Shown: positions 1 to 64,000 of the stretch, piece by piece
How the letters are laid out: each line of letters opens with the position of its first letter
Position numbering within the stretch: the stretch's first letter is position 1
From: Balneolaceae bacterium
Lineage (GTDB): Bacteria > Bacteroidota > Rhodothermia > Balneolales > Balneolaceae
Length of the DNA: 64,000 bases
Assembly: GCA_034521495.1 (NCBI GenBank)
Contig: JAXHMK010000004.1
Coordinates: 62,001 to 126,000 of the forward strand
Direction: 5' to 3'
Position numbers and translations under genes: made by a program
The notes under the pieces: generated by a model
What the model saw: only the letters and a program-made list of their open reading frames with translations
Databases searched by the model: none
What the model was told of the DNA's origin: nothing

Positions 1-272
1 ATATTGAAGCAAACTTGAAGTTGAGCCTATTTTACATTCTTTAAAGAACGCCCTCCACTGCGAGATGCGATATCTGGTTGACGGTACACACAAAATGAAA
101 TCTGTTTCAATCTCGTTTTCCATCATTAAACGCATCTTAAAAGTTGTACTTTTTAACAGTATGTTCATGTTTGTTATTTAATTGTTTTAATCGACAATTC
201 GTTTAATGTTTAATATTTTTTTACCTGGTAACGTAAATGAAATCAAATAAATAGCTATTTAATCCTCCTGCC

Positions 273-756
273 ATGAAATTGAATCACGTACTTCTTTTAC
301 CTTTGACAATCTTGCTCTTGCTCACCTGTTCAAAAGAAAAACCATCGGATAAACAGTCCAATCAAGAATATATAGACGCAATAACGGCAGTCAGCAGTGC
401 GAGGGCAGAAGCTTTCAACAATTCTGATGCAGACGGAATCGCAGAGCATTTCACTGAAGATGCAATTTTAATGGCACCGGGTGTGCCGGCAATGAAAGGA
501 AGAGATGCGGTACGTGATTATTATCAATTTATTTTTGATGAATATAAACCTGAGCTGGAAAGCCATTATGTAGAAGTTAGAGTAGAAGGCGATCTTGCTT
601 ATGGCCGTGGAATTGCAAAAGTAACGCTTGACTCCAAAAGATGGAACGGAAACATTGGAATCTGCTTCCAAATACCTGAATATCCTGCAAAGGCAACCTG
701 ACGGCACCTGGAAAACAACTCATGATATTTGGAATGGGAATGAATCTTCAGAATAA
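273..756 (+). pseudogene. NTF2-like (SnoaL/DUF4440) lipoprotein, frameshifted
   Basis: Residues 1-19 are a lipoprotein signal peptide ending LLTC, so the mature protein would be tethered to a membrane. The body matches the DUF4440/SnoaL-like NTF2 fold: a helix with an Asp-rich loop (AEAFNNSDADGIAEHF), then a G-R-D-A-V-R-D-Y helix and beta strands. The open frame stops at 701, but from about 631 the +1 frame continues with the expected family ending (YLNILQRQPDGTWKTTHDIW) to a TAA at 754-756. One extra base near 627-633 therefore breaks the gene; the intact protein would be about 160 residues. It converges on the histidine kinase gene with 51 bp between. Members of this fold are often ketosteroid-isomerase-like or purely binding proteins; substrate unknown. 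Error and real mutation cannot be told apart here. Confidence 0.75.
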
Positions 757-807
757 AACCGGTGAAACGAAGTCTCTGTGTTTCCCTCAAATCATTGGAT
801 GAATCAT

Positions 808-2070
808 TCAATCCAAATAGACCTCAATTCGATGCCATCCGCTTTCAAAGGTATAATTGATCGACAGATTGTTTTGATCCACAATTCGTTTGATGATGGA
901 CAGACCAAGTCCAATAGATTCTGAACTCTGCTCGGCTTTTCTGAATCGTTCGAATAGTTGATCGGGATCTATTTCCGGATCATCTCCCGAATTGGATATT
1001 ACGAGTCTCTCATCATCCAGTTCAATTTTTATCTCTCCGTTCTCCACATTGTGCCGAACTGCATTCTGAAAAAGGTTGGTCCACAAAATATCAGCCAGAA
1101 CGGGATGCATTTGTACCTCAACATCATCCTGAACATCCGTCTCAACTGTCAGATTATTTAAGGCGATAAACTCCTTGAACGCTTCAAGACTCTCATTGAT
1201 AATATCACTCAGGTTCACCCTCTCGTTATTCTGAAATTCATGATTCTCTATTTTGGTGAGAAGTGCCAGGGATTCACTCAATCTCGACAGTTTCTTTACC
1301 GATTTTTCAAGGGATTCTATGTATTTATATTGCTCTTCGGTAAGTTCAGTTTCAGAAAGCAGTTCCAGTTTCCCTTTGGCAATAGCCAGCGGTGTCTGAA
1401 GCTCATGAGAAGCATTTTCAGCAAATTCCTTCAGGTTCTTATAGTCGGCCACTGCTTTGCGGGTCATCTTCTCTACAAATCGATTCAGATCATTAAACTC
1501 TTTCACATTGGTTTTCTCAGCTGGAACATACTCCTTCTTATGAAGCTGAAAATTGGCAATTTTTTCGAGTGTTTTCCGGAAGGGTTTAAAGAGTCGTCCA
1601 GACACCAAAAACCCAATTCCAACGGCTCCTACAATCTGCATACCTAAAATCCACAGCAACGTTTTAACAACCGCCTCGGTAATATCATCTGTTTCAATCA
1701 TGGCACCGTAAGTTGAGATATAGTACGACTGTCCATTAATATTCCTCCAGGCTGACACTTTAACATTCGGCTCGTTTTGTTCAAGCCGGTCGTGATAAAT
1801 AAGTGTATCGCCCACTTCTACCCTCTCTTCTACACTATAATTCAATTCCCGCACAATTAGGTTGCGGTCTCCCTCAACATCTCTGCGATGATGAAATTCC
1901 CGCCCTCTCTCCAACAGGTACGTTACACGGTCAATTCTCTCCATAAATTCCCATGTAAGCTCTCGGTCAACTTCATCTTTTATGATGAAGTATGAGAACA
2001 CTCCGCCAATCCCAAGCACAATCACCGTAATGACCAGGTAGATTAAAATAAATCGGGTAATCAGCTTCAT
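808..2070 (-). CDS. Sensor histidine kinase
   Basis: This 420-residue membrane histidine kinase has TM1 at about 4-30, a periplasmic sensor region of about 105 residues and TM2 at about 137-157. The dimerisation helix carries the H-box ENASHELQTPLA with phospho-acceptor His222. The ATPase domain has an N-box with Asn336 (LFQNAVRHN), a D-box (ISNSGDD) and a G-box (IGLGLSI). It has no clear HAMP signature beyond a short linker. Its start overlaps the stop of the upstream response regulator by 4 bp (ATGA), so the two form a classic translationally coupled pair. It lies directly downstream of the two binding-protein genes on the same strand, which makes a role in sensing that block's substrate possible but unproven. 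The periplasmic domain is not one I can assign. Confidence 0.93.
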   Translation of the reverse strand: MKLITRFILIYLVITVIVLGIGGVFSYFIIKDEVDRELTWEFMERIDRVTYLLERGREFHHRRDVEGDRNLIVRELNYSVEERVEVGDTLIYHDRLEQNEPNVKVSAWRNINGQSYYISTYGAMIETDDITEAVVKTLLWILGMQIVGAVGIGFLVSGRLFKPFRKTLEKIANFQLHKKEYVPAEKTNVKEFNDLNRFVEKMTRKAVADYKNLKEFAENASHELQTPLAIAKGKLELLSETELTEEQYKYIESLEKSVKKLSRLSESLALLTKIENHEFQNNERVNLSDIINESLEAFKEFIALNNLTVETDVQDDVEVQMHPVLADILWTNLFQNAVRHNVENGEIKIELDDERLVISNSGDDPEIDPDQLFERFRKAEQSSESIGLGLSIIKRIVDQNNLSINYTFESGWHRIEVYLD

Positions 2071-2759
2071 GATCCGGCCCTGTTGGCTTTAAATTTGTAC
2101 CCAATGCTGTACACACTCTCGATATAATCATTCGCACCTGCATCCACCAGTTTTTTGCGAAGATTTTTGATGTGCTGATACACAAAATCGAGATTATCCA
2201 GGTGATCTACATAATCACCCCACAGGTGTTCGGCGATATTTTGTTTGGACAGAACCCGGTTTTTATTTGATGCAAAATAGAGGAGTAAGATCGTATTCTT
2301 TAGGCGTCACTTCAACGGGATTCTCATCAACCGAAATCTTCTCGCGTTTTTGTGTTAATGGAGATCTCATTCGCCCGAACAATTTCGCTTCCTCCAAGAT
2401 TATTCCGGCGATTGACCGCTTTTATTCGTGCCTGATAACTCTGGTAACTGGAACGGCTTGGTGAGGTAATCATCGGCGCCCAATTCCAGGCCGGATACTT
2501 TATCATCCAGAGAATTTTTGGCGGAGATGATAATCGTACCGGTCTCCGGGTTCACGGATTTCAATTCCCGCAATACCTGCAATCCATCTCCTTTGGGAAT
2601 CATAATATCGATCAGCACCACATCGTAGGTGTACGACATGATCTTGTCAAACGCCTCATCGTAATCGACGGCCGTTTCACACCGGTGTCCTTCTCTCTCC
2701 AAATACTTTATGATATTCTCAAGAAGATCCCTGTTATCTTCAACAATTAATAATTTCAT
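2067..2759 (-). pseudogene. OmpR/PhoB-type response regulator with three frameshifts
   Basis: Residues 1-108 are a clear receiver domain: acidic pocket VEDN, phospho-acceptor Asp51 (VVLIDIMIPKGDG) and Lys101 (YLTKPF). The frame then shifts three times, near 2428, 2340 and 2286, each by one extra base, so the total length (693 nt) is again a multiple of three. Reading across the shifts gives a winged-helix effector domain with VTPKEYDLL, a helix containing RVLSKQNIAEHLW and the terminal hairpin SVYSIGYKFKA, ending at TGA 2067-2069. The intact protein would be about 229 residues. Its partner kinase is intact. Three independent +1 indels in one gene suggest either poor sequence quality here or a recently dead regulator; the domain would be lost in the sequence as given. 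Confidence 0.85.
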
Positions 2760-2845
2760 AGTACCCTAAATATATAAGATAACTTTGAAGGAAAACTGAA
2801 GGGATGATTGCAATCAAAAAATATTCTGTCTACCATCATTTAAAA

Positions 2846-4027
2846 TCAGGGCATTTCAGATATCATAAATGTAGAACGCGTTGATCCTAAAATATCAAAT
2901 GAAATCATTCCGTTTATTCCCGAGATCTCCATATTGGCAAGTTCCTTTTGTATATGGGCACTCTCAGCACCATTCGATCTGATGGCTTCGAGAAGGGCGG
3001 TTGTACCATCATACAAATAAGCAGAATAAACTCCTGGCAAATACCCGTACATATTGTAAAAATCTGCTTGAAATTCTCTCTGTTTTTCTGAATCCCAATT
3101 TCCAGACCTAATCGTAAAAACCGGATTTGATATATTCTGAAGCTGATCATCATTGAGATCGATAATCGATGTATATACGGGTATTTCAATATCATCAAAG
3201 TCCAACTGCGAGATTAATATATCCCATTCATTGGAACTGCCAAAAAATACAATCACTTCAGCATCGGATTCAGATATTCCAGATGCAATTTGAGCAAAAT
3301 TAACATCACCAGCTGGATAGGTCCAGACGTTTGGTATCTGAGAATTTTCTTCTTCGATCTTCTGAAGAAAGGATCTCCTAATAATACTCTGGTCATAGTC
3401 ATCTGAAGAGACAACGGCTATATTTTCGTTCATATAGTTTTTGGAGATCCCATCAACCAACACTTTTGCCTGCTGCTCAGCATGGGGCATTGTACTGAAA
3501 AACCATGGAATATTAATCCTGGACAGGGCAGGATCGGTGGAAAGCATGGATATGAACGGGACCTGAGCTTTTGTGCAAACTTGTTCGATTAGATGGGCAC
3601 TTCGGCCGTCAACAAATCCTAAAAGTGCCGTTGTACCGTTCTCAAAAATTAGATCTACCGCCCGTTTGGACCCGATACCCCAATTGCCATCAACGGATTT
3701 TACAAAAAGTTTAATTGGTTTTTCATGAATTCCGCCAGATTGATTTTCTTTCTTTATTACCAAATTAACGACATCTACAGCCTCGCGCATTAATGAATTT
3801 TCTGAGGGGCTTTCGGTAAGCAAAAGGCCGATTTTTATGGGTTCTTCAATCTCAGGGCCTGTTGACGGAACCGATTGGGCACAAACAGGCAGGGTGGGTG
3901 ACAAGCAAATGAGAAAACTCGTCGTAAAGAAACAAAGAGCCACAAAATAATCATTTAAATACCTGATGATATTTGCTGGCAACTGTATGATTTTATTTGC
4001 TCGGATATTTAACGACAAACTTTCCAT
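2846..4027 (-). CDS. Periplasmic ligand-binding protein (Peripla_BP_6 type), second copy
   Basis: The protein has 393 residues with a long n-region and hydrophobic segment (about 29-48) ending VCAQ, a likely signal-peptidase I site. The remainder resembles branched-chain amino acid/amide binding proteins of the type I periplasmic fold: EPIKIGLLLTE strand, a GIHEKPIKL loop, TTALLGFVDGRSA and STDPALS. Its start lies 35 bp inside the end of the preceding gene, so translation is probably coupled. Both genes share the core fold and are evidently paralogues, but this one is more divergent. No LIV-type permease or ATPase gene is present in the window, so a role as ligand sensor or chaperone for the neighbouring redox proteins is as likely as transport. 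Confidence 0.85.
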   Translation of the reverse strand: MESLSLNIRANKIIQLPANIIRYLNDYFVALCFFTTSFLICLSPTLPVCAQSVPSTGPEIEEPIKIGLLLTESPSENSLMREAVDVVNLVIKKENQSGGIHEKPIKLFVKSVDGNWGIGSKRAVDLIFENGTTALLGFVDGRSAHLIEQVCTKAQVPFISMLSTDPALSRINIPWFFSTMPHAEQQAKVLVDGISKNYMNENIAVVSSDDYDQSIIRRSFLQKIEEENSQIPNVWTYPAGDVNFAQIASGISESDAEVIVFFGSSNEWDILISQLDFDDIEIPVYTSIIDLNDDQLQNISNPVFTIRSGNWDSEKQREFQADFYNMYGYLPGVYSAYLYDGTTALLEAIRSNGAESAHIQKELANMEISGINGMISFDILGSTRSTFMISEMP

Positions 4028-5249
4028 TTTCTACTTCCATCAGCCAAACTTTACCTACATCGTTCCAGGTGGTGTCCAGTATAATTTCGCCGGTTACTCC
4101 CTGATACTTACGGATGCTTGTTAGTTCATCCCTTATTCTGACGTGATTCAGACCCGCTTCTTCAATCGATTGTATTAACATTTTCATTCCGTCATATGTA
4201 TGTGCAGCAAAAAGATCTGGCTCAGAACCATATCGCTCCCGATAGTTTTGAACGAACCGGAGGTAGGTGGGGTCTTGACTTTGTGGATTGTAGGGGAATA
4301 TTGCCACAACTCCCTCCGCATTTTCACCGGTACGTTCAAGGAACCGGTCTGTTACCAAACGATCACTGCCGAACACTTTATGATTCATTCCCATATCCCG
4401 CATTCGGTTTACAATTTTTGCAGCATCCTCATCATTTCCCCAGATGAGTACCGCTTCGGAATCGGAGTTTCGAATTTTTTCCAATTGTGGATCAATATCC
4501 TCTGCTCCAGGAACATAATTTAAGTGTATGCGCACGGGATGACCTAACCTGATGGCACTCTCCTGGAAAATTTTTACACCAAGCCTTCCGTAACGGTCAT
4601 TTGCTCTCAATATGGCCACATTCTCCAGTCCCTCTTTTTCAAATATTTGTTTGGCAAGAGCATAATTGTTTTGTCTGTCATCCGAGATGCAACGAACCAT
4701 CCACGGTATACGGGTTTCTGTAAGTGTAGGATCTGTAGAAGTTGTATTCACCATTGGCATCTCTAACTTCAAAACCACCCGAAGCGCAACATGAGAATTA
4801 TTTCCATCAATAGATCCAACTATCGCCCATACTCCTTTATCGTACAGATCGACAATCTCGTTTCCAGTGGAACCCCATAAGCCAACATCGTTTTTTACCA
4901 ATATTTCGTAAGGCAAACCTTGATATCCGCCTTGTGCATTAGCTTCTTCCAGAGCTAACGTAGCTCCTTTTAACATACTCTGGCCGTAATCATCATCATA
5001 GGATCCTTCGAGGGGAGCTACAAAACCGATTTTCACTGTTTTGAGATCTGCAGGAGCGTTACCATCCCTCCCTGGCCCAAGATAAGGCTGCGATTCATCG
5101 AAGAATAACATATAAGGCTCCAGGAATTGGCTATATGGCAACAATTCTTCCGGAGTATCCGCATAATGTTTAATCTCCTGAGCTTGTGTAAACTCACCAT
5201 ACAAAGCAACCAGTAATATGAGTGGAAGGAATGATAACTTTTTCATCAT
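3993..5249 (-). CDS. ABC-type periplasmic substrate-binding protein (LivJ/AmiC-like)
   Basis: The 418-residue protein starts with a signal peptide (MMKKLSFLPLILLVALYGEF, cleavage near TQAQ). The two-lobed type I binding fold is recognisable: TVKIGFVAPLEGSYDDDYGQ, MLKGATLALEEANAQGG, VNTTSTDPTLTETRIPWM, VAILRANDRYGRLG and FAAHTYDGMKM, all typical of LivJ/AmiC-like proteins. About 70 residues precede the first core strand, longer than usual. It follows the RidA-like gene by 12 bp and overlaps the next binding-protein gene. Orphan binding proteins beside propeller proteins are known from PQQ-dependent alcohol dehydrogenase loci, which offers a possible parallel, but no PQQ enzyme is visible here. 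The ligand cannot be read from sequence. Confidence 0.9.
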   Translation of the reverse strand: MMKKLSFLPLILLVALYGEFTQAQEIKHYADTPEELLPYSQFLEPYMLFFDESQPYLGPGRDGNAPADLKTVKIGFVAPLEGSYDDDYGQSMLKGATLALEEANAQGGYQGLPYEILVKNDVGLWGSTGNEIVDLYDKGVWAIVGSIDGNNSHVALRVVLKLEMPMVNTTSTDPTLTETRIPWMVRCISDDRQNNYALAKQIFEKEGLENVAILRANDRYGRLGVKIFQESAIRLGHPVRIHLNYVPGAEDIDPQLEKIRNSDSEAVLIWGNDEDAAKIVNRMRDMGMNHKVFGSDRLVTDRFLERTGENAEGVVAIFPYNPQSQDPTYLRFVQNYRERYGSEPDLFAAHTYDGMKMLIQSIEEAGLNHVRIRDELTSIRKYQGVTGEIILDTTWNDVGKVWLMEVENGKFVVKYPSK

Positions 5250-5261
5250 AACAGTATCTAT

Positions 5262-5840
5262 TTAGACATTTTTACAAACTGCAATCGCCTGAATTTCAAC
5301 CAGAAGTGTATCCCAGCATAGAGTTGCCTGGATGCCAGTACTGGCGGGCAGTGGGTCGAGTTTTAACCAGTTGTAAAACTGAGTTCTGACTTCATTAAAA
5401 TCTTTATAATCGCGTTCTATATCACGTAAATAGCAGGTCGTTCGAATTACATCATGCCAAGACATATTCTCCGAAGCCAACAGTTCCGATATATTTCTGA
5501 ATGTTCTCCAGGTTTGTGCCCTGAAATCACCAATATGTTCGGCGTTCCCCTCTTCATTTACACTTGCCGTACCGGATATTAAAACCACGGAATAATCTCC
5601 AAACTCCATCCGCAGTGCACGAGAAAAAGAAGACGGCCGGGCATAGTTAAAAGCCTCATTTAAAACATTGGGTGCTTGTACAGCTTTTTTTGGAAGAGGA
5701 GGCCGGTCGTCATGAATATCTGGTATCTCAAACTCCAGGTAGTTCTCATTAGCCGATAGAATTCCCAGCTTTACCATCTCTTCTTTTTCACCTGTACTCA
5801 GGTTTAGTTTCTTTTCTGGTAGCCTTATTGCATTATTCAT
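5262..5840 (-). CDS. RidA/YjgF/UK114-family protein with N-terminal extension
   Basis: The C-terminal 130 residues carry the RidA fold: VVLISGTASVNEEG, QTWRTFRNISELL, DVIRTTCYLRDIE and the ending LPASTGIQATLCWDTLLVEIQAIA. Classical RidA enzymes hydrolyse reactive enamine/imine intermediates and use an Arg near the end (CR motif); here that position reads ATLCWDT, so the standard deaminase arginine is apparently missing and activity is uncertain. About 55 extra N-terminal residues precede the fold. There is no signal peptide, so it is probably cytoplasmic although most neighbours are exported. It sits 12 bp upstream of the first binding-protein gene and 75 bp after the propeller gene, inside the same directional block. 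Confidence 0.87.
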   Translation of the reverse strand: MNNAIRLPEKKLNLSTGEKEEMVKLGILSANENYLEFEIPDIHDDRPPLPKKAVQAPNVLNEAFNYARPSSFSRALRMEFGDYSVVLISGTASVNEEGNAEHIGDFRAQTWRTFRNISELLASENMSWHDVIRTTCYLRDIERDYKDFNEVRTQFYNWLKLDPLPASTGIQATLCWDTLLVEIQAIAVCKNV

Positions 5841-5915
5841 GATTCTGTTATTTTTTGGATTATTCTGTTTTTAAAGACTCTTTCTTTCATAAATTTTTTA
5901 GATGCATTTTTAACT

Positions 5916-7100
5916 TTATAATTGCACAATTTCCGAAGCTTTGGAGAAGCTTAAACCGTCTGCTGTGGCAAGCCATATTTCATCTCCATTTACATCCATT
6001 GCCCATATATAATTGTTTGACAATGCATTTGAAGTGGTGAGTTCGCGACTGTTATCGCCTTCTGTTATAATAATTTTTCCCGTTCCGCTTTCATTCTTAT
6101 AAGTGGCCCATCGATGGCCATTAAAAGTGCTGAATCCGTTATCCGTACAGATGTAAATAACGTTATCCTGTGCTTTCACATAATTAATAAAGTTGCTGGC
6201 AAGGCCGCTGTCATGATCGAAATAACTTTGCCAATTTGTACCATCATACCGGCTCAATCCGAAATAGGTACCTACCCAAAGAATATCATTTGCATAAGAA
6301 ACTCCCGTAGTAATATCATGTACAACACCATCATCGGGATAAAGATCAATTTGCATCTGGTGATCGGGATCCCGGTGCACCCTGAAACGGCCTGAATCTT
6401 TGAAATATTCGAGTACTCCACCACCCCAGGCAGCGATATAAATCTTTTGGTCACTATTGGCTACACCATAAGTCCAGGGTTCATGCATCGGGGAATTTTG
6501 CTCATTGAATATTTCCCACTGGCTGGTATACGTATTTAATTTAGATGCTCCTGCAGCCGTTGCAGTCCATACATATTCGCGATCAGTTACGACCGAATAG
6601 ACTACATCATTGGCCAAACCGCTGTTAAACTGGTTAAAGACTTCCATCTCACCTGCCGACCATTTTGTCAGGCCAGACATTGTGGCAATCCAAACTTCGC
6701 CTGTGAGCTCACTAATATCTATATCCAGCACATAGTTATGGGAGAGGCCGTCTTCTGTTGTAATCACTGAAAACCCGCCCTCCTCATATATAGCCAGTCC
6801 TTTATCGGTGCCAACCCAAACTCGGTCCCCATCAATTTGAATGCTGGAAATTTTGTTGGATGGAAGGCCATCTTCTATGTTAAAATTCTTCCATTTTCTG
6901 AAGATTGGTAAGTTCCCGGAATCTTCATCGGGCAGCTCCACTCCGGCTTTACCGGCAGATTCTATCTCAACAAGGCTCTCATCTGCAAAAGCCTCTTTAT
7001 TCATCTTGTTTCCTTTGCTGAAAGCAAAAATGAAAAAGATACCGATGAAAAATAAAGCAGCGAATGCTGTCCAATATGGTTTTCGATGTATGGTTTTCAT
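5916..7100 (-). CDS. Membrane-anchored two-component-regulator-type beta-propeller protein
   Basis: This 394-residue protein has one N-terminal membrane segment (about 8-26, AFAALFFIGIFFIFAF) and then repeating blades of the regulator-propeller (Reg_prop) type, such as NIEDGLPSNKISSIQIDG, VWVGTDKGLAIY, TTEDGLSHNYVLDI and LWVGTYFGLSRYDG. In hybrid two-component sensors of Bacteroidota these blades form the periplasmic ligand-binding half; here no Y_Y_Y domain, kinase or response regulator follows. It would display a propeller on the outer face of the inner membrane. Only 7 bp separate it from the upstream cytochrome gene, so the two are surely cotranscribed. It could act as a docking or sensing partner for the exported redox proteins; that is inference. 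Confidence 0.88.
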   Translation of the reverse strand: MKTIHRKPYWTAFAALFFIGIFFIFAFSKGNKMNKEAFADESLVEIESAGKAGVELPDEDSGNLPIFRKWKNFNIEDGLPSNKISSIQIDGDRVWVGTDKGLAIYEEGGFSVITTEDGLSHNYVLDIDISELTGEVWIATMSGLTKWSAGEMEVFNQFNSGLANDVVYSVVTDREYVWTATAAGASKLNTYTSQWEIFNEQNSPMHEPWTYGVANSDQKIYIAAWGGGVLEYFKDSGRFRVHRDPDHQMQIDLYPDDGVVHDITTGVSYANDILWVGTYFGLSRYDGTNWQSYFDHDSGLASNFINYVKAQDNVIYICTDNGFSTFNGHRWATYKNESGTGKIIITEGDNSRELTTSNALSNNYIWAMDVNGDEIWLATADGLSFSKASEIVQL

Positions 7101-7107
7101 AATGGTC

Positions 7108-9108
7108 TCATTTATAATACTTGGCGGATCCCAGTGATTTTAAGTATTCAATTAAATCATTCAGTTGATTCTTGGTCATGTCGTTGGCAGCTCCATGTTC
7201 ATCATTGTCGTTGTAAATTGTCCAGATCTCTTCCAGGGTTTGCGCGCTGCCATCGTGCAAGTATGGTGCGGATTCATAAATATTGTTCAAATTCGGTGAA
7301 TCAAATGTCATACCCGGGCTGTCATGTTCTTTTTTCGTGCCGACATCTGCATTCGTCCTGTTGGTAAAATTGGGTGGAGGATGACAAGTGACGCATTGAT
7401 TCCCGACAGGTATTTCTCGCCCATCATTTGTCATAGTCCTGTAAAAAATTTCTTTTCCTCTCTCTTGAGCTTCTGTCAGCTCACCATTTGGCAGACGGAA
7501 CCTGTTTGGCGGATGCTTTAGCTGCGTCAAAATGTAGGATGTAAGATTGGTCAGATCCTCGGGAGAATATGATTCAGTACGGGTTACAAATTTCGAAAAT
7601 CTCATACCGTCCTGCATATATACACTTACATTATGCCCGTTCCATTTAAACGGTGATGTTTTGGGGAGCTCCCGCAGAGTTTGAACATTTGTGAGGTCTA
7701 TCCCCGGTTTAAGAGCCATATCGTAGGTAAGCCCATCTTCGTGGCCGTCGGGATGACAAGTATAGCAGCTATATTGATATTGAAAGGTTCCCCCTGCATT
7801 GTAAAAAAGTCTCTGTCCCTGCCTGATCGGTGTATTCTGATCTGCTTTACTTAATACAATCGATTCTCCATTACTGAATGATGTCATATCTACAATGCCA
7901 ATTTTATCATTTAAATATTCTGCATAGTAGAGTTTCGATCCATCCGGTGAAAACGCCATCCCTTTTGGAGCGGATCCGGTCTCTATTCTTTTGATGACAA
8001 ATTCTTTACTTAACCCCAGGTTATTCTCCGGCATTCTAATCTCTCCGGCGTCAATTCTCAATAGCAGAGATTTTAACTTGCTCATCTCGATAATACTCAA
8101 AATATTCGCACCTGAATGAGATACGACGGCGTATTTTCCATCCGGAGAAACCTTTACATCAAAAGGATCGGCATAGAATTTATTCGGCTCATCCAGCAGT
8201 AATTGATACATTTTCCCGGTGGATGTATTATAGACACCAATTCCATGATTAATCATCCATCCATTTTCAATCTGAACGGCCGGCACCAGATTTTTTGGCC
8301 GAATCAGGGTAAACAGCGCCAGCTCACCTTCAGGCGTATAGTCAATGTTTTCCATGATATGTGCTGACATCAACTCTTTTCTATCTGCCAATCGCTGCTC
8401 CGACGTGCTGATAAAAGTGGCTTCCACCTTAGGTGGCGTTCTGAATTCTATATGTTTTGTTCGCCGGCTTAACACCATTAAAGTTTCTCCATCGGGTGTT
8501 AAAGAGGCCCCGGTCGGGTTGTTGCCAACTGAAAGCCGTTTTAACTCTTGCCCGGATGAAAGATCAATAATTGAAACATCTGATGTAAACGTGTTGACCA
8601 CATAGAGCATATTCCCTTCTCCCTCATATTGAAGTTCTGCCGGGCCTGCTCCTGTTTGAAGAGTATCCACAATATTACCCTCTGGAAGCAGGATCTCTAT
8701 CACATTGTCATCCCATTGATTCGAAACATATGCAGATGTGCCATCTTCATTAAGTGTCACACTATGCGGGTGATTTCCCACTTCAATTTTTTTAATGACC
8801 ACCTTTTCATTTAGGTCAACAATAGAGAATGAGTTATCCTCCTGGCCTACTACGTAGAGGTAATTTCCATCGGGTGAAATTGCCACATTAAAAGGAGAGA
8901 GATAGTCATCCGTTAAAAACTGAGTGAATAAATTATCCACCTGACGACCAACATGGCAGTTGGTACATGTCAGCGGGAATCCTGTTGTTGCTGTCATGTG
9001 ATCTACATGATCCCGGGCCCAGTCGTGCCCTCTTTTTGCGACAAATACAAAAACCAAAGCCGTAACGGCCAAAAGGGTAGTAAGTACTATTTTTTTATTT
9101 GTCTTCAA
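7108..9108 (-). CDS. YVTN beta-propeller fused to MauG-like di-haem cytochrome c
   Basis: This 666-residue exported protein has an N-terminal membrane segment (about 7-24) and three CxxCH haem sites: Cys48-His52 (CTNCH), Cys448-His452 (CYTCH) and Cys572-His576 (CVTCH). Between the first and second sites lie YVTN-type blades (SPDGNYLYVVGQEDNSFSIV, PHSVTLNEDGTSAYVSNQ, PTGASLTPDGETLMVLSR). The C-terminal 220 residues resemble the cytochrome c peroxidase/MauG family, with TFDSPNLNNIYESAPYLHDG and the final LNDLIEYLKSL. A periplasmic electron-transfer or oxidising enzyme is likely. It follows the HzsA-like gene by 10 bp and precedes the propeller gene by 7 bp. The physiological substrate is unknown. 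Haem attachment would need a cytochrome c maturation system elsewhere in the genome. Confidence 0.92.
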   Translation of the reverse strand: MKTNKKIVLTTLLAVTALVFVFVAKRGHDWARDHVDHMTATTGFPLTCTNCHVGRQVDNLFTQFLTDDYLSPFNVAISPDGNYLYVVGQEDNSFSIVDLNEKVVIKKIEVGNHPHSVTLNEDGTSAYVSNQWDDNVIEILLPEGNIVDTLQTGAGPAELQYEGEGNMLYVVNTFTSDVSIIDLSSGQELKRLSVGNNPTGASLTPDGETLMVLSRRTKHIEFRTPPKVEATFISTSEQRLADRKELMSAHIMENIDYTPEGELALFTLIRPKNLVPAVQIENGWMINHGIGVYNTSTGKMYQLLLDEPNKFYADPFDVKVSPDGKYAVVSHSGANILSIIEMSKLKSLLLRIDAGEIRMPENNLGLSKEFVIKRIETGSAPKGMAFSPDGSKLYYAEYLNDKIGIVDMTSFSNGESIVLSKADQNTPIRQGQRLFYNAGGTFQYQYSCYTCHPDGHEDGLTYDMALKPGIDLTNVQTLRELPKTSPFKWNGHNVSVYMQDGMRFSKFVTRTESYSPEDLTNLTSYILTQLKHPPNRFRLPNGELTEAQERGKEIFYRTMTNDGREIPVGNQCVTCHPPPNFTNRTNADVGTKKEHDSPGMTFDSPNLNNIYESAPYLHDGSAQTLEEIWTIYNDNDEHGAANDMTKNQLNDLIEYLKSLGSAKYYK

Positions 9109-9118
9109 CTTTCTGGAA

Positions 9119-10549
9119 TCACTTTTTATTTATCATTTCCCGGAGAGCCTGTACCTCGGCCATGTTTGTAATTCTTGAAGTATCCGTGATTATGACCGGC
9201 TCCTTTTTAATCGCCATAGGCACCCGGTTTACAGGCGACATCTCTTTTTTTGCATGACACCCTATACACGCACGGCGTTCATTAGTACGAAGCCACATCC
9301 AACCGGAAGGCCCTCTCAGCCTTTCTCTATTGGCATCAAGGCTGACAAATCGGATGGGCATATTGGACTGAACTTTAAGGTAGAAGGAGCCATCCCCGGC
9401 CACTTCAATCTCATCTAATATTTTATCAGTACTTTCAATTCGAACATATTTCGTTTTCGAATCTCCATCTGTCTCAATTTGCGAATGATTAACGTCTTGA
9501 CTGATCAGAATACCCGATCCCTCTTCATCGGAAATTGAAGATGGCAACTTTTTGGGTACTCTTTTGCTTGCGAACTACAACCGGTTGAACAGAGTGATAG
9601 CCCTCATCTTTATAGATTAATTCTTCATCACCCTTAAAACTGATTGCTGAAAGACCAAATACTCCCTCCGATCCGCTTTTTGCAGAAATCACCAAACGTG
9701 TTGAATCGAGGATACCTGCAGATTGGATTGCCCCTGCATCATAAGTAGCAATAATCTCTTTGGGAAGAAGCGGGTTTGCATAAGACAAAACCACAAGTTC
9801 ATCCACATTTCCATCTCCCTGGACGAATATCAATTTATCTTCCCTACTCTCGCGTACAGTACTTTTGATCTGAGAATCAGATTGATCATGATAAAACGCC
9901 TGAGACTTGGTTCCATCCGGCCTCAAAACCATAAATTGGCGACTTTTTTTAGTGGGATAGAACTGCTGGCTGATTATGGCGATCCGGCCGTCATACAGAA
10001 TGGATGGATAAAAATCACGATGCGGATGAAAGGTTAGTTGATTAAGCCCGGAACCATCTTCCAGAATCTTAAATAACGGATAGGTTTTTCCAATCTCCGG
10101 GTCTTCAATTTCACAGGAAAACACAATATCACCTGTTGGCAAAAAGGAAGGTGTATAGCAATTTTTTGAACTCTCGAATACTTTTTTCTTAGCCGATCCA
10201 TCCAGATTCATCGTCCATATCTGCCATGAATCGTTTTGATTTACTTTTGCGGAGAAAACGATCAGCTGATTATCAAAAGATAGTGAAGGAGAAGTAGCAG
10301 AGTAAAAATCAGACGTTAAATTTTTTATACCACTTTCAGGGTTTTCATAGTTCAGGCTTACAATTCTTGCTTCTTTATAATCGGGAGGTACATTCTCACT
10401 ACCGCCTGCCAAGTGATTTTCAGCAGCAGGCATTTTCGTAAAAACCAAAATCGAATCCGGTATTGTCTCTTCTGAACCTGTACGAATAATCAGGAACAGC
10501 GCAAAGAGCAGCAATTGATAATTCCGATAAATACAATTCTTCTGCGCAT
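9119..10549 (-). pseudogene. Hydrazine-synthase-alpha-like propeller protein with CxxCH site, frameshifted
   Basis: Two overlapping frames together form one protein. The upstream part (stop at 9525) has TolB/PD40-like blades (TSPSLSFDNQLIVFSAKV, FLPTGDIVFSC, PSILYDGRIAI). The downstream part, entered through one extra base near 9553 in an A-run, has GDGSFYLKV, SGWMWLRTNERRACIGCH and a haem-binding CIGCH about 47 residues from the end. This combination is characteristic of proteins related to the middle and C-terminal parts of hydrazine synthase alpha (HzsA). A better start is ATG at 10547-10549, giving a hydrophobic anchor MRRRIVFIGII followed by LLLFALFLII after a missing base near 10520; the total length then stays in phase (about 476 residues). 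No HzsB/HzsC genes occur, so hydrazine synthesis is not implied. Likely a periplasmic c-type haem protein. Confidence 0.75.
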
Positions 10550-10559
10550 ATCAGGGCTC

Positions 10560-12248
10560 TTATTCCTGAATGGTAAGAATTTGATTCGCTTCTACATTTT
10601 CCATTGTCTGGACGATTCCGGATGGCCAGCGAATTTCTATCTGATCGATGATTGAATGTCCTGCCAGTCCAAAATGAATTCTCGGATCGTTTTGGGAGAG
10701 ATATCCTCCGGCACTTGTCTTTTCCATCGTTTGGGTTTTTCCGCCTGCAACAACTTTAACTTTTGCACCTATTCCATCCCTGTTGCTGGTAGTGCCTACA
10801 AGATTAATCAAAATCCAGTTATTCAGATTTCCTTTGTCATTTCGAAGCAGGGTAAAATTGTCTCCGAGATTTGAAATAAAGACGTCTATGTCTCCGTCAT
10901 TATCGATATCACCAAAACAGGCACCTCTTCCCACTTTTTCTTCCTCGAAGTACGGTCCTAAAGTCAAAGAAACGTCTTCGAACGTTCGGTTTTGCCTGTA
11001 TTCAAAGACCTGGTCTTCCTGCCCGTGAAGGTGCTGAATCTCTCCGTTCACTTTAAAAATATCGAGATCCATATTGTTGTTATAGTCCAGAAAAGATGAG
11101 CCCCATCCGGCAAACTGGCCGCTTGGAATTGCAATGCCCGATTGATAGGAAAGATCGACAAATCTTTCACCATCAAGATTGGTATAGAGCGCACTGTAGG
11201 ATTCGTCTGTTACAAACATATCGGTGAATCCGTTATCGTCATAATCTCCAAAAACCACAGACATGCTTGATGTGGCTTCCCCGGTATGATTAAACGCTGC
11301 ATGAGATACCATCCCAACATCCGTGTAGCCTTTACCTTGATCATTTCGGAACAGATAATTGGTCATCATATCATTTGCCACATAGATATCCGGATAACCG
11401 TCGTTGTTATAATCTGTCGTTCCCACGCCCATTGCCCTGCCGTCTTTCCGGTACACTCCCGTCTCACGGGTTACATCTTTAAACCGGCCATCTCCCAGGT
11501 TCCGATAAAGAACATCCGGCTGTCCGTCAAAATTCAACGGTCCCGGGTAGCCGTCCGGCGTGTAGAACAGGTTATATTTGGGATCGTACTCCAGGTAATT
11601 GGCTACATAAAGATCAAGCAGGCCGTCTAAATCATAATCAATCCAGAGTGCAGCAACACTGAATTTATCACTTTCACCGGCAACACCGGCCTGGCGGGCT
11701 ATTTCTCTAAAAGTACCATCTCCATTATTATGATAAAAAACATTCGGGCCATAGTTAGAAACATAAATATCCGGATAACCGTCATTATTATAATCCCCGA
11801 TTAATACTCCTGAACCGAAACCAGAATCACCCACACCGGCAATTTCTGTTACATCTTCAAACTGACCATTTCCGAGATTCCTGTAAAGTTTGTTCGTTGG
11901 CAGATTTCGTGGTTTCTCACCTTCACTGAATTGCTCGGAGTACGACCCATTTGCAATGTAGAGGTCCATAAAGCCATCCTGGTTATAATCCAGAAATGCC
12001 GCACCGGATCCAACCGTTTCAACCACATTGGACAACAGATCATCTCCAAACGTTTGAGTGAATTCAATACCCGAATATTCGCTGACATCCATAAAAAAAT
12101 CTTCGCCAACAGGAGGCATATCAGGCAATGCAGAAGGAGTTGAATTACTTTGATTGCATGTGGAAAAGGAAAAACCGGCTGCAATTAAAAATGGTACTAT
12201 AATAAGTAGTGCCCTGTTATGTTTGCCAGTCACAAAATTGAAAATCAT
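10560..12248 (-). CDS. CRTAC1-family FG-GAP/VCBS repeat lipoprotein with ASPIC/UnbV domain
   Basis: The 562-residue product has a signal peptide with a lipobox-like end (FSFSTC, Cys near 30), so it is probably a lipoprotein. Integrin-like FG-GAP/VCBS blades with calcium-binding loops repeat through the body: LDYNQDGFMDLYIANGSY, GDYNNDGYPDIYVSNYG, IDYDLDGLLDLYVANYL, GDYDDNGFTDMFVTDES and GDIDNDGDIDVFISN. The last 80 residues are the ASPIC/UnbV domain (WILINLVGTTSNRDGIGAKV, IEIRWPSG). It is the first gene of the minus-strand block; a promoter-like element lies about 70 bp upstream. The first 239 coding bases and 84 bp of leader are duplicated at 18408-18730. Such proteins are common surface-exposed adhesion or scaffold proteins in this group; the specific role is unknown. 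Confidence 0.93.
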   Translation of the reverse strand: MIFNFVTGKHNRALLIIVPFLIAAGFSFSTCNQSNSTPSALPDMPPVGEDFFMDVSEYSGIEFTQTFGDDLLSNVVETVGSGAAFLDYNQDGFMDLYIANGSYSEQFSEGEKPRNLPTNKLYRNLGNGQFEDVTEIAGVGDSGFGSGVLIGDYNNDGYPDIYVSNYGPNVFYHNNGDGTFREIARQAGVAGESDKFSVAALWIDYDLDGLLDLYVANYLEYDPKYNLFYTPDGYPGPLNFDGQPDVLYRNLGDGRFKDVTRETGVYRKDGRAMGVGTTDYNNDGYPDIYVANDMMTNYLFRNDQGKGYTDVGMVSHAAFNHTGEATSSMSVVFGDYDDNGFTDMFVTDESYSALYTNLDGERFVDLSYQSGIAIPSGQFAGWGSSFLDYNNNMDLDIFKVNGEIQHLHGQEDQVFEYRQNRTFEDVSLTLGPYFEEEKVGRGACFGDIDNDGDIDVFISNLGDNFTLLRNDKGNLNNWILINLVGTTSNRDGIGAKVKVVAGGKTQTMEKTSAGGYLSQNDPRIHFGLAGHSIIDQIEIRWPSGIVQTMENVEANQILTIQE

Positions 12249-12332
12249 AAATCCATTTTTCGACTTAAATCTTTGGATAGCTTACTTAGCTGAAGGATAG
12301 TTTTAGAGTTTTATATCCAAATATATAATAAA
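12010..12332. repeat. Copy 1 of 323-bp direct repeat
   Basis: This stretch covers the start of the CRTAC1-like gene and its leader. It recurs with essentially no difference at 18408-18730, in the same orientation and 6398 bp away. Similarity past the repeat continues weakly: AT-rich sequence near 13487-13570 resembles 18766-18850, which suggests that the IS630 element was inserted into the upstream part of copy 1 after or during the duplication. Confidence 0.93.
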
Positions 12333-12345
12333 GGATATTTGCAAA
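12318..12345 (-). promoter_or_regulatory. Possible Bacteroidota-type promoter of the CRTAC1-led block
   Basis: Read on the minus strand, TATATTTG at 12325-12318 fits the -7 consensus TAnnTTTG of Bacteroidota, and a TTTG lies 16 bp upstream (12345-12342). The gap is shorter than the usual spacing, so only the -7 box is persuasive. The -7 box is conserved in both copies of the duplicated leader; the upstream part is not. The distance to the CRTAC1 start is about 70 bp. Confidence 0.35.
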
Positions 12346-12358
12346 CAGTGCAACCATG

Positions 12359-13490
12359 CTTACTGAGTGTAACTACCACTTAATTCGTCAAGTATTCTTC
12401 ACCATAGGTCCAGTTGAACGGTTTGGCGCTGGTTTCGTTATACTCCCTAATGTAGCTCATCAACTGATCGACCAGATCTTTTTTGGAATGCCAAACTCCA
12501 TCTTTGAGTATTTTCCGGCTCATAATGCTAAACCAGATTTCAATCTGATTGAGCCACGAGGAGTAGGTGGGAGTAAAATGAAGGTGGAAATTTTCTTTTT
12601 TCAGCCAGCCACTCCTTGACAGCCTTGTTTTTGTGGATTGACAATTATGCAAAATAATATGGATCTGAACATTGCGGTATCTGCGGTCCAGGTGTTTGAG
12701 AAATTTCAGAAAATTTTCGGAGTTGTTGCGGTCGACACTGCCGTGCGGTGATTCTCCTGTGTGCACGGCAAGAGCGGCCATCAGGTTTACGGTACCATTG
12801 CGTTTGTACGGTAGCGGTAAGCCTGCGAGGGTTCCCTGTCCGTAAAGGCAGCTCCGGCTGGGTACGATCCAGGGCCTGAATCTGGGTTTCTCATCTACCG
12901 ATAGCACCAATGCGTGTTCAGGGGATTCAGATACAGACCAACAATATCAATCATCTTGGATTCAAATTCCGGATCCGGGCTTTTCCCGCACCAATAGTCG
13001 GTTTTGTGTGGCTTGAGGTCAGCCTCTCGCAGGATCTGTGAAACCCAGCTCTGGCTCATCTGGCACATTTCGGCAATCTGGTGTTGGCTGTAGCGTGGCG
13101 TTCCGCTTTCGGTGCGCTGGCAGGCAAGATGGATCACCCGGTTGCGGTCTGCCTCCGTAAAGATCGATGGTGTGCCGGGGCGCTGGGCATCGACCAACCC
13201 CTGCGAGTCCATCTCGTTCAAACCGCTTGCGCCATTTGGCAATGGAAGGTTCACTGATCCGATTCTTTTTGCTGGATTCTTCATAGGTCAATCCACCGAG
13301 CCAGTCAAAATAATCTGAGCGCGCAGGCTCAGGCGCCGTTCTATCCTATGAGATCGTGCGTAGGTAATCGATTGGCTTCGGCTTTATCTGAGACCGTGAT
13401 TGTCGTACGTTTAGCCATCGGTTTTTCTTCTCAAGATACGGAATCAGTAAATATTTTACTTAACTTATTTAACGGTAGCTACACTAGCAA
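12359..13490 (-). mobile_element. IS630-family insertion element, degraded
   Basis: A transposase coding region is bounded by imperfect terminal inverted repeats: 12359-12383 (TTACTGAGTGTAACTACCAC...) and 13468-13491 (read inward on the other strand, sharing GGTAG-TACACT). The element is about 1.13 kb, the normal IS630 size. It lies between the upstream leader of the CRTAC1 gene and sequence resembling the flank of the second repeat copy, consistent with insertion upstream of that gene. The TA target duplication expected for IS630 cannot be fixed because the ends have diverged. Confidence 0.7.
12380..13418 (-). pseudogene. IS630 transposase, several frameshifts
   Basis: Translation across frames from ATG at 13416-13418 gives the full IS630 layout: N-terminus MAKRTTITVSDKAEANR, helix-turn-helix RISEPSIAKWRKRFERDG, second HTH QIAEMCQMSQSWVSQILREA, and the DDE domain with LVLSVDEKP, IHIILHNC and HFTPTYSSWLNQIEIWF. 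Indels occur at homopolymers: an extra G near 13196, a missing C near 12917, a missing C near 12888, and others near 12835 and 13300-13360. The catalytic DDE residues are still recognisable, with Asp in SVDEK, a His-Asn variant (ILHN rather than the usual ILDN) and Glu in NQIEIW. The protein cannot be made in the sequence as given. Confidence 0.88.
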
Positions 13491-13656
13491 AAAATACGCT
13501 TTTTTGGGTGTGAGAAAGGTTTTTCAGAAATATCTTGATCGGTAATTTTTAATTTCAGAAAACCTAAGAAATTTTATCAGAAAGAATTATTCAAACTGTA
13601 CCTTCAATCGATATCAGGCCTTTTGTGTGAAGAAAGCAATCCGACTGTTCGTACAT

Positions 13657-14274
13657 TCAACCCATCCTGGCAGACCCCCAGTAGTTGAAACTGGCGGCTT
13701 TCCATCCGGGAATGTACATCGTTTCCAGGTGTGCAATATCGAAACCGTTGCCGGAAATCAGGGCTGGAATATCCCGGTTTAGATTACAGCCTCCGGCCAG
13801 TTTTGTCCACACCGGATTGATTCGGTTTTGCCATTTTTCTACGGAGTCATCCGGTGCTTTTCCATGTTCACAGAAGTACAGAATACCTTTGGGTTTCAAC
13901 ACCCGGCGCATTTCGGTAAGGGCAACTTCTGGCTCGGATATCGTGCATAAACTGTAGGTAATGACGACCGAATCAAACTTGTTTTTTTCGAAGGGCAACT
14001 CCTCTGCACGGGCTTGCTCGAATACAACATCAAATTGCAGACTTCCTGGATCTAATTCATTCTCATCCCACATCTCTTCAGATGGATCAATACCTGTTAC
14101 ACTCTTCACTTGAGCAGGATTATAAAAGGGAAGATTCAAACCGGAACCAATTCCGATCTCCAATACTGAACCGGTTGCCTTCGGTACAATTTTCTGCCTC
14201 TGTTTTTGATTCGGCTTTTGCCTGCATGTCCAGTGGACAAGTTTGGGCAGGATATACGAGGAGTAGATACCCAT
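13657..14274 (-). CDS. Class I SAM-dependent methyltransferase (UbiE/Methyltransf_11 type)
   Basis: This 205-residue protein contains the SAM-binding motif I VLEIGIGSGLNLPFY, an acidic motif near VTGIDPSEEMWDE, motif post-I EQARAEELPFEKNKFDSVV and the following ITYSLCTISEPEVALTEMRRVLKPKGILYFCEHG, all characteristic of the Methyltransf_11 fold. The N-terminal MGIYSSYILPKLVHWTC resembles small phospholipid or quinone-type methyltransferases near membranes. It is a single gene with a 214-bp gap to the next gene on the same strand. Substrate unknown. The frame is intact although it is surrounded by degraded genes. Confidence 0.92.
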   Translation of the reverse strand: MGIYSSYILPKLVHWTCRQKPNQKQRQKIVPKATGSVLEIGIGSGLNLPFYNPAQVKSVTGIDPSEEMWDENELDPGSLQFDVVFEQARAEELPFEKNKFDSVVITYSLCTISEPEVALTEMRRVLKPKGILYFCEHGKAPDDSVEKWQNRINPVWTKLAGGCNLNRDIPALISGNGFDIAHLETMYIPGWKAASFNYWGSARMG

Positions 14275-14488
14275 AATTTATTCATTGAGTTCTGATTGAC
14301 AAGAAGCGGCTGTATCAGTTCTAATATCCATGCTTCATTAGCATAGAAAGTATCTCATTGCTATGAAATATTATTCAAAAAAAGACTATTTGTAACCACT
14401 AAAAAATGCAACACAGTCTATTACAGGCTTATAGTTATCACAAGATTTGTTAACAAAACTGTTCTTAGAAAATTGAACTAGATCAGCT

Positions 14489-15319
14489 TCACAACTCTTT
14501 AATTACTATGTCTTTAAATGCTATTTTCAATTGATCATTTTTATGTAGTTGTAATGCAATAAAACCTTTTTTGTCTATGCCATATTTTTGATGAAAAAGA
14601 TCATCCAACACTCCTTTACCATCGTAATCTGCTACTGTAATATTATTAATAATAGTAGTGATATTGTTGCCTTTGCAAATAATAACCAAATCATTCCAGT
14701 AAGGAGCTTCATTAGCATAATGATGTCGAACAACCTTTGGAGCATAAATTGCTTTATCCATATTCCAATCAGGTAAATCAGGATAAATCCAACGTTGGTG
14801 TCCTCGTGTTTCATCATATATAAATCCACTCCGCCAGGGATCACTCGGATGAATATCAACTTGAGGTCCGTCCATCCAACCCACCAATTTTGATCCCTTT
14901 ACCATACCCTGACTATCATAACGACTTCTAATTTGAATACCACTATTCCCTGGACTCTCTCTATAGGATTGAAATTTCAACCTCAATTCAAAATCGGCAT
15001 ATTCTTTGCTCGTTTGCAACCAGCTATAATCATGGTCTGTTATTCCCATAGAATTAACGACAATAGCTCCATCTATTACACTCCAAAAATTATAATGTTG
15101 ATCTTCTTTCACCGATTTTATTTTCCACCCATCCAAGTTCTCTCCATTGAATATCGCTACCCAATGACCTGTGTTTGACATTTGGTCGTTGGGGTCCATT
15201 AACGTTTTTTGGTCAGCCTTCTGACTTACAGATTGATGATTTTGTTTGTTTGTTTCAGAGCATGAAAGAACAATACCAAGAAGCAATAAGACAGAAAAAT
15301 TGAATTTGGTTACTTTCAT
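14489..15319 (-). CDS. DUF1080 (3-keto-disaccharide hydrolase domain) lipoprotein
   Basis: The likely start is the ATG at 15319 (MKVTKFNFSVLLLLGIVLSC), giving a signal peptide with lipobox Cys near 20; an in-frame ATG lies four codons upstream. The body is the DUF1080 concanavalin-like fold: WVAIFNGENLDGWKIKS, FELRLKFQSY, SPGNSGIQIRSRYDS, WNDLVIICKGNNITTIINN and the ending GFIALQLHKNDQLKIAFKDI. Members act on or bind sugars in the periplasm, some as 3-keto-glycoside hydrolases. It follows the GH9 gene by 68 bp on the same strand, so the two probably form a saccharide-degrading unit. Confidence 0.92.
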   Translation of the reverse strand: MKVTKFNFSVLLLLGIVLSCSETNKQNHQSVSQKADQKTLMDPNDQMSNTGHWVAIFNGENLDGWKIKSVKEDQHYNFWSVIDGAIVVNSMGITDHDYSWLQTSKEYADFELRLKFQSYRESPGNSGIQIRSRYDSQGMVKGSKLVGWMDGPQVDIHPSDPWRSGFIYDETRGHQRWIYPDLPDWNMDKAIYAPKVVRHHYANEAPYWNDLVIICKGNNITTIINNITVADYDGKGVLDDLFHQKYGIDKKGFIALQLHKNDQLKIAFKDIVIKEL

Positions 15320-15387
15320 TGTGATAAACATTTTTTTACTAATGTTGACTCTTTTATAAAAAACAATTTTCCAGGAAATAGTTGATT

Positions 15388-17724
15388 TTATTTATAAAAA
15401 TCTGTCATGATCCAGAGCCACCGGCTTGAAGGATGCACCCAGATTTCTTTCCAGTTATACACATTTTCGGCGGGCCAATAGGGTACATCCCGGTTAAAGT
15501 ATGTTTGAACACCAACAGGAAGTCCACCGACCAAATTTCCACTCATCGAACTATACTGAGCAGCATAGCGATATCCCTCCCCATACATCAGGCTTTGATT
15601 AAATGGATTCAATCCTAAATGCCAGTCAAGTTGCTTATAGCTCAGAATTAAAAGGTCCTTATCATCTAAATAATTGGCTGCAGCACTCAAGCCTTTTGCC
15701 TGAGATAGAATAGTCCCGCTGTTACCACGAAAGGATGTCCAGGTTGGAAAACTTTTCAGGTAGTATCGATCATTCAACCGAACTCCACTTTTAATCTGCT
15801 CTGCCTGGATATCATCATCCGCACGGTTTAGATCATATATACCGGCCGGGATCATAAAATAAGGATCCGTGTATGTTGATATATTTTTGTAATAATCTGC
15901 ATACAGGCGAATTGCATTATCCCATTCACTCATTTTTGAATGGTCAGGAAATAGCTGGCTTAATCTTACAAGACCTATAACCAAGTCCTGTTCATGCCCC
16001 CGATGAGAGTAGTGAAGAATATCGTCTCTATCGGGTGAACGATAAAAGAACCCCTTCAAGGCGACATCGGACGCAAGGTCTTTCTGCTGCTGGCTTTGCA
16101 GAATAAAGGCGCCATAAGAAATGGCGGCATCTCTATACTTTTCTTTGCCTGTTGCTTCAAACAAAGTCAGTGAAGCATTTAATGCGACAGCGGCCAAGGG
16201 GGCACTGGGTATATTGCCGGCCAGTTCTTTTCTTGCAAATTCCCAATCCTGTTCCGCACTTTCCATTGCATATTTTGCCAATCTCAGATCACTGTCCCAT
16301 AATACCATAGCAGCCTTGGCTTCCGTTTTGGCCGCTTGAAAATTTTCATCGGGACTATTTCTTGCTGCGGATGGCACATCATCTACTGTTCCAATAATTC
16401 CATCTGTCCAGAAATCCATGGTTGACCACATTGGCCGATAACCGTCTCCAAATCGGGTTTTTAACATCCAATCCAACCCCCATTTCCCTTCTTTTATCAA
16501 ACGATCCGAAAGAATAGGGTCAGTATGACGTAATTCATACGCCAGTGCGAACTTTGCATGGGTTGCCTCCGCAGTATTCGTTAATCCCTGAGATAGATCT
16601 CCTGCATCATGCCATCCTCCGTTGATTGCAATTGATTGATCACCATGGATACTCGTCCAATCCAAGTGGCATACAGCATGGATGCCAGGAACAGCATAAC
16701 CACACCGTTGGGTATAAAAATGATTAATAGTTTTGATGACTGTACTTCGATATATATCCTCAAAACTGCCAATACTAAAAGCTTTGGTCTTTCGATCACC
16801 GGCTTTAAGAATAAATTGACCTGTTTGATTAAACTCACTGAAGTCCATCTCCTGAAATGTTCCAATAGGAGTTTCTTTTGAAACGATTGGCTTTTCAAAG
16901 ACAACTTCATCGGTCAATGTATGTACCAGCGAAAAATTTTCTGCAGATACATCAGAAGCAAGTGCTGTTTTGGGCATATCGGTGACATAGCCAACATGGT
17001 TATAGGCAATATGTCCGGGTGCAACATTCCATCCTTCATAGTAATCGGGTTTTACTTTTTCAATGAAAACCTCATCGATAAAATATTTCACCGTTGTTGT
17101 TGCTCCTGGTTCATTCCCCTGTAACCGATATCGTATTTCTATACCAGTTACGTTGTCCCTGCCAAGGTGTTCAAATTCCCAAAATACTTTATTCCATTTT
17201 TGGTTTTCCACAATTTGATAGTTCAATCCATGTCGATCATAAGGCCCCGGGACTTGTTCTTGACCATCATTATGAAAGACCATACTTAATGATACCACCT
17301 TAAATCCCGGCAAATCTGGATAAACCCAAAAGCTTATTCGATTCCAATCCGACCAATCTTCCTTCTGCACTGGATGAAAAGCACTGGAAACTCCCCACGG
17401 TCGTCCATCGGTGAATCCTTCCTCCATCGTAGAGACGTTGCCTTTTGTCGGAGAAACAAGCAATAGTGACGCATTGCCTTGGTAAAAATTTTTATTGGAA
17501 ATCGACAGGCTTCCATATCCCCCCCTGTGTTCCCATTCATCAATGTTTTCAGTACTTGCTAATCGTTTTGATTCAAGTACCTCTTTTTGAGACCATTCAT
17601 ACTCCAGCGTATTTTCCCATTTTGCAGACATAGGCATATCCGGAATACGTTGAGCAATAGTTATCTGGGAAACCATTATAAAGGCTCCCACAAGACACAG
17701 GGATAGTTTTTTGAAAGGTATCAT
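15388..17724 (-). CDS. Glycoside hydrolase family 9 enzyme with Ig-like CelD_N domain
   Basis: I choose ATG 17724, which begins MIPFKKLSLCLVGAFIMVS and ends in a cleavage site near TIAQ; a longer in-frame start lies at 17781. The order is a beta-sandwich carbohydrate-binding-like region (about 35-220), the Ig-like CelD_N domain (AYNHVGYVTDMPKTALASD, about 240-320) and the GH9 (alpha/alpha)6 barrel. The catalytic base loop is GGWHDAGD at 369-376, and the C-terminal motif PVGVQTYFNRDVPYWPAEN precedes the last helices. GH9 enzymes cleave beta-1,4-glucans or related glucosidic bonds; the exact substrate cannot be read here. It is exported and probably periplasmic, ahead of the DUF1080 gene. Confidence 0.93.
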   Translation of the reverse strand: MIPFKKLSLCLVGAFIMVSQITIAQRIPDMPMSAKWENTLEYEWSQKEVLESKRLASTENIDEWEHRGGYGSLSISNKNFYQGNASLLLVSPTKGNVSTMEEGFTDGRPWGVSSAFHPVQKEDWSDWNRISFWVYPDLPGFKVVSLSMVFHNDGQEQVPGPYDRHGLNYQIVENQKWNKVFWEFEHLGRDNVTGIEIRYRLQGNEPGATTTVKYFIDEVFIEKVKPDYYEGWNVAPGHIAYNHVGYVTDMPKTALASDVSAENFSLVHTLTDEVVFEKPIVSKETPIGTFQEMDFSEFNQTGQFILKAGDRKTKAFSIGSFEDIYRSTVIKTINHFYTQRCGYAVPGIHAVCHLDWTSIHGDQSIAINGGWHDAGDLSQGLTNTAEATHAKFALAYELRHTDPILSDRLIKEGKWGLDWMLKTRFGDGYRPMWSTMDFWTDGIIGTVDDVPSAARNSPDENFQAAKTEAKAAMVLWDSDLRLAKYAMESAEQDWEFARKELAGNIPSAPLAAVALNASLTLFEATGKEKYRDAAISYGAFILQSQQQKDLASDVALKGFFYRSPDRDDILHYSHRGHEQDLVIGLVRLSQLFPDHSKMSEWDNAIRLYADYYKNISTYTDPYFMIPAGIYDLNRADDDIQAEQIKSGVRLNDRYYLKSFPTWTSFRGNSGTILSQAKGLSAAANYLDDKDLLILSYKQLDWHLGLNPFNQSLMYGEGYRYAAQYSSMSGNLVGGLPVGVQTYFNRDVPYWPAENVYNWKEIWVHPSSRWLWIMTDFYK

Positions 17725-18024
17725 AACGATCTTACTTTTTATAGTTCTATCATCCAAAGGGAGGATAATTGTTAATGACAACTAATACCGGCAAAACCTC
17801 CTAATCTATTCCGGAATAGTTCTATACTGAAAAAACGAAACTCAATGCTGAGGGCTAACTGCTTGATAAATTCTTTTGCATTCTTAGATTTCAAGAAATT
17901 ATTATATACAGCGATGATATTAGATTTTCTTACGTTTCCCCTTTGCTTAGGAAATATAAAAATAAATTTTTTTAGGTATTGAAATAAGATTGATCCCGGA
18001 TCACCGAATCCCTATATCATCTGT

Positions 18025-18405
18025 TTACGGCCGGATCGGCGTTCCGTCGAGGGCGCGGACTTGCGTCCAGGTGTTGAGCTGCTTATCGGGGATCGGAAAT
18101 TTTTTGGCTTCTTCCTCATTGAGATCTACGCCAATACCCGGCGCTTCGTTAATTTTTACGTAACCGTTCTCTACACGTGGCGCCCAGGAAAAATAGCCCG
18201 CAGCCTGTCAGTCATATTCGGCGCCTCCTGGATGCCAAAGTTCCATACGGCCAGGTCAATATGTGCGTTGGCGGCATGTCCTACCGGTGATACATCCCCC
18301 GGACCATGCCACGCTGTACGAACATTAAACCACTCGCCCAGCCTGGCTACCTTCATAGCCGGTGTGATGCCACCGATCTGTGAAATATGAATGCGGATGA
18401 AGTCT
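18025..18405 (-). pseudogene. C-terminal fragment of mannonate-dehydratase-like enolase superfamily protein
   Basis: About 125 residues of the end of a ManD/RspA-type dehydratase are readable: IDFIRIHISQIGGITPAMK, VRTAWHGPGDVSPVGHAANA and FGIQEAP. After a missing G near 18184 the other frame continues with RVENGYVKINEAPGIGVDL and ends ALDGTPIRP. The catalytic N-terminal two thirds are absent. The fragment begins abruptly at about 18406, exactly where the duplicated CRTAC1 gene start ends, so a recombination event fused the two. The enzyme family dehydrates sugar acids, which fits the glycosidase genes nearby and suggests loss of a former sugar-acid catabolic gene. Confidence 0.85.
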
Positions 18406-18407
18406 AT

Positions 18408-18730
18408 CCAACGGTTTCAACCACATTGGACAACAGATCATCTCCAAACGTTTGAGTGAATTCAATACCCGAATATTCGCTGACATCCATAAAAAAATCT
18501 TCGCCAACAGGAGGCATATCAGGCAATGCAGAAGGAGTTGAATTACTTTGATTGCATGTGGAAAAGGAAAAACCGGCTGCAATTAAAAATGGTACTATAA
18601 TAAGTAGTGCCCTGTTATGTTTGCCAGTCACAAAATTGAAAATCATAAATCCATTTTTCGACTTAAATCTTTGGATAGCTTACTTAGCTGAAGGATAGTT
18701 TTAGAGTTTTATATCCAAATATATAATAAA
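18408..18730. repeat. Copy 2 of 323-bp direct repeat (truncated CRTAC1 gene start)
   Basis: It carries the leader and first 79 codons of the CRTAC1-like gene (minus strand, start at 18646, ending NVVETVG) joined to the mannonate dehydratase fragment. The predicted product stops shortly after the junction, so it is not a functional gene. The copy is near identical to 12010-12332, implying a recent duplication or ongoing gene conversion. Confidence 0.92.
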
Positions 18731-18964
18731 ATATAATCGCCAAGTACACAACCATTCTCTTATCAAAGAAATGCACTTTTTTAAGCTTTAGAAAGGCTTT
18801 TTAGAAAATTTGAGATTGGTTATTTCTAATTTCAAAAAATTTGCGAGATTTAAACAGCTACAAAAATCATCGTTCAACCCAGATTTTTTGGTTGAATGAT
18901 TTTTGCTTGAGATTTACTGCCAACTGCTTACTGAGCCTCTCCTTTTCCAATCTCAATCATCCTA

Positions 18965-19189
18965 TTACTCATCAGCAGTTTCGCCCAAAAACCAATACTT
19001 AGAATGTAACCGAAGCATAAGTGCTCCTTTCAAAACAAACTCTTCTGTATAGGCTGATTTGCTCATTCTTAACAAGAACTTCTCCATCGCATAATATTGA
19101 AGAAGCTCATTGAACGGACGCCTTCTTTCCCTCGATTTGTTTAATAAACGCTGATGAACTGACCTGGCTGCTCTTTTCTTGTCATCCAT
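18965..19189 (-). pseudogene. AbiEii-type nucleotidyltransferase toxin, 5' fragment
   Basis: The start MDDKKRAARSVHQRLLNKSR followed by RPFNELLQYYAMEKFLLRMS and EEFVLKGALMLRL is the N-terminus of AbiEii/AbiGii-type toxins, nucleotidyltransferases of about 280-300 residues. Only about 70 residues remain. The GS...D catalytic motif that would follow is missing, so the fragment is inactive. The start overlaps the end of the antitoxin remnant, the usual arrangement of this type IV toxin-antitoxin pair. Confidence 0.72.
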
Positions 19190-19298
19190 GAGCAATGGCC
19201 TCCAGATATGGTTGCATGACGTTTCTTACATTACACAGCTCCGCATATTTAACGATCTCTTGGTGGGTCACATTGGCAAACTATAATTCTTTAGACAT
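19182..19298 (-). pseudogene. Antitoxin (AbiEi-like) remnant
   Basis: A short frame beginning MSKEL, then an in-frame TAG, then FANVTHQEIVKYAELCNV and RNVMQPYLEAIAHG, ends 8 bp inside the toxin start. The 4-8 bp overlap and position upstream of AbiEii fit the antitoxin slot. Most of the protein is deleted, so the identity rests mainly on position. Confidence 0.45.
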
Positions 19299-19446
19299 TT
19301 CATTGAGTAGAGACAAATTTTTACATCATCTGAAGAAGAATCAGCTTAAAAATTTACACATTAAACTGTAAAAAAAACTTTGAATTTCTTTACATAATTG
19401 AGACGAGATGTAAAGAAATCGGCACATTTTTTACAAAACAGGAGGG

Positions 19447-19656
19447 TTAGAATTGTGCTTTCAACTCCCTAAACATGTCAATCATATTACAATAATTGAC
19501 ATCAAATGCATTACAAACCTCCGGAATGGGGATTCTGTTTTTCTGATTTGGATTACTTACCTCTTGCGTAACCAAAGTATGACCGGTTGACTTGCAGTAA
19601 GCCAACGCCCCCTGTACATCCCGAATGGAATAGAGGGATCTTCTTGTTCGATTCAC
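19447..19656 (-). pseudogene. DUF4411 (PIN-like) toxin, C-terminal fragment
   Basis: The last 50 residues (ALAYCKSTGHTLVTQEVSNP, IPIPEVCNAFDVNYCNMIDM, FRELKAQF) match the end of DUF4411 proteins, which are PIN-like predicted ribonuclease toxins. The N-terminal half with the metal-binding aspartates is replaced by unrelated sequence that merges into the repeats at 19660. Functional activity is not expected. It is one of several toxin-antitoxin scraps here. Confidence 0.55.
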
Positions 19657-20095
19657 AGCCTTCCTCAGGGAGATTCCTCGACTCGCTCCGCTCGCTCGGA
19701 ATGACAGGGAACGTGTAGAAGAAAGCGGCGGGCATCACGAATCGAAATTGCACCACATTCACAGCCACCCGCCGTAATGGCAACACACTACCCTGGCGGC
19801 GTAACTCTAAACTCTTCAAACCACAGTGTCTGATACGCCGCTGTATAATAAAGCCACCCTGTCATCTCGAGTAAGAGAGCAGAGCGAACGCATCGAGAGA
19901 TCTCCCTGATTCAACTCGATAGAACAAATAGGGGGAACTCCTTATTCGAACGTACTACCTCAATCAAGGAGATGTCTCGACTCCATTCGTCGCCGGGGCT
20001 CCTCACTGCGCTCGACATGACAGTGCCACAGTAGGGAAGAACGGCGGGCATCAAATTCCGAGACAGATCATAGTTTCACGCCGCCCGCCTAACCC
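19655..20095. repeat. Cluster of dispersed intergenic repeats
   Basis: Three related units are seen: 19665-19708 (GAGATTCCTCGACTCGCTCC...), 19856-19915 (ATCTCGAGTAAGAGAGCAGA...) and 19962-20030 (GGAGATGTCTCGACTCCATT...). Translated, they give the VIPSERSESRNL-like peptide common to Bacteroidota intergenic repeats. Between them GGCGGGCAT...CCGCCCGCC hairpins occur twice (19725-19778 and 20043-20090). No coding gene is supported in 19700-20140. Confidence 0.65.
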
Positions 20096-20140
20096 AAACT
20101 CCTCCTGCACCAATGACGAAAACAGCTCTTCTGATTTTTT

Positions 20141-20323
20141 TTAGATGGCTTTCTGTAGCGGTTTATCAATTGTAACCTTATTCAACCTTTTTTCAAATTT
20201 TTCAATGTATTGCTCGTCAGGTAAATACACTTCAATCTTATTGAGATTACATTGATTTAATTTTGGTTGTGCCAAACCAGTTCTGTAAGGTTCAAGATCA
20301 AGATTTTTGATGAAGTATCTTTT
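20141..20323 (-). pseudogene. Type I restriction specificity subunit (HsdS), C-terminal remnant
   Basis: Sixty residues are open: YFIKNLDLEPYRTGLAQPKL, NQCNLNKIEVYLPDEQYIEK and FEKRLNKVTIDKPLQKAI. The pattern Q-P-K-L-N followed by L-x-x-I-x-V-x-L-P and a terminal coiled helix is the end of a target-recognition domain in HsdS proteins. The rest of the gene is missing and it overlaps the damaged end of the GIY-YIG gene in another frame. It suggests a former type I restriction-modification locus at this tRNA-proximal site. Confidence 0.5.
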
Positions 20324-20478
20324 TTAAGACTCGCATACACCAACTTCCATGGGCGACCGCTCTTTGTGGCTTTACTTCTGCCTTGATTGTGTCGAATAAA
20401 TCGATCCCCTACATCTTCACTATGCCCAGTGTAAAACCGATCCCTTCTTTTGCTGTATAAAATGTAAACGTAATACAT
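20257..20478 (-). pseudogene. GIY-YIG endonuclease-like protein (UPF0213 type), altered C-terminus
   Basis: The start MYYVYILYSKRRDRFYTGHS has the GIY-YIG strand pair (YVYIL and FYTGH), followed by the catalytic Arg in GDRFIRHNQGR and ATKSGRPWKLVYA. Normal members have 85-100 residues and end with an R-E-x-x-I-K-x-W helix containing the metal-binding Glu. Here that helix is replaced by LKKDTSSKILILNLTELVW, running into the HsdS fragment in another frame. The gene therefore appears truncated by recombination. Confidence 0.7.
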
Positions 20479-20503
20479 CTTCTCTCCGACTTTATTGATT
20501 CAA

Positions 20504-20538
20504 CAAAAAAAGGACAGCCCTTTTCGAGAACTGTCCTT
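20504..20538 (-). terminator. Rho-independent terminator after tRNA-Val
   Basis: On the minus strand AAGGACAG (20538-20531) pairs with CTGTCCTT (20517-20510) and is followed by a run of T. It lies 12 bp downstream of the tRNA. A T-run on the plus side as well would allow it to act in both directions. Confidence 0.8.
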
Positions 20539-20549
20539 CGTTTTTTTTG

Positions 20550-20624
20550 TGGGCGCTGCAGGATTCGAACCTGCGACCCCCTGCTTGTAAGGCAGGTGCT
20601 CTAAACCAACTGAGCTAAGCGCCC
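20550..20624 (-). tRNA. tRNA-Val (anticodon TAC)
   Basis: The minus strand reads GGGCGCTTAGCTCAGTTGGT..., with acceptor stem GGGCGCT/AGCGCCC, D-arm GCTC...GAGC, anticodon arm CCTGC-CTTACAA-GCAGG (anticodon TAC) and T-arm GCAGG-TTCGAAT-CCTGC. The discriminator base is A at 20550. No CCA is encoded. All arms pair, so it should be functional. Confidence 0.95.
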
Positions 20625-20652
20625 TTCAATAATGTTTTATTAATGGGCTTTT

Positions 20653-20727
20653 GTGACCCTCCCGGTGATAACCGGGATGCTCTTGCCGAAGGCATCCCTT
20701 CGGGGAAACCAGCTGAGCTAACCACCC
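20653..20727 (-). pseudogene. Decayed tRNA with an insertion in the D-loop
   Basis: On the minus strand the sequence starts GGGTGGTTAGCTCAGCTGGTT, a normal acceptor strand and D-arm start. It is then interrupted by about 22 nt containing the palindrome CCGAAGG-GATG-CCTTCGG before AGAGC closes the D-stem. The anticodon arm is a long hairpin (TCCCGG/CCGGGA) with loop TTATCA, and the T-arm and 3' acceptor strand are absent. It cannot fold as a tRNA. It lies 28 bp upstream of tRNA-Val, so it may once have been part of a tRNA pair. Confidence 0.6.
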
Positions 20728-20933
20728 AGATTTCAAACTTTAACTCTCAAACGAGTGTTTATAATTACTGAATACATCAAAATACAGATAACCCGTTTTT
20801 GAATCAGACTCTAAATATAAGAACTTCAACAATTGGATAAAACAGTTTATCCTCAATAAAATTTTGGTTATCTATAAGAGTTAGGTTAACACCGTTAATC
20901 TTTGTTTAATCAATGTAAACAATCACTGTAGAG

Positions 20934-22235
20934 ATGAGCACTTCCAAAAAGAAAAAAGAGGTTGTATTTGTTGATGGCGGACGCACTCCTTTTCTGCGCG
21001 CACAAACCGATTTCAAACGATTTACTGCGTATGATCTGGGACGCCTGGCCATCGCAGGGCTGATTAATAAAACCAAGCTGGACGGTAACCACATCGATCA
21101 TGTTTACTATGGAAATGTGATCCAGGATATCAACACAAGCAATGTAGCCCGGGAATCTTCTATGGCGGCAGGCCTGCCCGATTCTGTTCCCGCTACTACA
21201 CTATCCATGGCATGTATCTCCTCTAATATTGCATTAACCACGGCCACAGATTCTATTTCAAGAGATCAAATCAATGCATCCATTGTGGGCGGAGTGGAAA
21301 TTATGAGTGATATTCCGATCCGATTCAGAAAGAAATTCAGACAAAAACTACTGGAGACACAGAAGTATAAATCTCCAACGGATTGGCTGAAATTTTTTAA
21401 AGGCCTGAACCCGTCTGATCTTCTTCCCGAAATTCCGTCCATCTCCGAATTTTCTACAGGCGAAACGATGGGAGAGAGCTGCGATAAAATGGCAGCCAAA
21501 TATGACATCAACCGAAAGGAGCAGGATGCTTACGCCATGCGGTCTCATCAGCTTGCTTATAAAGCTTCGGAAGCTGGTTTTTTGAAAGATGAAATTATTC
21601 CGGTTAGCGTAAACAACGGAGATAAAATTGTTGAGAAAGACAATGGCGTTCGACCTGATACGGATATGGAAAAACTCGCGAAATTGAATCCGGCGTTTAT
21701 TAAACCTCACGGAACGGTTACAGCTGGAAATGCCTCTTTTCTAACGGACGGTGCCTCCGCCGGACTTGTGATGGACAAGGATTTTGCTCTAAAAAACGGG
21801 TATCAACCAAAAGCAGTGATTCGAAGCTACACCTATGTTGCACAACGGCCTGATGATGAACTGCTGATCGGCCCGGCCTTTGCTGTACCCAAAGTTCTGG
21901 ATGAGATGAATTTGACTTTGGATGACATCGACGTATTTGAATTCCATGAAGCGTTTGCCGGTCAGATGTTAACCGTATTGAAAGCTCTTGACAGCGATGA
22001 GTTTGCAAAAAACCGGCTCAACCGAAAAGAGAAGGTCGGGAAAGTTCCCTGGGAAAAATTGAATCAATGGGGCGGATCGCTGTCTCTGGGACATCCTTTC
22101 GCGGCAACCGGCATTCGTTTGGTTACTACTGCCGCGAATCGTTTAATCAAAGAAGATGGAAAATATGCTTTGATTGCAGCGTGTGCCGCCGGAGGTCAGG
22201 GGCATGCGATGATCATTGAACGATTTACTGAGTGA
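20934..22235 (+). CDS. Acetyl-CoA acyltransferase (thiolase, FadI-like)
   Basis: This 433-residue thiolase performs the last step of beta-oxidation, cleaving 3-ketoacyl-CoA with CoA. The nucleophilic Cys94 lies in LSMACISSNIAL. The C-terminal half has EFHEAFAGQM (His of the NEAFA-type motif), GGSLSLGHPFAATG with the catalytic His, and CAAGGQGHAM with the second Cys. The length and the long loop match the FadI/trifunctional-beta subtype rather than AtoB. It is followed after a 186-bp repeat-bearing gap by the FadJ-like gene, the natural partner of a fatty-acid oxidation complex. Confidence 0.94.
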   Translation: MSTSKKKKEVVFVDGGRTPFLRAQTDFKRFTAYDLGRLAIAGLINKTKLDGNHIDHVYYGNVIQDINTSNVARESSMAAGLPDSVPATTLSMACISSNIALTTATDSISRDQINASIVGGVEIMSDIPIRFRKKFRQKLLETQKYKSPTDWLKFFKGLNPSDLLPEIPSISEFSTGETMGESCDKMAAKYDINRKEQDAYAMRSHQLAYKASEAGFLKDEIIPVSVNNGDKIVEKDNGVRPDTDMEKLAKLNPAFIKPHGTVTAGNASFLTDGASAGLVMDKDFALKNGYQPKAVIRSYTYVAQRPDDELLIGPAFAVPKVLDEMNLTLDDIDVFEFHEAFAGQMLTVLKALDSDEFAKNRLNRKEKVGKVPWEKLNQWGGSLSLGHPFAATGIRLVTTAANRLIKEDGKYALIAACAAGGQGHAMIIERFTE

Positions 22236-22251
22236 AACGTGAATACATAAA

Positions 22252-22398
22252 CTTCCCTCTCGAGAGGGAAAAGTTATACTGCGTTTAGCAGGATGACGAG
22301 GAGTGTGTTTCGTGAATTCAATTGCAATTGCACGCCGTTAACATACCCCTGATGCCTCCGCTAAACGCTCCGGCACCTGTCTCCTCTCAAGAGGGGAA
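22252..22398. repeat. Dispersed palindromic repeat, copy A
   Basis: An element of about 147 bp bounded by CCCTCTCGAGAGGG and CCTCTCAAGAGGGG. Its inner arms CTGCGTTTAGCAGGATGACG and GCCTCCGCTAAACGC can fold back as a long imperfect hairpin. The reverse complement is closely matched by 53319-53451. It sits between fadI and fadJ and would be transcribed with them. No protein is encoded; a non-autonomous (MITE-like) element is one possibility. Confidence 0.8.
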
Positions 22399-22420
22399 TA
22401 TTTCTAAACTTATTTTTACA

Positions 22421-24556
22421 ATGAACAAGAAAAAAAACATACTACAGCTCGAAACCACCGAGAATGTCGCCGTCATCACGCTGGATACACCCGGCGAAAA
22501 GGTGAACAAACTGAATGAACAGCTCATCGGTGAGTTCTCAACTATTTTGGATGAACTTGAAACGGATGACTCTGTGGACGGCGCACTTCTCATCAGCGGG
22601 AAGGAGAATAATTTTATCGCCGGGGCGGATATTGAGATGTTTGAGACAAGAGAAACCGCCGATGAGTTATCCGAACTGAGTTGGACCGGTCATGAAATCC
22701 TGTTAAGAATCGAGAATTTTTCAAAGCCGATTGTTGTGGGAATCCATGGCTCTTGCATGGGTGGCGGAACCGAGCTTGCCCTTGCAAGTCACTATCGAAT
22801 TGTGTCGGATCATAACTCAACTAAAATTGGCCTGCCGGAAGTAAAGCTTGGCCTGTTGCCCGGAATGGGAGGGACGCAACGGCTCCCGAGGCTGATCGGA
22901 ATCCAAAAAGCTCTGCCTTATCTGCTGACCGGAAAAAATATGTACAGCTACCAGGCGGGTAAAACCGGTTTTGCCGATGAAGTGGTTCACCAGTATGCTA
23001 TTAAAGATGCGGGAATTAAAGCGGTTGAAAAACTCAAAGATGGAAAGGTGAGTCATCCGGATAAACGTTCCGTTCTTGAAAAAATATCTGAGAGCAATGC
23101 CCTGGGTCGAAGTATCATTTTTGATCAGGCCCGAAAACGGACTCGCCAGGAAACAAAAGGTAATTACCCTGCTCCTCCAAAGATTATTGACAGTGTTGAG
23201 TATGGATATAAAAACGGTTTTGAAAAGGGACTGAAGTATGAATCAAAACTATTTGGAGAGCTTGCGGTAACCTCTGAATCGAGGGCATTGGTTCAGCTTT
23301 TCTTTGCCATGAATAAATCGAAAAAGAATCCGCTTGAAGAGAAAAAACGAGATGTAGAAAAAATCGGTGTGCTCGGTGCCGGTTTGATGGGAAGTGGCAT
23401 CACGGAGGTGAGCATCGACGACGGATTTCATGTGTGGCTGAAAGATCAGACCCTGGAAAATGCGATGAAAGGAGAGAATACAATCCGCGATAATCTCGAT
23501 AAAAAGATCAGCAAGCATATCATCTCTGAGTTTGAGCGAGATGAAACGATGAGCCGGGTTCACCCCACTGAAGCATACGACGGTTTTGAGGATATTGACC
23601 TTGTGATTGAGGCGGTTTTTGAAGACCTGGATCTGAAAAGAACCATTGTAAATGAGATTGAAGATGTTTGCCACGAGGATACGATTTTTGCCACAAACAC
23701 CTCATCACTCCCCATTTCTGATATTGCCAAAAATTCAGAACGGCCTGAGCAGATTGTGGGAATGCACTACTTCTCACCCGTTCAAAAAATGCCGTTGATG
23801 GAGATCATCAAAACCGAAAAAACAGCTGACTGGGTGGTTGCAACGGCTTTTGATGTTGGATTGAGACAAGGGAAAAATGTAATCGTGGTAAACGATGGCC
23901 CCGGTTTCTATACAACGCGCATCCTCGCACCATTTATTAATGAAGCATTGTTACTTCTCGAGGAAGGCGCAAAAATTGAAGACCTCGACAGTGCCATGAA
24001 ACAGTTTGGTTTCCCGGTAGGGCCGGTTGCGCTGCTGGATGAAGTGGGAATTGATGTGGGCGCTCACGTAGCTGAAACCCTTAGTGATAAATTTGAAAAG
24101 CGCGGGGCAAAAACCAGCAAAAAATCAAAAGAGTTGATGGAAGACGACTACCTCGGCCGAAAGAATAAGAGGGGTTTCTACAAATACGAAGAGGGCTCGA
24201 ATAAGAAAAAAGAGGTCAATGAGAAGATCTACAGTTACTTTGGAGGAGCAGATCGCAAATCATTCGATCAAAAAGAGATACAGGACCGGCTTTCGTCTAT
24301 GATGATTAACGAGGCGGTCTTATGCCTCCAGGAAGAAATTCTTCAAAATCCTACAGATGGAGATCTCGGAGCCATTCTCGGACTTGGATTTCCTCCATTC
24401 CTTGGGGGTCCTTTTCGGTATATCGACCGAATTGGTGTAGAGAGTTTTATCGAGCAGATGAAGTCTCTGCAAGACCAGCATGGTGATCGGTTTAAGCCTG
24501 CTGATATTTTGAACGAGATGAAAACTAAAGGATCACTTTTTCATCTTGAAAAATAG
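22421..24556 (+). CDS. FadJ/FadB-like enoyl-CoA hydratase / 3-hydroxyacyl-CoA dehydrogenase
   Basis: The chosen start is ATG 22421 (MNKKKNILQLETTENVAVIT), just after the repeat; the longer frame from 22322 translates repeat DNA. The 711-residue protein has an N-terminal crotonase domain (NNFIAGADIEMF, GIHGSCMGGGTELALASHYR oxyanion region, GLPEVKLGLLPGMGGTQRLP) and, from about 320, the dehydrogenase NAD motif IGVLGAGLMGSGI, then VGMHYFSPVQKMPLMEII and NDGPGFYTTRI. The C-terminal repeat of the 3HCDH domain ends FPPFLGGPFRYIDRIG. It is the alpha partner of the thiolase upstream and handles hydration and NAD-dependent oxidation in beta-oxidation. Confidence 0.94.
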   Translation: MNKKKNILQLETTENVAVITLDTPGEKVNKLNEQLIGEFSTILDELETDDSVDGALLISGKENNFIAGADIEMFETRETADELSELSWTGHEILLRIENFSKPIVVGIHGSCMGGGTELALASHYRIVSDHNSTKIGLPEVKLGLLPGMGGTQRLPRLIGIQKALPYLLTGKNMYSYQAGKTGFADEVVHQYAIKDAGIKAVEKLKDGKVSHPDKRSVLEKISESNALGRSIIFDQARKRTRQETKGNYPAPPKIIDSVEYGYKNGFEKGLKYESKLFGELAVTSESRALVQLFFAMNKSKKNPLEEKKRDVEKIGVLGAGLMGSGITEVSIDDGFHVWLKDQTLENAMKGENTIRDNLDKKISKHIISEFERDETMSRVHPTEAYDGFEDIDLVIEAVFEDLDLKRTIVNEIEDVCHEDTIFATNTSSLPISDIAKNSERPEQIVGMHYFSPVQKMPLMEIIKTEKTADWVVATAFDVGLRQGKNVIVVNDGPGFYTTRILAPFINEALLLLEEGAKIEDLDSAMKQFGFPVGPVALLDEVGIDVGAHVAETLSDKFEKRGAKTSKKSKELMEDDYLGRKNKRGFYKYEEGSNKKKEVNEKIYSYFGGADRKSFDQKEIQDRLSSMMINEAVLCLQEEILQNPTDGDLGAILGLGFPPFLGGPFRYIDRIGVESFIEQMKSLQDQHGDRFKPADILNEMKTKGSLFHLEK

Positions 24557-24571
24557 ATATGAATCCAATTT

Positions 24572-24605
24572 AAATCCGCGAAGTTTTAGAAACTTCGCGG
24601 ATTTT
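24572..24605 (+). terminator. Rho-independent terminator of the fad pair
   Basis: AAATCCGCGAAGTT and AACTTCGCGGATTT form a perfect stem of about 14 bp with a short loop (TTAG/A), followed by TTC and a partial T-run. It lies 16 bp past the FadJ-like stop codon. Confidence 0.9.
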
Positions 24606-24690
24606 CTTCAAGCAGCAACACTCATCATTCATATTCTGCTCACAGTAATTCGTTAAATTTATACAAATGGAATCAAAAAGGGAGAAAACC

Positions 24691-25455
24691 ATGAGACTGA
24701 AAAATAAAACCGCAGTTATCACCGGTGGTGCCGGAGCGATAGGACGAGCCACCGCAAAACGTTTTCTGCACGAAGGAGCAGAAGGAATTCTTTTGGTTGA
24801 TCAGGATTCTGAAGCACTGAAAAACACCATCAAAGAATTTGAATCAGATCGGGTAAAAACATTTGATGCCGATGTTTCAAAGGCAGAAGATGCTAAAAAC
24901 TATATCGAAAAAGCCGTACAGGAATTCGGTTCAATTGACATTCTTTTCCTGAATGCAGGAATTGAAGGAGTTGTAAAACCGCTGACGGAATATCCTGAAG
25001 ATGTATACGACAAGGTGATGGCGGTCAATGCCAAAAGTGTATGGCTGGGTATGAAATATGCTTTTCCTTACATGGAGAAAAACGGAGGCGGAAGTATTAT
25101 CATCAATTCATCCGTTGCCGGTCTCCAGGGTACTCCGCAAGTAATGGCGTATGTAACCAGTAAACATGCTGTTATCGGTTCCATGCGAGTGGCGGCTCTT
25201 GAAGGTGCACCTCTTAATATTCGTGTGAATAGTATTCATCCTTCACCCGTTGATAACCGGATGATGCGATCACTGGAGGAGGGTTTTGCACCGGGTACAA
25301 GTGTTGAAGCAAAGAAAGATTTTGAGAAGATGATACCAATGGGGCGTTATGCCGAAAATGATGAAATTGCAGAGTTGGCATTGTTTCTCGCATCCGACGA
25401 AAGCAAATTCATTACCGGCGGTACCTACACAATTGATGGCGGATTGACTGCTTAA
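24691..25455 (+). CDS. Short-chain dehydrogenase/reductase
   Basis: I prefer ATG 24691 (MRLKNKTAVITGGAGAIGRA), which is preceded by GGGAG; an ATG at 24667 would add eight residues. The classical SDR signatures are the cofactor loop TGGAGAIG at 11-18, Asp60 region FDADV, NAG at 88-90, Ser140/141 (IINSSVAG), Tyr154 and Lys158 (YVTSKHA). Residues at the end of beta-2 (LVDQDS) have Asp, which favours NAD(H). The C-terminus FITGGTYTIDGGLTA is typical. Substrate unknown; it stands alone after a strong terminator, and its stop overlaps that of the following convergent small gene by 4 bp. Confidence 0.92.
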   Translation: MRLKNKTAVITGGAGAIGRATAKRFLHEGAEGILLVDQDSEALKNTIKEFESDRVKTFDADVSKAEDAKNYIEKAVQEFGSIDILFLNAGIEGVVKPLTEYPEDVYDKVMAVNAKSVWLGMKYAFPYMEKNGGGSIIINSSVAGLQGTPQVMAYVTSKHAVIGSMRVAALEGAPLNIRVNSIHPSPVDNRMMRSLEEGFAPGTSVEAKKDFEKMIPMGRYAENDEIAELALFLASDESKFITGGTYTIDGGLTA

Positions 25456-25634
25456 GGATTGATCTGATCCTCAATTTCGTCAAGCCTGCTTTCAAGAGTT
25501 CCCAATCGATTCTCAATTTGCTGAAGGATGTGAATGATAATAATGTGCGTTTTCTTTGCATCGATTCCAACCACACTGTCTTCACTTCCAATCAGTTTTT
25601 CGATCTCTTTGTATCTATTTTCCGGGATGTTCAT
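25452..25634 (-). CDS. Small conserved-looking hypothetical protein (60 aa)
   Basis: The product, starting MNIPENRYKEIEKLIGSEDS, is 60 residues long and ends in an acidic heptad-like helix (QQIENRLGTLESRLDEIEDQ) that could form a coiled coil. A T-rich region lies ahead of the ATG; no strong ribosome-binding site is visible. The regular composition and its snug fit between genes suggest a real gene, but I do not recognise a family. Confidence 0.6.
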   Translation of the reverse strand: MNIPENRYKEIEKLIGSEDSVVGIDAKKTHIIIIHILQQIENRLGTLESRLDEIEDQINP

Positions 25635-25659
25635 AATTTTATTTCTTTATGAGTGAAAA

Positions 25660-25800
25660 GGATAAACGAAATTCTGTCATTGCGAGTGAGCTTACAGGCA
25701 TGGCAATCTTCTCTCGAAACAAAGTTTGGGAATTGCGGAGGTCTGCATATCCCGGCTGCTCGAGGGCGCGTCTCTCGCAATGAGATCTTCACACGTCTGC
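25660..25800. repeat. Intergenic inverted repeat (ATTGCGAG type)
   Basis: TCATTGCGAG at 25677 and CTCGCAATGAGA at 25776 (inverted) flank about 100 bp containing GCATGGCAATC. It belongs to the commonly seen ATTGCGAG repeats of Bacteroidota intergenic DNA. It sits between the small hypothetical and the rhodanese genes. Confidence 0.5.
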
Positions 25801-25829
25801 CATTTCACGTTTGTCTTTAGCCATTCTGT

Positions 25830-26153
25830 CTACTTCTCCGTTTCAAAACCAGCTTTTGCAAGATCTTTAAATCCACCCACGTTGTACACATTTTCAAAAC
25901 CCTGCATCTTCATAATCCGGGCGGCTTTGCCACTTCGATTTCCTGTGCGACAGTAGAGATAATAGGTTTTATCTTTATCCAGTGATTCCAACTGCTGCTG
26001 AAATTCACCATTCATATAATCATGCTGGAGATCAGTTTCTGATAAATGCCCCTCTTTATATTCGCCGCGGGTGCGGACATCAATAATTACTCCACGGTCT
26101 TGTTCCATCTTATCTTTAAAATCTTCAGGGTTGATATCAATATCCTGACTCAT
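25830..26153 (-). CDS. Rhodanese-like sulfurtransferase (single domain)
   Basis: Start ATG 26153 (MSQDIDINPEDFKDKMEQDR) is preceded by AGGAAG; an upstream ATG at 26207 would add 18 residues with no family support. The single rhodanese domain carries the active Cys68 in the loop LYCRTGNRSGKAA and the GVIIDVRTRGEYKEGHL strand-loop. It would transfer sulfane sulfur between persulfides and acceptors in the cytoplasm. It is the last gene of the sulfur block 30507-25830 and could be transcribed with the SulP gene, 128 bp upstream. Confidence 0.9.
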   Translation of the reverse strand: MSQDIDINPEDFKDKMEQDRGVIIDVRTRGEYKEGHLSETDLQHDYMNGEFQQQLESLDKDKTYYLYCRTGNRSGKAARIMKMQGFENVYNVGGFKDLAKAGFETEK

Positions 26154-26280
26154 ATGTACTTCCTGTATCTTTCTATTAATGTATTGTTTAATTTTGTTTA
26201 TGAACATCAGCTTGTGAAAATAAGATGAGTTGAACTTAAATACATATATTAAAATTGCTTGCGTAAACTTCTGTTAAATT

Positions 26281-28017
26281 TTAAATATTCGTCTGAAGCG
26301 GTGAAAATTCCCTCTCTTTTCTCACATCTTCACTTTTTTTGTAATATTCCAGCGCATCATCCACATCAAAGAAATAGGTATCTTTACCCATAAGTTCCAC
26401 AACGCCACTTTTCTTCAGTTTATCCCGGACAGGACCGATAGCACCGGCTATGTAAAAATGAACTTCGCTTTTATTCAGCTCCTGAATTAAATCAGTTAGC
26501 ATATGAACACCGGTTGAGTCAATATTATTAATTGCAGATGCATCCAATATAACAAGCTCCAGCTCGCTCCTGTGGTTCTCTATTTTCTGATCAATGCTTT
26601 CTCTGAAATGTTCAACATTGGCAAAATATATTGGTGCATCAAATCTGAAAATTAATACCTCATCATTTACAGAAGCTTCATCGTATCGGTCAATATTTCT
26701 AAATGTTTTACTATCCCCCAACCGTCCTAACTCTGCACTGTGCGGTTTGGAGCTGCTGTAGATTACCAAAGCGAGTGAAATTAAAACCCCAATACCAATT
26801 CCCTCTTCAATTCCAAGAGTAAGCGTTGCTATAAATGTTACCAACAGCATTGTTAAATCTTTTTTATCTGTATTCCAAAGATTCAGCATCTCTTTGTAAT
26901 CGAACAAACCGGCTACAGCCACCATAATGATGGCAGCCAAAACAGCATTGGGCAAATAATAGAACAGCGGGGTTAAAAACAGTACCGTTAACGCAATAAT
27001 AACTGCACTGATAACCGCTGCAAGTGTAGTTGACGCACCGGATTGATCATTAACAGCAGTTCTTGAAAATCCGCCGGTAGTTGGGAATGACTGAAAAAAC
27101 GAGCCCGCAATATTGGCCATGCCTAATCCCACAAGCTCTTGGTTCGCATCCACTTTATATTCATGTTTATTTGCTATCGCTTTTGCTACAGCGATGGACT
27201 CCATATAACTCACCAGGGAAATCACCAAAATAATTGGGACTAAAAGCTGTAAATCAGCAATATTCAAAAAATCTGCAGTAAAGGAGGGCAACCCTTCAGG
27301 AATTTCACCGACTATTTTAACACCGGTTTCAGCCAGGCCAAAAGCAAATGTAAGCAGGGTACCCGCAATGACAACAAACAGGGCTGATGGAAATGTTTTT
27401 TTCCAACGTCGTATTAATACAATAGCAGCTATTGAACCGATTCCAACAGCGGCAGTTATCAGATCTATCTCAGAAAATTGGCGGACAAATCCAACCAGAA
27501 TTTCATGGATATAGTTTGTCCGGGGGAGATCTAAACCCAAAAGATTTTTGATCTGGCTTGCACCAATGATCAGGGCAGCGGCCGATGTAAATCCACTTAA
27601 AACAGGATGGGACAAAAAATTGACCAGGAACCCCATTCGGAAGACTCCCATCAAAAACTGAACGAGCCCTACTCCTAAAGCAGTCAGAATGGCGAGTTGT
27701 ATAAAACGGGCACTTCCAACATCAGCTATCTCGCCTACACCGGCAATAACCAGTAAAGACACCATAGCCACCGGTCCCACTGCAAGCTGTCGTGAAGTAC
27801 CAAACAAAGCATAGATCAAAAGTGGCACTATTGAGGCATAGAGACCATAAACGGGAGGCATTCCGGCGAGAATTGCATACGCCATTCCCTGTGGGATGAG
27901 CATAATTCCTACCGTGATCCCGGCATTCAAATCTCCTTTAAAATCTGAGCTGTCATAACCCCGAACGGTGTCCACAACCGGGAACATCGCTCCGATATAT
28001 TTTATGATAGATTCCAT
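26281..28017 (-). CDS. SulP-family anion transporter with STAS domain
   Basis: This 578-residue membrane protein has about 12-14 hydrophobic segments. The SulP signature near residues 30-60 reads GDLNAGITVGIMLIPQGMAY, followed by AGMPPVYGLYASIVP. The cytoplasmic STAS domain starts near 435 (ILIFRFDAPIYFANVEHFRE) with the regulatory loop LDASAINNIDSTGVHML. SulP proteins move sulfate, bicarbonate or other anions, usually with protons or sodium. Its position 50 bp after the persulfide-dioxygenase-like gene suggests export or import of sulfate or sulfite produced by that module, though substrate specificity cannot be assigned. Confidence 0.94.
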   Translation of the reverse strand: MESIIKYIGAMFPVVDTVRGYDSSDFKGDLNAGITVGIMLIPQGMAYAILAGMPPVYGLYASIVPLLIYALFGTSRQLAVGPVAMVSLLVIAGVGEIADVGSARFIQLAILTALGVGLVQFLMGVFRMGFLVNFLSHPVLSGFTSAAALIIGASQIKNLLGLDLPRTNYIHEILVGFVRQFSEIDLITAAVGIGSIAAIVLIRRWKKTFPSALFVVIAGTLLTFAFGLAETGVKIVGEIPEGLPSFTADFLNIADLQLLVPIILVISLVSYMESIAVAKAIANKHEYKVDANQELVGLGMANIAGSFFQSFPTTGGFSRTAVNDQSGASTTLAAVISAVIIALTVLFLTPLFYYLPNAVLAAIIMVAVAGLFDYKEMLNLWNTDKKDLTMLLVTFIATLTLGIEEGIGIGVLISLALVIYSSSKPHSAELGRLGDSKTFRNIDRYDEASVNDEVLIFRFDAPIYFANVEHFRESIDQKIENHRSELELVILDASAINNIDSTGVHMLTDLIQELNKSEVHFYIAGAIGPVRDKLKKSGVVELMGKDTYFFDVDDALEYYKKSEDVRKEREFSPLQTNI

Positions 28018-28066
28018 AGTAGATTGGCGGCTGAGATGAACGTCATATCAGACTGCTTTTATAAAA

Positions 28067-29476
28067 TTACGCCGTTTGCGGCTTACGATAGTTTTCGAAC
28101 TTATCGTCGATGAGCACCACATCGTGTCCCTCTCTCTGTAACAGAGCAGCTGCCACAGCTGATCGTCCTCCCACCTGGCAGTGAACATAGATTTTTTTGC
28201 CCTTTGGAATTTCATTCAACTTTGTAAGCAGGCGGGTGTGCGCAATATTCATGGCTCCGTCAATATGTCCCTCTTGATATTCAGAAGCTTTTCGAACATC
28301 AAGAATTAATGAATTTGTTTCCGCCGTATCTAACCCGTCAAACGTTCTGACATCCACCTTTTCAAGTTTGCCTACACCTTGCTCTGAATACATCACCAGG
28401 TCTTTGGGAGTTACAAAACCTTCAATCTTGTCATATCCAATTCTGTAAAGATCTCGCACGGCTTCTGTAACCAAGTGCTCTTCAACAACCAGGTATATCT
28501 CCTCATCCTCCGTAATGTACGATCCCGCCACGGTGTTGAACTGTTTATTCAGCGGAGACAGAAGAGAACCCGATATAAAACCCAGGGCAAAATCTTCCCG
28601 GTTCCTGGTATCCAGCAGAACAGCATCTTCTTTTTGAGTAACATTTTGCAGCTCTTTTAGAGTGAGTCTCTTAGGCTGAGGTAATCCACCGGTGACAGCT
28701 GGTCCTAATTTGTTATCACGTTTCATACGTGCAAAGTAGAGCGGTGGCTCCGGCTGACCCTCAAGAATAAATTTTACAAAACTTTCTTCTGAAGATGCAG
28801 ATTTCAGGGAGTTGTTGTATCGGAGCTCATAGCCAACTGTTGACTCCGGAATTGCTCCCAGCGCTTTTCCGCATGCACTGCCCGCACCATGCCCCGGCCA
28901 AACTTGCATATATTCCGGAACAGATTTAAACTCTTCAACTGATTTAAAAAGTGTACGTGCTGAGGGTTCCATCACATCTTTCTGTCCGGCAGCTGATTCA
29001 AGAAGATCCGGCCGGCCCACATCGCCAACAAATACAAAGTCGCCGGTAGCAATTCCCATTGGCTCGTCAGCAGCAGCTCCATCCGTTATATAATAACTCA
29101 TATGTTCGGGAGTATGGCCGGGTGTATGCCACGCTTTAAAGGTGATATTTCCAATTTTAAATGTGTCACCATCATTAAGCAGCTCGTAGTCGTATTTACT
29201 GTTTATGAGCCATTCATACTTCCAGTCCTTATCTCCTTCATCCGATGCATAAACTTTTACACCTCTTTCGGCAAACTCACGCAAACCAGAAATATAATCG
29301 GCGTGAATGTGTGTATCTGCTGCAGCAACAATTGATAGATTTTCATCTGCGGCTGCATCGATATATTGATCAATATCTCTCATGGGATCTATAATTAAAG
29401 CCGTGCCATTGGCCTGACAACCTATTAAATATGAATATTGTGCCAGTTTATTGTCAAAGAATTGCTTGAAATACAT
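28067..29476 (-). CDS. Persulfide-dioxygenase-like metallo-beta-lactamase / rhodanese fusion (CstB-like)
   Basis: The 469-residue protein begins with an ETHE1-like MBL domain: His56, His58 and Asp60 in DTHIHADYISGL, AWHTPGHTPEHMSYY and TGDFVFVGDVGRPDLL, MQVWPGHGAGSACGKALG. The expected HxHxDH His61 is Tyr, as in many CstB-like enzymes. Two rhodanese domains follow: the middle one (DAVLLDTRNREDFALGFISG) has no active Cys, and the last has Cys433 in YVHCQVGGRSAVAA. Such enzymes oxidise low-molecular-weight persulfides to sulfite and can form thiosulfate. It is cotranscribed with YeeE/YedE proteins and SulP, a sulfane-sulfur detoxification set. Confidence 0.93.
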   Translation of the reverse strand: MYFKQFFDNKLAQYSYLIGCQANGTALIIDPMRDIDQYIDAAADENLSIVAAADTHIHADYISGLREFAERGVKVYASDEGDKDWKYEWLINSKYDYELLNDGDTFKIGNITFKAWHTPGHTPEHMSYYITDGAAADEPMGIATGDFVFVGDVGRPDLLESAAGQKDVMEPSARTLFKSVEEFKSVPEYMQVWPGHGAGSACGKALGAIPESTVGYELRYNNSLKSASSEESFVKFILEGQPEPPLYFARMKRDNKLGPAVTGGLPQPKRLTLKELQNVTQKEDAVLLDTRNREDFALGFISGSLLSPLNKQFNTVAGSYITEDEEIYLVVEEHLVTEAVRDLYRIGYDKIEGFVTPKDLVMYSEQGVGKLEKVDVRTFDGLDTAETNSLILDVRKASEYQEGHIDGAMNIAHTRLLTKLNEIPKGKKIYVHCQVGGRSAVAAALLQREGHDVVLIDDKFENYRKPQTA

Positions 29477-29514
29477 AGTGGTTTCTCCTTTCTATATTAA
29501 TTTTTTGAATCTCA

Positions 29515-29934
29515 TTAATGTGGCAGTTTATGCCGAACCGCTCCGTACAGCCAGGTTCCAAATATGGCCGTAATTATGGGTATTATCATGATTGTTAAGC
29601 CCGTGCCTAACAGTGCGAATATCGGCCCGGGGCATGCTCCCAACAACGCCCATCCAAGGCCAAACATGGCTCCCCCTATAATATATCTCTTCCATTGGGA
29701 TCTGTCTTTTGGCGGAATTGAAATTGGGTTCCCTTCAATATCGGGAATATTTAATCTTTTTATGATCTGGATTGAGATAATCCCCACAATAATGGCAGAT
29801 CCAATTATTCCGAACATGTGAAAATCCTGAAAACGGAACATCTCCTGAATTCTAAACCAGGATACTACTTCCGATTTTACGAGAATAAAACCGAAGTACA
29901 TACCACCTAACAGATATCGCAGATTTCTAAACAT
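29515..29934 (-). CDS. YeeE/YedE-family (DUF6691) membrane protein, second half
   Basis: This 139-residue protein has about four membrane helices. The diagnostic sequence is FGLGWALLGACPGPIFALLG with a conserved Cys, which in YeeE/YedE/PmpB transporters relays thiosulfate or sulfane sulfur through the membrane. The ATG lies 12 bp after the stop of the partner gene. Together with it, the pair equals one full-length YeeE. Confidence 0.9.
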   Translation of the reverse strand: MFRNLRYLLGGMYFGFILVKSEVVSWFRIQEMFRFQDFHMFGIIGSAIIVGIISIQIIKRLNIPDIEGNPISIPPKDRSQWKRYIIGGAMFGLGWALLGACPGPIFALLGTGLTIMIIPIITAIFGTWLYGAVRHKLPH

Positions 29935-29946
29935 TGTATGATACCT

Positions 29947-30507
29947 CTATGAAATAATGAACGGTAAAATAAAGTGAGTCATAATCAACCCGCCTGCAAA
30001 GAATGAGATTGTTGCAATCACACTTGCTATCTGGAGATCAGAAATTCCGGTGATAGCATGACCTGACGTACATCCACCACCATAGCGTGTACCAAAGCCT
30101 ACCAGGAACCCACCGAGTGCTAATACCATAATACCTTCAAATGTGCCAAGATTGGCCCAGCTAAAGAGGTCGGCCGGCACTAAGCCTTCAAAAGAAGTTA
30201 CACCCAGAGCTTGCAAATCAGCTACTGTTTGCGAGGAAATAGCAACCGGATCGGGATTTGCCCAGACATATCCTGCTAAAAATCCACCCAGGATAATTCC
30301 AATCAGAAATATCAAATTCCAGGTACCCTCCTTTTTCCAATCGTAATGAAAGAAATCAACATCACCCGGGAAACAAGCCGCACAAACGTGCCGGAAATTT
30401 GAGGAGAGTCCAAACTTCTTGCCACCCATAATCAAAAGCCCCGGCACCGTGAGCCCAATCAACGGACCGGCTATGTACCACGGCCACGGTTCAGTTAGAA
30501 AATCCAT
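29947..30507 (-). CDS. YeeE/YedE-family membrane protein (PmpA-like), first half
   Basis: The 186-residue protein has about five membrane segments and the YeeE motif [17 protein letters not shown] with the sulfur-relay Cys. An additional CAACFPGD loop near residue 41-48 is unusual. It begins the sulfur block and its start lies 51 bp from the inverted repeat at 30558-30581, so the GntR regulator probably controls it. Thiosulfate or sulfide-derived sulfur import or export are both possible. Confidence 0.9.
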
Positions 30508-30557
30508 GTTTATTCAGTTTTGGTTGAAATTATTTCAACCAAAGATAAGAGAATTGT

Positions 30558-30581
30558 ATATACTTGTCAATACAAGTATAT
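30558..30581. promoter_or_regulatory. Probable GntR operator 1 (perfect inverted repeat)
   Basis: ATATACTTG and CAAGTATAT are perfect 9-bp arms separated by TCAATA. The site is about 51 bp upstream of the sulfur block and shares its core with the site at 30682. Inverted repeats of this size are what a dimeric GntR regulator binds; the neighbouring regulator is the obvious candidate. Confidence 0.75.
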
Positions 30582-30681
30582 CATATTTCTTCTATTACTC
30601 TTATTCACTTCTAAAAAAGAAGAAAGCCACCTTTTTACTCAAATTCGCAGATATACTGATCTCAACAGTTCTTATTTATAC

Positions 30682-30699
30682 TACATGTTAATACAAGTA
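30682..30699. promoter_or_regulatory. Probable GntR operator 2
   Basis: TACATG-TTAATA-CAAGTA has the same layout and right half as operator 1 (TACTTG-TCAATA-CAAGTA), with two base differences. It lies 49 bp upstream of the regulator's ATG, suggesting autorepression. The two centres are 121 bp apart, which would allow looping. Confidence 0.65.
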
Positions 30700-30748
30700 T
30701 TGATGTTTAACTAATATTTGATTACGTTGAGAAAAAGAGAAGTAGTTT

Positions 30749-31540
30749 ATGATGCTAAAAAAAGGAATTCCGCGACACTCACAAATATCTCAGTGGCTTC
30801 GAAGTCAAATTGAGAAGGGTGTTTACGAAACTGATGAAAAACTTCCATCGGAAAATGAACTGGCAAAGAAGTTTGATGTCAGCCGCGTAACAATCCGCAG
30901 GGCTCTTCAATCACTGGAGAGTGATTCAATAATTTATCGCTGCCAGGGACTTGGCTCTTTTGTAAGCGATGAACGTGCAACTCATGACCTGGTAAAACTT
31001 ACCGACTTTAATGAAGATATGGCCAAAGCCGGCCTGGAACCGTCATCTGTTGTACAAATGTTTAAAACTGTAGATACACCTGATTGGCTGCCGCCACTTT
31101 TACATATAGATGAAGGAAGCAAAGTGCTGCAGATAGATCGGTTGCGGCTTGGAGACGGAGAACCAATCGCTTTTGACAGCACCTGGCTGCCCATATTATA
31201 TGGACAACTGCTGAATGAGTCTGATCTTACAGATTCCACAATTTACAGGTTACTGGAGGAGAATTACGATATCCCGGTTATTCGCGGGTGCTACAAACTT
31301 TCTGCCGAAGTTGCCAGTCAGCATTTGGCAACAGTTCTAAAAGTAGATGAACATTCTCCGCTTTTTGTTATTGACCGCCTCTCTTACACAATTGGCGATA
31401 AACCTCTCTATTATCAAAAACGTTATTACAGAAATGATAAGGTTGTTTATGAAATGACATTGGAGCGTACCCCCGGCGAAGAGAGTGTGGGTATGCCTTT
31501 AAAAGAATTTGTACCGGTCTTTAATTCAGACAATAAATAA
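30749..31540 (+). CDS. GntR-family transcriptional regulator, HutC type (UTRA domain)
   Basis: The 263-residue protein has an N-terminal winged helix (about 10-75) with KLPSENELAKKFDVSRVTIR and RALQSLESDSIIYRCQGLGS. The UTRA ligand-binding domain follows from about 90 to 240 (VLQIDRLRLGDGEPIAFDST, SAEVASQHLATVLKV, PLFVIDRLSYTIGDKPLYY). HutC-type members respond to small metabolites such as sugars or imidazoles. Here the gene is divergent from a sulfur-metabolism block and two inverted repeats fill the space, so it probably controls both. A sulfur-linked ligand would be unusual for this family and is inference. Confidence 0.93.
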   Translation: MMLKKGIPRHSQISQWLRSQIEKGVYETDEKLPSENELAKKFDVSRVTIRRALQSLESDSIIYRCQGLGSFVSDERATHDLVKLTDFNEDMAKAGLEPSSVVQMFKTVDTPDWLPPLLHIDEGSKVLQIDRLRLGDGEPIAFDSTWLPILYGQLLNESDLTDSTIYRLLEENYDIPVIRGCYKLSAEVASQHLATVLKVDEHSPLFVIDRLSYTIGDKPLYYQKRYYRNDKVVYEMTLERTPGEESVGMPLKEFVPVFNSDNK

Positions 31541-31563
31541 TCAATCAACATAAAACACTTTAA

Positions 31564-31665
31564 ATGATTCAAGACAAACCAACATGGTTAAAATTGGTAA
31601 TTGTGTGTATCACGTGCATAATCATCATTTCAATTATTGGTTTGTTGATTCAACAATTCACATAA
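31564..31665 (+). CDS. Small single-span membrane protein (33 aa)
   Basis: A short frame starting MIQDKPTWLKLVIVCITCII has one hydrophobic segment (about 10-28) ending QQFT. It lies between the GntR gene and the DUF2892 gene with gaps of 23 and about 20 bp, so it could be translated from the same transcript. Good internal hydrophobic organisation but no known family; it could also be chance. Confidence 0.4.
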   Translation: MIQDKPTWLKLVIVCITCIIIISIIGLLIQQFT

Positions 31666-31684
31666 CTACAAAATGGAGTTTATT

Positions 31685-31891
31685 ATGAAAAAGAACATGG
31701 GAACCATCGACAGATCAATCCGAACATTAATTGCCGTTATCGTTGGAATACTTTACTTCGCGGGACAGATATCCGGCACAACGGCGATCATTTTGGGTGT
31801 ACTGGCTATTGTATTTCTGCTGACCAGCTTCATAGGTACTTGTCCACTTTACCTGCCATTTGGTTTATCCACAAACAAAGATGCCACGTAG
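31685..31891 (+). CDS. DUF2892-family small membrane protein
   Basis: Using ATG 31685 the protein has 68 residues: MKKNMGTIDRSIRTLIAVIV, then a second helix AIILGVLAIVFLLTSFIGTC and PLYLPFGLSTN. The N-terminal NMGxxDRxIR and the C-terminal G-T-C-P-L-Y-x-P-F-G pattern are typical of DUF2892, a domain also found attached to the membrane rhodanese YgaP. This fits the sulfur-related context; the Cys may carry sulfur. Probably cotranscribed with the GntR gene. Confidence 0.85.
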   Translation: MKKNMGTIDRSIRTLIAVIVGILYFAGQISGTTAIILGVLAIVFLLTSFIGTCPLYLPFGLSTNKDAT

Positions 31892-32038
31892 TATTATTCT
31901 GCTTAATTGAAGTAACTCAAAGTATTAAATCGCTGCGAGGTTGTTGTAGGTTGAATATAAATCAAACTGCAGAAATTGCTCTACGGTTAAGAATACGGTA
32001 TCTTTAAAATCTAAAATTTTTAACAGATACTAATCTAT

Positions 32039-32362
32039 ATGACTTACCTATATACCTTTTTTATGATGTCACCTCCCGGCGGGGAAGGCGGAGGCGGAGC
32101 TATGATCAACCTGCTTTTCCTGGGAGCTATTTTCTTTGTTTTTTACTTCTTTATCATTCGTCCGCAAACCAAGCGCCAAAAAGAGATTCAAAAGAAAGTG
32201 AGTGAAATGAAAAAGGGAGATAAAGTGGTAACCGGCGGCGGCATGCTTGGAAATGTGAATTCTATTGATGAAGATACTGTTCTTTTAGAGATTGATAGTG
32301 GTGTGAAGGCACGATTTCAAAAAAGCTCTATTACAGACGTAAACCCCAATAAAGACAAATAA
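32039..32362 (+). CDS. yajC: Preprotein translocase accessory protein YajC
   Basis: One membrane helix (about 20-40, NLLFLGAIFFVFYFFIIR) is followed by the YajC core RPQTKRQKEIQKKVSEMKKG, DKVVTGGGMLGNVNSIDEDT and a basic end. YajC joins SecD/SecF in the SecYEG holotranslocon. The start at 32039 gives 107 residues with a Gly-rich segment (PGGEGGGGA); an ATG at 32063 is an alternative. It lies 56 bp ahead of the riboflavin gene. No secD or secF is present in the window. Confidence 0.93.
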   Translation: MTYLYTFFMMSPPGGEGGGGAMINLLFLGAIFFVFYFFIIRPQTKRQKEIQKKVSEMKKGDKVVTGGGMLGNVNSIDEDTVLLEIDSGVKARFQKSSITDVNPNKDK

Positions 32363-32417
32363 ACGCTGATCACTTTTGATTTGTCAATAATCTAATTTAC
32401 GGAAGGTTCCCAATTTT

Positions 32418-33638
32418 ATGTCCGAGTTTACCTTTCATACAATACCAGAAGCAATAGAGGATATCCGTGACGGGAAAATGCTCATTGTGGTAGATGATGA
32501 AGATCGCGAAAATGAGGGCGATTTTCTGATGGCTGCGGACAAAGCAACACCTGATGCCGTAAATTTAATGGCCAAATATGGGCGTGGATTGATCTGTGTG
32601 CCTATCACTCAGGAGAAAGCCTACGAGCTGGATCTGGATTTTATGGTAACGGAAGGGGCCGATCCCGATGAAGCAGCATTTACCATTTCAGTGGATCATA
32701 AGCAGAAAACGACTACGGGAATTTCTGCACCTGACAGAGCGAATACCATTCTTGAGCTTATCAACCCGGAAGCAGATCCTGAAGACTTCCGGAGGCCCGG
32801 ACACATTTTCCCTCTTGTTGCTGCAAATGGCGGTGTTTTAAGGCGCGCCGGACATACCGAGGCTGCCATTGATCTTGCACGTCTTGCAGGGCTCCAGCCA
32901 GCTGGTATTATTTGTGAAATTATGAAGGACGACGGAGAGATGGCACGTCTTCCCAACCTTATGGAGATGGCCGAAAGATTTGATTTGAAGATCATCACCA
33001 TCAAGGATTTAATTGCCTACCGGATGGAGCATGAATCCCTGGTTAAGGAGGATCTAAATATAGATATGCCAACTATTTATGGCGATTTTGACCTGCATGT
33101 TTTTTCTGAAACACTGACCAATGATCATCACCTGGCTTTTGTAAAAGGAAGCTGGGATCCCTCTGAAGCTGTACTTGTACGTGTTCATTCATCTACTCCC
33201 CTGGCTGATATTTTCGGCAGTAAACGAAGTGATAAAACCGAGCTGCTCCATCAAGCCATGAAAATGGTTGAGCGCGCCGGTAAGGGGGTTGTGTTATACA
33301 TGGATCAGATGAACAGAGATTATGGCATTATTGAACAAATTAAAGCTCTAAAACTGCAGGAAGACGGGCTCAACAAGAAACAGATACAGAAGAAACTTGG
33401 AATTCGGATGGACTACCGGGATTATGGCGTTGGCGCACAGATTCTGCATTCACTCGGTGTTCGAAAACTGCGGCTGCTTACCAATAATCCTGTAAAAAGA
33501 GTAGGCTTGAAAAGTTTTGGCCTTGAGATGGTTGAGGAAGTTTCGATACCTACTGATCATGATCCGGACGAATCAAACGAAAAATTAGACAAGCCACAAA
33601 CGAAAGAGGGGTTCCTGAAAAAGCTGATGTTAGAGTGA
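32418..33638 (+). CDS. ribB: 3,4-dihydroxy-2-butanone 4-phosphate synthase with degenerate GTP cyclohydrolase II domain (RibBX type)
   Basis: Residues 1-205 form an intact RibB domain: VVDDEDRENEGDFLMAADKA, TTTGISAPDRANTI, PGHIFPLVAANGGVLRRAGH and TEAAIDLARLAGLQPAGIIC, which makes the four-carbon riboflavin precursor from ribulose 5-phosphate. The C-terminal 190 residues resemble RibA, but the zinc site normally read as HSECLTGDVFGSLRCDCG is here HSSTPLADIFGSKRSDKTEL, lacking all three Cys. The RGEGRGIGL loop is replaced by MNRDYGIIEQ. GTP cyclohydrolase II activity is thus not expected, so a separate RibA must exist. Only RibB activity is likely. It overlaps the convergent lspA gene by 9 bp. 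Confidence 0.93.
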   Translation: MSEFTFHTIPEAIEDIRDGKMLIVVDDEDRENEGDFLMAADKATPDAVNLMAKYGRGLICVPITQEKAYELDLDFMVTEGADPDEAAFTISVDHKQKTTTGISAPDRANTILELINPEADPEDFRRPGHIFPLVAANGGVLRRAGHTEAAIDLARLAGLQPAGIICEIMKDDGEMARLPNLMEMAERFDLKIITIKDLIAYRMEHESLVKEDLNIDMPTIYGDFDLHVFSETLTNDHHLAFVKGSWDPSEAVLVRVHSSTPLADIFGSKRSDKTELLHQAMKMVERAGKGVVLYMDQMNRDYGIIEQIKALKLQEDGLNKKQIQKKLGIRMDYRDYGVGAQILHSLGVRKLRLLTNNPVKRVGLKSFGLEMVEEVSIPTDHDPDESNEKLDKPQTKEGFLKKLMLE

Positions 33639-34283
33639 CGGTGAGTTACTGCCTGGTTCCCCACCAATCTTCTTCTCCTCATTTGGATTTACCCCAATAA
33701 ACTCCTCCTCAGATCGGTAATATATCTTCTCCTCTTGATTCTCTTCTGAACTATCGGCCTCATCTTCAACCGGCATTATTTTTTTGTGGAACAGAAGCAG
33801 AATAATAATCGAAGTGCTAATAGCAATATCCGCCACATTGAAGATGTAGGGAAATACAGGTGTTTCACCTATCTCAAGATTGAAATGAATAAAATCAACA
33901 ACATGCCCATCCAGAACACCTCCGTATCCGCCGATAATCCCCATAAAAATCCGGTCCATAATATTGCCAAGTGCACCGCCCAGGATCAATCCCATACAAA
34001 CCAGGTAAGCGTACGTAGCCTGACCTAAATTAAAAAGCACATAAACCAGAATTCCAATCGTGGCAAGAATTGCAATGGAACTGATTACCGGCGTAGAAAG
34101 CCAGTCCATACCGAGTGCCATTCCGGGGTTTTTGGTAAAATTAAATGCAAGCCATCCCTCAATAATATCCATATGCTGAAGATCCGGTGAGGTACGTACC
34201 AGGTATTTAGAAATCTGGTCGATTACCAAAACAAGGACAATCGGCGAAAAAAGAGTTATTAATTTTTTTCCTTTATCAGACAA
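33630..34283 (-). CDS. lspA: Lipoprotein signal peptidase (signal peptidase II)
   Basis: The 217-residue protein has four membrane helices and the two catalytic aspartate motifs: GGALGNIMDRI and FNVADIAIS. The VDQISKYLV box near the start and FTKNPGMALGM are also typical of LspA. A highly charged cytoplasmic C-terminal tail of about 55 residues (VEDEADSSEENQEEKIYYRS...) extends beyond the usual 160-170 residues. It matures the many lipoproteins seen here. It lies 11 bp after the dksA-like gene. Confidence 0.95.
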   Translation of the reverse strand: MSDKGKKLITLFSPIVLVLVIDQISKYLVRTSPDLQHMDIIEGWLAFNFTKNPGMALGMDWLSTPVISSIAILATIGILVYVLFNLGQATYAYLVCMGLILGGALGNIMDRIFMGIIGGYGGVLDGHVVDFIHFNLEIGETPVFPYIFNVADIAISTSIIILLLFHKKIMPVEDEADSSEENQEEKIYYRSEEEFIGVNPNEEKKIGGEPGSNSPSL

Positions 34284-34294
34284 ACCACACTCAA

Positions 34295-34699
34295 TTATCG
34301 TCTTTTCAGTTTTGCTTCGATACTTAACTGGGTATGTGGCACTGCTTCGAGGCGGCCTTTTGCAATTTTTTTACCGGTTACTTTGCAAACGCCATAGGTT
34401 TTGTTGTCAATTCGTTTTAGAGCATCATCCAAATAGCGAATAAACTTCTTGGTCCGATTAAACAGCATGTACGTTTTTTCCCTCTCCTGGGCGTCTGTAC
34501 CTGCATCAGCCATATGAAAAGAGTATGCCGATTCATCAGAGGCGTTCTCCATACTTTCCCGAAGAAGGTTTTGCAAAGTGGTTAACTCATTCTCCGCTTC
34601 ATCTCTTTTTTTTATAATAATCTCGCGGAAATACTCAAGTTCTTCATCACTATAGGGAGAAACTCTTTCTTCTTTTTCTGATTCTTTTGATGCTGCCAT
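34295..34699 (-). CDS. DksA/TraR-family protein with mostly lost zinc finger
   Basis: The 134-residue protein has a long coiled-coil hairpin (FREIIIKKRDEAENELTTLQ..., EREKTYMLFNRTKKFIRYLD) and the C-terminal DksA region TYGVCKVTGKKIAKGRLEAV with PHTQLSIEA. Canonical DksA has four zinc-binding Cys; only one remains here, as in many Bacteroidota homologues. It would bind RNA polymerase through the secondary channel. The gene lies between ileS and lspA with gaps of 11 bp, so these form an operon. Confidence 0.92.
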   Translation of the reverse strand: MAASKESEKEERVSPYSDEELEYFREIIIKKRDEAENELTTLQNLLRESMENASDESAYSFHMADAGTDAQEREKTYMLFNRTKKFIRYLDDALKRIDNKTYGVCKVTGKKIAKGRLEAVPHTQLSIEAKLKRR

Positions 34700-34710
34700 A
34701 ACACTAAATA

Positions 34711-37700
34711 TTAATGGTTAATTGTTCGGCGTATCGAAATTTCTGTTTCATTTCCCTCGATTTCCCAGGTTTTAATGAAATCTGATACATCCAATAAACT
34801 GGTGCTAATTTCTTCGGCCAAAATTTCTGATTTTATATTCTCCAACGAAGAGTCCACTGCCTTGGTTAATTGCTCGGATCCTGAAAAACCAACAACAATT
34901 CGGTCAGTTACTTCAAAATCGGCTTCCTTGCGCATGTTTTGAATTCTGTTGACGAATTCGCGCGACAGACCTTCCTGGATCAATTCAGGTGTTAGTTCGG
35001 TATCAACAGCAACTGTAATACCTTTTTCTGTTTCAACAGACCAGCCTTTCAAACCGGTTCGTTGAATTTCGAGCTCATCGGATGAAATTCGAACGGTCTC
35101 GTCATCATCCAGGGTTAACTCAATCACACCGTCTTCTTCAAACTTAGTGATTTCTTCGTTACCAAGATCATTTATTTTTGCCGCAACAGCTTTCATTTTA
35201 CTTCCAAGCCGTTTTCCAAGAACCGGAAAGTTAGGTTTGGCGGACTTACTTACAATCCCGGACTCGTCTTTTACATATTCAATTTCCTTAACGTTTACTT
35301 CATCTAATATAATATCTTTTACCGACTCTACGACAGATTGTTCATCTTTATCAATTGGCAGAATAATTCTCGCCAACGGCTGCCGAACATTAACATCTAT
35401 TTGATTTCTGATTCGAAGTACAACTGAACTGATAATCCTGGCCACATCCATTCGGCGTTCGAGTTGTTTATCAATTGCGGTTTCTTCAACCACGGGATAA
35501 AATGAGACGTGAACAGATTCTTCATCTTTCTTTGCTACTTCATTCAATCGCTGAAATAACCACTCTCCCATAAACGGTGCAATGGGCGATACAATTTTGG
35601 AAAGACTAAGCAGACATTCAAACAGTGTTTGATAGGCTGCTGTCTTATCAAGACTTTTACCCTCTTTCCAGAAGCGTCTGCGGTTTCGGCGGATGTACCA
35701 ATTACTTAACTCCTCCACAAAATTCTCTACAGCACGGGCAGCTTTGGTTGGCTCATACTCTTCCAGGTATTCATCCACAAGTTTTACCGTGGAATTTAAA
35801 CGAGATATGATCCATCGGTCCATCTCTGTTCGCTCTGCACTTGGAATAGAAGAACCAGAGTAGGTAAATCCGTCGATGTTTGCATACATCGCGAAGAAGG
35901 AGTAGGTGTTTACGATAGTATTAAAGAATTTTCGCTGAACTTCACTCAAACCCTCTTCACTAAACTTCAGGTTTTCCCAGGGGGATGAGTTACTCATCAT
36001 ATACCAGCGAACCGTATCGGCCCCAAATTTTTGAATCACCTCGGTTGGGTCCACACTGTTTCCTTTCGACTTGCTCATTTTTTCGCCGTTCTCATCGAGA
36101 ACCAAGCCGTTGGAAACAACATTCTTATATGCCGGCTTATCAAACAGCATGGTCCCTAAAGCATGCAATGTATAGAACCAACCGCGGGTTTGATCAACCC
36201 CCTCGGCAATAAAATCAGCTGGAAAATTTTCCTTGAATTTTTTCTTGTCTTCAAATGGATAGTGCCACTGCGCCCACGGCATGGAACCGGAATCAAACCA
36301 AACATCAAGCAGATCCGGTATGCGCCTCATCGTACCTCCTTTCGGGCATTCCCATGTAAATTCATCAATATGCGGTCGGTGAAGGTCAATCTCCTCATTC
36401 TCGTCAATTCCGGCTTTCTTGCGCAACTCCTCAATACTGCCAATACACTCCACATACTCGGGATCTTTGTCGCTCACCCAAATTGGAATGGGTGTACCCC
36501 AGTATCGCTGACGAGAAACCGCCCAGTCTACATTGTTCTCCAGCCATGTTCCGAAACGGCCGGTACCGGTACTTTCCGGCTTCCAGTTAATCTCTTTATT
36601 GAATTTGACCATCTTGTCTTTAATATCGGTCGTTCGGATAAACCAGGATTCCACCGGGTACGACATCAGCGGGGTTCCTTTACGCCAGTCGAATGGATAG
36701 TTGTGCAGATATGTCTCGTGCCAGTACATCTTGTTTTTTTCCTTAATAGCACGGTTAATCTCTTTATCGGCATCTTTAAACCACTGGCCTTCAAAATCCG
36801 GTACCTCTTCTGAAAAACGTCCACTTTCGTTGATAGGATTAAAGAGTGGTATTTCGAATTTTTTACAGATTTCATAGTCATCTGCACCAAATGCAGGTGC
36901 AATATGAACCACTCCCGTTCCCTCTTCGGTTGTTACAAAATCAGCTTCAAGAACACGCCAGGCTTCCTCTTTTTCAATCTCATCAAGTGCATAATCAAAA
37001 ATCGGGTTATATATCCACCCAATCAGTTCCGAACCTTTATAGGTATCAACAATTTCGTAATCATGTTTGATCGCATCATCAAGACAGTCTTTGGCCAGTA
37101 TATAATATTCTGTCTGATCATCTTCCGTTACCCGAATTTTTACATATTCAAGGTTTGGATTAACAGCGAGTGCCATGTTAGAAATAATGGTCCACGGTGT
37201 CGTTGTCCAGGCGAGGAAATACACATTTTCATCAGCTTCAAGCGGAAATTTTACATAGATCGACGGATCCTGGGTTTCCTCATATCCCAAACTAACTTCA
37301 TGAGAGGAAAGTACAGTTTCGCTGCCCGGTGAGTACCACTGAATTTTATATCCTTTATAAACAAGGCCTTTATCATAAAGCTGCTTAAAAGCCCACCAAA
37401 CAGATTCAATATAGTCGTTTTCAAATGTTACGTATGGATCGTCCAGATCCACCCAATAACCAATTCGGGCCGTAAGATCATCCCAAAGGTCTTTGTATTT
37501 AAGAACGCTCTCCCGGCACCTGGCATTATATTTTGCCATTCCGTACTCTTCTACCTGGGAACGTCCTTCAAGCCCAAGTTCTTTCTCAACTTCTATTTCA
37601 ACCGGCAGTCCGTGAGTATCCCAGCCGCCTTTACGTTCAACCCGAAATCCTTTTAGGGTTTTGTAACGGCAAAACAGATCTTTTACGGTACGTGCCATCA

Positions 37701-37881
37701 CATGATGAATGCCCGGTTTGCCGTTTGCGGTTGGAGGACCTTCAAAAAAAGTAAATGGAATCCCGTCATCCCGGGTATCCAAACTTTTTTTAAAAATTTG
37801 ATGCTCTTTCCACCAATTTAAGATTTCAACTTCTGCCTTTGGATAGGCAAGCTGTTTAACTTCGCTGAATTTTTTAGCCAT
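34711..37881 (-). CDS. ileS: Isoleucyl-tRNA synthetase
   Basis: The 1056-residue class I synthetase has the HIGH-type motif PGIHHVMAR near residue 57, the editing domain (STGTGRFGTWLENN... and TTTPWT), and the KMSKS loop EKMSKSKGNSVDP. The tRNA-binding anticodon domain follows (SRLNSTVKLVDEYLEEYEPT, NWYIRRNRRRFWK). The length and the absence of a C-terminal zinc finger fit the archaeal/eukaryal-like IleS2 type, often associated with mupirocin resistance. It is the first gene of the ileS-dksA-lspA operon. Confidence 0.96.
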   Translation of the reverse strand: MAKKFSEVKQLAYPKAEVEILNWWKEHQIFKKSLDTRDDGIPFTFFEGPPTANGKPGIHHVMARTVKDLFCRYKTLKGFRVERKGGWDTHGLPVEIEVEKELGLEGRSQVEEYGMAKYNARCRESVLKYKDLWDDLTARIGYWVDLDDPYVTFENDYIESVWWAFKQLYDKGLVYKGYKIQWYSPGSETVLSSHEVSLGYEETQDPSIYVKFPLEADENVYFLAWTTTPWTIISNMALAVNPNLEYVKIRVTEDDQTEYYILAKDCLDDAIKHDYEIVDTYKGSELIGWIYNPIFDYALDEIEKEEAWRVLEADFVTTEEGTGVVHIAPAFGADDYEICKKFEIPLFNPINESGRFSEEVPDFEGQWFKDADKEINRAIKEKNKMYWHETYLHNYPFDWRKGTPLMSYPVESWFIRTTDIKDKMVKFNKEINWKPESTGTGRFGTWLENNVDWAVSRQRYWGTPIPIWVSDKDPEYVECIGSIEELRKKAGIDENEEIDLHRPHIDEFTWECPKGGTMRRIPDLLDVWFDSGSMPWAQWHYPFEDKKKFKENFPADFIAEGVDQTRGWFYTLHALGTMLFDKPAYKNVVSNGLVLDENGEKMSKSKGNSVDPTEVIQKFGADTVRWYMMSNSSPWENLKFSEEGLSEVQRKFFNTIVNTYSFFAMYANIDGFTYSGSSIPSAERTEMDRWIISRLNSTVKLVDEYLEEYEPTKAARAVENFVEELSNWYIRRNRRRFWKEGKSLDKTAAYQTLFECLLSLSKIVSPIAPFMGEWLFQRLNEVAKKDEESVHVSFYPVVEETAIDKQLERRMDVARIISSVVLRIRNQIDVNVRQPLARIILPIDKDEQSVVESVKDIILDEVNVKEIEYVKDESGIVSKSAKPNFPVLGKRLGSKMKAVAAKINDLGNEEITKFEEDGVIELTLDDDETVRISSDELEIQRTGLKGWSVETEKGITVAVDTELTPELIQEGLSREFVNRIQNMRKEADFEVTDRIVVGFSGSEQLTKAVDSSLENIKSEILAEEISTSLLDVSDFIKTWEIEGNETEISIRRTINH

Positions 37882-38155
37882 TTTGAACTTTATCGTTCAC
37901 ATTCTAAAAATTTGATGTAAGCCTACAATATACGAAAAGCTATACAATCAAAATACTTTGCTATATGTCGATTTTTTGGTCTGAGCTTTTGAGGCATTGA
38001 AGATAGAGTCATTCGCAAAGAAAATCAGATTAAATTTTCTTGAGATGAAAACGTTACTGCATCGAATCAATGTTGATTCAAAGCACAGTTTGGTTGTTAA
38101 ACATGCATCATCTGTTGTATTTTAAATCACAATTCAGAAGGATAAAACTGAGAAA

Positions 38156-38662
38156 ATGAATCAAAAAATTACAAAGGAAAACCCATTTAAAATCTGTTTT
38201 GTATGCTTAGGCAATATTTGCCGAAGCCCAACCGCTGAGGGTGTATTCCAGCACCTTGTGAATGAACGAGGCTTAGAACCCTATTTCTTTGTGGATTCCG
38301 CCGGAACATCCGCATATCATATTGGTGAACCGGCAAACAGCAAAAGCCAATGGGTGGCAAACCAAGAAGGGATAAAGTTACACTCAAAAGCCCGCAGATT
38401 TAAAGAAACTGACATTGAAGAGTTTGATCTCATCCTGGCGATGGATCATGAAAATCTAAGAAATATTCAGTCCCTGAATGGTAATCCAAGCCATTCAGAC
38501 AAGATCAAATTACTTCGGGAGTTTGATCCCCAGCCGGAAGACAAAGCCGTACCCGATCCCTATTATGGAGGAATGAACGGATTTCAAAATGTTTTTGATG
38601 TGGTTAAACGCAGTAGCGAGGCTTTGTTGGATGAGCTTGAGAATTCCATAGTTGATGACTGA
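38156..38662 (+). CDS. Low-molecular-weight protein tyrosine phosphatase
   Basis: The 168-residue protein has the P-loop CLGNICRSPTAEG with catalytic Cys17 and Arg23, the VDSAGTSAYHIGEPAN loop and the general-acid Asp in VPDPYYGGMNGF. It dephosphorylates tyrosine residues on proteins or possibly small arsenate-like substrates. It is separated from ileS by a divergent 274-bp region where I see no T-box or other RNA element. Confidence 0.95.
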   Translation: MNQKITKENPFKICFVCLGNICRSPTAEGVFQHLVNERGLEPYFFVDSAGTSAYHIGEPANSKSQWVANQEGIKLHSKARRFKETDIEEFDLILAMDHENLRNIQSLNGNPSHSDKIKLLREFDPQPEDKAVPDPYYGGMNGFQNVFDVVKRSSEALLDELENSIVDD

Positions 38663-38748
38663 CATTTTTTAATACCGAATACGCAATTCAAAAAAGGATG
38701 ATGTCGTAAAAATATATTTATACGCCAACATCCAACCCTTGAAATCAA

Positions 38749-41022
38749 TTATGTCAAATAATGATCATAATAGGCAACCTGGCCAAACGGTATATTTTCA
38801 TCATTGGGACTCAGACTTTTGTGAAACCATAGCCGCGTATCATCCGGTTTTTGATTTAGCAATGCATTAACCAACGCGACATTTTGAAATACCCCTCCGC
38901 TAAATGCCAGATCTTTTACACCTGCTTGCCGGCTTATCTGAAAAACCAATTTCCCCAGTGAGTTAAAAAAGCCCCCGGCAATGTATTCGATGTTCCTGCC
39001 CTGCCGGATATCGTCCAGGATACCGATATAGGCCGGCTTCCAGTTTATAATATCATCGCAAATCTCAAATTTATAATCACCGAAATCGAGCCCCTGACTG
39101 TTTCTCGCTCTGCTTTCAAGTTTTATAGCTGCTTCTGCCTCATAACTGTTATATGAACTGATTCCCAAAATAGCTGCAACCGCATCGATCAATCTGCCCA
39201 TCGATGAAGTTTTAAGTTTTGCCGGAACTGAAAGCAGTTTTTGATAATAATCCCACTCTTTTTCATTGAATTGAGCTCGTAATATCGGCTCAGCTTCGGG
39301 AATTTCAGCAAAAACCGAAATGGCAGACAACCGAGGCTCCAGGCTCATTTTATCTCCGGCTAAAACCGGAAAGTAATCCATATGCAGCTTTCTTTTGATC
39401 CCACCCTGATCCTTTTTAAAGATTTCACCTCCCCAAATCTGCCCATCATCTCCATATCCGGTCCCATCCCAGATAAATCCGAGAACTTCTTTGTCCGTTT
39501 TCAGAAGACCATTTTCTGAGAGGACGGCTGCAAAATGAGCTTTATGATGCTGAATCGTATGCAATTTCACATCTGCTTTTTCAGCAACTTTCTCCGCCAA
39601 GGCTCTGCTATGATATGCGGGATGACTATCTGCAAGAACAACCTCAGGTTCAAATGAGTAGAGTGATTGAACATGCTTCAATGTAGCTTGATAAGCAAGT
39701 TGTGAATCGTATGACCCTTGATCTCCCAGATATTGGCTGACAATCAATTTTTCACGGTCAGCAATTGCAAAAGCACCTTTCAGATCTGCCCCTGTCGCAA
39801 GTACCCGTTTATCCATTTTTCTGAATGGATGCGGAGTGTAATTCGGTGACAACCCACGGCTCCTTCTCAAAATAATCCTTTCGCCATTTTTGGCTAACTG
39901 TACAACACTATCGTCTTGGGGTGTCACGATCTCTCTGTCAAATGTCAGAATATAATCGGCAATGGATCCTAAATGATCCAATGCCTGTTGATCATCATAA
40001 ATAATGGGAGACCCGCTCAGATTTGCACTTGTCGCAATCAGCGGGCGGTTCACACCCGAAAGTATCAGCTCAAAAAGCGGGCTGTAGGGAAGTAAAATCC
40101 CGATTGTTTGGAGTCCCGGTGCCACAGCCTCACAGCATAGCCCTGAAGCCGGCTCTGCTTTTCGCAATGCCAGCAAAACCGGTGCATCTGCACTGTTCAG
40201 CGCTTTCTCTTCATTTGGGCCTATCCACGCATCATTCTTCACGGATTTCAGATTCGGATACATCACCGCAAATGGCTTTGAAGGTCTTTTTTTCCTGATC
40301 CGCAACGTTTGTACACTCTTTTCACGGGTAGCATCTGCCAGCAGCAAATACCCTCCGATTCCTTTTACTGCCCATATCTGACCCTCATTTAATGATTGTG
40401 TACAAAACTGTATGACTCTTTCCGGATCACGTTCCACAACCTTCTTCTGTGAATCGTAAAGAGTTATCGGAATAGAACAGGCCGGACATGAATTGGTTTG
40501 GCTGTGCTGTCGAATAGCTCCCGGTTCTTCGTATTCCGCTTGGCAATCCCGGCACATCTCAAGTTCCGCCATCGTGGTATGAGGGCGATCGTATGGCAGT
40601 TTTCGAATGATTGAATATCTGGGGCCGCAATTCAGGCAGGTTGTAAAAGCATATCTGTACCGCCGGTTTGTTTTTTCTTTCATTTCATCCCGGCAGCGAT
40701 CGCAGAGCGCAATATCGGGCGGAAGAAGCGCCCCGGTTTTTTTACCGGTTGAACTCTCCTCAATTTGAAAATCTTCGTATTGTTGATCCGCTATTTTGCG
40801 AATAGTACGGCTGGTAATCAGTGATTGGGGCGGTGCATGCTCAGCCAAATAATCATAATAAGATCGTACCGATTCCTCATCCGCAGTAATAACGATCTCA
40901 AGCCCTTTTCCACTGTTTTTAACCCGGCCTTTCAGCCCTCTTGACCGCGCCGAGTCCAGCACGAACGGCCGAAAACCAACCCCTTGAACAACTCCTTTAA
41001 AATGTAGGTGATAGGTTGGCAT
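38749..41022 (-). CDS. hypF: Carbamoyltransferase HypF
   Basis: The 757-residue protein has the acylphosphatase domain (GVVQGVGFRPFVLDSA), two zinc-finger segments (CDRCRDEMKEKT, CLNCGPRYSII, CRDCQAEYEEPG, CPACSIPI), a YrdC-like domain (QIWAVKGIGGYLLLADATRE and LIATSANLSGSPI) and a Kae1-like C-terminus (HHKAHFAAVLSENG, GFIWDGTGYGDDG). It converts carbamoyl phosphate to a thiocarbamate on HypE for cyanide-ligand synthesis of the NiFe site. It follows hypB by 15 bp on the minus strand and is the last gene of the hydrogenase locus. Confidence 0.96.
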   Translation of the reverse strand: MPTYHLHFKGVVQGVGFRPFVLDSARSRGLKGRVKNSGKGLEIVITADEESVRSYYDYLAEHAPPQSLITSRTIRKIADQQYEDFQIEESSTGKKTGALLPPDIALCDRCRDEMKEKTNRRYRYAFTTCLNCGPRYSIIRKLPYDRPHTTMAELEMCRDCQAEYEEPGAIRQHSQTNSCPACSIPITLYDSQKKVVERDPERVIQFCTQSLNEGQIWAVKGIGGYLLLADATREKSVQTLRIRKKRPSKPFAVMYPNLKSVKNDAWIGPNEEKALNSADAPVLLALRKAEPASGLCCEAVAPGLQTIGILLPYSPLFELILSGVNRPLIATSANLSGSPIIYDDQQALDHLGSIADYILTFDREIVTPQDDSVVQLAKNGERIILRRSRGLSPNYTPHPFRKMDKRVLATGADLKGAFAIADREKLIVSQYLGDQGSYDSQLAYQATLKHVQSLYSFEPEVVLADSHPAYHSRALAEKVAEKADVKLHTIQHHKAHFAAVLSENGLLKTDKEVLGFIWDGTGYGDDGQIWGGEIFKKDQGGIKRKLHMDYFPVLAGDKMSLEPRLSAISVFAEIPEAEPILRAQFNEKEWDYYQKLLSVPAKLKTSSMGRLIDAVAAILGISSYNSYEAEAAIKLESRARNSQGLDFGDYKFEICDDIINWKPAYIGILDDIRQGRNIEYIAGGFFNSLGKLVFQISRQAGVKDLAFSGGVFQNVALVNALLNQKPDDTRLWFHKSLSPNDENIPFGQVAYYDHYLT

Positions 41023-41037
41023 AAGGTTTCGGTTGTA

Positions 41038-41919
41038 TCATCCGTTTCTCAACTCGGCAGAGCGCTCCCTGAGCCAGTCGTACCAGGAATCGAGACCATC
41101 ACCGGTAGTGCAGCTTACCTGGAAAAAGATCAGGTTCGGATTGATTTTTTTTGCGTTTTCAATCAGTTTGTCGCAATCAAACGGGACATAGGGAAGCAGA
41201 TCCATTTTGTTAATGATACAAACTCCTGACGTGTGGAACATATCGGGATACTTGAGTGGTTTATCGTCTCCCTCGGTTACGCTGATAATCACAACACGTT
41301 CATTTTCGCCCAAATCAAACATTGAGGGACATACCAGGTTTCCTACATTTTCGATAAACAGCAGGCTATTCTCTGCCGGCTTCAACTCCTGGATTGCATG
41401 CAGCACCATATGTGCATCCAGGTGGCAACCTTTTCCTGTGTTGATTTGAACCGCTTTTGACCCGGTCATTTCAATTCGATCCGCATCCATGGATGTTTGC
41501 TGATCTCCCTCTATCACTCCAAACGAGAGTTCTCCTTTCAGGTCTGTGAGCGTGCGCTCCAGTAACATTGTTTTTCCTGAACCGGGTGAACTCACCAAAT
41601 TGATGGCCAGGATACCTTTCGCATCTATATAACCTCGGTTTCTGGCAGCCAATAGTGCATTTTCGTGCAAAATATCTTTTTCGAGATGGATCATTCTGCT
41701 CCCGGTGTTCTGTTGGCCCATCTCGTTATTGGTGTGTGAGTGTGAATGATCGTGACCCTCTCGCGACTCATGAGCATGGTGATGGTGACCGTGTGCTGTT
41801 TCATGAGCATGCTGATGAGCGTGTGCATGCATATGCCCTTTGTTACTCCCGTGGGAATGGTCGTGATTCTCAGTTACAATGTGGGCACTGTCGGTGCCGC
41901 ATCCGCATGTTATACACAT
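41038..41919 (-). CDS. hypB: Hydrogenase nickel incorporation GTPase HypB, His-rich
   Basis: Residues 1-8 are MCITCGCG, a high-affinity nickel CxxCxCG site, followed by a His-rich stretch (about 20 His in residues 19-70, including HETAHGHHHHAHES) that stores nickel. The GTPase domain has the P-loop SSPGSGKT, a GDQQTSMDADRI switch, GCHLDAHMV and the metal loop with GNLVCPS, plus INKMDLLPYV (NKxD). It delivers nickel to HoxH with HypA. It follows hypA by 10 bp. Confidence 0.96.
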   Translation of the reverse strand: MCITCGCGTDSAHIVTENHDHSHGSNKGHMHAHAHQHAHETAHGHHHHAHESREGHDHSHSHTNNEMGQQNTGSRMIHLEKDILHENALLAARNRGYIDAKGILAINLVSSPGSGKTMLLERTLTDLKGELSFGVIEGDQQTSMDADRIEMTGSKAVQINTGKGCHLDAHMVLHAIQELKPAENSLLFIENVGNLVCPSMFDLGENERVVIISVTEGDDKPLKYPDMFHTSGVCIINKMDLLPYVPFDCDKLIENAKKINPNLIFFQVSCTTGDGLDSWYDWLRERSAELRNG

Positions 41920-41929
41920 AATTTTACCT

Positions 41930-42292
41930 CTACTTTTCAGATTTTAATCTCTCTTCAATCCGTATCGTTTTGATGTTCATCTCCTTTCCTTCTATAATTT
42001 CGGAGAAATAACATCCACATTCCGGACAAGAGTCATAAAGTGCATTCATTTCAAAGAGTGTATTGCACTCGCTACACCTACCCATGCCCTGAATGTAGTT
42101 TATTTTCAACTCTGCCCTTTCAAGCACACTGTCTCGAATTCCATGTTTCCAGGCAAACTCAAATGCCGCCGGTTCGATTGTACTCAGTTTGCCGATATCC
42201 AGCTCAACGGCAGAAACCGATTCTGCGTCAGCTTTGAACACTTCTTTTTCCACTATCTCGACAATATTAAGTACGATCGAAAGTTCATGCAC
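41930..42292 (-). CDS. hypA: Hydrogenase nickel chaperone HypA
   Basis: The 120-residue protein begins MHELSIVLNIVEIV (the MHE nickel site) and has the zinc module CSECNTLFEMNALYDSCPEC with two CxxC pairs. The expected role is to hand nickel to HypB. Its start overlaps the end of the small membrane protein by 8 bp, so the two are tightly linked. Confidence 0.95.
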   Translation of the reverse strand: MHELSIVLNIVEIVEKEVFKADAESVSAVELDIGKLSTIEPAAFEFAWKHGIRDSVLERAELKINYIQGMGRCSECNTLFEMNALYDSCPECGCYFSEIIEGKEMNIKTIRIEERLKSEK

Positions 42293-42512
42293 GTGCTTTA
42301 GCCCTCTTTTTCATTCTAAATATCAGCCATGTACAGCTGGTTGCAATCAAGAATACAACAGTGCCCAATATGATTGCATGCATCGGTTCAGTTAGATAGT
42401 GCAGCAATGAGTGTCCGGCAGTTTCTCCATGACCCGAATGTGCAAACAGTGATGCCTGATTTACGATGATTATCAGTATGGCTGTCAAAAATATTTTACG
42501 AAAGTAGTTCAT
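42285..42512 (-). CDS. Small His-containing membrane protein next to hypA (75 aa)
   Basis: The protein has a signal peptide-like start (MNYFRKIFLTAILIIIVNQA, cleavage near FAHS), a His-rich segment HSGHGETAGHSLLHYLTEPM, a membrane helix (about 48-65) and a basic tail KKRAKARA. The His cluster faces the periplasm and would suit nickel or other metal binding. It overlaps hypA by 8 bp. I do not recognise the family. The IS5 scar lies immediately upstream, so its original promoter or partner gene may be lost. Confidence 0.75.
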   Translation of the reverse strand: MNYFRKIFLTAILIIIVNQASLFAHSGHGETAGHSLLHYLTEPMHAIILGTVVFLIATSCTWLIFRMKKRAKARA

Positions 42513-42540
42513 GATTTAATTTTTTTGTGTTGATATATCA

Positions 42541-43069
42541 ATGGTTGGTCTTTATCGGTTTCATCGAGCAACTCCTCAAGGACCTGCGAATCGTGGACGG
42601 ACGCATCGCTGACGCTATAGGCCCCAATGAGTTTGTATTTGTTATCGACTTTCAGGTGGTCCTTATACCCATAATAGGAGACCCCATTTTTCTTTGTCCA
42701 GCGCGCATCGGTATCTTTCTGGCGTTTCTTGTTGGGGGTCTCTTCCCATTCGCAAGGGGGCTGACCGGCTTTAATCGCCTTGTTTTCCTCGCGTGTGTTT
42801 CGCTGACGGGGGACTTCTACAAAACTGGCATCCATGAGTTGCCCCTGATGGGCAATCAAGCCATGGCTGGCTAACAACCCGGCGAACACCTCAAAGAGTT
42901 CCTTCTCCAAACCAGAACTGGTGAGCCGCTCCCGGAAATCCCAAATCGTTTTCTCGTCAGGAACCTTATCATCAAGGCTCAACTCTAAAAACCGGCAAAA
43001 GCTCAGCCGATCCAGGATTTGATATTCGGTTTGCTGGTCACTGAGGTTATAATAGCGCTGGAGGATCAA
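42541..43069 (-). mobile_element. IS5-family transposase fragment
   Basis: The open frame reads LQRYYNLSDQQTEYQILDRL, SFCRFLELSLDDKVPDEKTI, WDFRERLTSSGLEKELFEVF and, after GQLMDASFVEVPRQRNTREE, NGVSYYGYKDHLKVDNKYKL, which is the central part of an IS5/IS1182-type DDE transposase. The first 60 or so residues and the C-terminal part with the catalytic Glu are absent, and no terminal repeats are seen. It sits between hoxW and the small membrane protein gene, in the same orientation as both, splitting the hox and hypABF halves. Confidence 0.85.
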
Positions 43070-43092
43070 AATTTTAAACTATCATAATTTAG

Positions 43093-43569
43093 TCAAAACA
43101 GTTCTTCTGTTTCGATTTCTTTAATTTGAGCTTGTTTATATAGTTCGGACGACCGAAATAAATCCAGTGCTCTTTGTAAGTGATTTGACGCTTTGTCGCT
43201 CAACGGTTCACCAAGTTCCCATCTGTACCCTTTAATAGGCAACACATAGGCCTCCGGCGTTTTCCGATAAAGCGTCTCACACAGATAAAGTACCGCTTCC
43301 GGGCTCTGCAGATGAGATGAAAAGTAGTAGGAACGTGCAGGCTCACATTTTTTTAATGCATAACCTTTCGGAATCAGTTCTTCCGTCGCATCCACAAAAA
43401 GCACCCTTTCATATTTACTAATTATGTCGGCATCTTCTACTTGCAGCTGATAGCGATACTCCAGGTCAAATCTGCCGGGATCTTTTCCCTCAATATCATT
43501 CAAAAAAAGCCATCCCAATGCGTCATCTCCGCGCGAACCATTTCCGATACCGATCAATAACGTACGCAT
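43093..43569 (-). CDS. hoxW: Hydrogenase maturation protease HoxW
   Basis: The 158-residue protein belongs to the HyaD/HycI family: LLIGIGNGSRGDDALGWLFL carries the first metal-binding Asp, and VLFVDATEEL the second. It removes the C-terminal peptide of HoxH once nickel is in place. The gene is 3 bp after the HoxH stop, confirming its partner. The C-terminal part (QAQIKEIETEELF) is short. Confidence 0.93.
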   Translation of the reverse strand: MRTLLIGIGNGSRGDDALGWLFLNDIEGKDPGRFDLEYRYQLQVEDADIISKYERVLFVDATEELIPKGYALKKCEPARSYYFSSHLQSPEAVLYLCETLYRKTPEAYVLPIKGYRWELGEPLSDKASNHLQRALDLFRSSELYKQAQIKEIETEELF

Positions 43570-43572
43570 GAT

Positions 43573-45027
43573 TTAATTTTTAGTTTTTTCTCCGATCAAT
43601 GTGCCTTCATGATCGTACAGTTCCGCTTTCAGTGGCATTTTTCCCATCGCTTGGGTTGCACAGCTAAGGCAGGGATCGTAAGCCCTGATGGCCACCTCCA
43701 CCTGGTTCAGCATCCCTTCCGTTATAGTTTTCTCGCGGCTTATAACATTGTTTGCAACCCATTTTACCGCTTCATTCATGGCATCATTGTTATGAGTCGT
43801 CGAAACGATCAAATTACACCGCACAATCATCCCTTTGTCATCCACTTCATAATGATGTGTAAGCGTGCCCCGGGGTGCTTCAATGATTCCTATTCCAACA
43901 TTGCGTTCGTTCCCCTCACGAACCAGATCATTTTCATCCAGAATATCCGGATCCAACAGCAGTTCTTTCATCAATTCTGCACAGTGAAGTGTTTCAATCA
44001 ACCGGGCCCAGTGAGAATACATCGTGCTGTTGTTCACGCTTGATCCTGTAAATTCGAAATATTCACGGCGTGCTTTTTCGGCCAGTGGTGTAGATATGTA
44101 ATCACAGATATTCATTCTGGCAAGAGGCCCGACACGATTCCAGCCTTTCTTTCTGCCTACACTTTTCAAATATGGAAACTTCATATACGACCATTTGGCA
44201 ACGGCTTCCGAAAAATATTCCAGGTAATCATCCGGTTCCACATCCGGCAGAGTGATATTTCCCTCAGAATCGATTGCTCGCAATTTACCGTCGTATAGTT
44301 CCAGTGCGCCGTCCGTTCTCACAGTGCCCAGGTGTCCGGATGGAAAAGCTGCAAAAGTGTCCAGAAATACCCGGTTTTTGGTGTGATAATCCTTCATAAA
44401 ATCAACCATCTCCTGTGACCACTTGATCATGGTGTCGATGTCCGGAAACTCCTTGCCATTTAAAAAAGTATCCCGTTCTTCCGCTTTAAGTGATTTATAG
44501 ACCCCACCCGGGACCGCCAGTGTTCCATGAATTTTTTTTCCGGCAAGTGCTTTAATAAGTTCCTGGCCAAACTTTCGCATTGTAATTCCTTTCACTGCCA
44601 ATTCCCTGTTTTCAACAGCCACGCCCACAACATTTCTTTTCTCAGGCGGTGCATCTACGCCAAAAAGCAAATCCGGCGAGGCAAGATAGAAGAAATGAAG
44701 TGCATGAGACTGGAAGATTTGAGCGTAATGCAGTAATCTTCTCAATTTTGTCGCTCCCGTTGAAAGATCTTTTGGGTCGATTCCCACAATTTGATCAATC
44801 GCCTTCGCTGCGGCCAGATGATGGCTCACAGGACAAATGCCACACAATCGTTGAACAAGATTTGGAGCCTGCCAATATGGATGACCCTGAATAAACCGTT
44901 CGAATCCACGAAATTCGACAATATGAAAATAGGTTTCATCAACATTACCCTCGTCATCGAGGTGAATAGTTACGCGTCCGTGGCCCTCTACTCTGGTAAC
45001 CGGATCAATGGTGATTGTTTTGCTCAT
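43573..45027 (-). CDS. hoxH: NAD-linked [NiFe]-hydrogenase large subunit HoxH
   Basis: The 484-residue catalytic subunit has the L1 motif RLCGICPVSHH (Cys62, Cys65) and the L2 motif DPCLSCA (Cys453, Cys456), which together bind the NiFe(CN)2CO centre. The N-terminal VTRVEGHGRVTI is the usual RVEGH. The C-terminal extension of about 26 residues after DPCLSCAT is the predicted cleavage peptide. It clearly groups with the group 3d bidirectional (Hox) type rather than uptake type hydrogenases, since the partners are HoxF and HoxU homologues. It catalyses H2 oxidation or proton reduction. Confidence 0.97.
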   Translation of the reverse strand: MSKTITIDPVTRVEGHGRVTIHLDDEGNVDETYFHIVEFRGFERFIQGHPYWQAPNLVQRLCGICPVSHHLAAAKAIDQIVGIDPKDLSTGATKLRRLLHYAQIFQSHALHFFYLASPDLLFGVDAPPEKRNVVGVAVENRELAVKGITMRKFGQELIKALAGKKIHGTLAVPGGVYKSLKAEERDTFLNGKEFPDIDTMIKWSQEMVDFMKDYHTKNRVFLDTFAAFPSGHLGTVRTDGALELYDGKLRAIDSEGNITLPDVEPDDYLEYFSEAVAKWSYMKFPYLKSVGRKKGWNRVGPLARMNICDYISTPLAEKARREYFEFTGSSVNNSTMYSHWARLIETLHCAELMKELLLDPDILDENDLVREGNERNVGIGIIEAPRGTLTHHYEVDDKGMIVRCNLIVSTTHNNDAMNEAVKWVANNVISREKTITEGMLNQVEVAIRAYDPCLSCATQAMGKMPLKAELYDHEGTLIGEKTKN

Positions 45028-45042
45028 AATAGCTCCATTGGT

Positions 45043-46320
45043 TTAATCATACTTGAATTCTGAATAGAGTATGGAATAGTTCTCATTCCATAACAGGTTT
45101 TTCACGGCTTTCCAGATGTGTTGTGCATCCGGCGGACATCCCGGAATGAAATAGTCAATTTTTACAACTTCCCGGCATTCATAAATTCTGTCCAGCATTT
45201 TGGGCAGGTGTTTGTGGTAGGGTATCGTTGTATTTCCCTGCTCATTTGTTACGCAATTCAGAAAAGCCTCTTCCAGGCACTCTCCCAGTGGAATGGTATT
45301 ACGCAGGGATGGCAGCCCACCCCAAATAGCGCATTCTCCCACAGCTACCAGCAGATCACATTGTTCCCGGAAAGTTCTCAGGGTTTCAACATTCTCTTCG
45401 TTACAAACCGAGCCTTCAATAATTCCTACATCACAGCGCTGAGTAAATTTTTTGAAATCTGTCAGAGGTGATTTGTCAAAGGTAATCAGTTCAACGAGAT
45501 CGAGTATTTCTGTATCCACATCCAGCATTGACATATGGCACCCAAAACATCCGGCCAGTGATACAGTGGCAACTCTCTTTTTCTCAACATTACTGAGATC
45601 GATGTTGTTATCAGATTTTACGGGCTTTACGTAGTCCGGCCTGATCGAATCTTCATCAAATTTACGTTCACCAAAAGGTTTACCAACGCTTTCTCCACGT
45701 ACAATAATTGCGCCGGTCGGGCAGATGTTCATTGCCTGTATCGCCTGATCCCGGGTCAGTTTTTTCTCCTCTTCGTAATCAACTCCTACATGTGTTTCAT
45801 TGCCGCGATTTTGATAGCTGAATACCTTTTTCCCATCGTCATTCTCTACTTCAACCACGCATCGCAAACATTTGATACAGCGATTGTGCTCCATCACCAT
45901 CCGTTTAGCACCGTAATCGATCAACCGGTTTTTAAACAGGTGGGGAAAGCGGCTGATGGCTATACCTAATTCATACCCCATATGCTGGAGATCACAATTT
46001 CCACTCTTTTCACAGGATGGGCATATGTGGTTGCCCTCTGCAAACATCATCTCAACGATGCCTTTTCGCATATCTTTCAGTTCTGCACTGTTCACCTCCA
46101 CAGCCAACCCCTCTCTCACTTTTTCAGTACATGCGGGAGTAAATTTTCCGTTTATTTTGCAAGTGCATGTCCGGCACGTTCCCAGCGGTGGATCTATATT
46201 CTCAAAATAACAGAGTGATGGGATAAAGAATCCATTTTCAGTTGCAACATCTACCAGGTTTCTTCCTTCATCAGCAAGGATATTTCTGCCATCAATCGTA
46301 ATATTTACATGTTTACCCAT
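45043..46320 (-). CDS. Fused HoxU-HoxY: diaphorase FeS subunit plus hydrogenase small subunit
   Basis: Residues 1-240 are HoxU: [2Fe-2S] Cys37, Cys49, Cys52 and Cys64, the His98/Cys100/Cys103/Cys109 set, and a ferredoxin-like CIKCLRCVVEV with NICPTGAI. Residues 250-425 are HoxY, the [NiFe] small subunit: VATVSLAGCFGCHMSMLDVD, VAVGECAIWGGLPSLRN and YFIPGCPPDA hold the proximal cluster Cys. The linker between is about 15 residues (NNIDLSNVEKK). In described group 3d enzymes HoxU and HoxY are separate; a fusion would fix their ratio and electron path. Both halves are complete, so a lost stop or indel between two former genes is the main alternative. It is 15 bp upstream of hoxH and 23 bp from hoxF. 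Confidence 0.93.
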   Translation of the reverse strand: MGKHVNITIDGRNILADEGRNLVDVATENGFFIPSLCYFENIDPPLGTCRTCTCKINGKFTPACTEKVREGLAVEVNSAELKDMRKGIVEMMFAEGNHICPSCEKSGNCDLQHMGYELGIAISRFPHLFKNRLIDYGAKRMVMEHNRCIKCLRCVVEVENDDGKKVFSYQNRGNETHVGVDYEEEKKLTRDQAIQAMNICPTGAIIVRGESVGKPFGERKFDEDSIRPDYVKPVKSDNNIDLSNVEKKRVATVSLAGCFGCHMSMLDVDTEILDLVELITFDKSPLTDFKKFTQRCDVGIIEGSVCNEENVETLRTFREQCDLLVAVGECAIWGGLPSLRNTIPLGECLEEAFLNCVTNEQGNTTIPYHKHLPKMLDRIYECREVVKIDYFIPGCPPDAQHIWKAVKNLLWNENYSILYSEFKYD

Positions 46321-46343
46321 AGCAGGTTCTCTCCCACTTTTTA

Positions 46344-48110
46344 TTAATCTTTAAACTCTTCGTAGTCCCGGGTAGCTGCTTCCAGGTCAAATTTCAGACT
46401 TTGGTCAGAACCGTTATGTTGAACTATTTTTTCAAAATAATCGCCAAATTTGTCCAGAGTATTAATCAAACTGTTGGTTGCAGTTTTTCCCAGTCCGCAT
46501 CGGCTGGTATTTCTCATAAGCACTCCCCACTCTTTCAGCTCATCAATATCATTTCTATTTGCCACACCGTTTCTGACCCTCTCCAGTTTTCGCTCGATAA
46601 TAAAATTTCCTGCCCGGCAGGGTGTGCATATTCCGCATGATTCATGTTTATAGAAGTCGGCATAGTTCAGCAGAATGGTGATAATATCCCGGCTTTTATT
46701 ATAAACGGTCAGCGCCCCTCCGCACCGGATATGCTGAACAAAAAAGTCTGAAAACAGTGCAAAAGGCTGATCCTGTTCATCAAGTGTATGTACTGTGCCC
46801 GATGGGCCGCTTTCCTGGATAAAATAGGGGTCTTCCGCACCGCACTCCTGCAGCAGCTCTCTGAGAGTCATGCCCCACTCGATTTCATAAATTCCCGGAT
46901 ATTTACAATCTCCGGAAACGCTGATCACTTTTGTGCCGGGAGATTTTGGTATACCGTATGTCAGATACTTATCAGCCCCCATATTTATAATTCTGGCTGC
47001 TGCGCAAAATGTCTCTACATTATTTACGACAGTAGGCAGATTCAGAAACCCTTTTTGAACCGGGAAAAACCAGCGGGTACGGGGTTCACCTCTTTTACCT
47101 TCCGCCGATTCAAGCAGTGCGGTCTCTTCTCCGCAAACATAAGATCCGGCTCCCATCTGTATTTTTATATCAAAATGAAAATCTGTAATTCCCCCACAAT
47201 TCTCTCCCAAGAGACCTTTATCTCTGTATAGTTTAATAGCTTGTTCAAGTCGTTGCTTTAACCATGTATATTCACCTCTCAGATAGATAAGCCCAAAAGA
47301 TGCCCCGATAGTATAGGCGCAGATAATCATCCCTTCTATCATCGATTCGGGAACACGCTGCATCAGAACCCTGTCCTTAAAAGTACCCGGCTCTCCTTCG
47401 TCTGCGTTACATACCACAACCTTTTTTGTCTCTTTTTCATCTGCTGCAGCCTGCCACTTCATCCAGGTTGGGTAGAAAGCCCCGCCACGGCCGGCCAGTT
47501 TAGTCAATCTCAGAGCCTCAATCACACCTTCCGGTTTTATATCAGTAAGCTTTGAAATGGATTTACCTATTTTGAACTCCGAAAAAAATAAACTGGGCTT
47601 GTTTTCCGGTGTATACCGTAAATTTTCCTCAGGTTCATCACAGATCTCCTCAACAGGCACTCCCTTTTTCAATTGTGTGATGATCTCCCGCACCTTTAAC
47701 GAATTCAGGTTTACAAACGGATGGAAATTTATAAGTGCTGCCGGTTCCTGGTCGCTTAATCCGATACACGGAGTTAAATAGAGTCCAAATGTCCCGGTTG
47801 GATCCGTTGAACCTACAGTGGCAGAGGTCTCCCGTTCAAATGCTTCAAGAATTCGTTTAAATCCCTTTATCTGGGATGTCATACTGTTATTGAGATAGAT
47901 CACATACTTACCGGCAGGCTTTCTGTGAAAGAAGTGATAAAACGAGGCAACTCCCTCTACCTCTACTTCTGATATGTTATACTCTTTTGCAAGCGTTGTT
48001 ACATCCGAATCTGAGATATAGTTTTTTGAGTGCTGAAAATCCCATAAACGATTCAGTATCTCTGTTCGGGGAGGAAGGGATATAAATTGCCTGAAATACT
48101 CTGAATTCAT
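46344..48110 (-). CDS. hoxF: NAD-reducing hydrogenase diaphorase subunit HoxF (NuoE-like plus NuoF-like)
   Basis: The 588-residue protein has a NuoE-like thioredoxin-fold N-terminus (1-165, DVTTLAKEYNISEVEVEGVA), whose usual [2Fe-2S] cysteines are lost apart from one in LTPCIGLSD, and a NuoF domain. The latter shows the FMN/NAD loop GRGGAFYPTWMKWQAA, GAGSYVCGEETALLES and the [4Fe-4S] SCGICTPCRAGN plus RCGLGKT. It transfers electrons between NAD and the FeS chain, as in Ralstonia-type HoxF. It is the first gene of the structural set, with a 393-bp region upstream that probably holds its promoter. Confidence 0.95.
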   Translation of the reverse strand: MNSEYFRQFISLPPRTEILNRLWDFQHSKNYISDSDVTTLAKEYNISEVEVEGVASFYHFFHRKPAGKYVIYLNNSMTSQIKGFKRILEAFERETSATVGSTDPTGTFGLYLTPCIGLSDQEPAALINFHPFVNLNSLKVREIITQLKKGVPVEEICDEPEENLRYTPENKPSLFFSEFKIGKSISKLTDIKPEGVIEALRLTKLAGRGGAFYPTWMKWQAAADEKETKKVVVCNADEGEPGTFKDRVLMQRVPESMIEGMIICAYTIGASFGLIYLRGEYTWLKQRLEQAIKLYRDKGLLGENCGGITDFHFDIKIQMGAGSYVCGEETALLESAEGKRGEPRTRWFFPVQKGFLNLPTVVNNVETFCAAARIINMGADKYLTYGIPKSPGTKVISVSGDCKYPGIYEIEWGMTLRELLQECGAEDPYFIQESGPSGTVHTLDEQDQPFALFSDFFVQHIRCGGALTVYNKSRDIITILLNYADFYKHESCGICTPCRAGNFIIERKLERVRNGVANRNDIDELKEWGVLMRNTSRCGLGKTATNSLINTLDKFGDYFEKIVQHNGSDQSLKFDLEAATRDYEEFKD

Positions 48111-48503
48111 AGCATCGTAATTTTAGGATGTTTGAGACTTCAATCATTTGATTTTATCTCATTTCTGAATCGGTCCGATCCAAGTTATAATCCGATGGAT
48201 TCAGAAATCATAGATACTTCGCTTGAACTTTATTCCCACCATTTTCCAAACGAAATCCTGACTGAATTTAAATCTCTTGCACTACACTGCTACTTCTTAT
48301 TTATATATTAAGGTATTTTTATCTTATTTAATATTTATTTATGCCTCCCATGATTAAATTTTATCTTTTTTCATTCTCTTGACCGATTACCCAGGTAATA
48401 CAACACAGCTGATCCGGATGGTAAATCCTTAATACAAATTTCTACTTGTTCTAATCTGTACGAACCTCAATTGCCACTTCATCTCAAAATATTAGTTAAC
48501 AGT
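48111..48503. other. 393-bp intergenic region between hypE and hoxF
   Basis: The sequence is AT-rich (for example 48290-48360) with no ORF I accept. It probably contains the promoter of the hox genes on the minus strand; no clear -7/-33 boxes, operator palindrome or terminator could be fixed by eye. Confidence 0.4.
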
Positions 48504-49559
48504 TTAGCAAATGCGAGGCAATAACTCGCCCGTTGCCTGGGCCAACACTCTCCTGCCTCCGATAGCACTGTGGAGTACAACCTTACCCGGATGATCCTCT
48601 GTAACTTTGCCGATCGCGACTGCACTTGAACCATATTCCCATTTTCGTATCAGTTCAATACACTCTTCTGCGATTTCTGCATCCACAATAGCGACAAATA
48701 GTCCCTCATTGGCAACATAAAGAGGGTCCAAACCTAACATTTCGCATGCACCGGCCACTTCATCCTCTACCGGCAGCACCTTTTCATTTAGCTGAATGCC
48801 CTTACCTGTTTGTTCTGCAATTTCATTCAATACGTTTGCAACGCCACCCCGGGTCGGATCGCGCATCAGGTGGATTTGGCTGCCAAAAGTATCGATCAGT
48901 TCAAGACAAATCCGGTGTAACGGACGGGTATCGCTATTTAATTTTGTCTCAAACTCCAATCCGTTTCGTTTGCTCATGATCGTGATACCATGCCGAGCCA
49001 TGGATCCGCTTAGCAATACTGCATCACCCTTTTTGATCCGGTTCATTCCCATTTTCGACTTCGAGTGCATCTCTCCTATACCTGTTGTATTGATAAATAT
49101 CTGATCCCCTTTTCCTTTCTCCACGACTTTGGTATCACCCGTAATAATTTTGACATCTGCTTCTTCACATGCATCTCGAATGGAGTGTAGAATCTGCTGA
49201 AAAAGTTTCATCTCCAATCCCTCTTCAAGAATAAATGAGAGTGACAAATATTGTGGCTTAGCTCCGCTTACTGCAAGATCATTGACCGTTCCATTCACTG
49301 CCAGATCGCCAATAGTTCCTCCCGGAAAAATTAACGGAGATACCACAAATGTATCCGTACTGAACGCTGTCTTTCCATTCAGTTGAATAGTTGCCGCATC
49401 TCCCTGTTCACGCAGCCATTCATTATCCAGCAGAGAAAACACGCCGCTTTTCAGTAAATTTTGGGTCAGTTTCCCACCTCCTCCGTGTCCAATAGTAATG
49501 GAATCAAACTCATTGACAGGAGCAGGACAGTTCAGCTCTACTTTTACAGATTTATTCAT
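48504..49559 (-). CDS. hypE: Hydrogenase maturation protein HypE
   Basis: The 351-residue PurM-like protein has ITIGHGGGGKLTQNLLKSGV, FSTDTFVVSPLIFPGGTIGD, the ATP-binding region and RDPTRGGVANVLNEIAEQTG. It ends LLPRIC, the C-terminal Cys that accepts the thiocarbamate from HypF and becomes the cyanide donor. The conserved ending supports a functional enzyme. It is 5 bp downstream of hypD. Confidence 0.96.
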   Translation of the reverse strand: MNKSVKVELNCPAPVNEFDSITIGHGGGGKLTQNLLKSGVFSLLDNEWLREQGDAATIQLNGKTAFSTDTFVVSPLIFPGGTIGDLAVNGTVNDLAVSGAKPQYLSLSFILEEGLEMKLFQQILHSIRDACEEADVKIITGDTKVVEKGKGDQIFINTTGIGEMHSKSKMGMNRIKKGDAVLLSGSMARHGITIMSKRNGLEFETKLNSDTRPLHRICLELIDTFGSQIHLMRDPTRGGVANVLNEIAEQTGKGIQLNEKVLPVEDEVAGACEMLGLDPLYVANEGLFVAIVDAEIAEECIELIRKWEYGSSAVAIGKVTEDHPGKVVLHSAIGGRRVLAQATGELLPRIC

Positions 49560-49564
49560 AGACT

Positions 49565-50662
49565 TTACTCTGTTGATTCCTGGGTTGCATAATTATAATA
49601 AGCTGCGCAAGCACCCTCACTGCTAACCATTGGTGCTCCAAGCGGTTTTTCAGGTGTACACCCTTTGCCAAAATGGGGACACTCATGTGGTTTTATTTTC
49701 CCTTTCATTACATCCCCCGACAGACATCCGCTATCTTCAGAAATTCTCTCTTTCAGTGGCCCAAATTTAAGTGTGGCATCATAATCCCTATATTTTTGAG
49801 CCAAAAAAAGGCCACTCATTGGTATTTCACCGATTCCACGCCACTCCCGGTCACGATATTCAAACACGGATTTCACCAGGTCAACAGCTTGCCGGTTACC
49901 GTCTTTTCCCACGACTCTTTTATACTGATTTTCCAGCCTGTATTCTCCATTCTCAAGCTGAGATACCACCATGTAAATTCCTTCAAGCAGATCCACCGGT
50001 TCAAAACCTGTAACAACAATGGGCATTTTCCATTTTTCAACCAGTGGCACGTACTCACTCAAACCCATCACCGTGCAAACATGTCCGGCAGCCAGAAAAC
50101 CATCCACTTTTGTATCCGGATCCGACATGATTGCTTCCATCGCCGGCGGTACCATTACGTGGGCACTCAAAACAGTGTAGTTTTTCAATTTTTGTCTGTA
50201 CGCCTGCTCCACAGATAGCGCATTGGCAGGAGCCGTTGTTTCAAAGCCTACCGCAAAAAAGACGACCTCCCTGTTCGGGTTTTGTCGTGCAATAGAGACC
50301 GCTTCAAGCGGAGAATAGAGAATTCTGATATCGCCACCCTTGGCACGGGCTTGCTGCAGGCTGAGTGTGCTTCCGGGAACCCGGAGCATATCTCCATATG
50401 AGCATAAAATCACATCATGTTCCAATGCAAGTTCTACAGCTTTATCAATCAATGAAACGGGTGTGACACATACCGGGCACCCGGGTCCATGAATCATTCG
50501 GATTTGGTCGGGCAACATCTGAAGCAATCCATGGCGGACAAGGCCGTGGGTTTGTCCGCCACAAACTTCCATTATATTCCATGGCTTCGTTACACACTTT
50601 CTGATCTTATTAAGAAGTGTTCGTACAATTTCTTCGTCACGGAATTCTGACAGGTATTTCAT
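49565..50662 (-). CDS. hypD: Hydrogenase formation protein HypD
   Basis: The 365-residue iron-sulfur protein has the Cys34-motif MEVCGGQTHGLVRHGL, HGPGCPVCVTPVSLI, FFAVGFETTAPANALSVE and a C-terminal cysteine-rich end (CPHFGKGCTPEKPLGAP) that forms the [4Fe-4S] site. It works with HypC to build the Fe(CN)2CO group. It follows hypC by 1 bp. Confidence 0.96.
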   Translation of the reverse strand: MKYLSEFRDEEIVRTLLNKIRKCVTKPWNIMEVCGGQTHGLVRHGLLQMLPDQIRMIHGPGCPVCVTPVSLIDKAVELALEHDVILCSYGDMLRVPGSTLSLQQARAKGGDIRILYSPLEAVSIARQNPNREVVFFAVGFETTAPANALSVEQAYRQKLKNYTVLSAHVMVPPAMEAIMSDPDTKVDGFLAAGHVCTVMGLSEYVPLVEKWKMPIVVTGFEPVDLLEGIYMVVSQLENGEYRLENQYKRVVGKDGNRQAVDLVKSVFEYRDREWRGIGEIPMSGLFLAQKYRDYDATLKFGPLKERISEDSGCLSGDVMKGKIKPHECPHFGKGCTPEKPLGAPMVSSEGACAAYYNYATQESTE

Positions 50663-50663
50663 A

Positions 50664-50933
50664 TTACTCTCCGTAACCGCCCGGCTCAGGGTTTAACTCA
50701 TCCAGCTCACCCATTTCCTTAAGATACCTCAGGGTTTCGATGGCTTCGTTCTCATCAACCTTGCTTAATGCCACTCCAACATGTACAAGTACATAATCAT
50801 CTACCCCAATTTCGGGCAAAAAGCAAAAATTCACTTCCCTGATGATACCACCGAAGGAGACTTTACCGGGCCGGTTTGTAGGATCTTCGGTAGTTTGCAG
50901 TTCAACAACTTTACCCGGGATGGCAAGACACAT
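50664..50933 (-). CDS. hypC: Hydrogenase chaperone HypC
   Basis: The 89-residue protein begins MCLAIPGKVVEL with the essential Cys2 and has the OB-like core with VDDYVLVHVGVALSKVDENE. It carries the Fe(CN)2CO precursor to HoxH. It is the first gene of hypCDE; an acidic 14-residue tail follows the conserved domain. Confidence 0.95.
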   Translation of the reverse strand: MCLAIPGKVVELQTTEDPTNRPGKVSFGGIIREVNFCFLPEIGVDDYVLVHVGVALSKVDENEAIETLRYLKEMGELDELNPEPGGYGE

Positions 50934-51262
50934 TAGCTGACCTCTCGTTTGAAATTTATCGGTTTGAAATCTTTTTTATTCCGTTTGGCGCAAGTTTAAC
51001 TTTTCAGTTCGATGTCTGCATTGATCAGGTAATTCCTAACATTGCAGTAAAAACCGTCAACTCTTGTTGAAATGAAATAACCCTCTATTTTATATTCTTT
51101 TCTCTTTGAATCTGTTCTATATATTAATAATACAAAAAAATGGTTGGTATTCATCAGCAATCACAGGCTTATGTAATATATTCGGGCTGAATGTCCACAA
51201 CTGTTCCTGTTTTTTTGAGCTGTAATTTTAGTTGTTAAAACAATCTATCAGAATTCGAAATC
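50934..51262. other. 329-bp divergent intergenic region
   Basis: It holds the promoters for hypC (minus) and the fructosamine kinase (plus). The minus-strand leader near 50940-50990 contains AAA-rich sequence without a clear consensus. I see no operator, riboswitch or small gene here. Confidence 0.4.
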
Positions 51263-52123
51263 ATGATTCCCGAAACCCTCAAAAACCGTTTATCTGAAGA
51301 TTATGATATTGAAATCCTAAATGTCAGGGCAGTTTCGGGTGGCAGCATCAACCGGGCGGCGAAGATCTCCACAAACCGGGGTGATCTGTTTCTGAAATGG
51401 AACAACAGTGCGCCGGATGACTTTTTTGAGAAAGAAGCTGACGGACTAAAACTTTTGGGTTCAGCCGGAACCGCACTTCGTATTCCAAAGGTACTTTCAT
51501 CAGGTAAACCTGAAAACGGCATGCCCGGCTATCTTTTGATGGAATTTATCGAAGAAGGACGAAACGGCGACTCATTTGAATTCGGCCGTAACCTTTCAAA
51601 ATTGCACCAAACCGGCACCGATCAGTTCGGACTTGAAACCGATAACTATATCGGGAGCCTGCCCCAAAGCAATCGCCGGCATGATGAGTGGATCGACTTC
51701 TTTGTGGAAGAGCGGATCAACCCGCAAATTGAGATGGCTGTGGATTCCGGTAAACTCGACAACGGTATTCTTCAAAACTGGGATCGACTTGCAGGGAAAC
51801 TGAATGAAATCTTCCCGCCGGCTAAACCCTCTCTTCTTCACGGCGACCTCTGGGGAGGGAACTACCTGTTTGATTCATCCGGGAGCGCCGTACTGATCGA
51901 TCCCGCGGTCTACTACGGTCACCCCGAAATGGACCTTGCGTTCACCAAAATGTTCGGCGGATTCTCACGTGATTTTTATGAGGGATACGAGTCGGAATCA
52001 CCTCTCGAATCCGGTTTTTCAGAACGCGTGCCCATCTACAACCTCTATCCTCTGCTGGTACACGTAAATCTCTTTGGCGGACATTATATCACTCAATTTC
52101 AGAGATTTATGAACAAATATTAA
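51263..52123 (+). CDS. Fructosamine kinase-family protein
   Basis: The 286-residue protein has the kinase-like features of FN3K relatives: GGSINRAAKISTNRGDLFLK (ATP-binding lysine region), LGSAGTALRIPKVL, YLLMEFIEEGRNG, and the catalytic LLHGDLWGGNYLF with the metal site VLIDPAVYYGHPEMDLAFTK. These enzymes phosphorylate ketosamine (glycated) lysines, promoting repair of glycation damage. It is alone on the plus strand. Confidence 0.94.
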   Translation: MIPETLKNRLSEDYDIEILNVRAVSGGSINRAAKISTNRGDLFLKWNNSAPDDFFEKEADGLKLLGSAGTALRIPKVLSSGKPENGMPGYLLMEFIEEGRNGDSFEFGRNLSKLHQTGTDQFGLETDNYIGSLPQSNRRHDEWIDFFVEERINPQIEMAVDSGKLDNGILQNWDRLAGKLNEIFPPAKPSLLHGDLWGGNYLFDSSGSAVLIDPAVYYGHPEMDLAFTKMFGGFSRDFYEGYESESPLESGFSERVPIYNLYPLLVHVNLFGGHYITQFQRFMNKY

Positions 52124-52339
52124 CCGAAATTCTTAATTATAAAAGCCTCTCGACCTTTTGAGCCACTATTTTTGGCCGCCGTTGAAAAATCTATACAAAT
52201 GTTTACAAAAAATTCTTCTTGTCATTATCTAGAATTTCACTTTACACCATTGTTAATCAAGTAAGGAGATGCTGAATTAAGTTCAGCGTGACGTTTTTTT
52301 TAATCCCCTGCCTGGTACAGAAATAATTTCGGCTTTTCT

Positions 52340-53306
52340 CCATCAACGGAAAACTCGATGAAACCGCCTGGCGACAAACCCAATGGACCGATCCCTTTTA
52401 GATATCCAGGGAGATCAGCTTCCCGCTCCCAGATTTGAAACCAGGGCCAAAATGCTTTGGGATGACGAATATCTCTATATCGCTGCCCAACTGGAAGAAC
52501 CCCATCTTTGGGCTACTATTGAAAAGCGGGATGCGATCATCTTTCAGGAAAATAACTTTGAAATTTTTATTGATCCGGATGGCGACACACATAACTATTA
52601 CGAACTGGAAATCAACGCTTTGGAAACGTTTTGGGATTTGATGCTCACTAAACCCTATCGAAACGGTGGGCGTCCGATAAATGCATGGGATATTAAAGGG
52701 CTGAAGATTGGAGTTAATCTGCTCGGAACTTTGAATGATCCATCGGATACAGATGAAGGCTGGGCGCTTGAAGTTGCCATCCCGCTTGATCTGTTAAATC
52801 AAACCATTCGGCGTAACCAACCGCAAGACGGATCTCTGTGGCGTCTCAATTTCTCAAGGGTTGAATGGCATACCGATATCGAAAACGGAGCCTATGTAAA
52901 ACGAACAGATCCTAAAACTGGCAAGCCTTTTCCGGAAGATAATTGGGTTTGGTCCCCACAAGGAGTCATTAATATGCACCTGCCGGAACGATGGGGCATT
53001 ATTCAGTTTTCAGATCAACCGCCACGTGGCGAAGCGACTTTTTCTCAATCATCAGATTTGAAATATGAGTGGATTCTGAGAGAGTTGTATTATCGCCAAA
53101 GGGATTTTCGTCGTGAGCATGGAGAATACTCTGAAGATTTATACCAGCTGCAAGCATCCGATCTTTTTGAGGAACTTAACGTTCAGCCTGAAATTCAGAT
53201 CATCGTTCTGGATAATTCTTATCTGATGAGTCTCACAGCCGAGGAGTTAAGTCATACGTTTTATATCCGCGAAGATAGTAAAGCGTGGAAGGAGTTGAAG
53301 AATTGA
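52340..53306 (+). pseudogene. CBM9-like carbohydrate-binding protein, 5' part frameshifted
   Basis: The open frame begins at 52383 (MDRSLLDIQGDQLPAPRFET) with 307 residues and the CBM9-like core: AKMLWDDEYLYIAAQLEEPH, FEIFIDPDGDTHNYYELEIN, and later GWALEVAIPLDLLN and WRLNFSRVEW. The segment ahead, NGKLDETAWRQTQWTDPF, is in another frame and fits the expected start of the family; one missing T near 52397 would join them. No start codon or signal peptide can be found ahead of 52340, so the front of the gene is damaged or lost. The C-terminal part carries a two-helix charged region of unknown role. A second family member lies at 61184-61918. Confidence 0.7.
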
Positions 53307-53318
53307 AAAAGCAAAATC

Positions 53319-53451
53319 TCCCCTCTTGAGAGGGGACAGATGGCAGAGCATTTAGCGGAGGCATCAGGGGTGTGTTCACGGTATGCAATCACGAAACACA
53401 CCCCTCGTCATACTGCTAAACGCAGTCTGACTTTTCCCTCTCAAGAGGGGA
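53319..53451. repeat. Dispersed palindromic repeat, copy B
   Basis: It is bounded by CCCCTCTTGAGAGGGG and CCCTCTCAAGAGGGG and inverted relative to copy A at 22252-22398, with which it shares GCGTTTAGC, ATGACGAGG, GTGTGTTTCGTGA and GCCTCCGCTAAA. It sits between two genes of carbohydrate character. Confidence 0.8.
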
Positions 53452-53492
53452 ATTCAAATACAATCCTTATTAACGAAAAATAACCCACCACC

Positions 53493-54581
53493 ATGAACAG
53501 AAAATCATTTCTCAAGAAAGTTGGAACCGGAACAATTGGCCTCACCGCATTACAGACAATGCCTTTTCAAGTAGCAAATGCATTCCAGGGGCGAAAATGG
53601 AATTCACAAAACTACGCATGGATCTCCAATCACAATGGAACAGATGATGAACTCCGAACTCGCCTTGAACTCATGAAAAACGCCGGGCTGGATGGGATTC
53701 TTCCGTCGGGTCAGTATGAAAAGTGGATTCGTCTGGCTGAAGAGTTTGATCTCGATGTTCACGCTTGGTTCGTAACCCTTCAACGGGGCGGCGATGACTG
53801 GCTGATCGAAAATCACCCCGAGTGGTTTATGGTGAACCGGAATGGAGAATCATCCGTCGATAACCCTGCTTATGTAGATTATTACAAATGGCTCTGTCCA
53901 ACAAGGCCTGAAGCGCAGGAATACATCCTCAACAAAGTGGATGAGATCCTGAAGATCTCAGAAATCAAAAGTGTGCATCTGGATTATATCCGCTACCCCG
54001 ATGTGATTTTGCCGATCCAGTTGCAGCCTGGTTATGGAATTGTCCAGGATAAAGAGTATCCGCAGTACGATTACTGTTTCTGTGATACGTGCCGGAGCAA
54101 GTATGAGAGTTTGTATGGCAAAGACCCGATGGATCTCGAAAATCCAACCGAGCACGATACCTTCAGTCAGTTTCGATACAACCAGGTTACGCATCTGGTA
54201 AACAGAGTGGCCATGAAAGTCCACGATCATGGAGTGAAATTAACAGCCGCTGTTTTCCCCACACCTGATATCGCGAGATCCCTCGTTCGCCAAAACTGGC
54301 CTGACTGGAATCTCGATGCCGTCTTCCCGATGCAGTACAACCACTTTTATCACAAACCGGTGAGCTGGATTGGGCAAGCCGCCGCAGAGGCGAGAAGAGA
54401 ATTGCCAGCCACAACAGAAATGTACAGCGGACTTTATGTACCGGAAATGACTCCCATCGAAGTTTCCCAAGCCTATGAATATGCAATGGAAAATGGTGCG
54501 AATGGAATCTGCATCTTCTCAGATCACAGCATGACACAAGAGCATTGGGATTATCTGAGCCGGGTGTTACAAAAAGGCTAA
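53493..54581 (+). CDS. GHL10-like glycosidase-related protein (DUF187 family)
   Basis: The protein (362 residues) begins with a hydrophobic signal-like region (RKSFLKKVGTGTIGLTALQT; VANAF cleavage). The remaining sequence has the putative glycosyl-hydrolase-like 10 signature: DGILPSGQYEKWIRLAEEFD, LDVHAWFVTLQRGG, NHPEWFMVNRNG, SVHLDYIRYPD with a possible catalytic Asp, CFCDTCRSKYESLYG, and FPMQYNHFYHKPVSWI. These proteins have a TIM-barrel fold; substrates are mostly unknown. It follows the CBM9-like gene and repeat copy B. Export by the Sec or Tat route is suggested by the start but not certain (no twin Arg). Confidence 0.88.
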   Translation: MNRKSFLKKVGTGTIGLTALQTMPFQVANAFQGRKWNSQNYAWISNHNGTDDELRTRLELMKNAGLDGILPSGQYEKWIRLAEEFDLDVHAWFVTLQRGGDDWLIENHPEWFMVNRNGESSVDNPAYVDYYKWLCPTRPEAQEYILNKVDEILKISEIKSVHLDYIRYPDVILPIQLQPGYGIVQDKEYPQYDYCFCDTCRSKYESLYGKDPMDLENPTEHDTFSQFRYNQVTHLVNRVAMKVHDHGVKLTAAVFPTPDIARSLVRQNWPDWNLDAVFPMQYNHFYHKPVSWIGQAAAEARRELPATTEMYSGLYVPEMTPIEVSQAYEYAMENGANGICIFSDHSMTQEHWDYLSRVLQKG

Positions 54582-54583
54582 AT

Positions 54584-55008
54584 GTACAACGGGCAGCTTG
54601 CCCGTTACTGATCAATTCAGAACAATCGAAATATGAGGAATAGGATACCTGACTTCAGTTCAATATCTAAACTCATGGCCTTCAACTGAACAACTGTTCA
54701 CTGGGCCGGAGAAGCTCTCCGGCGTACAACGGGCAGCTTGCCCGTTACTGATCAATTCAAAACTACCGATACGTGTTGGTCAGGTTACCAGCCTACAGTT
54801 CAAGATCTAAACTCATGTTCTTCAGCAGAACAAAGATTAGAGCCGGAGAAGCTCTCCGGCGTACGACAGGGAGTCAGCCGTATCTTGTTGAAGTAATAAT
54901 ACAAAAACCTCCAAGGTTTCCTTTGAGAATTAGCAATCAATAAGCTTATCTCCTCTCTTTTCATTATAAAAACCTTGGAGGTTTCAGACCGGACAAGCTG
55001 TCCGGCGT
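54584..55008. repeat. REP-like hairpin cluster with 140-bp tandem duplication
   Basis: A block starting GTACAACGGGCAGCTTGCCC at 54584 recurs at 54724, about 140 bp later. Each copy has two perfect hairpins with 7-bp stems and 3-nt loops: ACGGGCA-GCT-TGCCCGT (54589-54605, 54729-54745) and GCCGGAGA-AGC-TCTCCGGC (54705-54723, 54842-54860). A fifth, CCGGACA-AGC-TGTCCGG, is at 54989-55005, flanked by CCTCCAAGG / CCTTGGAGG inverted pairs (54905-54915 and 54972-54982). No protein-coding gene is supported in 54582-55081. A RAYT transposase, the usual partner of REP elements, is not in the window. Confidence 0.85.
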
Positions 55009-55081
55009 ACTTTTTTTTCTTACTTTTGAATGGAATTAAACTGACACCATCCCCTTCAAATATGAAAATAATTAAGGCATT

Positions 55082-56302
<1,221 letters not shown>

Positions 56303-56361
56303 AGGTTAATAAATGGTACTTTATTATGTCTTCGAGTTTTCGGAATTCGCCAAATGTTAAA

Positions 56362-56835
56362 TTGACAGTTGACAATAGGCAATTGACAAATCCCCGAATG
56401 ATAAGCGAATAATTATGGCTTCTAACTTTAGAGATCTGACGGTTTATAAAAAGGCATACTCTTTAGCGATGGAAGTATTTGAGGTTACAAAATCATTCCC
56501 GAAAGAAGAAACATATGCATTGACCGATCAGGTCAGAAGATCATCTCGTTCTGTTTGTAGAGCTATAGGTGAAGGATATCGAAAAAGGCAGTATCCAAAG
56601 TATTTTGTAAACAAAATGAGCGATGCAGACATGGAAAATACTGAAACTCAAATATCACTCGATTTCGCTGAATCTTGCGGATACATTCAACCAGAATTGA
56701 ATCTGAAACTTCGAGAAAAATCAGAAGAGGTGGGAAGGTTGTTAAATCACATGATACAATACCCCGAAAAGTACAGAAGAAAATCGGGTTCGTGATGACA
56801 ACAATTTGTCAACTACCTATTGCCTACTGTCAACT
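56362..56835. mobile_element. Cassette carrying a four-helix-bundle gene with terminal inverted repeats
   Basis: Left repeat 56362-56391 (TTGACAGTTGACAATAGGCA...) and right repeat 56803-56835 (AATTTGTCAACTACCTATTG...) are imperfect complements of one another, both built from GTCAA and CTATTG/ACAATAGG blocks. They surround one gene. The whole looks like a stand-alone version of the intervening sequences that carry IVP genes in 23S rRNA, with a stem formed by the ends. Confidence 0.55.
56415..56795 (+). CDS. Four-helix-bundle (IVP/S23-type) protein
   Basis: The 126-residue protein matches the 23S rRNA intervening-sequence protein family: FRDLTVYKKAYSLAMEVFEV, TKSFPKEETYALTDQVRRSS, SVCRAIGEGYRKRQYPKYFV and NETQISLDFAESCGYI-like helices. 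The family forms pentamers of four-helix bundles and binds nucleic acids; function is not established. It is flanked by inverted repeats in the middle of the kbl-tdh pair. Confidence 0.92.
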   Translation: MASNFRDLTVYKKAYSLAMEVFEVTKSFPKEETYALTDQVRRSSRSVCRAIGEGYRKRQYPKYFVNKMSDADMENTETQISLDFAESCGYIQPELNLKLREKSEEVGRLLNHMIQYPEKYRRKSGS

Positions 56836-56886
56836 TCTAATGAACTGGGAAAAGACTCAAAACGATTTTAATTTTAAAAACACAAA

Positions 56887-57863
56887 ATGAGCAAGATATT
56901 AATCACCGGCGCCTGCGGACAACTCGGGAGTGAACTTACCTCCGAACTTCGGCGAATTCATGGAAATAATCAGGTAATTGCATCTGATATTTCTGAACCA
57001 AATGACCGGCTTGGCGAAGGTCCATTTGAGCACCTGGATGTGACAGATGAATCGAAGAATTAAAGAAATTGTCGACAAATATGATGTAAAGATCATCTAT
57101 CATCTCGCCGCTCTCCTCTCTGCCAGTGCAGAGAAAAATATCTATCTCGGGTGGAAGCTCAACGTTAACGGACTGCTGAATGTGCTTGGAAGTGGCCAGG
57201 GAAAAATCAGTCGATAAGATCTTCTGGCCAAGTTCCATTGCTGTTTTTGGGCCGGATGCCAAAAAGGAAGGCACACCTCAAAACAGCGCCTGCAATCCAA
57301 CAACCGTTTACGGAATCAGCAAGCTGGCCGGGGAGCAGTGGTGTGCGTATTATCACAGAAAATTTGGGGTGGATGTTCGGAGTCTTCGGTATCCCGGTTT
57401 GATTGGGTACAAAGCGATGCCCGGAGGCGGCACGACGGATTACGCTGTAGACATCTATCACAAAGCAATTAAAGGCGAGACTTTTGATTGCTTTCTCGAA
57501 AAAGACACCAAACTCCCGATGATGTACATGCAGGACGCCGTGAAAGCGACAATCACTCTGATGAATGCTCCGTCTGAGAAGATTTCGATTCGAACCAGTT
57601 ACAATGTTTCTGCCATCAGTTTTTCACCTGAGGAGATTGCCGAATCGATCAAGCAAAAAATTCCCGGATTCGAGATTCAATACAATCCCGATCACAGACA
57701 GGAGATCGCAGCCACCTGGCCGGACAGTATCGACGACTCCAAAGCGCGCGAGGACTGGAATTGGAAACCCGGTTATAATCTCGAAAAAATGACGGATGAT
57801 ATTATTAAAACATCTGCCAGAATTTTGGGATCTGGAAGTGCCGGATACGGTTCGGTAAGTTAA
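56887..57863 (+). pseudogene. NAD-dependent L-threonine dehydrogenase (epimerase type), two frameshifts
   Basis: The protein opens with the NAD motif ILITGACGQLGSEL (56887 start), then shifts near 57058 and again near 57188, each by one extra base. Reading through gives RIKEIVDKYDVKIIYHLAAL, LNVNGLLNVLEVAREKSVDK, IFWPSSIAVFGPDA, the Tyr-x-x-x-Lys YGISKLAGE and FRSLRYPGLIG-like loop as in TDH/UDP-glucose-epimerase relatives. About 325 residues would be expected, the normal length. Threonine is oxidised to 2-amino-3-ketobutyrate, which kbl then cleaves. The activity would be lost if the frameshifts are real. Confidence 0.88.
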
Positions 57864-57874
57864 GAGAAAGAAAT

Positions 57875-57948
57875 CCCTCCTCGAGGAGGGTGGCTGAAAT
57901 TTGTGCCTTTGAAATTTCAGACGGGAGGTGTTTTCAGGAATCAATGAA
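57875..57948. repeat. Palindromic repeat (CCCTCCTCGAGGAGGG type)
   Basis: A perfect 16-bp palindrome at 57875-57890 is followed by GGCTGAAATTTGTGCCTTTGAAATTTCAG, itself an inverted repeat, and a CAACACCCCTC end near 57950. The architecture is reminiscent of the larger repeats at 22252 and 53319, though the sequence differs. Confidence 0.55.
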
Positions 57949-57997
57949 AGCAACACCCCTCAGATCCATTAGATGAATTATTCACGCCCAATCGATT

Positions 57998-59563
57998 ATG
58001 ACATTTGATAAAAAAATTCTGACTTCCCTCTTTCTAATATTCACCTTTCTGATCTCTTGTTCTGAAACCACCCCATCTCAAATCGAATATGATCTCCTAA
58101 TCACAAACGCTCAAATCGTAGATGGCACCGGAACCGAGGCTTATTCAGGACATCTCTTAGTCGATGGCGGAATCATCCAAAAAGTGGGTGAGTTTTCTGC
58201 GGATACGATTCAGGCTGCTCAAACTATCGATGCAGAGGGACGAGTCGTTTCTCCAGGATTTATCGATACGCATTCTCATGGCAATCCGCTTGAAACACCG
58301 CGATTTGATAACTTTCTCTCGATGGGTGTAACCACAATCAGCTTGGGACAGGATGGAGGCAGCCCGTCCACAACCGACCTTTCCGGCTGGATGGATCGGA
58401 TTGATTCTGTCGGCACCGGTCCGAATATTCTCCACTTCATGGGCCATGGAACTTTACGGCAATTGACCAACACCCCGCAACAGCCGATGCTCTCCGATTC
58501 TAATCTCGAATCGATGGTGGACCTGATGAACGATGCGATGGATAATGGGTCTTTTGGGTTGACTACAGGACTGGAATATGAATCCGGTCGCTATGCCACA
58601 CTCCCGGAGTTGGTCGCGTTGGCGGAACCCGTTGCAAATCACAATGGATTGGTGATGAGTCATGTTCGCAGCGAAGACGATAGCGAGATTGAAGATTCCA
58701 TTCGAGAGCTGATTGAACAGGGGAAAAAATCCGGCGCGAAGGTCCACGTCTCACACATCAAAATTGTGTATGCCAATGATCCAAAACGGGCGGAAGGTGT
58801 GTTGGCGTTGATGGATGAGGCGAGAAAAAGCGGTGTTCAGATTACTGCTGATGTCTATCCATACACAGCAAGTTTTACAGGAATTGGAATTGTGTTTCCG
58901 AACTGGGTTACACCTGGAAATTTTGATGAGATCAAAGAGACTCGCCGTGCAGAACTTGAAGAATATCTTCGCAATAGAATTGAAAAACGAAACGGCCCCG
59001 AAGCCACGCTTTTCGGAACGGCACCCTGGGCCGGAATGACTCTGGCTGAGATAGCCGACTCCCTCAACAAACCGTTCGAAGATGTGCTGATTGATGATAT
59101 TGGCCCAACCGGAGCCAGCGCTGCCTATTTTGTGATGAATGAAGAGGTGATGAAACGATTCTTGCAAGATCCCCACGTGATGGTTAGCTCCGACGGCAGC
59201 CCAACGATGCGCCACCCGCGAGGCTACGGAAGTTTCGCCAAAATTATTGACAATTATGTGATGGAAGAGAATCTTCTGACGCTCGAAGAAGCCATCCATA
59301 AAATGACCGGACTTCCCGCAGAAACACTCGGCTTATCCGACTCCTCCCAGGTTGAAATTCCGCGCGGACTGATCCGCGAAGGCTTCGCTGCTGACCTTCT
59401 GATTTATGATCCCGCCAATGTTCAAGATCTGGCTGACTTCGAAAACCCCCACCAGTACGCCCAGGGGTTTGATTGGGTTTTTGTAAATGGGGAAGCGGTT
59501 ATTGAGGAGGGGGAGAGGAATGAGATAAGGCCGGGTGGGGTAATTAGAAAATCGGTTCAATAA
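57998..59563 (+). CDS. N-acyl-D-amino-acid deacylase-like amidohydrolase lipoprotein
   Basis: The 521-residue protein has a lipoprotein signal peptide (SLFLIFTFLISC, Cys near 21). The amidohydrolase barrel shows DTHSHGNPLE (metal-binding His pair), GHGTLR, TTGLEYESGRYATLPELV, VHVSHIKIVY and PHVMVSSDGSPTMRHPRGYG with the catalytic Asp. It resembles D-aminoacylases and D-glutamate deacylases; which substrate is used is not determinable. It would act in the periplasm. It is 134 bp after the dehydrogenase gene. Confidence 0.93.
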   Translation: MTFDKKILTSLFLIFTFLISCSETTPSQIEYDLLITNAQIVDGTGTEAYSGHLLVDGGIIQKVGEFSADTIQAAQTIDAEGRVVSPGFIDTHSHGNPLETPRFDNFLSMGVTTISLGQDGGSPSTTDLSGWMDRIDSVGTGPNILHFMGHGTLRQLTNTPQQPMLSDSNLESMVDLMNDAMDNGSFGLTTGLEYESGRYATLPELVALAEPVANHNGLVMSHVRSEDDSEIEDSIRELIEQGKKSGAKVHVSHIKIVYANDPKRAEGVLALMDEARKSGVQITADVYPYTASFTGIGIVFPNWVTPGNFDEIKETRRAELEEYLRNRIEKRNGPEATLFGTAPWAGMTLAEIADSLNKPFEDVLIDDIGPTGASAAYFVMNEEVMKRFLQDPHVMVSSDGSPTMRHPRGYGSFAKIIDNYVMEENLLTLEEAIHKMTGLPAETLGLSDSSQVEIPRGLIREGFAADLLIYDPANVQDLADFENPHQYAQGFDWVFVNGEAVIEEGERNEIRPGGVIRKSVQ

Positions 59564-60031
59564 TCTCAACTGCCGAATCCACTTCGGCTGTCGAATTTTC
59601 CGTCTGCCATTCATCGGATGATTGAACCCGTCAGACCGCTTCAAGCGGTCAGACGGGTAGCCAAATTCGAGCTATACATTTATACGATGAGTCGGTTTAG
59701 ACCCTATAAATTCGCCAACCGAAAAAAGCGGCAGGTGAAAGGAGAGTATCGACTGCCAAATCCATCTTGGCTGCCGAATCTTTAAGGCTGTTTTTCGTGG
59801 AATTCGATAAAAAAAATCACATGGCCCTCTACGGTGCAATCGGCAGACGATGATACTTCTATAATTTTGAAAGATATTTTCAAATCCTCTCTTTGGCTAC
59901 TTCCATTAAATACGCCTTTCACATAAAATCAGAAATCATTTATAAACAATAAATTACACCATAATATCCATTGAATTTTTTCTGTCATTTATTAATCTTT
60001 TAAAAAGTTTTAAATAAACTCATAAAAAAGT
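59564..60031. other. 468-bp intergenic region with a hairpin
   Basis: A hairpin at 59626-59658 has arms ACCCGTC-A-GACCGC and GCGGTC-A-GACGGGT around TTCAA. Repeats of the type TGCCGAATCCACTTCGGCTG (59572 and 59752) also occur. The T-run expected of a terminator is missing, so it could be a REP-like element. No gene is visible. Confidence 0.5.
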
Positions 60032-61052
60032 TTGCAGACAATGATTCATCAAAAGCTTAAAAAGGGCAAAGTTATAAATTTTATCTTCTTATTACTTATT
60101 TCCGCTTTGGTGAGCGGATGTGGCACTTCTGATTCAACCGAAGTTTACCAGTTAACGGCTAATTCAACTCCGGCAGAGGGCGGAACCGTCAATCCATCTT
60201 CCGCGGAATACGATGAAGGAACCACCGTTCAAATTGAAGCGGAACCTTCCGAAGAATTTCTGTTCGTACAATGGGAAGGAGATATAACAGGAACAGACAA
60301 CCCACATTCTTTTGAAATTACCGACGATGTTGATGTCACAGCGATTTTTGAAAGAAAGCAGTATACACTAACATTAGAAACAGTAGGTGATGGCAACGTT
60401 CAGGAAGAGATCGTTCAGGCACCCAAACAGACGGATTATGAACATGGAACGGTAGTAGAGCTCACCGCTATACCAGAACAAAGCCGGGTTTTTACCGGTT
60501 GGCAAGGTGATCTCGAGGGCCAGCAAAATCCGGAAACTATTGTTGTTGAGAGTCCAAAATCGGTAACGGCTGTGTTTGACTGGGGATCTCCGGATAATGA
60601 AGATTGCCTGACTTATGATGCCAGAGAATATCGAGATAGAAGAATTTGGAGATAACTGGCGTCTTGTGGAAGGAAATAGCGCAATTCTGTTGTTTGAAGA
60701 GTTTGAAAATGCCAAGAAGGCTCAGGAAATTATACAGTATTATGAGTTTAGCAATCATTGCTTTGTTGATCGCCCAAACGCACCAATGGAGTATTGGCTT
60801 GTTGACGGCGCACCTGCTGAAGTAGATGAAGATGTTCCGTTTTCTGAGGACTGTTTAGAAGTAAATCCTGAGAATGTTGAAATTGAACAGTCTGGAAGTG
60901 ACTGGCATGTTGTGGATGGCAACTCACTAATTTTTACGTATGAAGATCGTGCCGAGGCGGCCAAAGCCCGGGATACTATTCAATTCTATGGATTTACCCA
61001 AATTTGCTTTGTTGGACGTCCTGATCCCGGAATGCAGTACTGGCTTCGATAA
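60032..61052 (+). pseudogene. Lipoprotein with two Bacterial-repeat domains and two novel 65-residue repeats, frameshifted
   Basis: A signal peptide ending LVSGCG (Cys30) is followed by two repeats of the type found in InlB-like/Bacterial repeat (Flg_new) domains: NSTPAEGGTVNPSSAEYDEG with EEFLFVQWEGDITG, and LETVGDGNVQEEIVQAPKQT with TGWQGDLEGQQNPE. One extra G near 60623 shifts the frame; the second frame from there contains two copies of a 65-residue unit, DCL...PENIEIEEFGDNWRLVEGN...CFVDRPNAPMEYWL and DCLEVNPENVEIEQSGSDWH...CFVGRPDPGMQYWL. It would be a surface lipoprotein of about 340 residues. Role unknown. Confidence 0.8.
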
Positions 61053-61093
61053 ATATTTGCTGTTTAAAAAACGATAGGTCGTTTGATAAGGAG

Positions 61094-61134
61094 ATCGGCT
61101 GCTGAATTCTTTTCAGCTGCCGATTTTTGTTTTA
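61094..61134 (+). terminator. Rho-independent terminator
   Basis: ATCGGC-TGCTGAA pairs with TTCAGC-T-GCCGAT, followed by TTTTTGTTTT. It lies 42 bp after the repeat lipoprotein and faces the convergent CBM9-like gene. Confidence 0.88.
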
Positions 61135-61183
61135 GGGTACCTATGATTCGCCAGCTCAAAAAAGCAATGAGCAGGCGAGGTAC

Positions 61184-61918
61184 TCACTCAAACATCAACA
61201 CCCCAAAGTTTTGATAGTCGTGGAAGTTCCCTTCGAACGGACTCCATGACCAATAGGCTCCCTCATCATCGTAATCAACCCGGTAGAAATTCGCGCGCCA
61301 GGTAGTGCCGGGTTTAGGGTCAATATTTTTTAAAGGATGAAGCAGCTTGTACGGAATAAACATCTCCGCTGTCCATGAGTCTATGGAGGCTCCATTTTCC
61401 TTTTCACCGTTTGTGACGGTTGTTTTGTGGCGCACTTTTCGGTCCTCCCGGTAGGTGTCATCAAACGGAATCCAACTCAAAAGCTCTCCATCTATGTTTG
61501 ATACAATGAGCGGCAGTTCGTAATCCAGCGGGGTGATCTCATATTCAAAATAGTCCGGCTCCGACTGATTCGTCCACAGGAAAACCTCCACCACATCACC
61601 CAGCCAAAGATTTTTAAAATTTTCCGTAAAAGGCGTGGTTACCAGGCTATCTTCGTTTTGAAACAACACGTACAACCCGGTTTCTGAATAAAGTAGCTTC
61701 ATTTTGGTTGCCCTCTCAGGCGTATTATCCATCAGATTTCTCTGGGTAATGTCAATCCATTCCGTTTGATTCCATTCTTCGGCTGAACCATCACCTGTCA
61801 ATTCAAAATCACCTGTTTTCTTTACTGTATGATTGGGTCTTTCAATCGGTTGAATTTGTCCATATACCAGCGTTGAGACAGAAAAAATCAGAAGAAAAAG
61901 TATGAAGATATGTTTCAT
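61184..61918 (-). CDS. Carbohydrate-binding family 9-like exported protein
   Basis: Start ATG 61918 gives a signal peptide (MKHIFILFLLIFSVSTLVYG, cleavage before Q); the longer frame from 62038 lacks one. The 244-residue protein has the CBM9/DOMON-like sandwich: TKMKLLYSETGLYVLFQNED, VVEVFLWTNQSEPDYFEYEI and WRANFYRVDYDDEGAYWSWS. It is shorter than the related protein at 52340. Its neighbour is the outer-membrane barrel gene 135 bp upstream on the same strand. Confidence 0.9.
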   Translation of the reverse strand: MKHIFILFLLIFSVSTLVYGQIQPIERPNHTVKKTGDFELTGDGSAEEWNQTEWIDITQRNLMDNTPERATKMKLLYSETGLYVLFQNEDSLVTTPFTENFKNLWLGDVVEVFLWTNQSEPDYFEYEITPLDYELPLIVSNIDGELLSWIPFDDTYREDRKVRHKTTVTNGEKENGASIDSWTAEMFIPYKLLHPLKNIDPKPGTTWRANFYRVDYDDEGAYWSWSPFEGNFHDYQNFGVLMFE

Positions 61919-62053
61919 TTGTGTGGCTGACTTGTTTGATTCGGTTTCAATCAAAATAAATTGTTTTACCCATTTTAAAAGAATTGATTTTGACGAGGGA
62001 TTTAAAGAGTCACAAATTTGGCAGATGCAAAAAGACAATCGGCAGACGAAGTT

Positions 62054-63271
62054 TTAATAACTCCATTTCAGACGGAAATAAAGCACATTTGGTGTGTCTA
62101 TGAATTCAGTTAGAAATGAGCCTTTCAACAGTTGAGCCAGAGCTAAAAAATCGATGTTATTGGTAAGTGAGTGAGAAATCTGGGGAATCAATATCACAAA
62201 TTCTTCATCGAAACTTCCTAATACTCCGCCGGAGATATTTGTTAGAGGTGTTACGGGGTAGGAAGCGCTCAAATAGAATCCGGTTTTAGTAACAAACAAA
62301 TTGTCAGCGCTGGGAGGTTGGAGAAGTTCAAAAACCGGGCTTCCTCGTCCCCTATTCCCTCCGTTGTACAGAACCTCTCCTTGTGCATACAGTGAATTCG
62401 AAAACATGTAATCTAAACCAGTTGTGGCGGTAATATTTCCTTTCGATTTCAAAAAGTTCTCCTCCGGTTGAAAGTAGGAGATCTCGCCTTTAAAACCGGC
62501 ATCTTTAATATAACCGGCCCAACCAATACCAAGGGTAATCTTATCAAAATAATGCCCGCCTATAAATTGCAGATCGTATTGATTCCAGTTGGTTCGGTAC
62601 ATCCCGGCGATTACCATCTCCTCGAACGTCTCGCCAAGCTTAACAGCCATTTCAATACTGGAAGCAAAATCGAGGTTGTATATGGCGGAAACGGCATCCA
62701 CGCCGGGACGCTCTTCGTAATCGAAATCAAGAAATGCGTAATTGTTGAACAGGTCGTTGGGATTCCACACGTAGGTTTTTCCCCAGTTAATTCGCTGCCG
62801 ACCGGCATAGATCTCCAGCGGTCCATTAAAATAGCTAAGATGCAGTCGGTCGATTTGGGAGTGTAACAGCAGCTTATCCGAATCTTCCCACACCCACCAC
62901 AGATCTACAAGGTCAGGATCATTCTCATAGAACGCGTTCCCAGTCCCGGTGTATGTCTTACGCTATATCCGCTCAATAATCTTGTTCGAATATCTGCATT
63001 CAGTTCAAAATTATGCGTAAAACTCCACTCCGTTTCCAGCCGGTGATGCAAAATATTATCGTACCGAAAAGTTGATAAACCATTATCAATGGATACCTGT
63101 CCAAGTTCTTTCAGATATCCGCTGATATCAAGAATGTCAGAGAATTGGGCTTTTGATGAAAAAGGCAGGCACAAGAATTAATAAGAGGAAAGCGCAACTC
63201 TTGAAGGTCCGTTGGACTCTTCCAGCTTGCTTTGGTTTGATGATATTCTCTCTTTTTTGAGTACTTTTCAT
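62054..63271 (-). pseudogene. Outer-membrane beta-barrel protein, two frameshifts
   Basis: From ATG 63271-63269 the frame begins MKSTQKRENIIKPKQAGRVQ with a signal peptide (SCAFLLLILVPAF, cleavage before QFSDIL). One extra T near 63155 and one missing G near 62950 break the reading frame, with the total length (1218 nt) back in phase. Aromatic-rich beta strands alternate through the middle (GPLEIYAGRQRINWGK, FLDFDYEERPGVDAV) and the C-terminus FRLKWSY ends in an aromatic, as in outer-membrane barrels. It overlaps the ABC ATPase gene by 4 bp (ATGA), so it is cotranscribed with it. Confidence 0.82.
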
Positions 63272-63951
63272 CTCTTTTCATCTGTATCAATTTTACCGTC
63301 CACGAGGGTTACCACTCTCCTCGCACGGTCAATAACCCGCTGATCGTGGGTGGAGAATACGAAGGTCATCTCTTCGCGTTCATTCAGTTCCAGCATCATG
63401 TCCAACAATTCTGCGGTGGAAACGGAATCGAGATTGGCAGTCGGTTCATCGGCCAAAACAAATGCGGGTTTGGATGCCAGCGCTCTCGCCACGGCCACAC
63501 GCTGCTGCTGTCCTCCGGAAAGTTCTGAAGGTCGTTTGTTAATTTTATCTTCCAGGCCAACCTCTTTTAACAACTCCATACTTTTTTTGCGACACTCTTT
63601 TGCCGGGCGACCCTGCATCTGCATGATGAAGGATACATTTTCGATCGCTGTCAAAACCGGAATTAAATTATACGCCTGGAACACAAACCCGATGTGATGC
63701 AGCCGAAAATTGATCAGCTTACGGTCTGAAAGAGTGCTCAAATCGGTATCCTGAATCTGTGCTCTTCCTTCGGTCGGTTCATCCAATCCACCAATAATAT
63801 TGAGCAGAGTTGTTTTTCCTGATCCGGAAGGCCCCACGATAGACGTAAACTCCCCTTTCTCAATCGTGAGATCCACTCCTCTGAGGGCATGAACCGGCAC
63901 CTGATCCGGGTTGTACACTTTGGTTAATCCGGTTGTTGTTATGACTGACAT
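63268..63951 (-). CDS. MacB/LolD-type ABC transporter ATP-binding protein
   Basis: The 227-residue ATPase has Walker A GPSGSGKTTL, the Q-loop region, signature LSGGQQQRVAVARAL and Walker B ALASKPAFVLADEPTANLDS, with the H-loop TFVFSTHDQR. The closest group by motif is the MacB/LolD/FtsE type that drives membrane permeases of the FtsX family rather than import. The permease gene would be just outside the window. The downstream barrel gene points to envelope export or lipoprotein handling. Confidence 0.94.
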   Translation of the reverse strand: MSVITTTGLTKVYNPDQVPVHALRGVDLTIEKGEFTSIVGPSGSGKTTLLNIIGGLDEPTEGRAQIQDTDLSTLSDRKLINFRLHHIGFVFQAYNLIPVLTAIENVSFIMQMQGRPAKECRKKSMELLKEVGLEDKINKRPSELSGGQQQRVAVARALASKPAFVLADEPTANLDSVSTAELLDMMLELNEREEMTFVFSTHDQRVIDRARRVVTLVDGKIDTDEKR

Positions 63952-64000
63952 GGCGATCTGGTTACAGGTTGCGGGTTACTTGTTCCGAAGGCCTTCCTTC

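Follow-up and report, generated by a model that had tools for sequence, protein, structure and literature searches.

A conserved gene cluster encoding relatives of the hydrazine synthase subunits in a Balneolaceae genome, probably specifying a periplasmic haem complex with a different job

The window, i.e., the whole stretch of 64,000 nucleotides of Balneolaceae DNA that was analysed, carries nine genes on the reverse strand between positions 808 and 12248. Read from the CRTAC1-like gene to the kinase gene, they are separated by 45, 10, 7, 75, 12, -35, 86 and -1 bp. The first encodes a CRTAC1-like FG-GAP/ASPIC-UnbV protein of 562 aa with a hydrophobic N-terminus (10560..12248), and is followed by an HzsA-like gene for a propeller and an HZS_alpha domain with CIGCH, frame-broken as assembled (9119..10549). 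Next come an HzsBC-like protein of 666 aa with an N-terminal anchor, one CxxCH, a YVTN propeller and a di-haem CCP/MauG-like end (7108..9108), a Reg_prop propeller protein of 394 aa with a hydrophobic N-terminus (5916..7100), and a Rid-fold protein without a hydrophobic N-terminus (5262..5840). Two LivJ-type periplasmic binding proteins, SBP1 (3993..5249) and SBP2 (2846..4027), complete this copy of the cluster. Outside it lie the genes of an OmpR-type response regulator, also frame-broken as assembled (2070..2759), and a PorY-family histidine kinase (808..2070), at a locus shared with sister genomes. A 300-bp exact direct repeat covers the 5' end of the CRTAC1-like gene and the sequence upstream of it (12008..12307), and recurs at 18406..18705. 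The initial annotation had named these gene families on a single strand, as we confirmed, but had counted eight genes instead of nine.

Its haem propeller enzyme was assigned to the right family and can now be specified: judged from its sequence, the HzsBC-like protein is a relative of fused hydrazine synthase (HZS) beta and gamma subunits. It scored 219 bits with the NCBIfam hydrazine_BC model, 171 with the beta and 94 with the gamma model, and matched 5c2v_B (3e-39), 5c2v_C (1e-20) and the di-heme enzyme 6e1c in the PDB. In a fold prediction made from an alignment of the window protein with 32 of 74 listed HzsBC sequences, the propeller superimposed on 5c2v_B with a TM of 0.90 by target and an rmsd of 2.0; block pLDDT was 22-42 over most of residues 440-510 and 570-640, so that the geometry of the di-haem part is not readable from this AlphaFold model. 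The Pfam CCP_MauG model (cut-off 25.6 bits) gave 31.0 bits in the window protein and 22.3, below cut-off, in L096, the one Planctomycetota protein scanned. The gamma-I and gamma-II CxxCH motifs were found in the window and in every row of the alignment reaching those residues. At the position of His144, Trp occurs in the window and in 80 of 82 other rows, the remaining two not reaching it. The Cys165 position is Asp in the window and in 45/49 other Bacteroidota, Cys in the other four, Cys in five of seven Balneolaceae relatives (two do not reach) and Cys again in all 26 rows from the Planctomycetota/Acidobacteriota side. In the HzsBC tree, which excludes rows shorter than 500 aa (L036, L037), the window forms the longest tip (0.8).

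The HzsA-like gene is a relative of HZS subunit alpha. Here too the family proposed earlier stood, but the gene is split between two frames, in which the ORFs 10514-9525 and 9547-9119 overlap. A second break probably lies near the gene start (ATG at 10549), and a short A run stands at one of the breaks; at Bacteroidota loci, the full-length homologues are each encoded by one ORF of about 450-510 aa. The second ORF matched PF18582 (HZS_alpha) at 49.5 bits (cut-off 26.6), the sole such match in its genome. For the fold comparison a relative, L043, was used in place of the window's broken gene, with an alignment of 27 of 62 HzsA sequences; it matched 5c2v alpha, which combines a TolB-like propeller with a haem alpha-I domain, with a Z of 34.4 over 417 residues (chain residues 53-621), the next fold among 970 chains scoring 27.7. 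The haem alpha-I motif, CIGCH, sits in the ORF at 9547-9119, out of frame with the first. Among 71 other rows, 64 have this CxxCH, while all six Balneolaceae relatives lack it and L121 is a split ORF. Four residues past the CxxCH His, at the position of Tyr591, the window has Glu (CIGCHAKKEMSP), as do most rows. A second alpha CxxCH (alpha-II) was absent from the window and from 46/46 other Bacteroidota rows, and present in 16 of the 18 unsplit rows from the Planctomycetota/Acidobacteriota side.

Turning to the companion proteins, the CRTAC1-like protein showed 54-59% identity across six same-genus clusters, and the Reg_prop protein 37-51% identity to 13 relatives from several phyla. The Rid-fold protein matched Pfam Ribonuc_L-PSP, as do members of the Rid (YjgF/YER057c/UK114) family, at 65.4 bits (cut-off 27.3), and missed both NCBIfam cut-offs (Rid, 50 of 106; chorismatase, 31 of 325). 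It differs from that family at the position of the catalytic Arg, which we take to be Arg105 in E. coli RidA. When anchored by alignment to Rid chains in the PDB, this position was Ser in 32 and Ala in eight of 42 rows, Glu in one and unreadable in one. RidA-type imine hydrolysis as a key step is weakened because the catalytic Arg is missing. A chorismatase reading was also considered; the chorismatase model gave 31-46 bits on these Rid proteins, and in the PDB Rid chains reached up to 51 bits against 26-30 bits for chorismatase chains, so this reading, being under cut-off and under the scores of true Rid proteins, is a lead only. The nearest structures of SBP1 and SBP2 are LivJ-type proteins, which is only a family hint as to the ligand class. 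Among the proteins scanned in the window between 0.8 and 17.8 kb, no ABC permease or ATPase gene was found beside them. In three Maribacter loci, genes resembling an ABC ATPase and a permease (U6, U8) lie upstream on the opposite strand; by eye they are exporter-like.

To compare gene order, loci were collected via HzsBC; the counts cover HzsBC-bearing loci, not genomes with the other genes alone, and a locus was counted as testable only where its contig extended far enough. Copies (L042, L044, L045, L047 and L095, of L032, L033, L034, L035 and L031, respectively) were left out. The distant single match L041 was likewise left out; this lone match in another family (G398) contains an internal stop and has no HzsA or CRTAC1 match within 4.7 kb. 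Nearly every Bacteroidota locus of sufficient reach showed the order CRTAC1-like, HzsA-like, HzsBC-like, Reg_prop, (Rid), SBP1. Among such other-Bacteroidota loci, HzsA adjoined HzsBC in 46 of 47, and the expected place was occupied by CRTAC1 in 43 of 44, Reg_prop in 45 of 46, SBP1 in 45 of 45 and SBP2 in 37 of 38. At the Reg_prop misses L086 and L105 the ORF is present, its longest start overlapping HzsBC, and at L118 a long HzsBC ORF covers the CRTAC1 gene; all three thus come down to how starts were called, which leaves L087 as a true exception. Thus the homologues were found together rather than scattered, and this conserved order supports the proposal of a single periplasmic unit for redox work and ligand binding. 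The observed block is genuine, and most of its genes do belong together: the unit runs from the CRTAC1-like gene to SBP2 but does not extend to the kinase and regulator.

At least three phyla share a six-gene core, which in cultured Maribacter strains is extended to about twelve genes; in Planctomycetota, Acidobacteriota and Aminicenantes the cluster is found in a rearranged form. A DAHP-synthase gene was present in 31 of 40 loci, and asparagine-synthase-like and radical-SAM-like genes adjoin the cluster in other species. The cluster is rare: at E<=1e-40, 5 of the phylum's 395 genomes gave a match, this one among them. An alignment-based search of genome contigs gave 161 matches, the best 80 of which were used; a single-protein search of the contigs found no relative.

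By blastn of the window against L143 and L144, a stretch of about 16 kb (2804..18915), comprising the cluster and a transposase/GH9 segment, was missing from the sister genomes G068 and G066. On one side it borders the conserved two-component system, on the other what is left of a transporter-like gene. Because the stretch is absent from the sisters, the cluster was probably inserted at this locus; we infer insertion here rather than loss in the sisters.

Taken as a whole, the findings are best explained by a conserved, multi-phylum extracytoplasmic haem complex that is related to HZS and is not a hydrazine synthase, a reading to which we give an even chance; the cluster probably encodes such a periplasmic complex with a different job. 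Its mechanism may be of the MauG/peroxidase type, the haem complex acting on a small ligand that the binding proteins hold. The HzsA-like (alpha) and HzsBC-like (beta-gamma) proteins would form the catalytic core, with the CRTAC1-like and Reg_prop propellers as structural partners or scaffolds. The two LivJ-type proteins, which have no adjoining importer genes, would keep a small ligand resembling an amino acid or amine bound in the periplasm and hand it to the core. Chemistry would take place at the gamma-I-type haem, where the Trp of MauG and cytochrome c peroxidase replaces His144 of HZS, and electrons would travel via haem gamma-II and one or more N-terminal haems. In the cytoplasm, the Rid-fold protein may work on a related metabolite, as may the DAHP synthase, asparagine-synthase-like and radical-SAM-like enzymes of other species. 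Points against this reading are the rarity of the cluster, the uncertain di-haem part of the HzsBC model, the CCP_MauG score of L096 below cut-off, the missing catalytic Arg of the Rid protein and the broken HzsA frame. A bolder version, which we put forward tentatively and consider rather doubtful, is an undescribed periplasmic haem pathway by which a small nitrogenous or aromatic metabolite is made or oxidised: cytoplasmic enzymes of the cluster (DAHP synthase, the non-canonical Rid/chorismatase-like protein, the asparagine-synthase-like and radical-SAM-like enzymes) would build part of it, the two SBPs would bind it and the HZS-shaped complex would oxidise it. In Balneolaceae relatives, where alpha would be haem-free, only the gamma-type haem would serve the reaction. 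The cluster shares its catalytic fold with HZS and so offers a handle on the role of that fold outside anammox; where nature has lost or exchanged a feature (alpha haem, third Cys, alpha-II haem), the part played by each haem can be put to the test.

As to the state of this copy, real decay, i.e., that the breaks in HzsA and the regulator mark a cluster dying in this genome, ranks second to sequence error or very recent damage; it is a serious possibility albeit not a probable one. Several genes elsewhere in the window (ileS, hypF, hypD, FadJ, thiolase) are open at full length, while breaks fall in or near the extra stretch (SnoaL-like, regulator, HzsA and transposase genes); only a remnant is left of the transporter-like gene nearby, and the long tip in the HzsBC tree fits as well. 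The regulator had been assigned to the correct family, but its first frame ends after the receiver domain and the remainder runs through all three frames. Against the G068 orthologue, protein similarity is near-perfect through three successive frames, a pattern more suggestive of sequence error or very recent damage than of long-standing decay. Further points against decay are that the kinase gene and the six remaining cluster genes are open, that a short A run marks one of the HzsA breaks, and that the exact repeat of 300 bp suggests a difficult region.

An unlikely alternative is that the cluster encodes a maturation machine, whose MauG-like di-haem end oxidises a partner protein or peptide, as MauG or MbnH does, and not a free metabolite. 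An FG-GAP protein is one example of a possible partner, a peptide from the asparagine-synthase-like and radical-SAM-like enzymes another. With MauG, MbnH and cytochrome c peroxidase the HzsBC-like protein shares two C-terminal CxxCH motifs, the CCP_MauG match and the Trp position, the last as described in PMC12758564, and the 6e1c match points the same way; here, however, the di-haem part is joined to an HZS-beta-like propeller and has an HzsA-like partner gene. Maribacter has four FG-GAP proteins per cluster by homology (domains scanned in L048 and L157 only), but their role as substrates is a guess, and the radical SAM assignment of the genes beside the cluster is under both curated cut-offs, the Maribacter copy having no Pfam match. 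This reading also leaves the two SBPs unexplained.

Far less probable is the periplasmic sensing system first proposed, where a substrate recognised by the binding proteins would be signalled to the kinase and regulator next to them; the tight same-strand arrangement speaks for it. The kinase belongs to the PorY family (NF052314, 426 bits, cut-off 350), and orthologues with 59-85% identity were present in 24 of the 89 genomes of the Balneolaceae family, this one included; none of the other 23 is among the seven cluster genomes. Six cluster carriers searched had no kinase match at E<=1e-30 (at most 20 candidates per genome scored). The two sister genomes hold the kinase, an intact regulator (229 and 227 aa), the transporter-like gene and the thiolase together without the cluster. 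Since both components stand at the same place without it, the two-component system is a bystander in this genome, and synteny has largely refuted sensing via the adjacent kinase here, which removes a tempting but wrong functional story. Other Bacteroidota loci have a different pair just upstream (response regulator, 15/33; histidine kinase, 16/35) or, in L050 and L056, farther upstream; because about half carry such a pair, the cluster may have a regulatory link elsewhere.

True hydrazine synthesis from NO and ammonium, as in anammox bacteria, is scarcely credible, since key residues are missing: despite homology and fold of alpha and beta-gamma, kept gamma-I and gamma-II motifs and a Cys165 equivalent throughout the Planctomycetota/Acidobacteriota side, scores are far below NCBI curated cut-offs (219/1250, 171/560, 94/625, 66/800), the window has Asp for Cys165 and Trp for His144, no Tyr follows CIGCH, alpha-II is absent and the Balneolaceae relatives lack alpha-I. 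PF13447, for HAO/hydrazine dehydrogenase partners, matched in 0/7 genomes and in none of the controls, which makes that search uninformative.

Compared with anammox HZS (PDB 5c2v; PMC12607021, in part), the alpha and beta folds and the gamma di-haem motif arrangement are shared, whereas beta and gamma are fused here, with an extra N-terminal haem motif. Alpha lies upstream of beta-gamma, the converse of the anammox order given in the cited sections of PMC12758564. Phycisphaerae MAGs also have an hzsA-like gene upstream of a fused hzsBC-like gene (Dalcin Martins et al., 2023; PMC10732223); the passages concerned propose a wider enzyme family with other substrates, discuss possible anammox and, unlike the cluster here, describe no conserved companion genes.

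The closest precedent is the alpha, beta-gamma, CRTAC1 and binding-protein core described by Hägglund et al. (2025; PMC12758564), in sections that also judge related clades unlikely to make hydrazine; the abstract recounts that HZS was formerly thought to be of de novo origin, for want of relatives. By gene order and haem motifs, the window has the traits of their clade III: alpha lacks alpha-II and has a CRTAC1-type gene upstream, beta and gamma are fused and carry one extra CxxCH, genes for two ABC binding proteins lie downstream, and Trp stands for His144. If the bolder reading of an undescribed haem pathway is true, hydrazine synthase would be one branch of an older, wider enzyme class. 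Beside the core in those sections, which do not mention Reg_prop, Rid, DAHP-synthase, large TPR/FG-GAP, asparagine-synthase-like or radical-SAM-like members, we add a companion set of Reg_prop, unusual Rid, DAHP-synthase, asparagine-synthase-like and radical-SAM-like genes. We also add a Balneolaceae variant: every homologue of clades I-III is stated there to keep the haem alpha-I site, whereas the motif is gone from all six relatives here.

The region from 808 to 12248 holds nine genes on one strand, two of them frame-broken as assembled; the initial annotation had rightly seen a same-strand block here but counted eight genes. In 5' to 3' order, the first gene product is a CRTAC1-like FG-GAP/ASPIC protein (12248-10560). 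Next comes an HzsA-like protein, a relative of the alpha subunit of anammox hydrazine synthase (HZS), whose gene is spread over two overlapping ORFs that differ in frame (10514-9525 and 9547-9119). It is followed by a 666-aa propeller-haem protein resembling the fused beta-gamma subunit HzsBC (9108-7108), then by the Reg_prop protein at 7100-5916, the Rid-fold protein at 5840-5262 and a pair of LivJ-type binding proteins of the Peripla_BP_6 family, SBP1 (5249-3993) and SBP2 (4027-2846). Last are a response regulator (2070-2759, with an uninterrupted reading frame confined to 2759-2400) and a kinase (2070-808). The intergenic gaps in this order are 45, 10, 7, 75, 12, -35, 86 and -1 bp. All cluster proteins except the Rid protein have a hydrophobic N-terminal stretch, the true start of HzsA being doubtful.

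Against NCBIfam models, the HzsBC-like protein scored 219 bits for hydrazine_BC, 171 for beta and 94 for gamma, far below the respective curated cut-offs (1250, 560 and 625). In the PDB it matched chains B (3e-39) and C (1e-20) of the HZS structure 5c2v, and its AlphaFold propeller superposed on 5c2v_B with a TM-score of 0.90 by target length and an rmsd of 2.0; the di-haem half of the model was poorly predicted. The HZS_alpha domain was found in the second HzsA-like ORF, the first giving a weak hydrazine_alpha match (66 bits, cut-off 800), and a search of the window's own genome yielded no further HZS_alpha match. An unbroken HzsA relative (L043, pLDDT 89) was superposed on 5c2v alpha with a Z-score of 34.4 over 417 residues, reaching chain residue 621 and including the haem alpha-I domain, as against 27.7 for the second-best fold, TolB.

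To define the distribution of the cluster, HzsBC was searched in 92 genomes of the family, with 27 others from the same genus and 64 from other genera. Full-length or strong partial homologues were present in 7 of the 27; the other genera gave weak matches only (best E 1.2e-12), the majority covering the propeller and others the C-terminal haem end. Across a phylum sample, 5/395 genomes, the window's own counted, carried HzsBC at E<=1e-40. In a collection that represents each of 84,980 species by a single genome, a pattern scan found 161 relatives. The best 80 of these, whose loci were analyzed, came from Balneolaceae, Bacteroidales, Flavobacteriaceae (Maribacter, Lutibacter, Lutimonas), Cytophagales and Chitinophagaceae, and from Planctomycetota, Acidobacteriota and Aminicenantes. 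In an HzsBC tree of 81 rows built by a quick method, the window was sister to five Balneolaceae rows (SH-aLRT 99) and formed the longest tip (0.8).

Conserved gene order across Bacteroidota, which the initial annotation had proposed to look for, was indeed found among these 80 loci, counting only those whose contig extends far enough. In Bacteroidota outside the same-genus Balneolaceae, the expected place was occupied by HzsA (46/47), CRTAC1 (43/44), Reg_prop (45/46), Rid (33/42), SBP1 (45/45), SBP2 (37/38), DAHP synthase (31/40) and a large TPR/FG-GAP protein (34/35). Same-genus relatives had HzsA, CRTAC1 and Reg_prop in 6/6 loci each, Rid and SBP1 in 5/5 each, SBP2, relocated upstream, in 4/4, and SusC in 4/4. 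The Planctomycetota/Acidobacteriota group has the order HzsA, CRTAC1, HzsBC, Reg_prop, SBP (CRTAC1 24/25, HzsA 18/19, Reg_prop 23/24, SBP1 19/19), with two SBPs in 12/15 and Rid upstream in 3/16. Its HzsBC carries eight additional N-terminal CxxCH motifs in 25/26 rows; the exception (L098), whose ORF begins at a contig end, has four. In L096, the single protein scanned, this N-terminal part resembled cytochrome c554.

The DAHP synthase gene sits between the two SBP genes in the 31 loci; the one scanned (L065, 15206-16078) scored 453 bits against an NCBIfam cut-off of 335, and the other 30 were assigned by BLAST cluster. This is a cytoplasmic shikimate enzyme within a gene set otherwise mostly exported. 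Asparagine-synthase-like and radical-SAM-like genes adjoin some clusters, a radical-SAM-like protein being matched beside the cluster in 9/9 genomes selected as Maribacter or Lutimonas or for having such a neighbour. The pair directly follows the last CRTAC1-like gene in four Maribacter/Lutimonas regions (L157, 15978-18249, and L158-L160), and in three Maribacter regions is followed by a large homologous protein, of which one was scanned and proved to be FG-GAP/ASPIC. The radical SAM assignment is based on a TIGR01210 score of 93 bits (cut-off 212), a sub-cut-off Pfam match and a CxxxCxxC stretch; a Pfam scan of the Maribacter copy gave no match.

We next compared key residues, with Cys165, His144 and Asp168 placed by counting along 5c2v gamma in the numbering used in the available text of PMC12758564 and PMC12607021. 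The HzsBC rows comprised the window, 7 Balneolaceae, 49 other Bacteroidota and 26 others. The N-terminal CxxCH and both C-terminal CxxCH motifs were present, and the position of HZS gamma His144 was Trp, in every row reaching them. The Cys165 position was Cys in all 26 Planctomycetota/Acidobacteriota-side rows and in five of the seven Balneolaceae relatives, the other two ending short of the site, and Asp in the window and 45/49 other Bacteroidota. In HzsA, the alpha-I CxxCH was found in the window and in 64 of 71 further rows. Of the seven others, L121 is a split ORF, and six Balneolaceae (L031-L036) lack this otherwise constant motif and have a GFTGWDE-type sequence instead. These six pair loss of the motif with Cys at the HzsBC Cys165 position (in the five reaching the site); the window is the other way round at each of the two positions. 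No equivalent of Tyr591 followed the alpha-I CxxCH in the rows aligned. In the Rid protein, the position of Arg105, the catalytic residue of Rid imine deaminases, lacked Arg in 40/42 rows (32 Ser, 8 Ala), the rest being one unreadable and one Glu; ordinary imine deaminase activity is therefore unlikely.

The initial annotation had included the kinase and regulator in the unit, a proposal that the sister genomes contradict. Two of these that lack the cluster, G068 and G066, share with the window the order kinase, regulator (intact in both sisters), transporter-like gene (assigned to MFS by eye), thiolase, FadJ, SDR, rhodanese, SulP, and the SnoaL-like gene past the kinase also aligns in G068. 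The two-component system is thus a neighbour of the cluster-bearing extra stretch (see below) and lies outside the cluster. With up to 20 candidates scored per genome, kinase orthologues (59-85% identity) occurred in 24/89 family genomes, the window's own included; none of the other 23 was among the 7 cluster carriers, and none of 6 carriers searched gave a kinase match at E<=1e-30. A different regulator/kinase pair lies upstream in about half of the other Bacteroidota loci (regulator 15/33, kinase 16/35). DNA similarity to G068 ends at 2803 and starts again at 18916, placing the cluster within an extra stretch of ~16.1 kb, which we read as a candidate insertion, loss from both sisters being the alternative. 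The transporter-like gene is intact in G066 and G068, and in the window the search recovered no more than its final 26 codons (19023-18946, E<=1e-3). From 18916 to 20500, this remnant is followed by ~1.4 kb without long ORFs, and then by tRNA-Val (20549-20624).

One frame break in HzsA is certain, and another, close to the gene start, is probable. The regulator runs through three frames in turn, with 10/10 residues identical to the G068 orthologue in most windows on either side; because its protein sequence is preserved, the breaks in the regulator suggest errors in the sequence or damage of very recent date more than long-standing decay. The SnoaL-like gene (168-753, named by eye) has one frame change relative to its G068 homologue, and the transposase of the extra stretch, presumably IS630-like, is split over two ORFs, the first with the DDE_3 domain. 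In the same window ileS, hypF, hypD, FadJ and thiolase have full-length uninterrupted frames. An exact 300-bp direct repeat (12008-12307 and 18406-18705) takes in the CRTAC1-like gene's initial ~240 bp together with the region upstream of it. Its two copies flank 6.1 kb that contain the transposase ORFs and genes for a methyltransferase, a 3-keto-disaccharide hydrolase and a GH9 enzyme; the repeat either arose by recent duplication or is an artefact of assembly.

In the text available, alpha and beta-gamma homologues located next to CRTAC1, with two SBPs added in clade III, are described by Hagglund et al. 2025 (PMC12758564), who conclude that they do not represent hydrazine synthases; a wider enzyme family is suggested by Dalcin Martins et al. 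2023 (PMC10732223). The accessible parts of both mention no Reg_prop, Rid, DAHP synthase, TPR/FG-GAP, asparagine-synthase-like or radical-SAM-like companions, and, for clusters of this type, no alpha homologue that lacks haem alpha-I; these features appear to be new relative to those texts. A literature search, scant on subscription papers and preprints, recognized no other work treating the cluster.

In the mechanism proposed for HZS, gamma-I reduces NO to hydroxylamine, which alpha-I condenses with ammonium (PMC12607021), and a Trp in gamma is tied to MauG and peroxidase catalysis in PMC12758564. Unlike HZS, the proteins here have alpha-I surroundings without the Tyr ligand, those of Bacteroidota lack alpha-II, and gamma has Trp. 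The gamma-I haem may thus perform MauG/peroxidase-type chemistry, with gamma-II and the N-terminal haem(s) as a putative route for electrons in or out. As the LivJ-type binding proteins have no adjacent importer genes, the gene content suggests that their ligand would be consumed within the periplasm. The presence of Rid, DAHP synthase, asparagine-synthase-like and radical-SAM-like genes hints, by association, at metabolism involving a nitrogenous or aromatic small molecule.

Elsewhere in the window, a NiFe hydrogenase lies with hyp genes at 38749-50662 (hypF, hypA, a Vhu-type large subunit, NuoF-like, hypD), a transposase fragment (42509-43069) separating hypA from the large subunit. An InlB B-repeat protein of 207 aa is encoded at 60032-60655, and matching repeat proteins are found near the kinase locus in G068 (853 aa) and G066 (776 aa).

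Follow-up and report, generated by a model that had tools for sequence, protein, structure and literature searches.

A natural HoxU-HoxY gene fusion in a probable group 3d [NiFe] hydrogenase of Bacteroidota and relatives

A single open reading frame in a contig of a Balneolaceae bacterium appears to encode two hydrogenase subunits, HoxU and HoxY, as one protein. We asked whether this fusion is real, to which enzyme the fused chain belongs, how it arose and whether tying the subunits together matters. The window that we analyzed is a stretch of 64,000 nucleotides (contig JAXHMK010000004.1, positions 62,001 to 126,000). On its reverse strand, hoxUY is one stop-free frame that opens with ATG and encodes 425 amino acids (Table 1). 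It is present as a single copy in its genome, where that copy has no internal stop, and the adjoining hoxH encodes the only [NiFe] large subunit of the genome. Pfam placed the domains Fer2_4, NADH-G_4Fe-4S_3 and Fer4_Nqo3 at residues 3 to 205 and the hydrogenase small-subunit domain Oxidored_q6 at residues 258 to 408. The best solved relatives of the first half were HydA of Acetomicrobium mobile and HoxU of Hydrogenophilus (5xf9_B). For the second half it was Hydrogenophilus HoxY (5xf9_C), which matched residues 247 to 425 and thus reached the very C terminus. Since domains and solved relatives cover both halves, HoxU and HoxY are each complete. The open frame, the Pfam domains and the solved relatives therefore agree with the initial annotation, which had read the chain as a complete HoxU, a short linker and a complete HoxY.

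Table 1. Hydrogenase genes and parts of hoxUY in the window, with the basis for each assignment.
Feature	Positions	Strand	Basis or description
hypF	38749..41022	-	Read from sequence; gene order in relatives and C. necator
hypB, histidine-rich N terminus	41038..41919	-	Read from sequence; gene order in relatives and C. necator
hypA	41930..42292	-	Read from sequence; same place in relatives and C. necator
hoxW, HoxH C-terminal maturation protease	43093..43569	-	TIGR00072; 3' of hoxH in nearly all relatives
hoxH, [NiFe] large subunit, ligands C62 C65 C453 C456	43573..45027	-	Domain, ligand and solved-relative matches
hoxUY, fused HoxU-HoxY, 425 aa	45043..46320	-	Single ORF; Pfam/NCBIfam domains of both subunits; stop-free in 80 orthologous contigs
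HoxY half, aa 247-425	45043..45582	-	Ligands invariant in 61 orthologues; 5xf9_C match, E 4.7e-49
Linker, aa 223-246, hydrophilic, unconserved	45583..45654	-	Column entropy; low pLDDT; mostly non-synonymous changes
HoxU half, aa 1-222	45655..46320	-	Ligand columns invariant in 61 orthologues; 5xf9_F match to predicted model, Z 21.2
hoxEF (Cupriavidus-type HoxF), 588 aa	46344..48110	-	NuoE-like N-terminal domain and FMN/NAD domain
hypE	48504..49559	-	Read from sequence; kept beside hoxEF in close relatives
hypD	49565..50662	-	Read from sequence; kept beside hoxEF in close relatives
hypC	50664..50933	-	Read from sequence; kept beside hoxEF in close relatives

Both halves retain their iron-sulfur ligands, which we assigned to clusters by homology (for the HoxU half, to HoxU/Nqo3). 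The HoxU half holds ligands for one [2Fe-2S] cluster (C37, C49, C52 and C64), one His-Cys3 [4Fe-4S] cluster (H98, C100, C103 and C109) and one further [4Fe-4S] cluster (C148, C151, C154 and C200), and the HoxY half holds those of the proximal [4Fe-4S] cluster (C258, C261, C330 and C395). All 16 ligand residues of these four clusters were invariant in 61 fused orthologues. With only one CxxCxxC...C motif in the HoxU half, we considered the loss of a second ferredoxin-type cluster and rejected it, as Hydrogenophilus HoxU has the same single site.

We predicted the structure of the chain with AlphaFold2, leaving four rows from plasmid records out of the input. When split relatives were added, the model contained two well-folded domains (pLDDT 81.5, pTM 0.61) with low pLDDT at residues 231 to 238, between the domains; without them, from fused sequences only, the model was poor (pLDDT 67). 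The first half of the model matched Hydrogenophilus HoxU (5xf9_F; Z 21.2, 221 residues, 3.4 Å, residues 4 to 230). The second half matched the [NiFe] small subunits 5odc_E (Z 20.0, 169 residues, 4.9 Å) and 7t2r_E (Z 18.8, 178 residues, 5.2 Å), in both cases over residues 245 to 424. None of the structure matches listed was to a solved chain covering both halves, and at a pTM of 0.61 the model does not fix how the HoxU half packs on the HoxY half.

The gene lies in an operon with the order hoxEF-hoxUY-hoxH-hoxW, with intergenic spacings of 23, 15 and 3 nt and hyp genes flanking both sides. HoxF has the ligands of the N3 [4Fe-4S] cluster (C492, C495, C498 and C538), and its NuoE-like domain retains one of the four usual [2Fe-2S] cysteines, the other three being lost. 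A loss of [2Fe-2S] cysteines from the NuoE-like domain has likewise been described for R. eutropha HoxF (PMC3189943). The long histidine-rich N terminus of HypB suggests a putative role in nickel storage. We detected no RuBisCO large subunit in the genome, and H2-driven Calvin-cycle growth of this bacterium is therefore unlikely. A transposase fragment of 186 residues (DUF772, DDE_Tnp_1; positions 42509 to 43069, same strand) lies between hoxW and hypA.

We assign HoxUY, with a probability of about 0.87, to a cytoplasmic NAD-linked [NiFe] hydrogenase of the Cupriavidus/Hydrogenophilus soluble type (group 3d), in which it would be a subunit that covalently tethers the modules. HoxH carries two CxxC motifs (C62/C65 and C453/C456), and its best solved match is Hydrogenophilus HoxH (E 9.8e-157). 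The small subunit has one [4Fe-4S] site and no Tat signal; the HoxY half has no signal peptide of its own because its N terminus is joined to HoxU. A diaphorase consisting of HoxF, with its FMN/NAD domain, and HoxU is encoded in the same operon. The initial annotation had stated that HoxU and HoxY are separate in described group 3d enzymes, which is true of Cupriavidus necator, Hydrogenophilus (5xf9_B and 5xf9_C) and Acaryochloris, whereas here they form one chain; membership in group 3d rests on the large subunit, and separate HoxU and HoxY chains are a trait of the described HoxFUYH enzymes rather than a criterion. HydDB files the Phaeodactylibacter xiamenensis hydrogenase as group 3d (PMC5037454), and Phaeodactylibacter bins carry the fusion; members of the fused clade are thus probably already filed in 3d by way of their large subunits.

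Among known systems, HoxFUYH-HoxI2 of C. necator (group 3d) shares with the window the gene order F-U-Y-H-W followed by hypA-hypB-hypF, a HoxF whose NuoE-like domain is without its [2Fe-2S] site, and 44.7% identity over HoxU plus HoxY. It differs in that its hoxU and hoxY overlap by 4 nt as separate genes in different reading frames, and in having, 3' of hoxW, a gene for a cyclic-nucleotide-binding-domain protein, which we take to be HoxI and which has no counterpart in the window. HoxFUYH of Hydrogenophilus thermoluteolus (PDB 5xf9) is the best solved match for HoxF, HoxY and HoxH, and the aligned FeS motifs agree, but its HoxU and HoxY are the separate chains B and C. The cyanobacterial HoxEFUYH, a type also found in Bacteroidota, has the same subunit set but keeps HoxE, HoxU and HoxY separate and occupies a distant branch of the tree. 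Cases are known in nature in which an [FeFe] hydrogenase is fused to diaphorase modules (PMC2216082). One of them, the hydrogenase polyprotein of the ciliate Nyctotherus ovalis, resembles the present case in joining diaphorase modules to a hydrogenase, but these are 24-kDa and 51-kDa (NuoE, NuoF) modules on an [FeFe] enzyme instead of HoxU on an [NiFe] small subunit (PMC2216082). We found no described HoxU-HoxY fusion in the open-licence literature, which is weak evidence of absence. For a Cyclobacteriaceae bin, a recent MAG paper gives hoxF, hoxU, hoxY and hoxH as separate genes, in passages that mention no fusion (PMC12942990). The fused form is a conserved variation on a well-known enzyme. 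Annotation pipelines that count hoxU and hoxY separately may misread the fused gene.

The initial annotation had sought the junction between positions 45540 and 45640; that span overlaps the actual junction only in part (Table 1). The linker is flexible, lysine-rich and about 24 residues long in the window. Its length lies between 20 and 27 residues in 60 of the 61 fused orthologues (median, 22), among which it has no conserved sequence motif. Mean column entropy in this set was 3.08 bits for the linker, compared with 0.99 for the HoxU half and 0.77 for the HoxY half. Between the window and its closest relative, the linker differed by 7 synonymous and 12 non-synonymous codon changes, against 83 and 17 in the HoxU half and 68 and 20 in the HoxY half (relative L048). 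A fused gene in a Lewinella bin (L118, positions 4643 to 5977) has a 48-residue linker that is largely an Asp-Asn-Gly repeat.

To trace the origin of the fusion we used two trees. In the HoxU plus HoxY tree (184 rows), the 85 fused rows formed one clade (SH-aLRT 99), a set that was found with a fused query and so carries some built-in sampling bias. The 79 HoxH proteins of fused operons likewise formed one clade in the HoxH tree, with support of 100. On both trees the fused/split label needs one change, and several independent fusions are unsupported. This bears out the earlier suggestion that the fusion marks this hydrogenase clade: the fused sequence cleanly marks one group 3d clade in Bacteroidota and relatives. 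The nearest split relatives are the Cupriavidus enzyme (on a long branch of uncertain position), an acidobacterial group and one family in the order of the window; split relatives within that order still have a stop between hoxU and hoxY. In several of the nearest split relatives, hoxU and hoxY share a reading frame. In one of these (L157), hoxU ends in ...KYDRRPIGSDIEEKK and a stop, followed by 12 nt and then MSKPVIATASLAGC, all in one frame, with hoxY opening as MSKPVIAT. Reading past this stop would produce a 19-residue linker, against the fused median of 22. Furthermore, an ATG lies no more than ten columns ahead of K247 in 17 of 61 fused genes, and in most of these it coincides with the position of the former hoxY start. 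The simplest account, drawn from sequence comparison, is that the fusion arose once, when an ancestor whose hoxU and hoxY lay in one frame and a few codons apart would have lost the hoxU stop.

The C terminus of HoxH in the window reads DPCLSCATQ, with Gln at the processing site. Gln occupies this site in the window and in 45 of the 77 fused-clade loci checked, and His occupies it in all split relatives where we located the motif; on the HoxH tree, two changes account for this His/Gln label.

If the enzyme works like its homologues in C. necator and H. thermoluteolus, H2 would be split at the [NiFe] site of HoxH and the electrons would pass through the HoxY cluster, the HoxU clusters and the HoxF cluster to FMN and NAD+, in a reversible manner. 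In the fused enzyme the step from HoxY to HoxU would take place inside one chain, and the contact between the diaphorase and hydrogenase modules would become covalent. Such a tether would fix a 1:1 ratio and keep the two modules from drifting apart. From the one-chain gene it is fair to infer that the halves are tied together in the working enzyme, the basic chemistry of which is probably unaltered.

The most uncertain part of our explanation is the claim that the fusion confers a functional benefit, and we put its chances at about even. In its favor, the Rhodococcus opacus enzyme dissociates easily into its two moieties in vitro. Against it, the R. eutropha (Cupriavidus) tetramer holds together without a fusion (PMC3189943), so that a tether is unnecessary for function. 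The strongest alternative, which we rate at somewhat below even odds, is a neutral accident, in which a single loss of the stop left a product that could still assemble and was passed on without advantage. This account differs from the preferred reading only in the benefit. It is favored by a linker that is unconserved and looks unconstrained in all but length, and by described relatives that function with separate subunits. On the other side, the fused state is unreversed in the 85 fused rows, which span several orders, and the linker has kept to its narrow length range. Neither point proves a benefit, the former because reversal needs a new stop and a new start together. If the tether does help, the fusion would be a natural answer to the practical problem of module dissociation in this type of enzyme. 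Poor stability restricts the use of the C. necator enzyme in NADH recycling (PMC12809855). Given this instability and the dissociation seen in R. opacus (PMC3189943), the natural linker offers a ready template for asking whether a tether helps.

We regard it as unlikely that the fused enzymes differ in function from other soluble hydrogenases and form a class of their own, with a non-dissociating complex and an altered catalytic bias or oxygen handling. The cause would then be the tether, perhaps together with the Gln-for-His change in HoxH, which concerns part of the clade, and the absent HoxI.

Less probable still, and clearly so, is that the subunits are separate in the working enzyme, either because the whole chain is cut in the linker or because an internal start yields HoxY as well. 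The ATG near the old hoxY start in 17 of 61 orthologues would suit the internal start, and a flexible, lysine-rich linker would suit post-translational cleavage, but the linker has no conserved motif. The window gene contains no ATG, GTG or TTG across codons 198 to 262, and the next possible start, codon 263, lies past the ligands C258 and C261. A whole HoxY thus cannot start internally in this gene.

There is very little chance that the enzyme belongs outside group 3d, as a bifurcating or an F420/heterodisulfide-linked hydrogenase. The best NCBIfam model for the large subunit is VhuA, but its score is far below the cut-off (406 of 800 bits). The electron-bifurcating NiFe-HydABCSL of A. mobile (PDB 7t2r; PMC8880783) is a close solved relative, with the HoxU half resembling the N terminus of HydA and the HoxY half resembling HydS. 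Its HydA, however, is long, with additional C-terminal clusters, and is apart from HydS, and it has a separate HydC. The HoxU half ends at about residue 222, has three clusters and lacks the extra C-terminal part of HydA, and the operon contains no HydC, Mvh or Hdr gene. Hydrogenophilus HoxFUYH remains the best solved match for HoxH, HoxY and HoxF, and the HydDB placement of the P. xiamenensis enzyme, from a genus whose bins carry the fusion, also argues for group 3d. We rejected a bifurcating or Vhu-type enzyme on three grounds, namely the length of HydA, the gene content of the operon and the score cut-offs.

The same stop-free frame crosses the junction in 80 of the 80 best named genome contigs, four of them from the cultured isolates Ginsengibacter hankyongi BR5-29, Robiginitalea marina 2V75, Winogradskyella vincentii 2Y89 and W. 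alexanderae D23. A sequencing or assembly error that deleted a stop between two genes is thereby refuted in practice and has a negligible probability. The chain is a real gene fusion, common to a large group of Bacteroidota and relatives. Fused contigs came from Balneolales, Chitinophagaceae, Cyclobacteriaceae/Flammeovirgaceae, Saprospiraceae/Lewinellaceae, Phaeodactylibacter and Flavobacteriaceae. Of 395 genomes sampled evenly from the phylum to which the window belongs, 7 had the fused form, counting the window's own genome, and one (G182) had a split enzyme of the same type; the remaining matching genomes carried the more distant split cyanobacterial type or single subunits only.

The fused operon was also seen in single bins labelled Planctomycetaceae (L099), Lysobacterales (L110), Polyangia (L119, on a 1.5-Mb contig) and Acidobacteria (L126). 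We sampled the phyla to which these bins are assigned (235 genomes for Polyangia, 247 for Acidobacteria, 398 for Lysobacterales and 199 for Planctomycetaceae) and found no fused gene beyond the seed genomes; the plasmid collection had no fused copy either. The four occurrences suggest rare transfer out of Bacteroidota or mislabelled contigs.

Some genomes contain two hydrogenases, one of the Cupriavidus type (fused or split) and one of the split cyanobacterial type. These cases comprise L058, L059, L066, L071 and a family of the window's order (f3, L011 to L017, the one named above among the nearest split relatives), and in four contigs the two operons stand back to back with at most about 1.3 kb between them. 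In two Winogradskyella isolates (L123 and L125), hoxEF-hoxUY is duplicated in tandem, and the extra copy, without hoxH, precedes a complete hoxEF-hoxUY-hoxH-hoxW operon. The extra HoxUY copy of L123 retains all cluster ligands.
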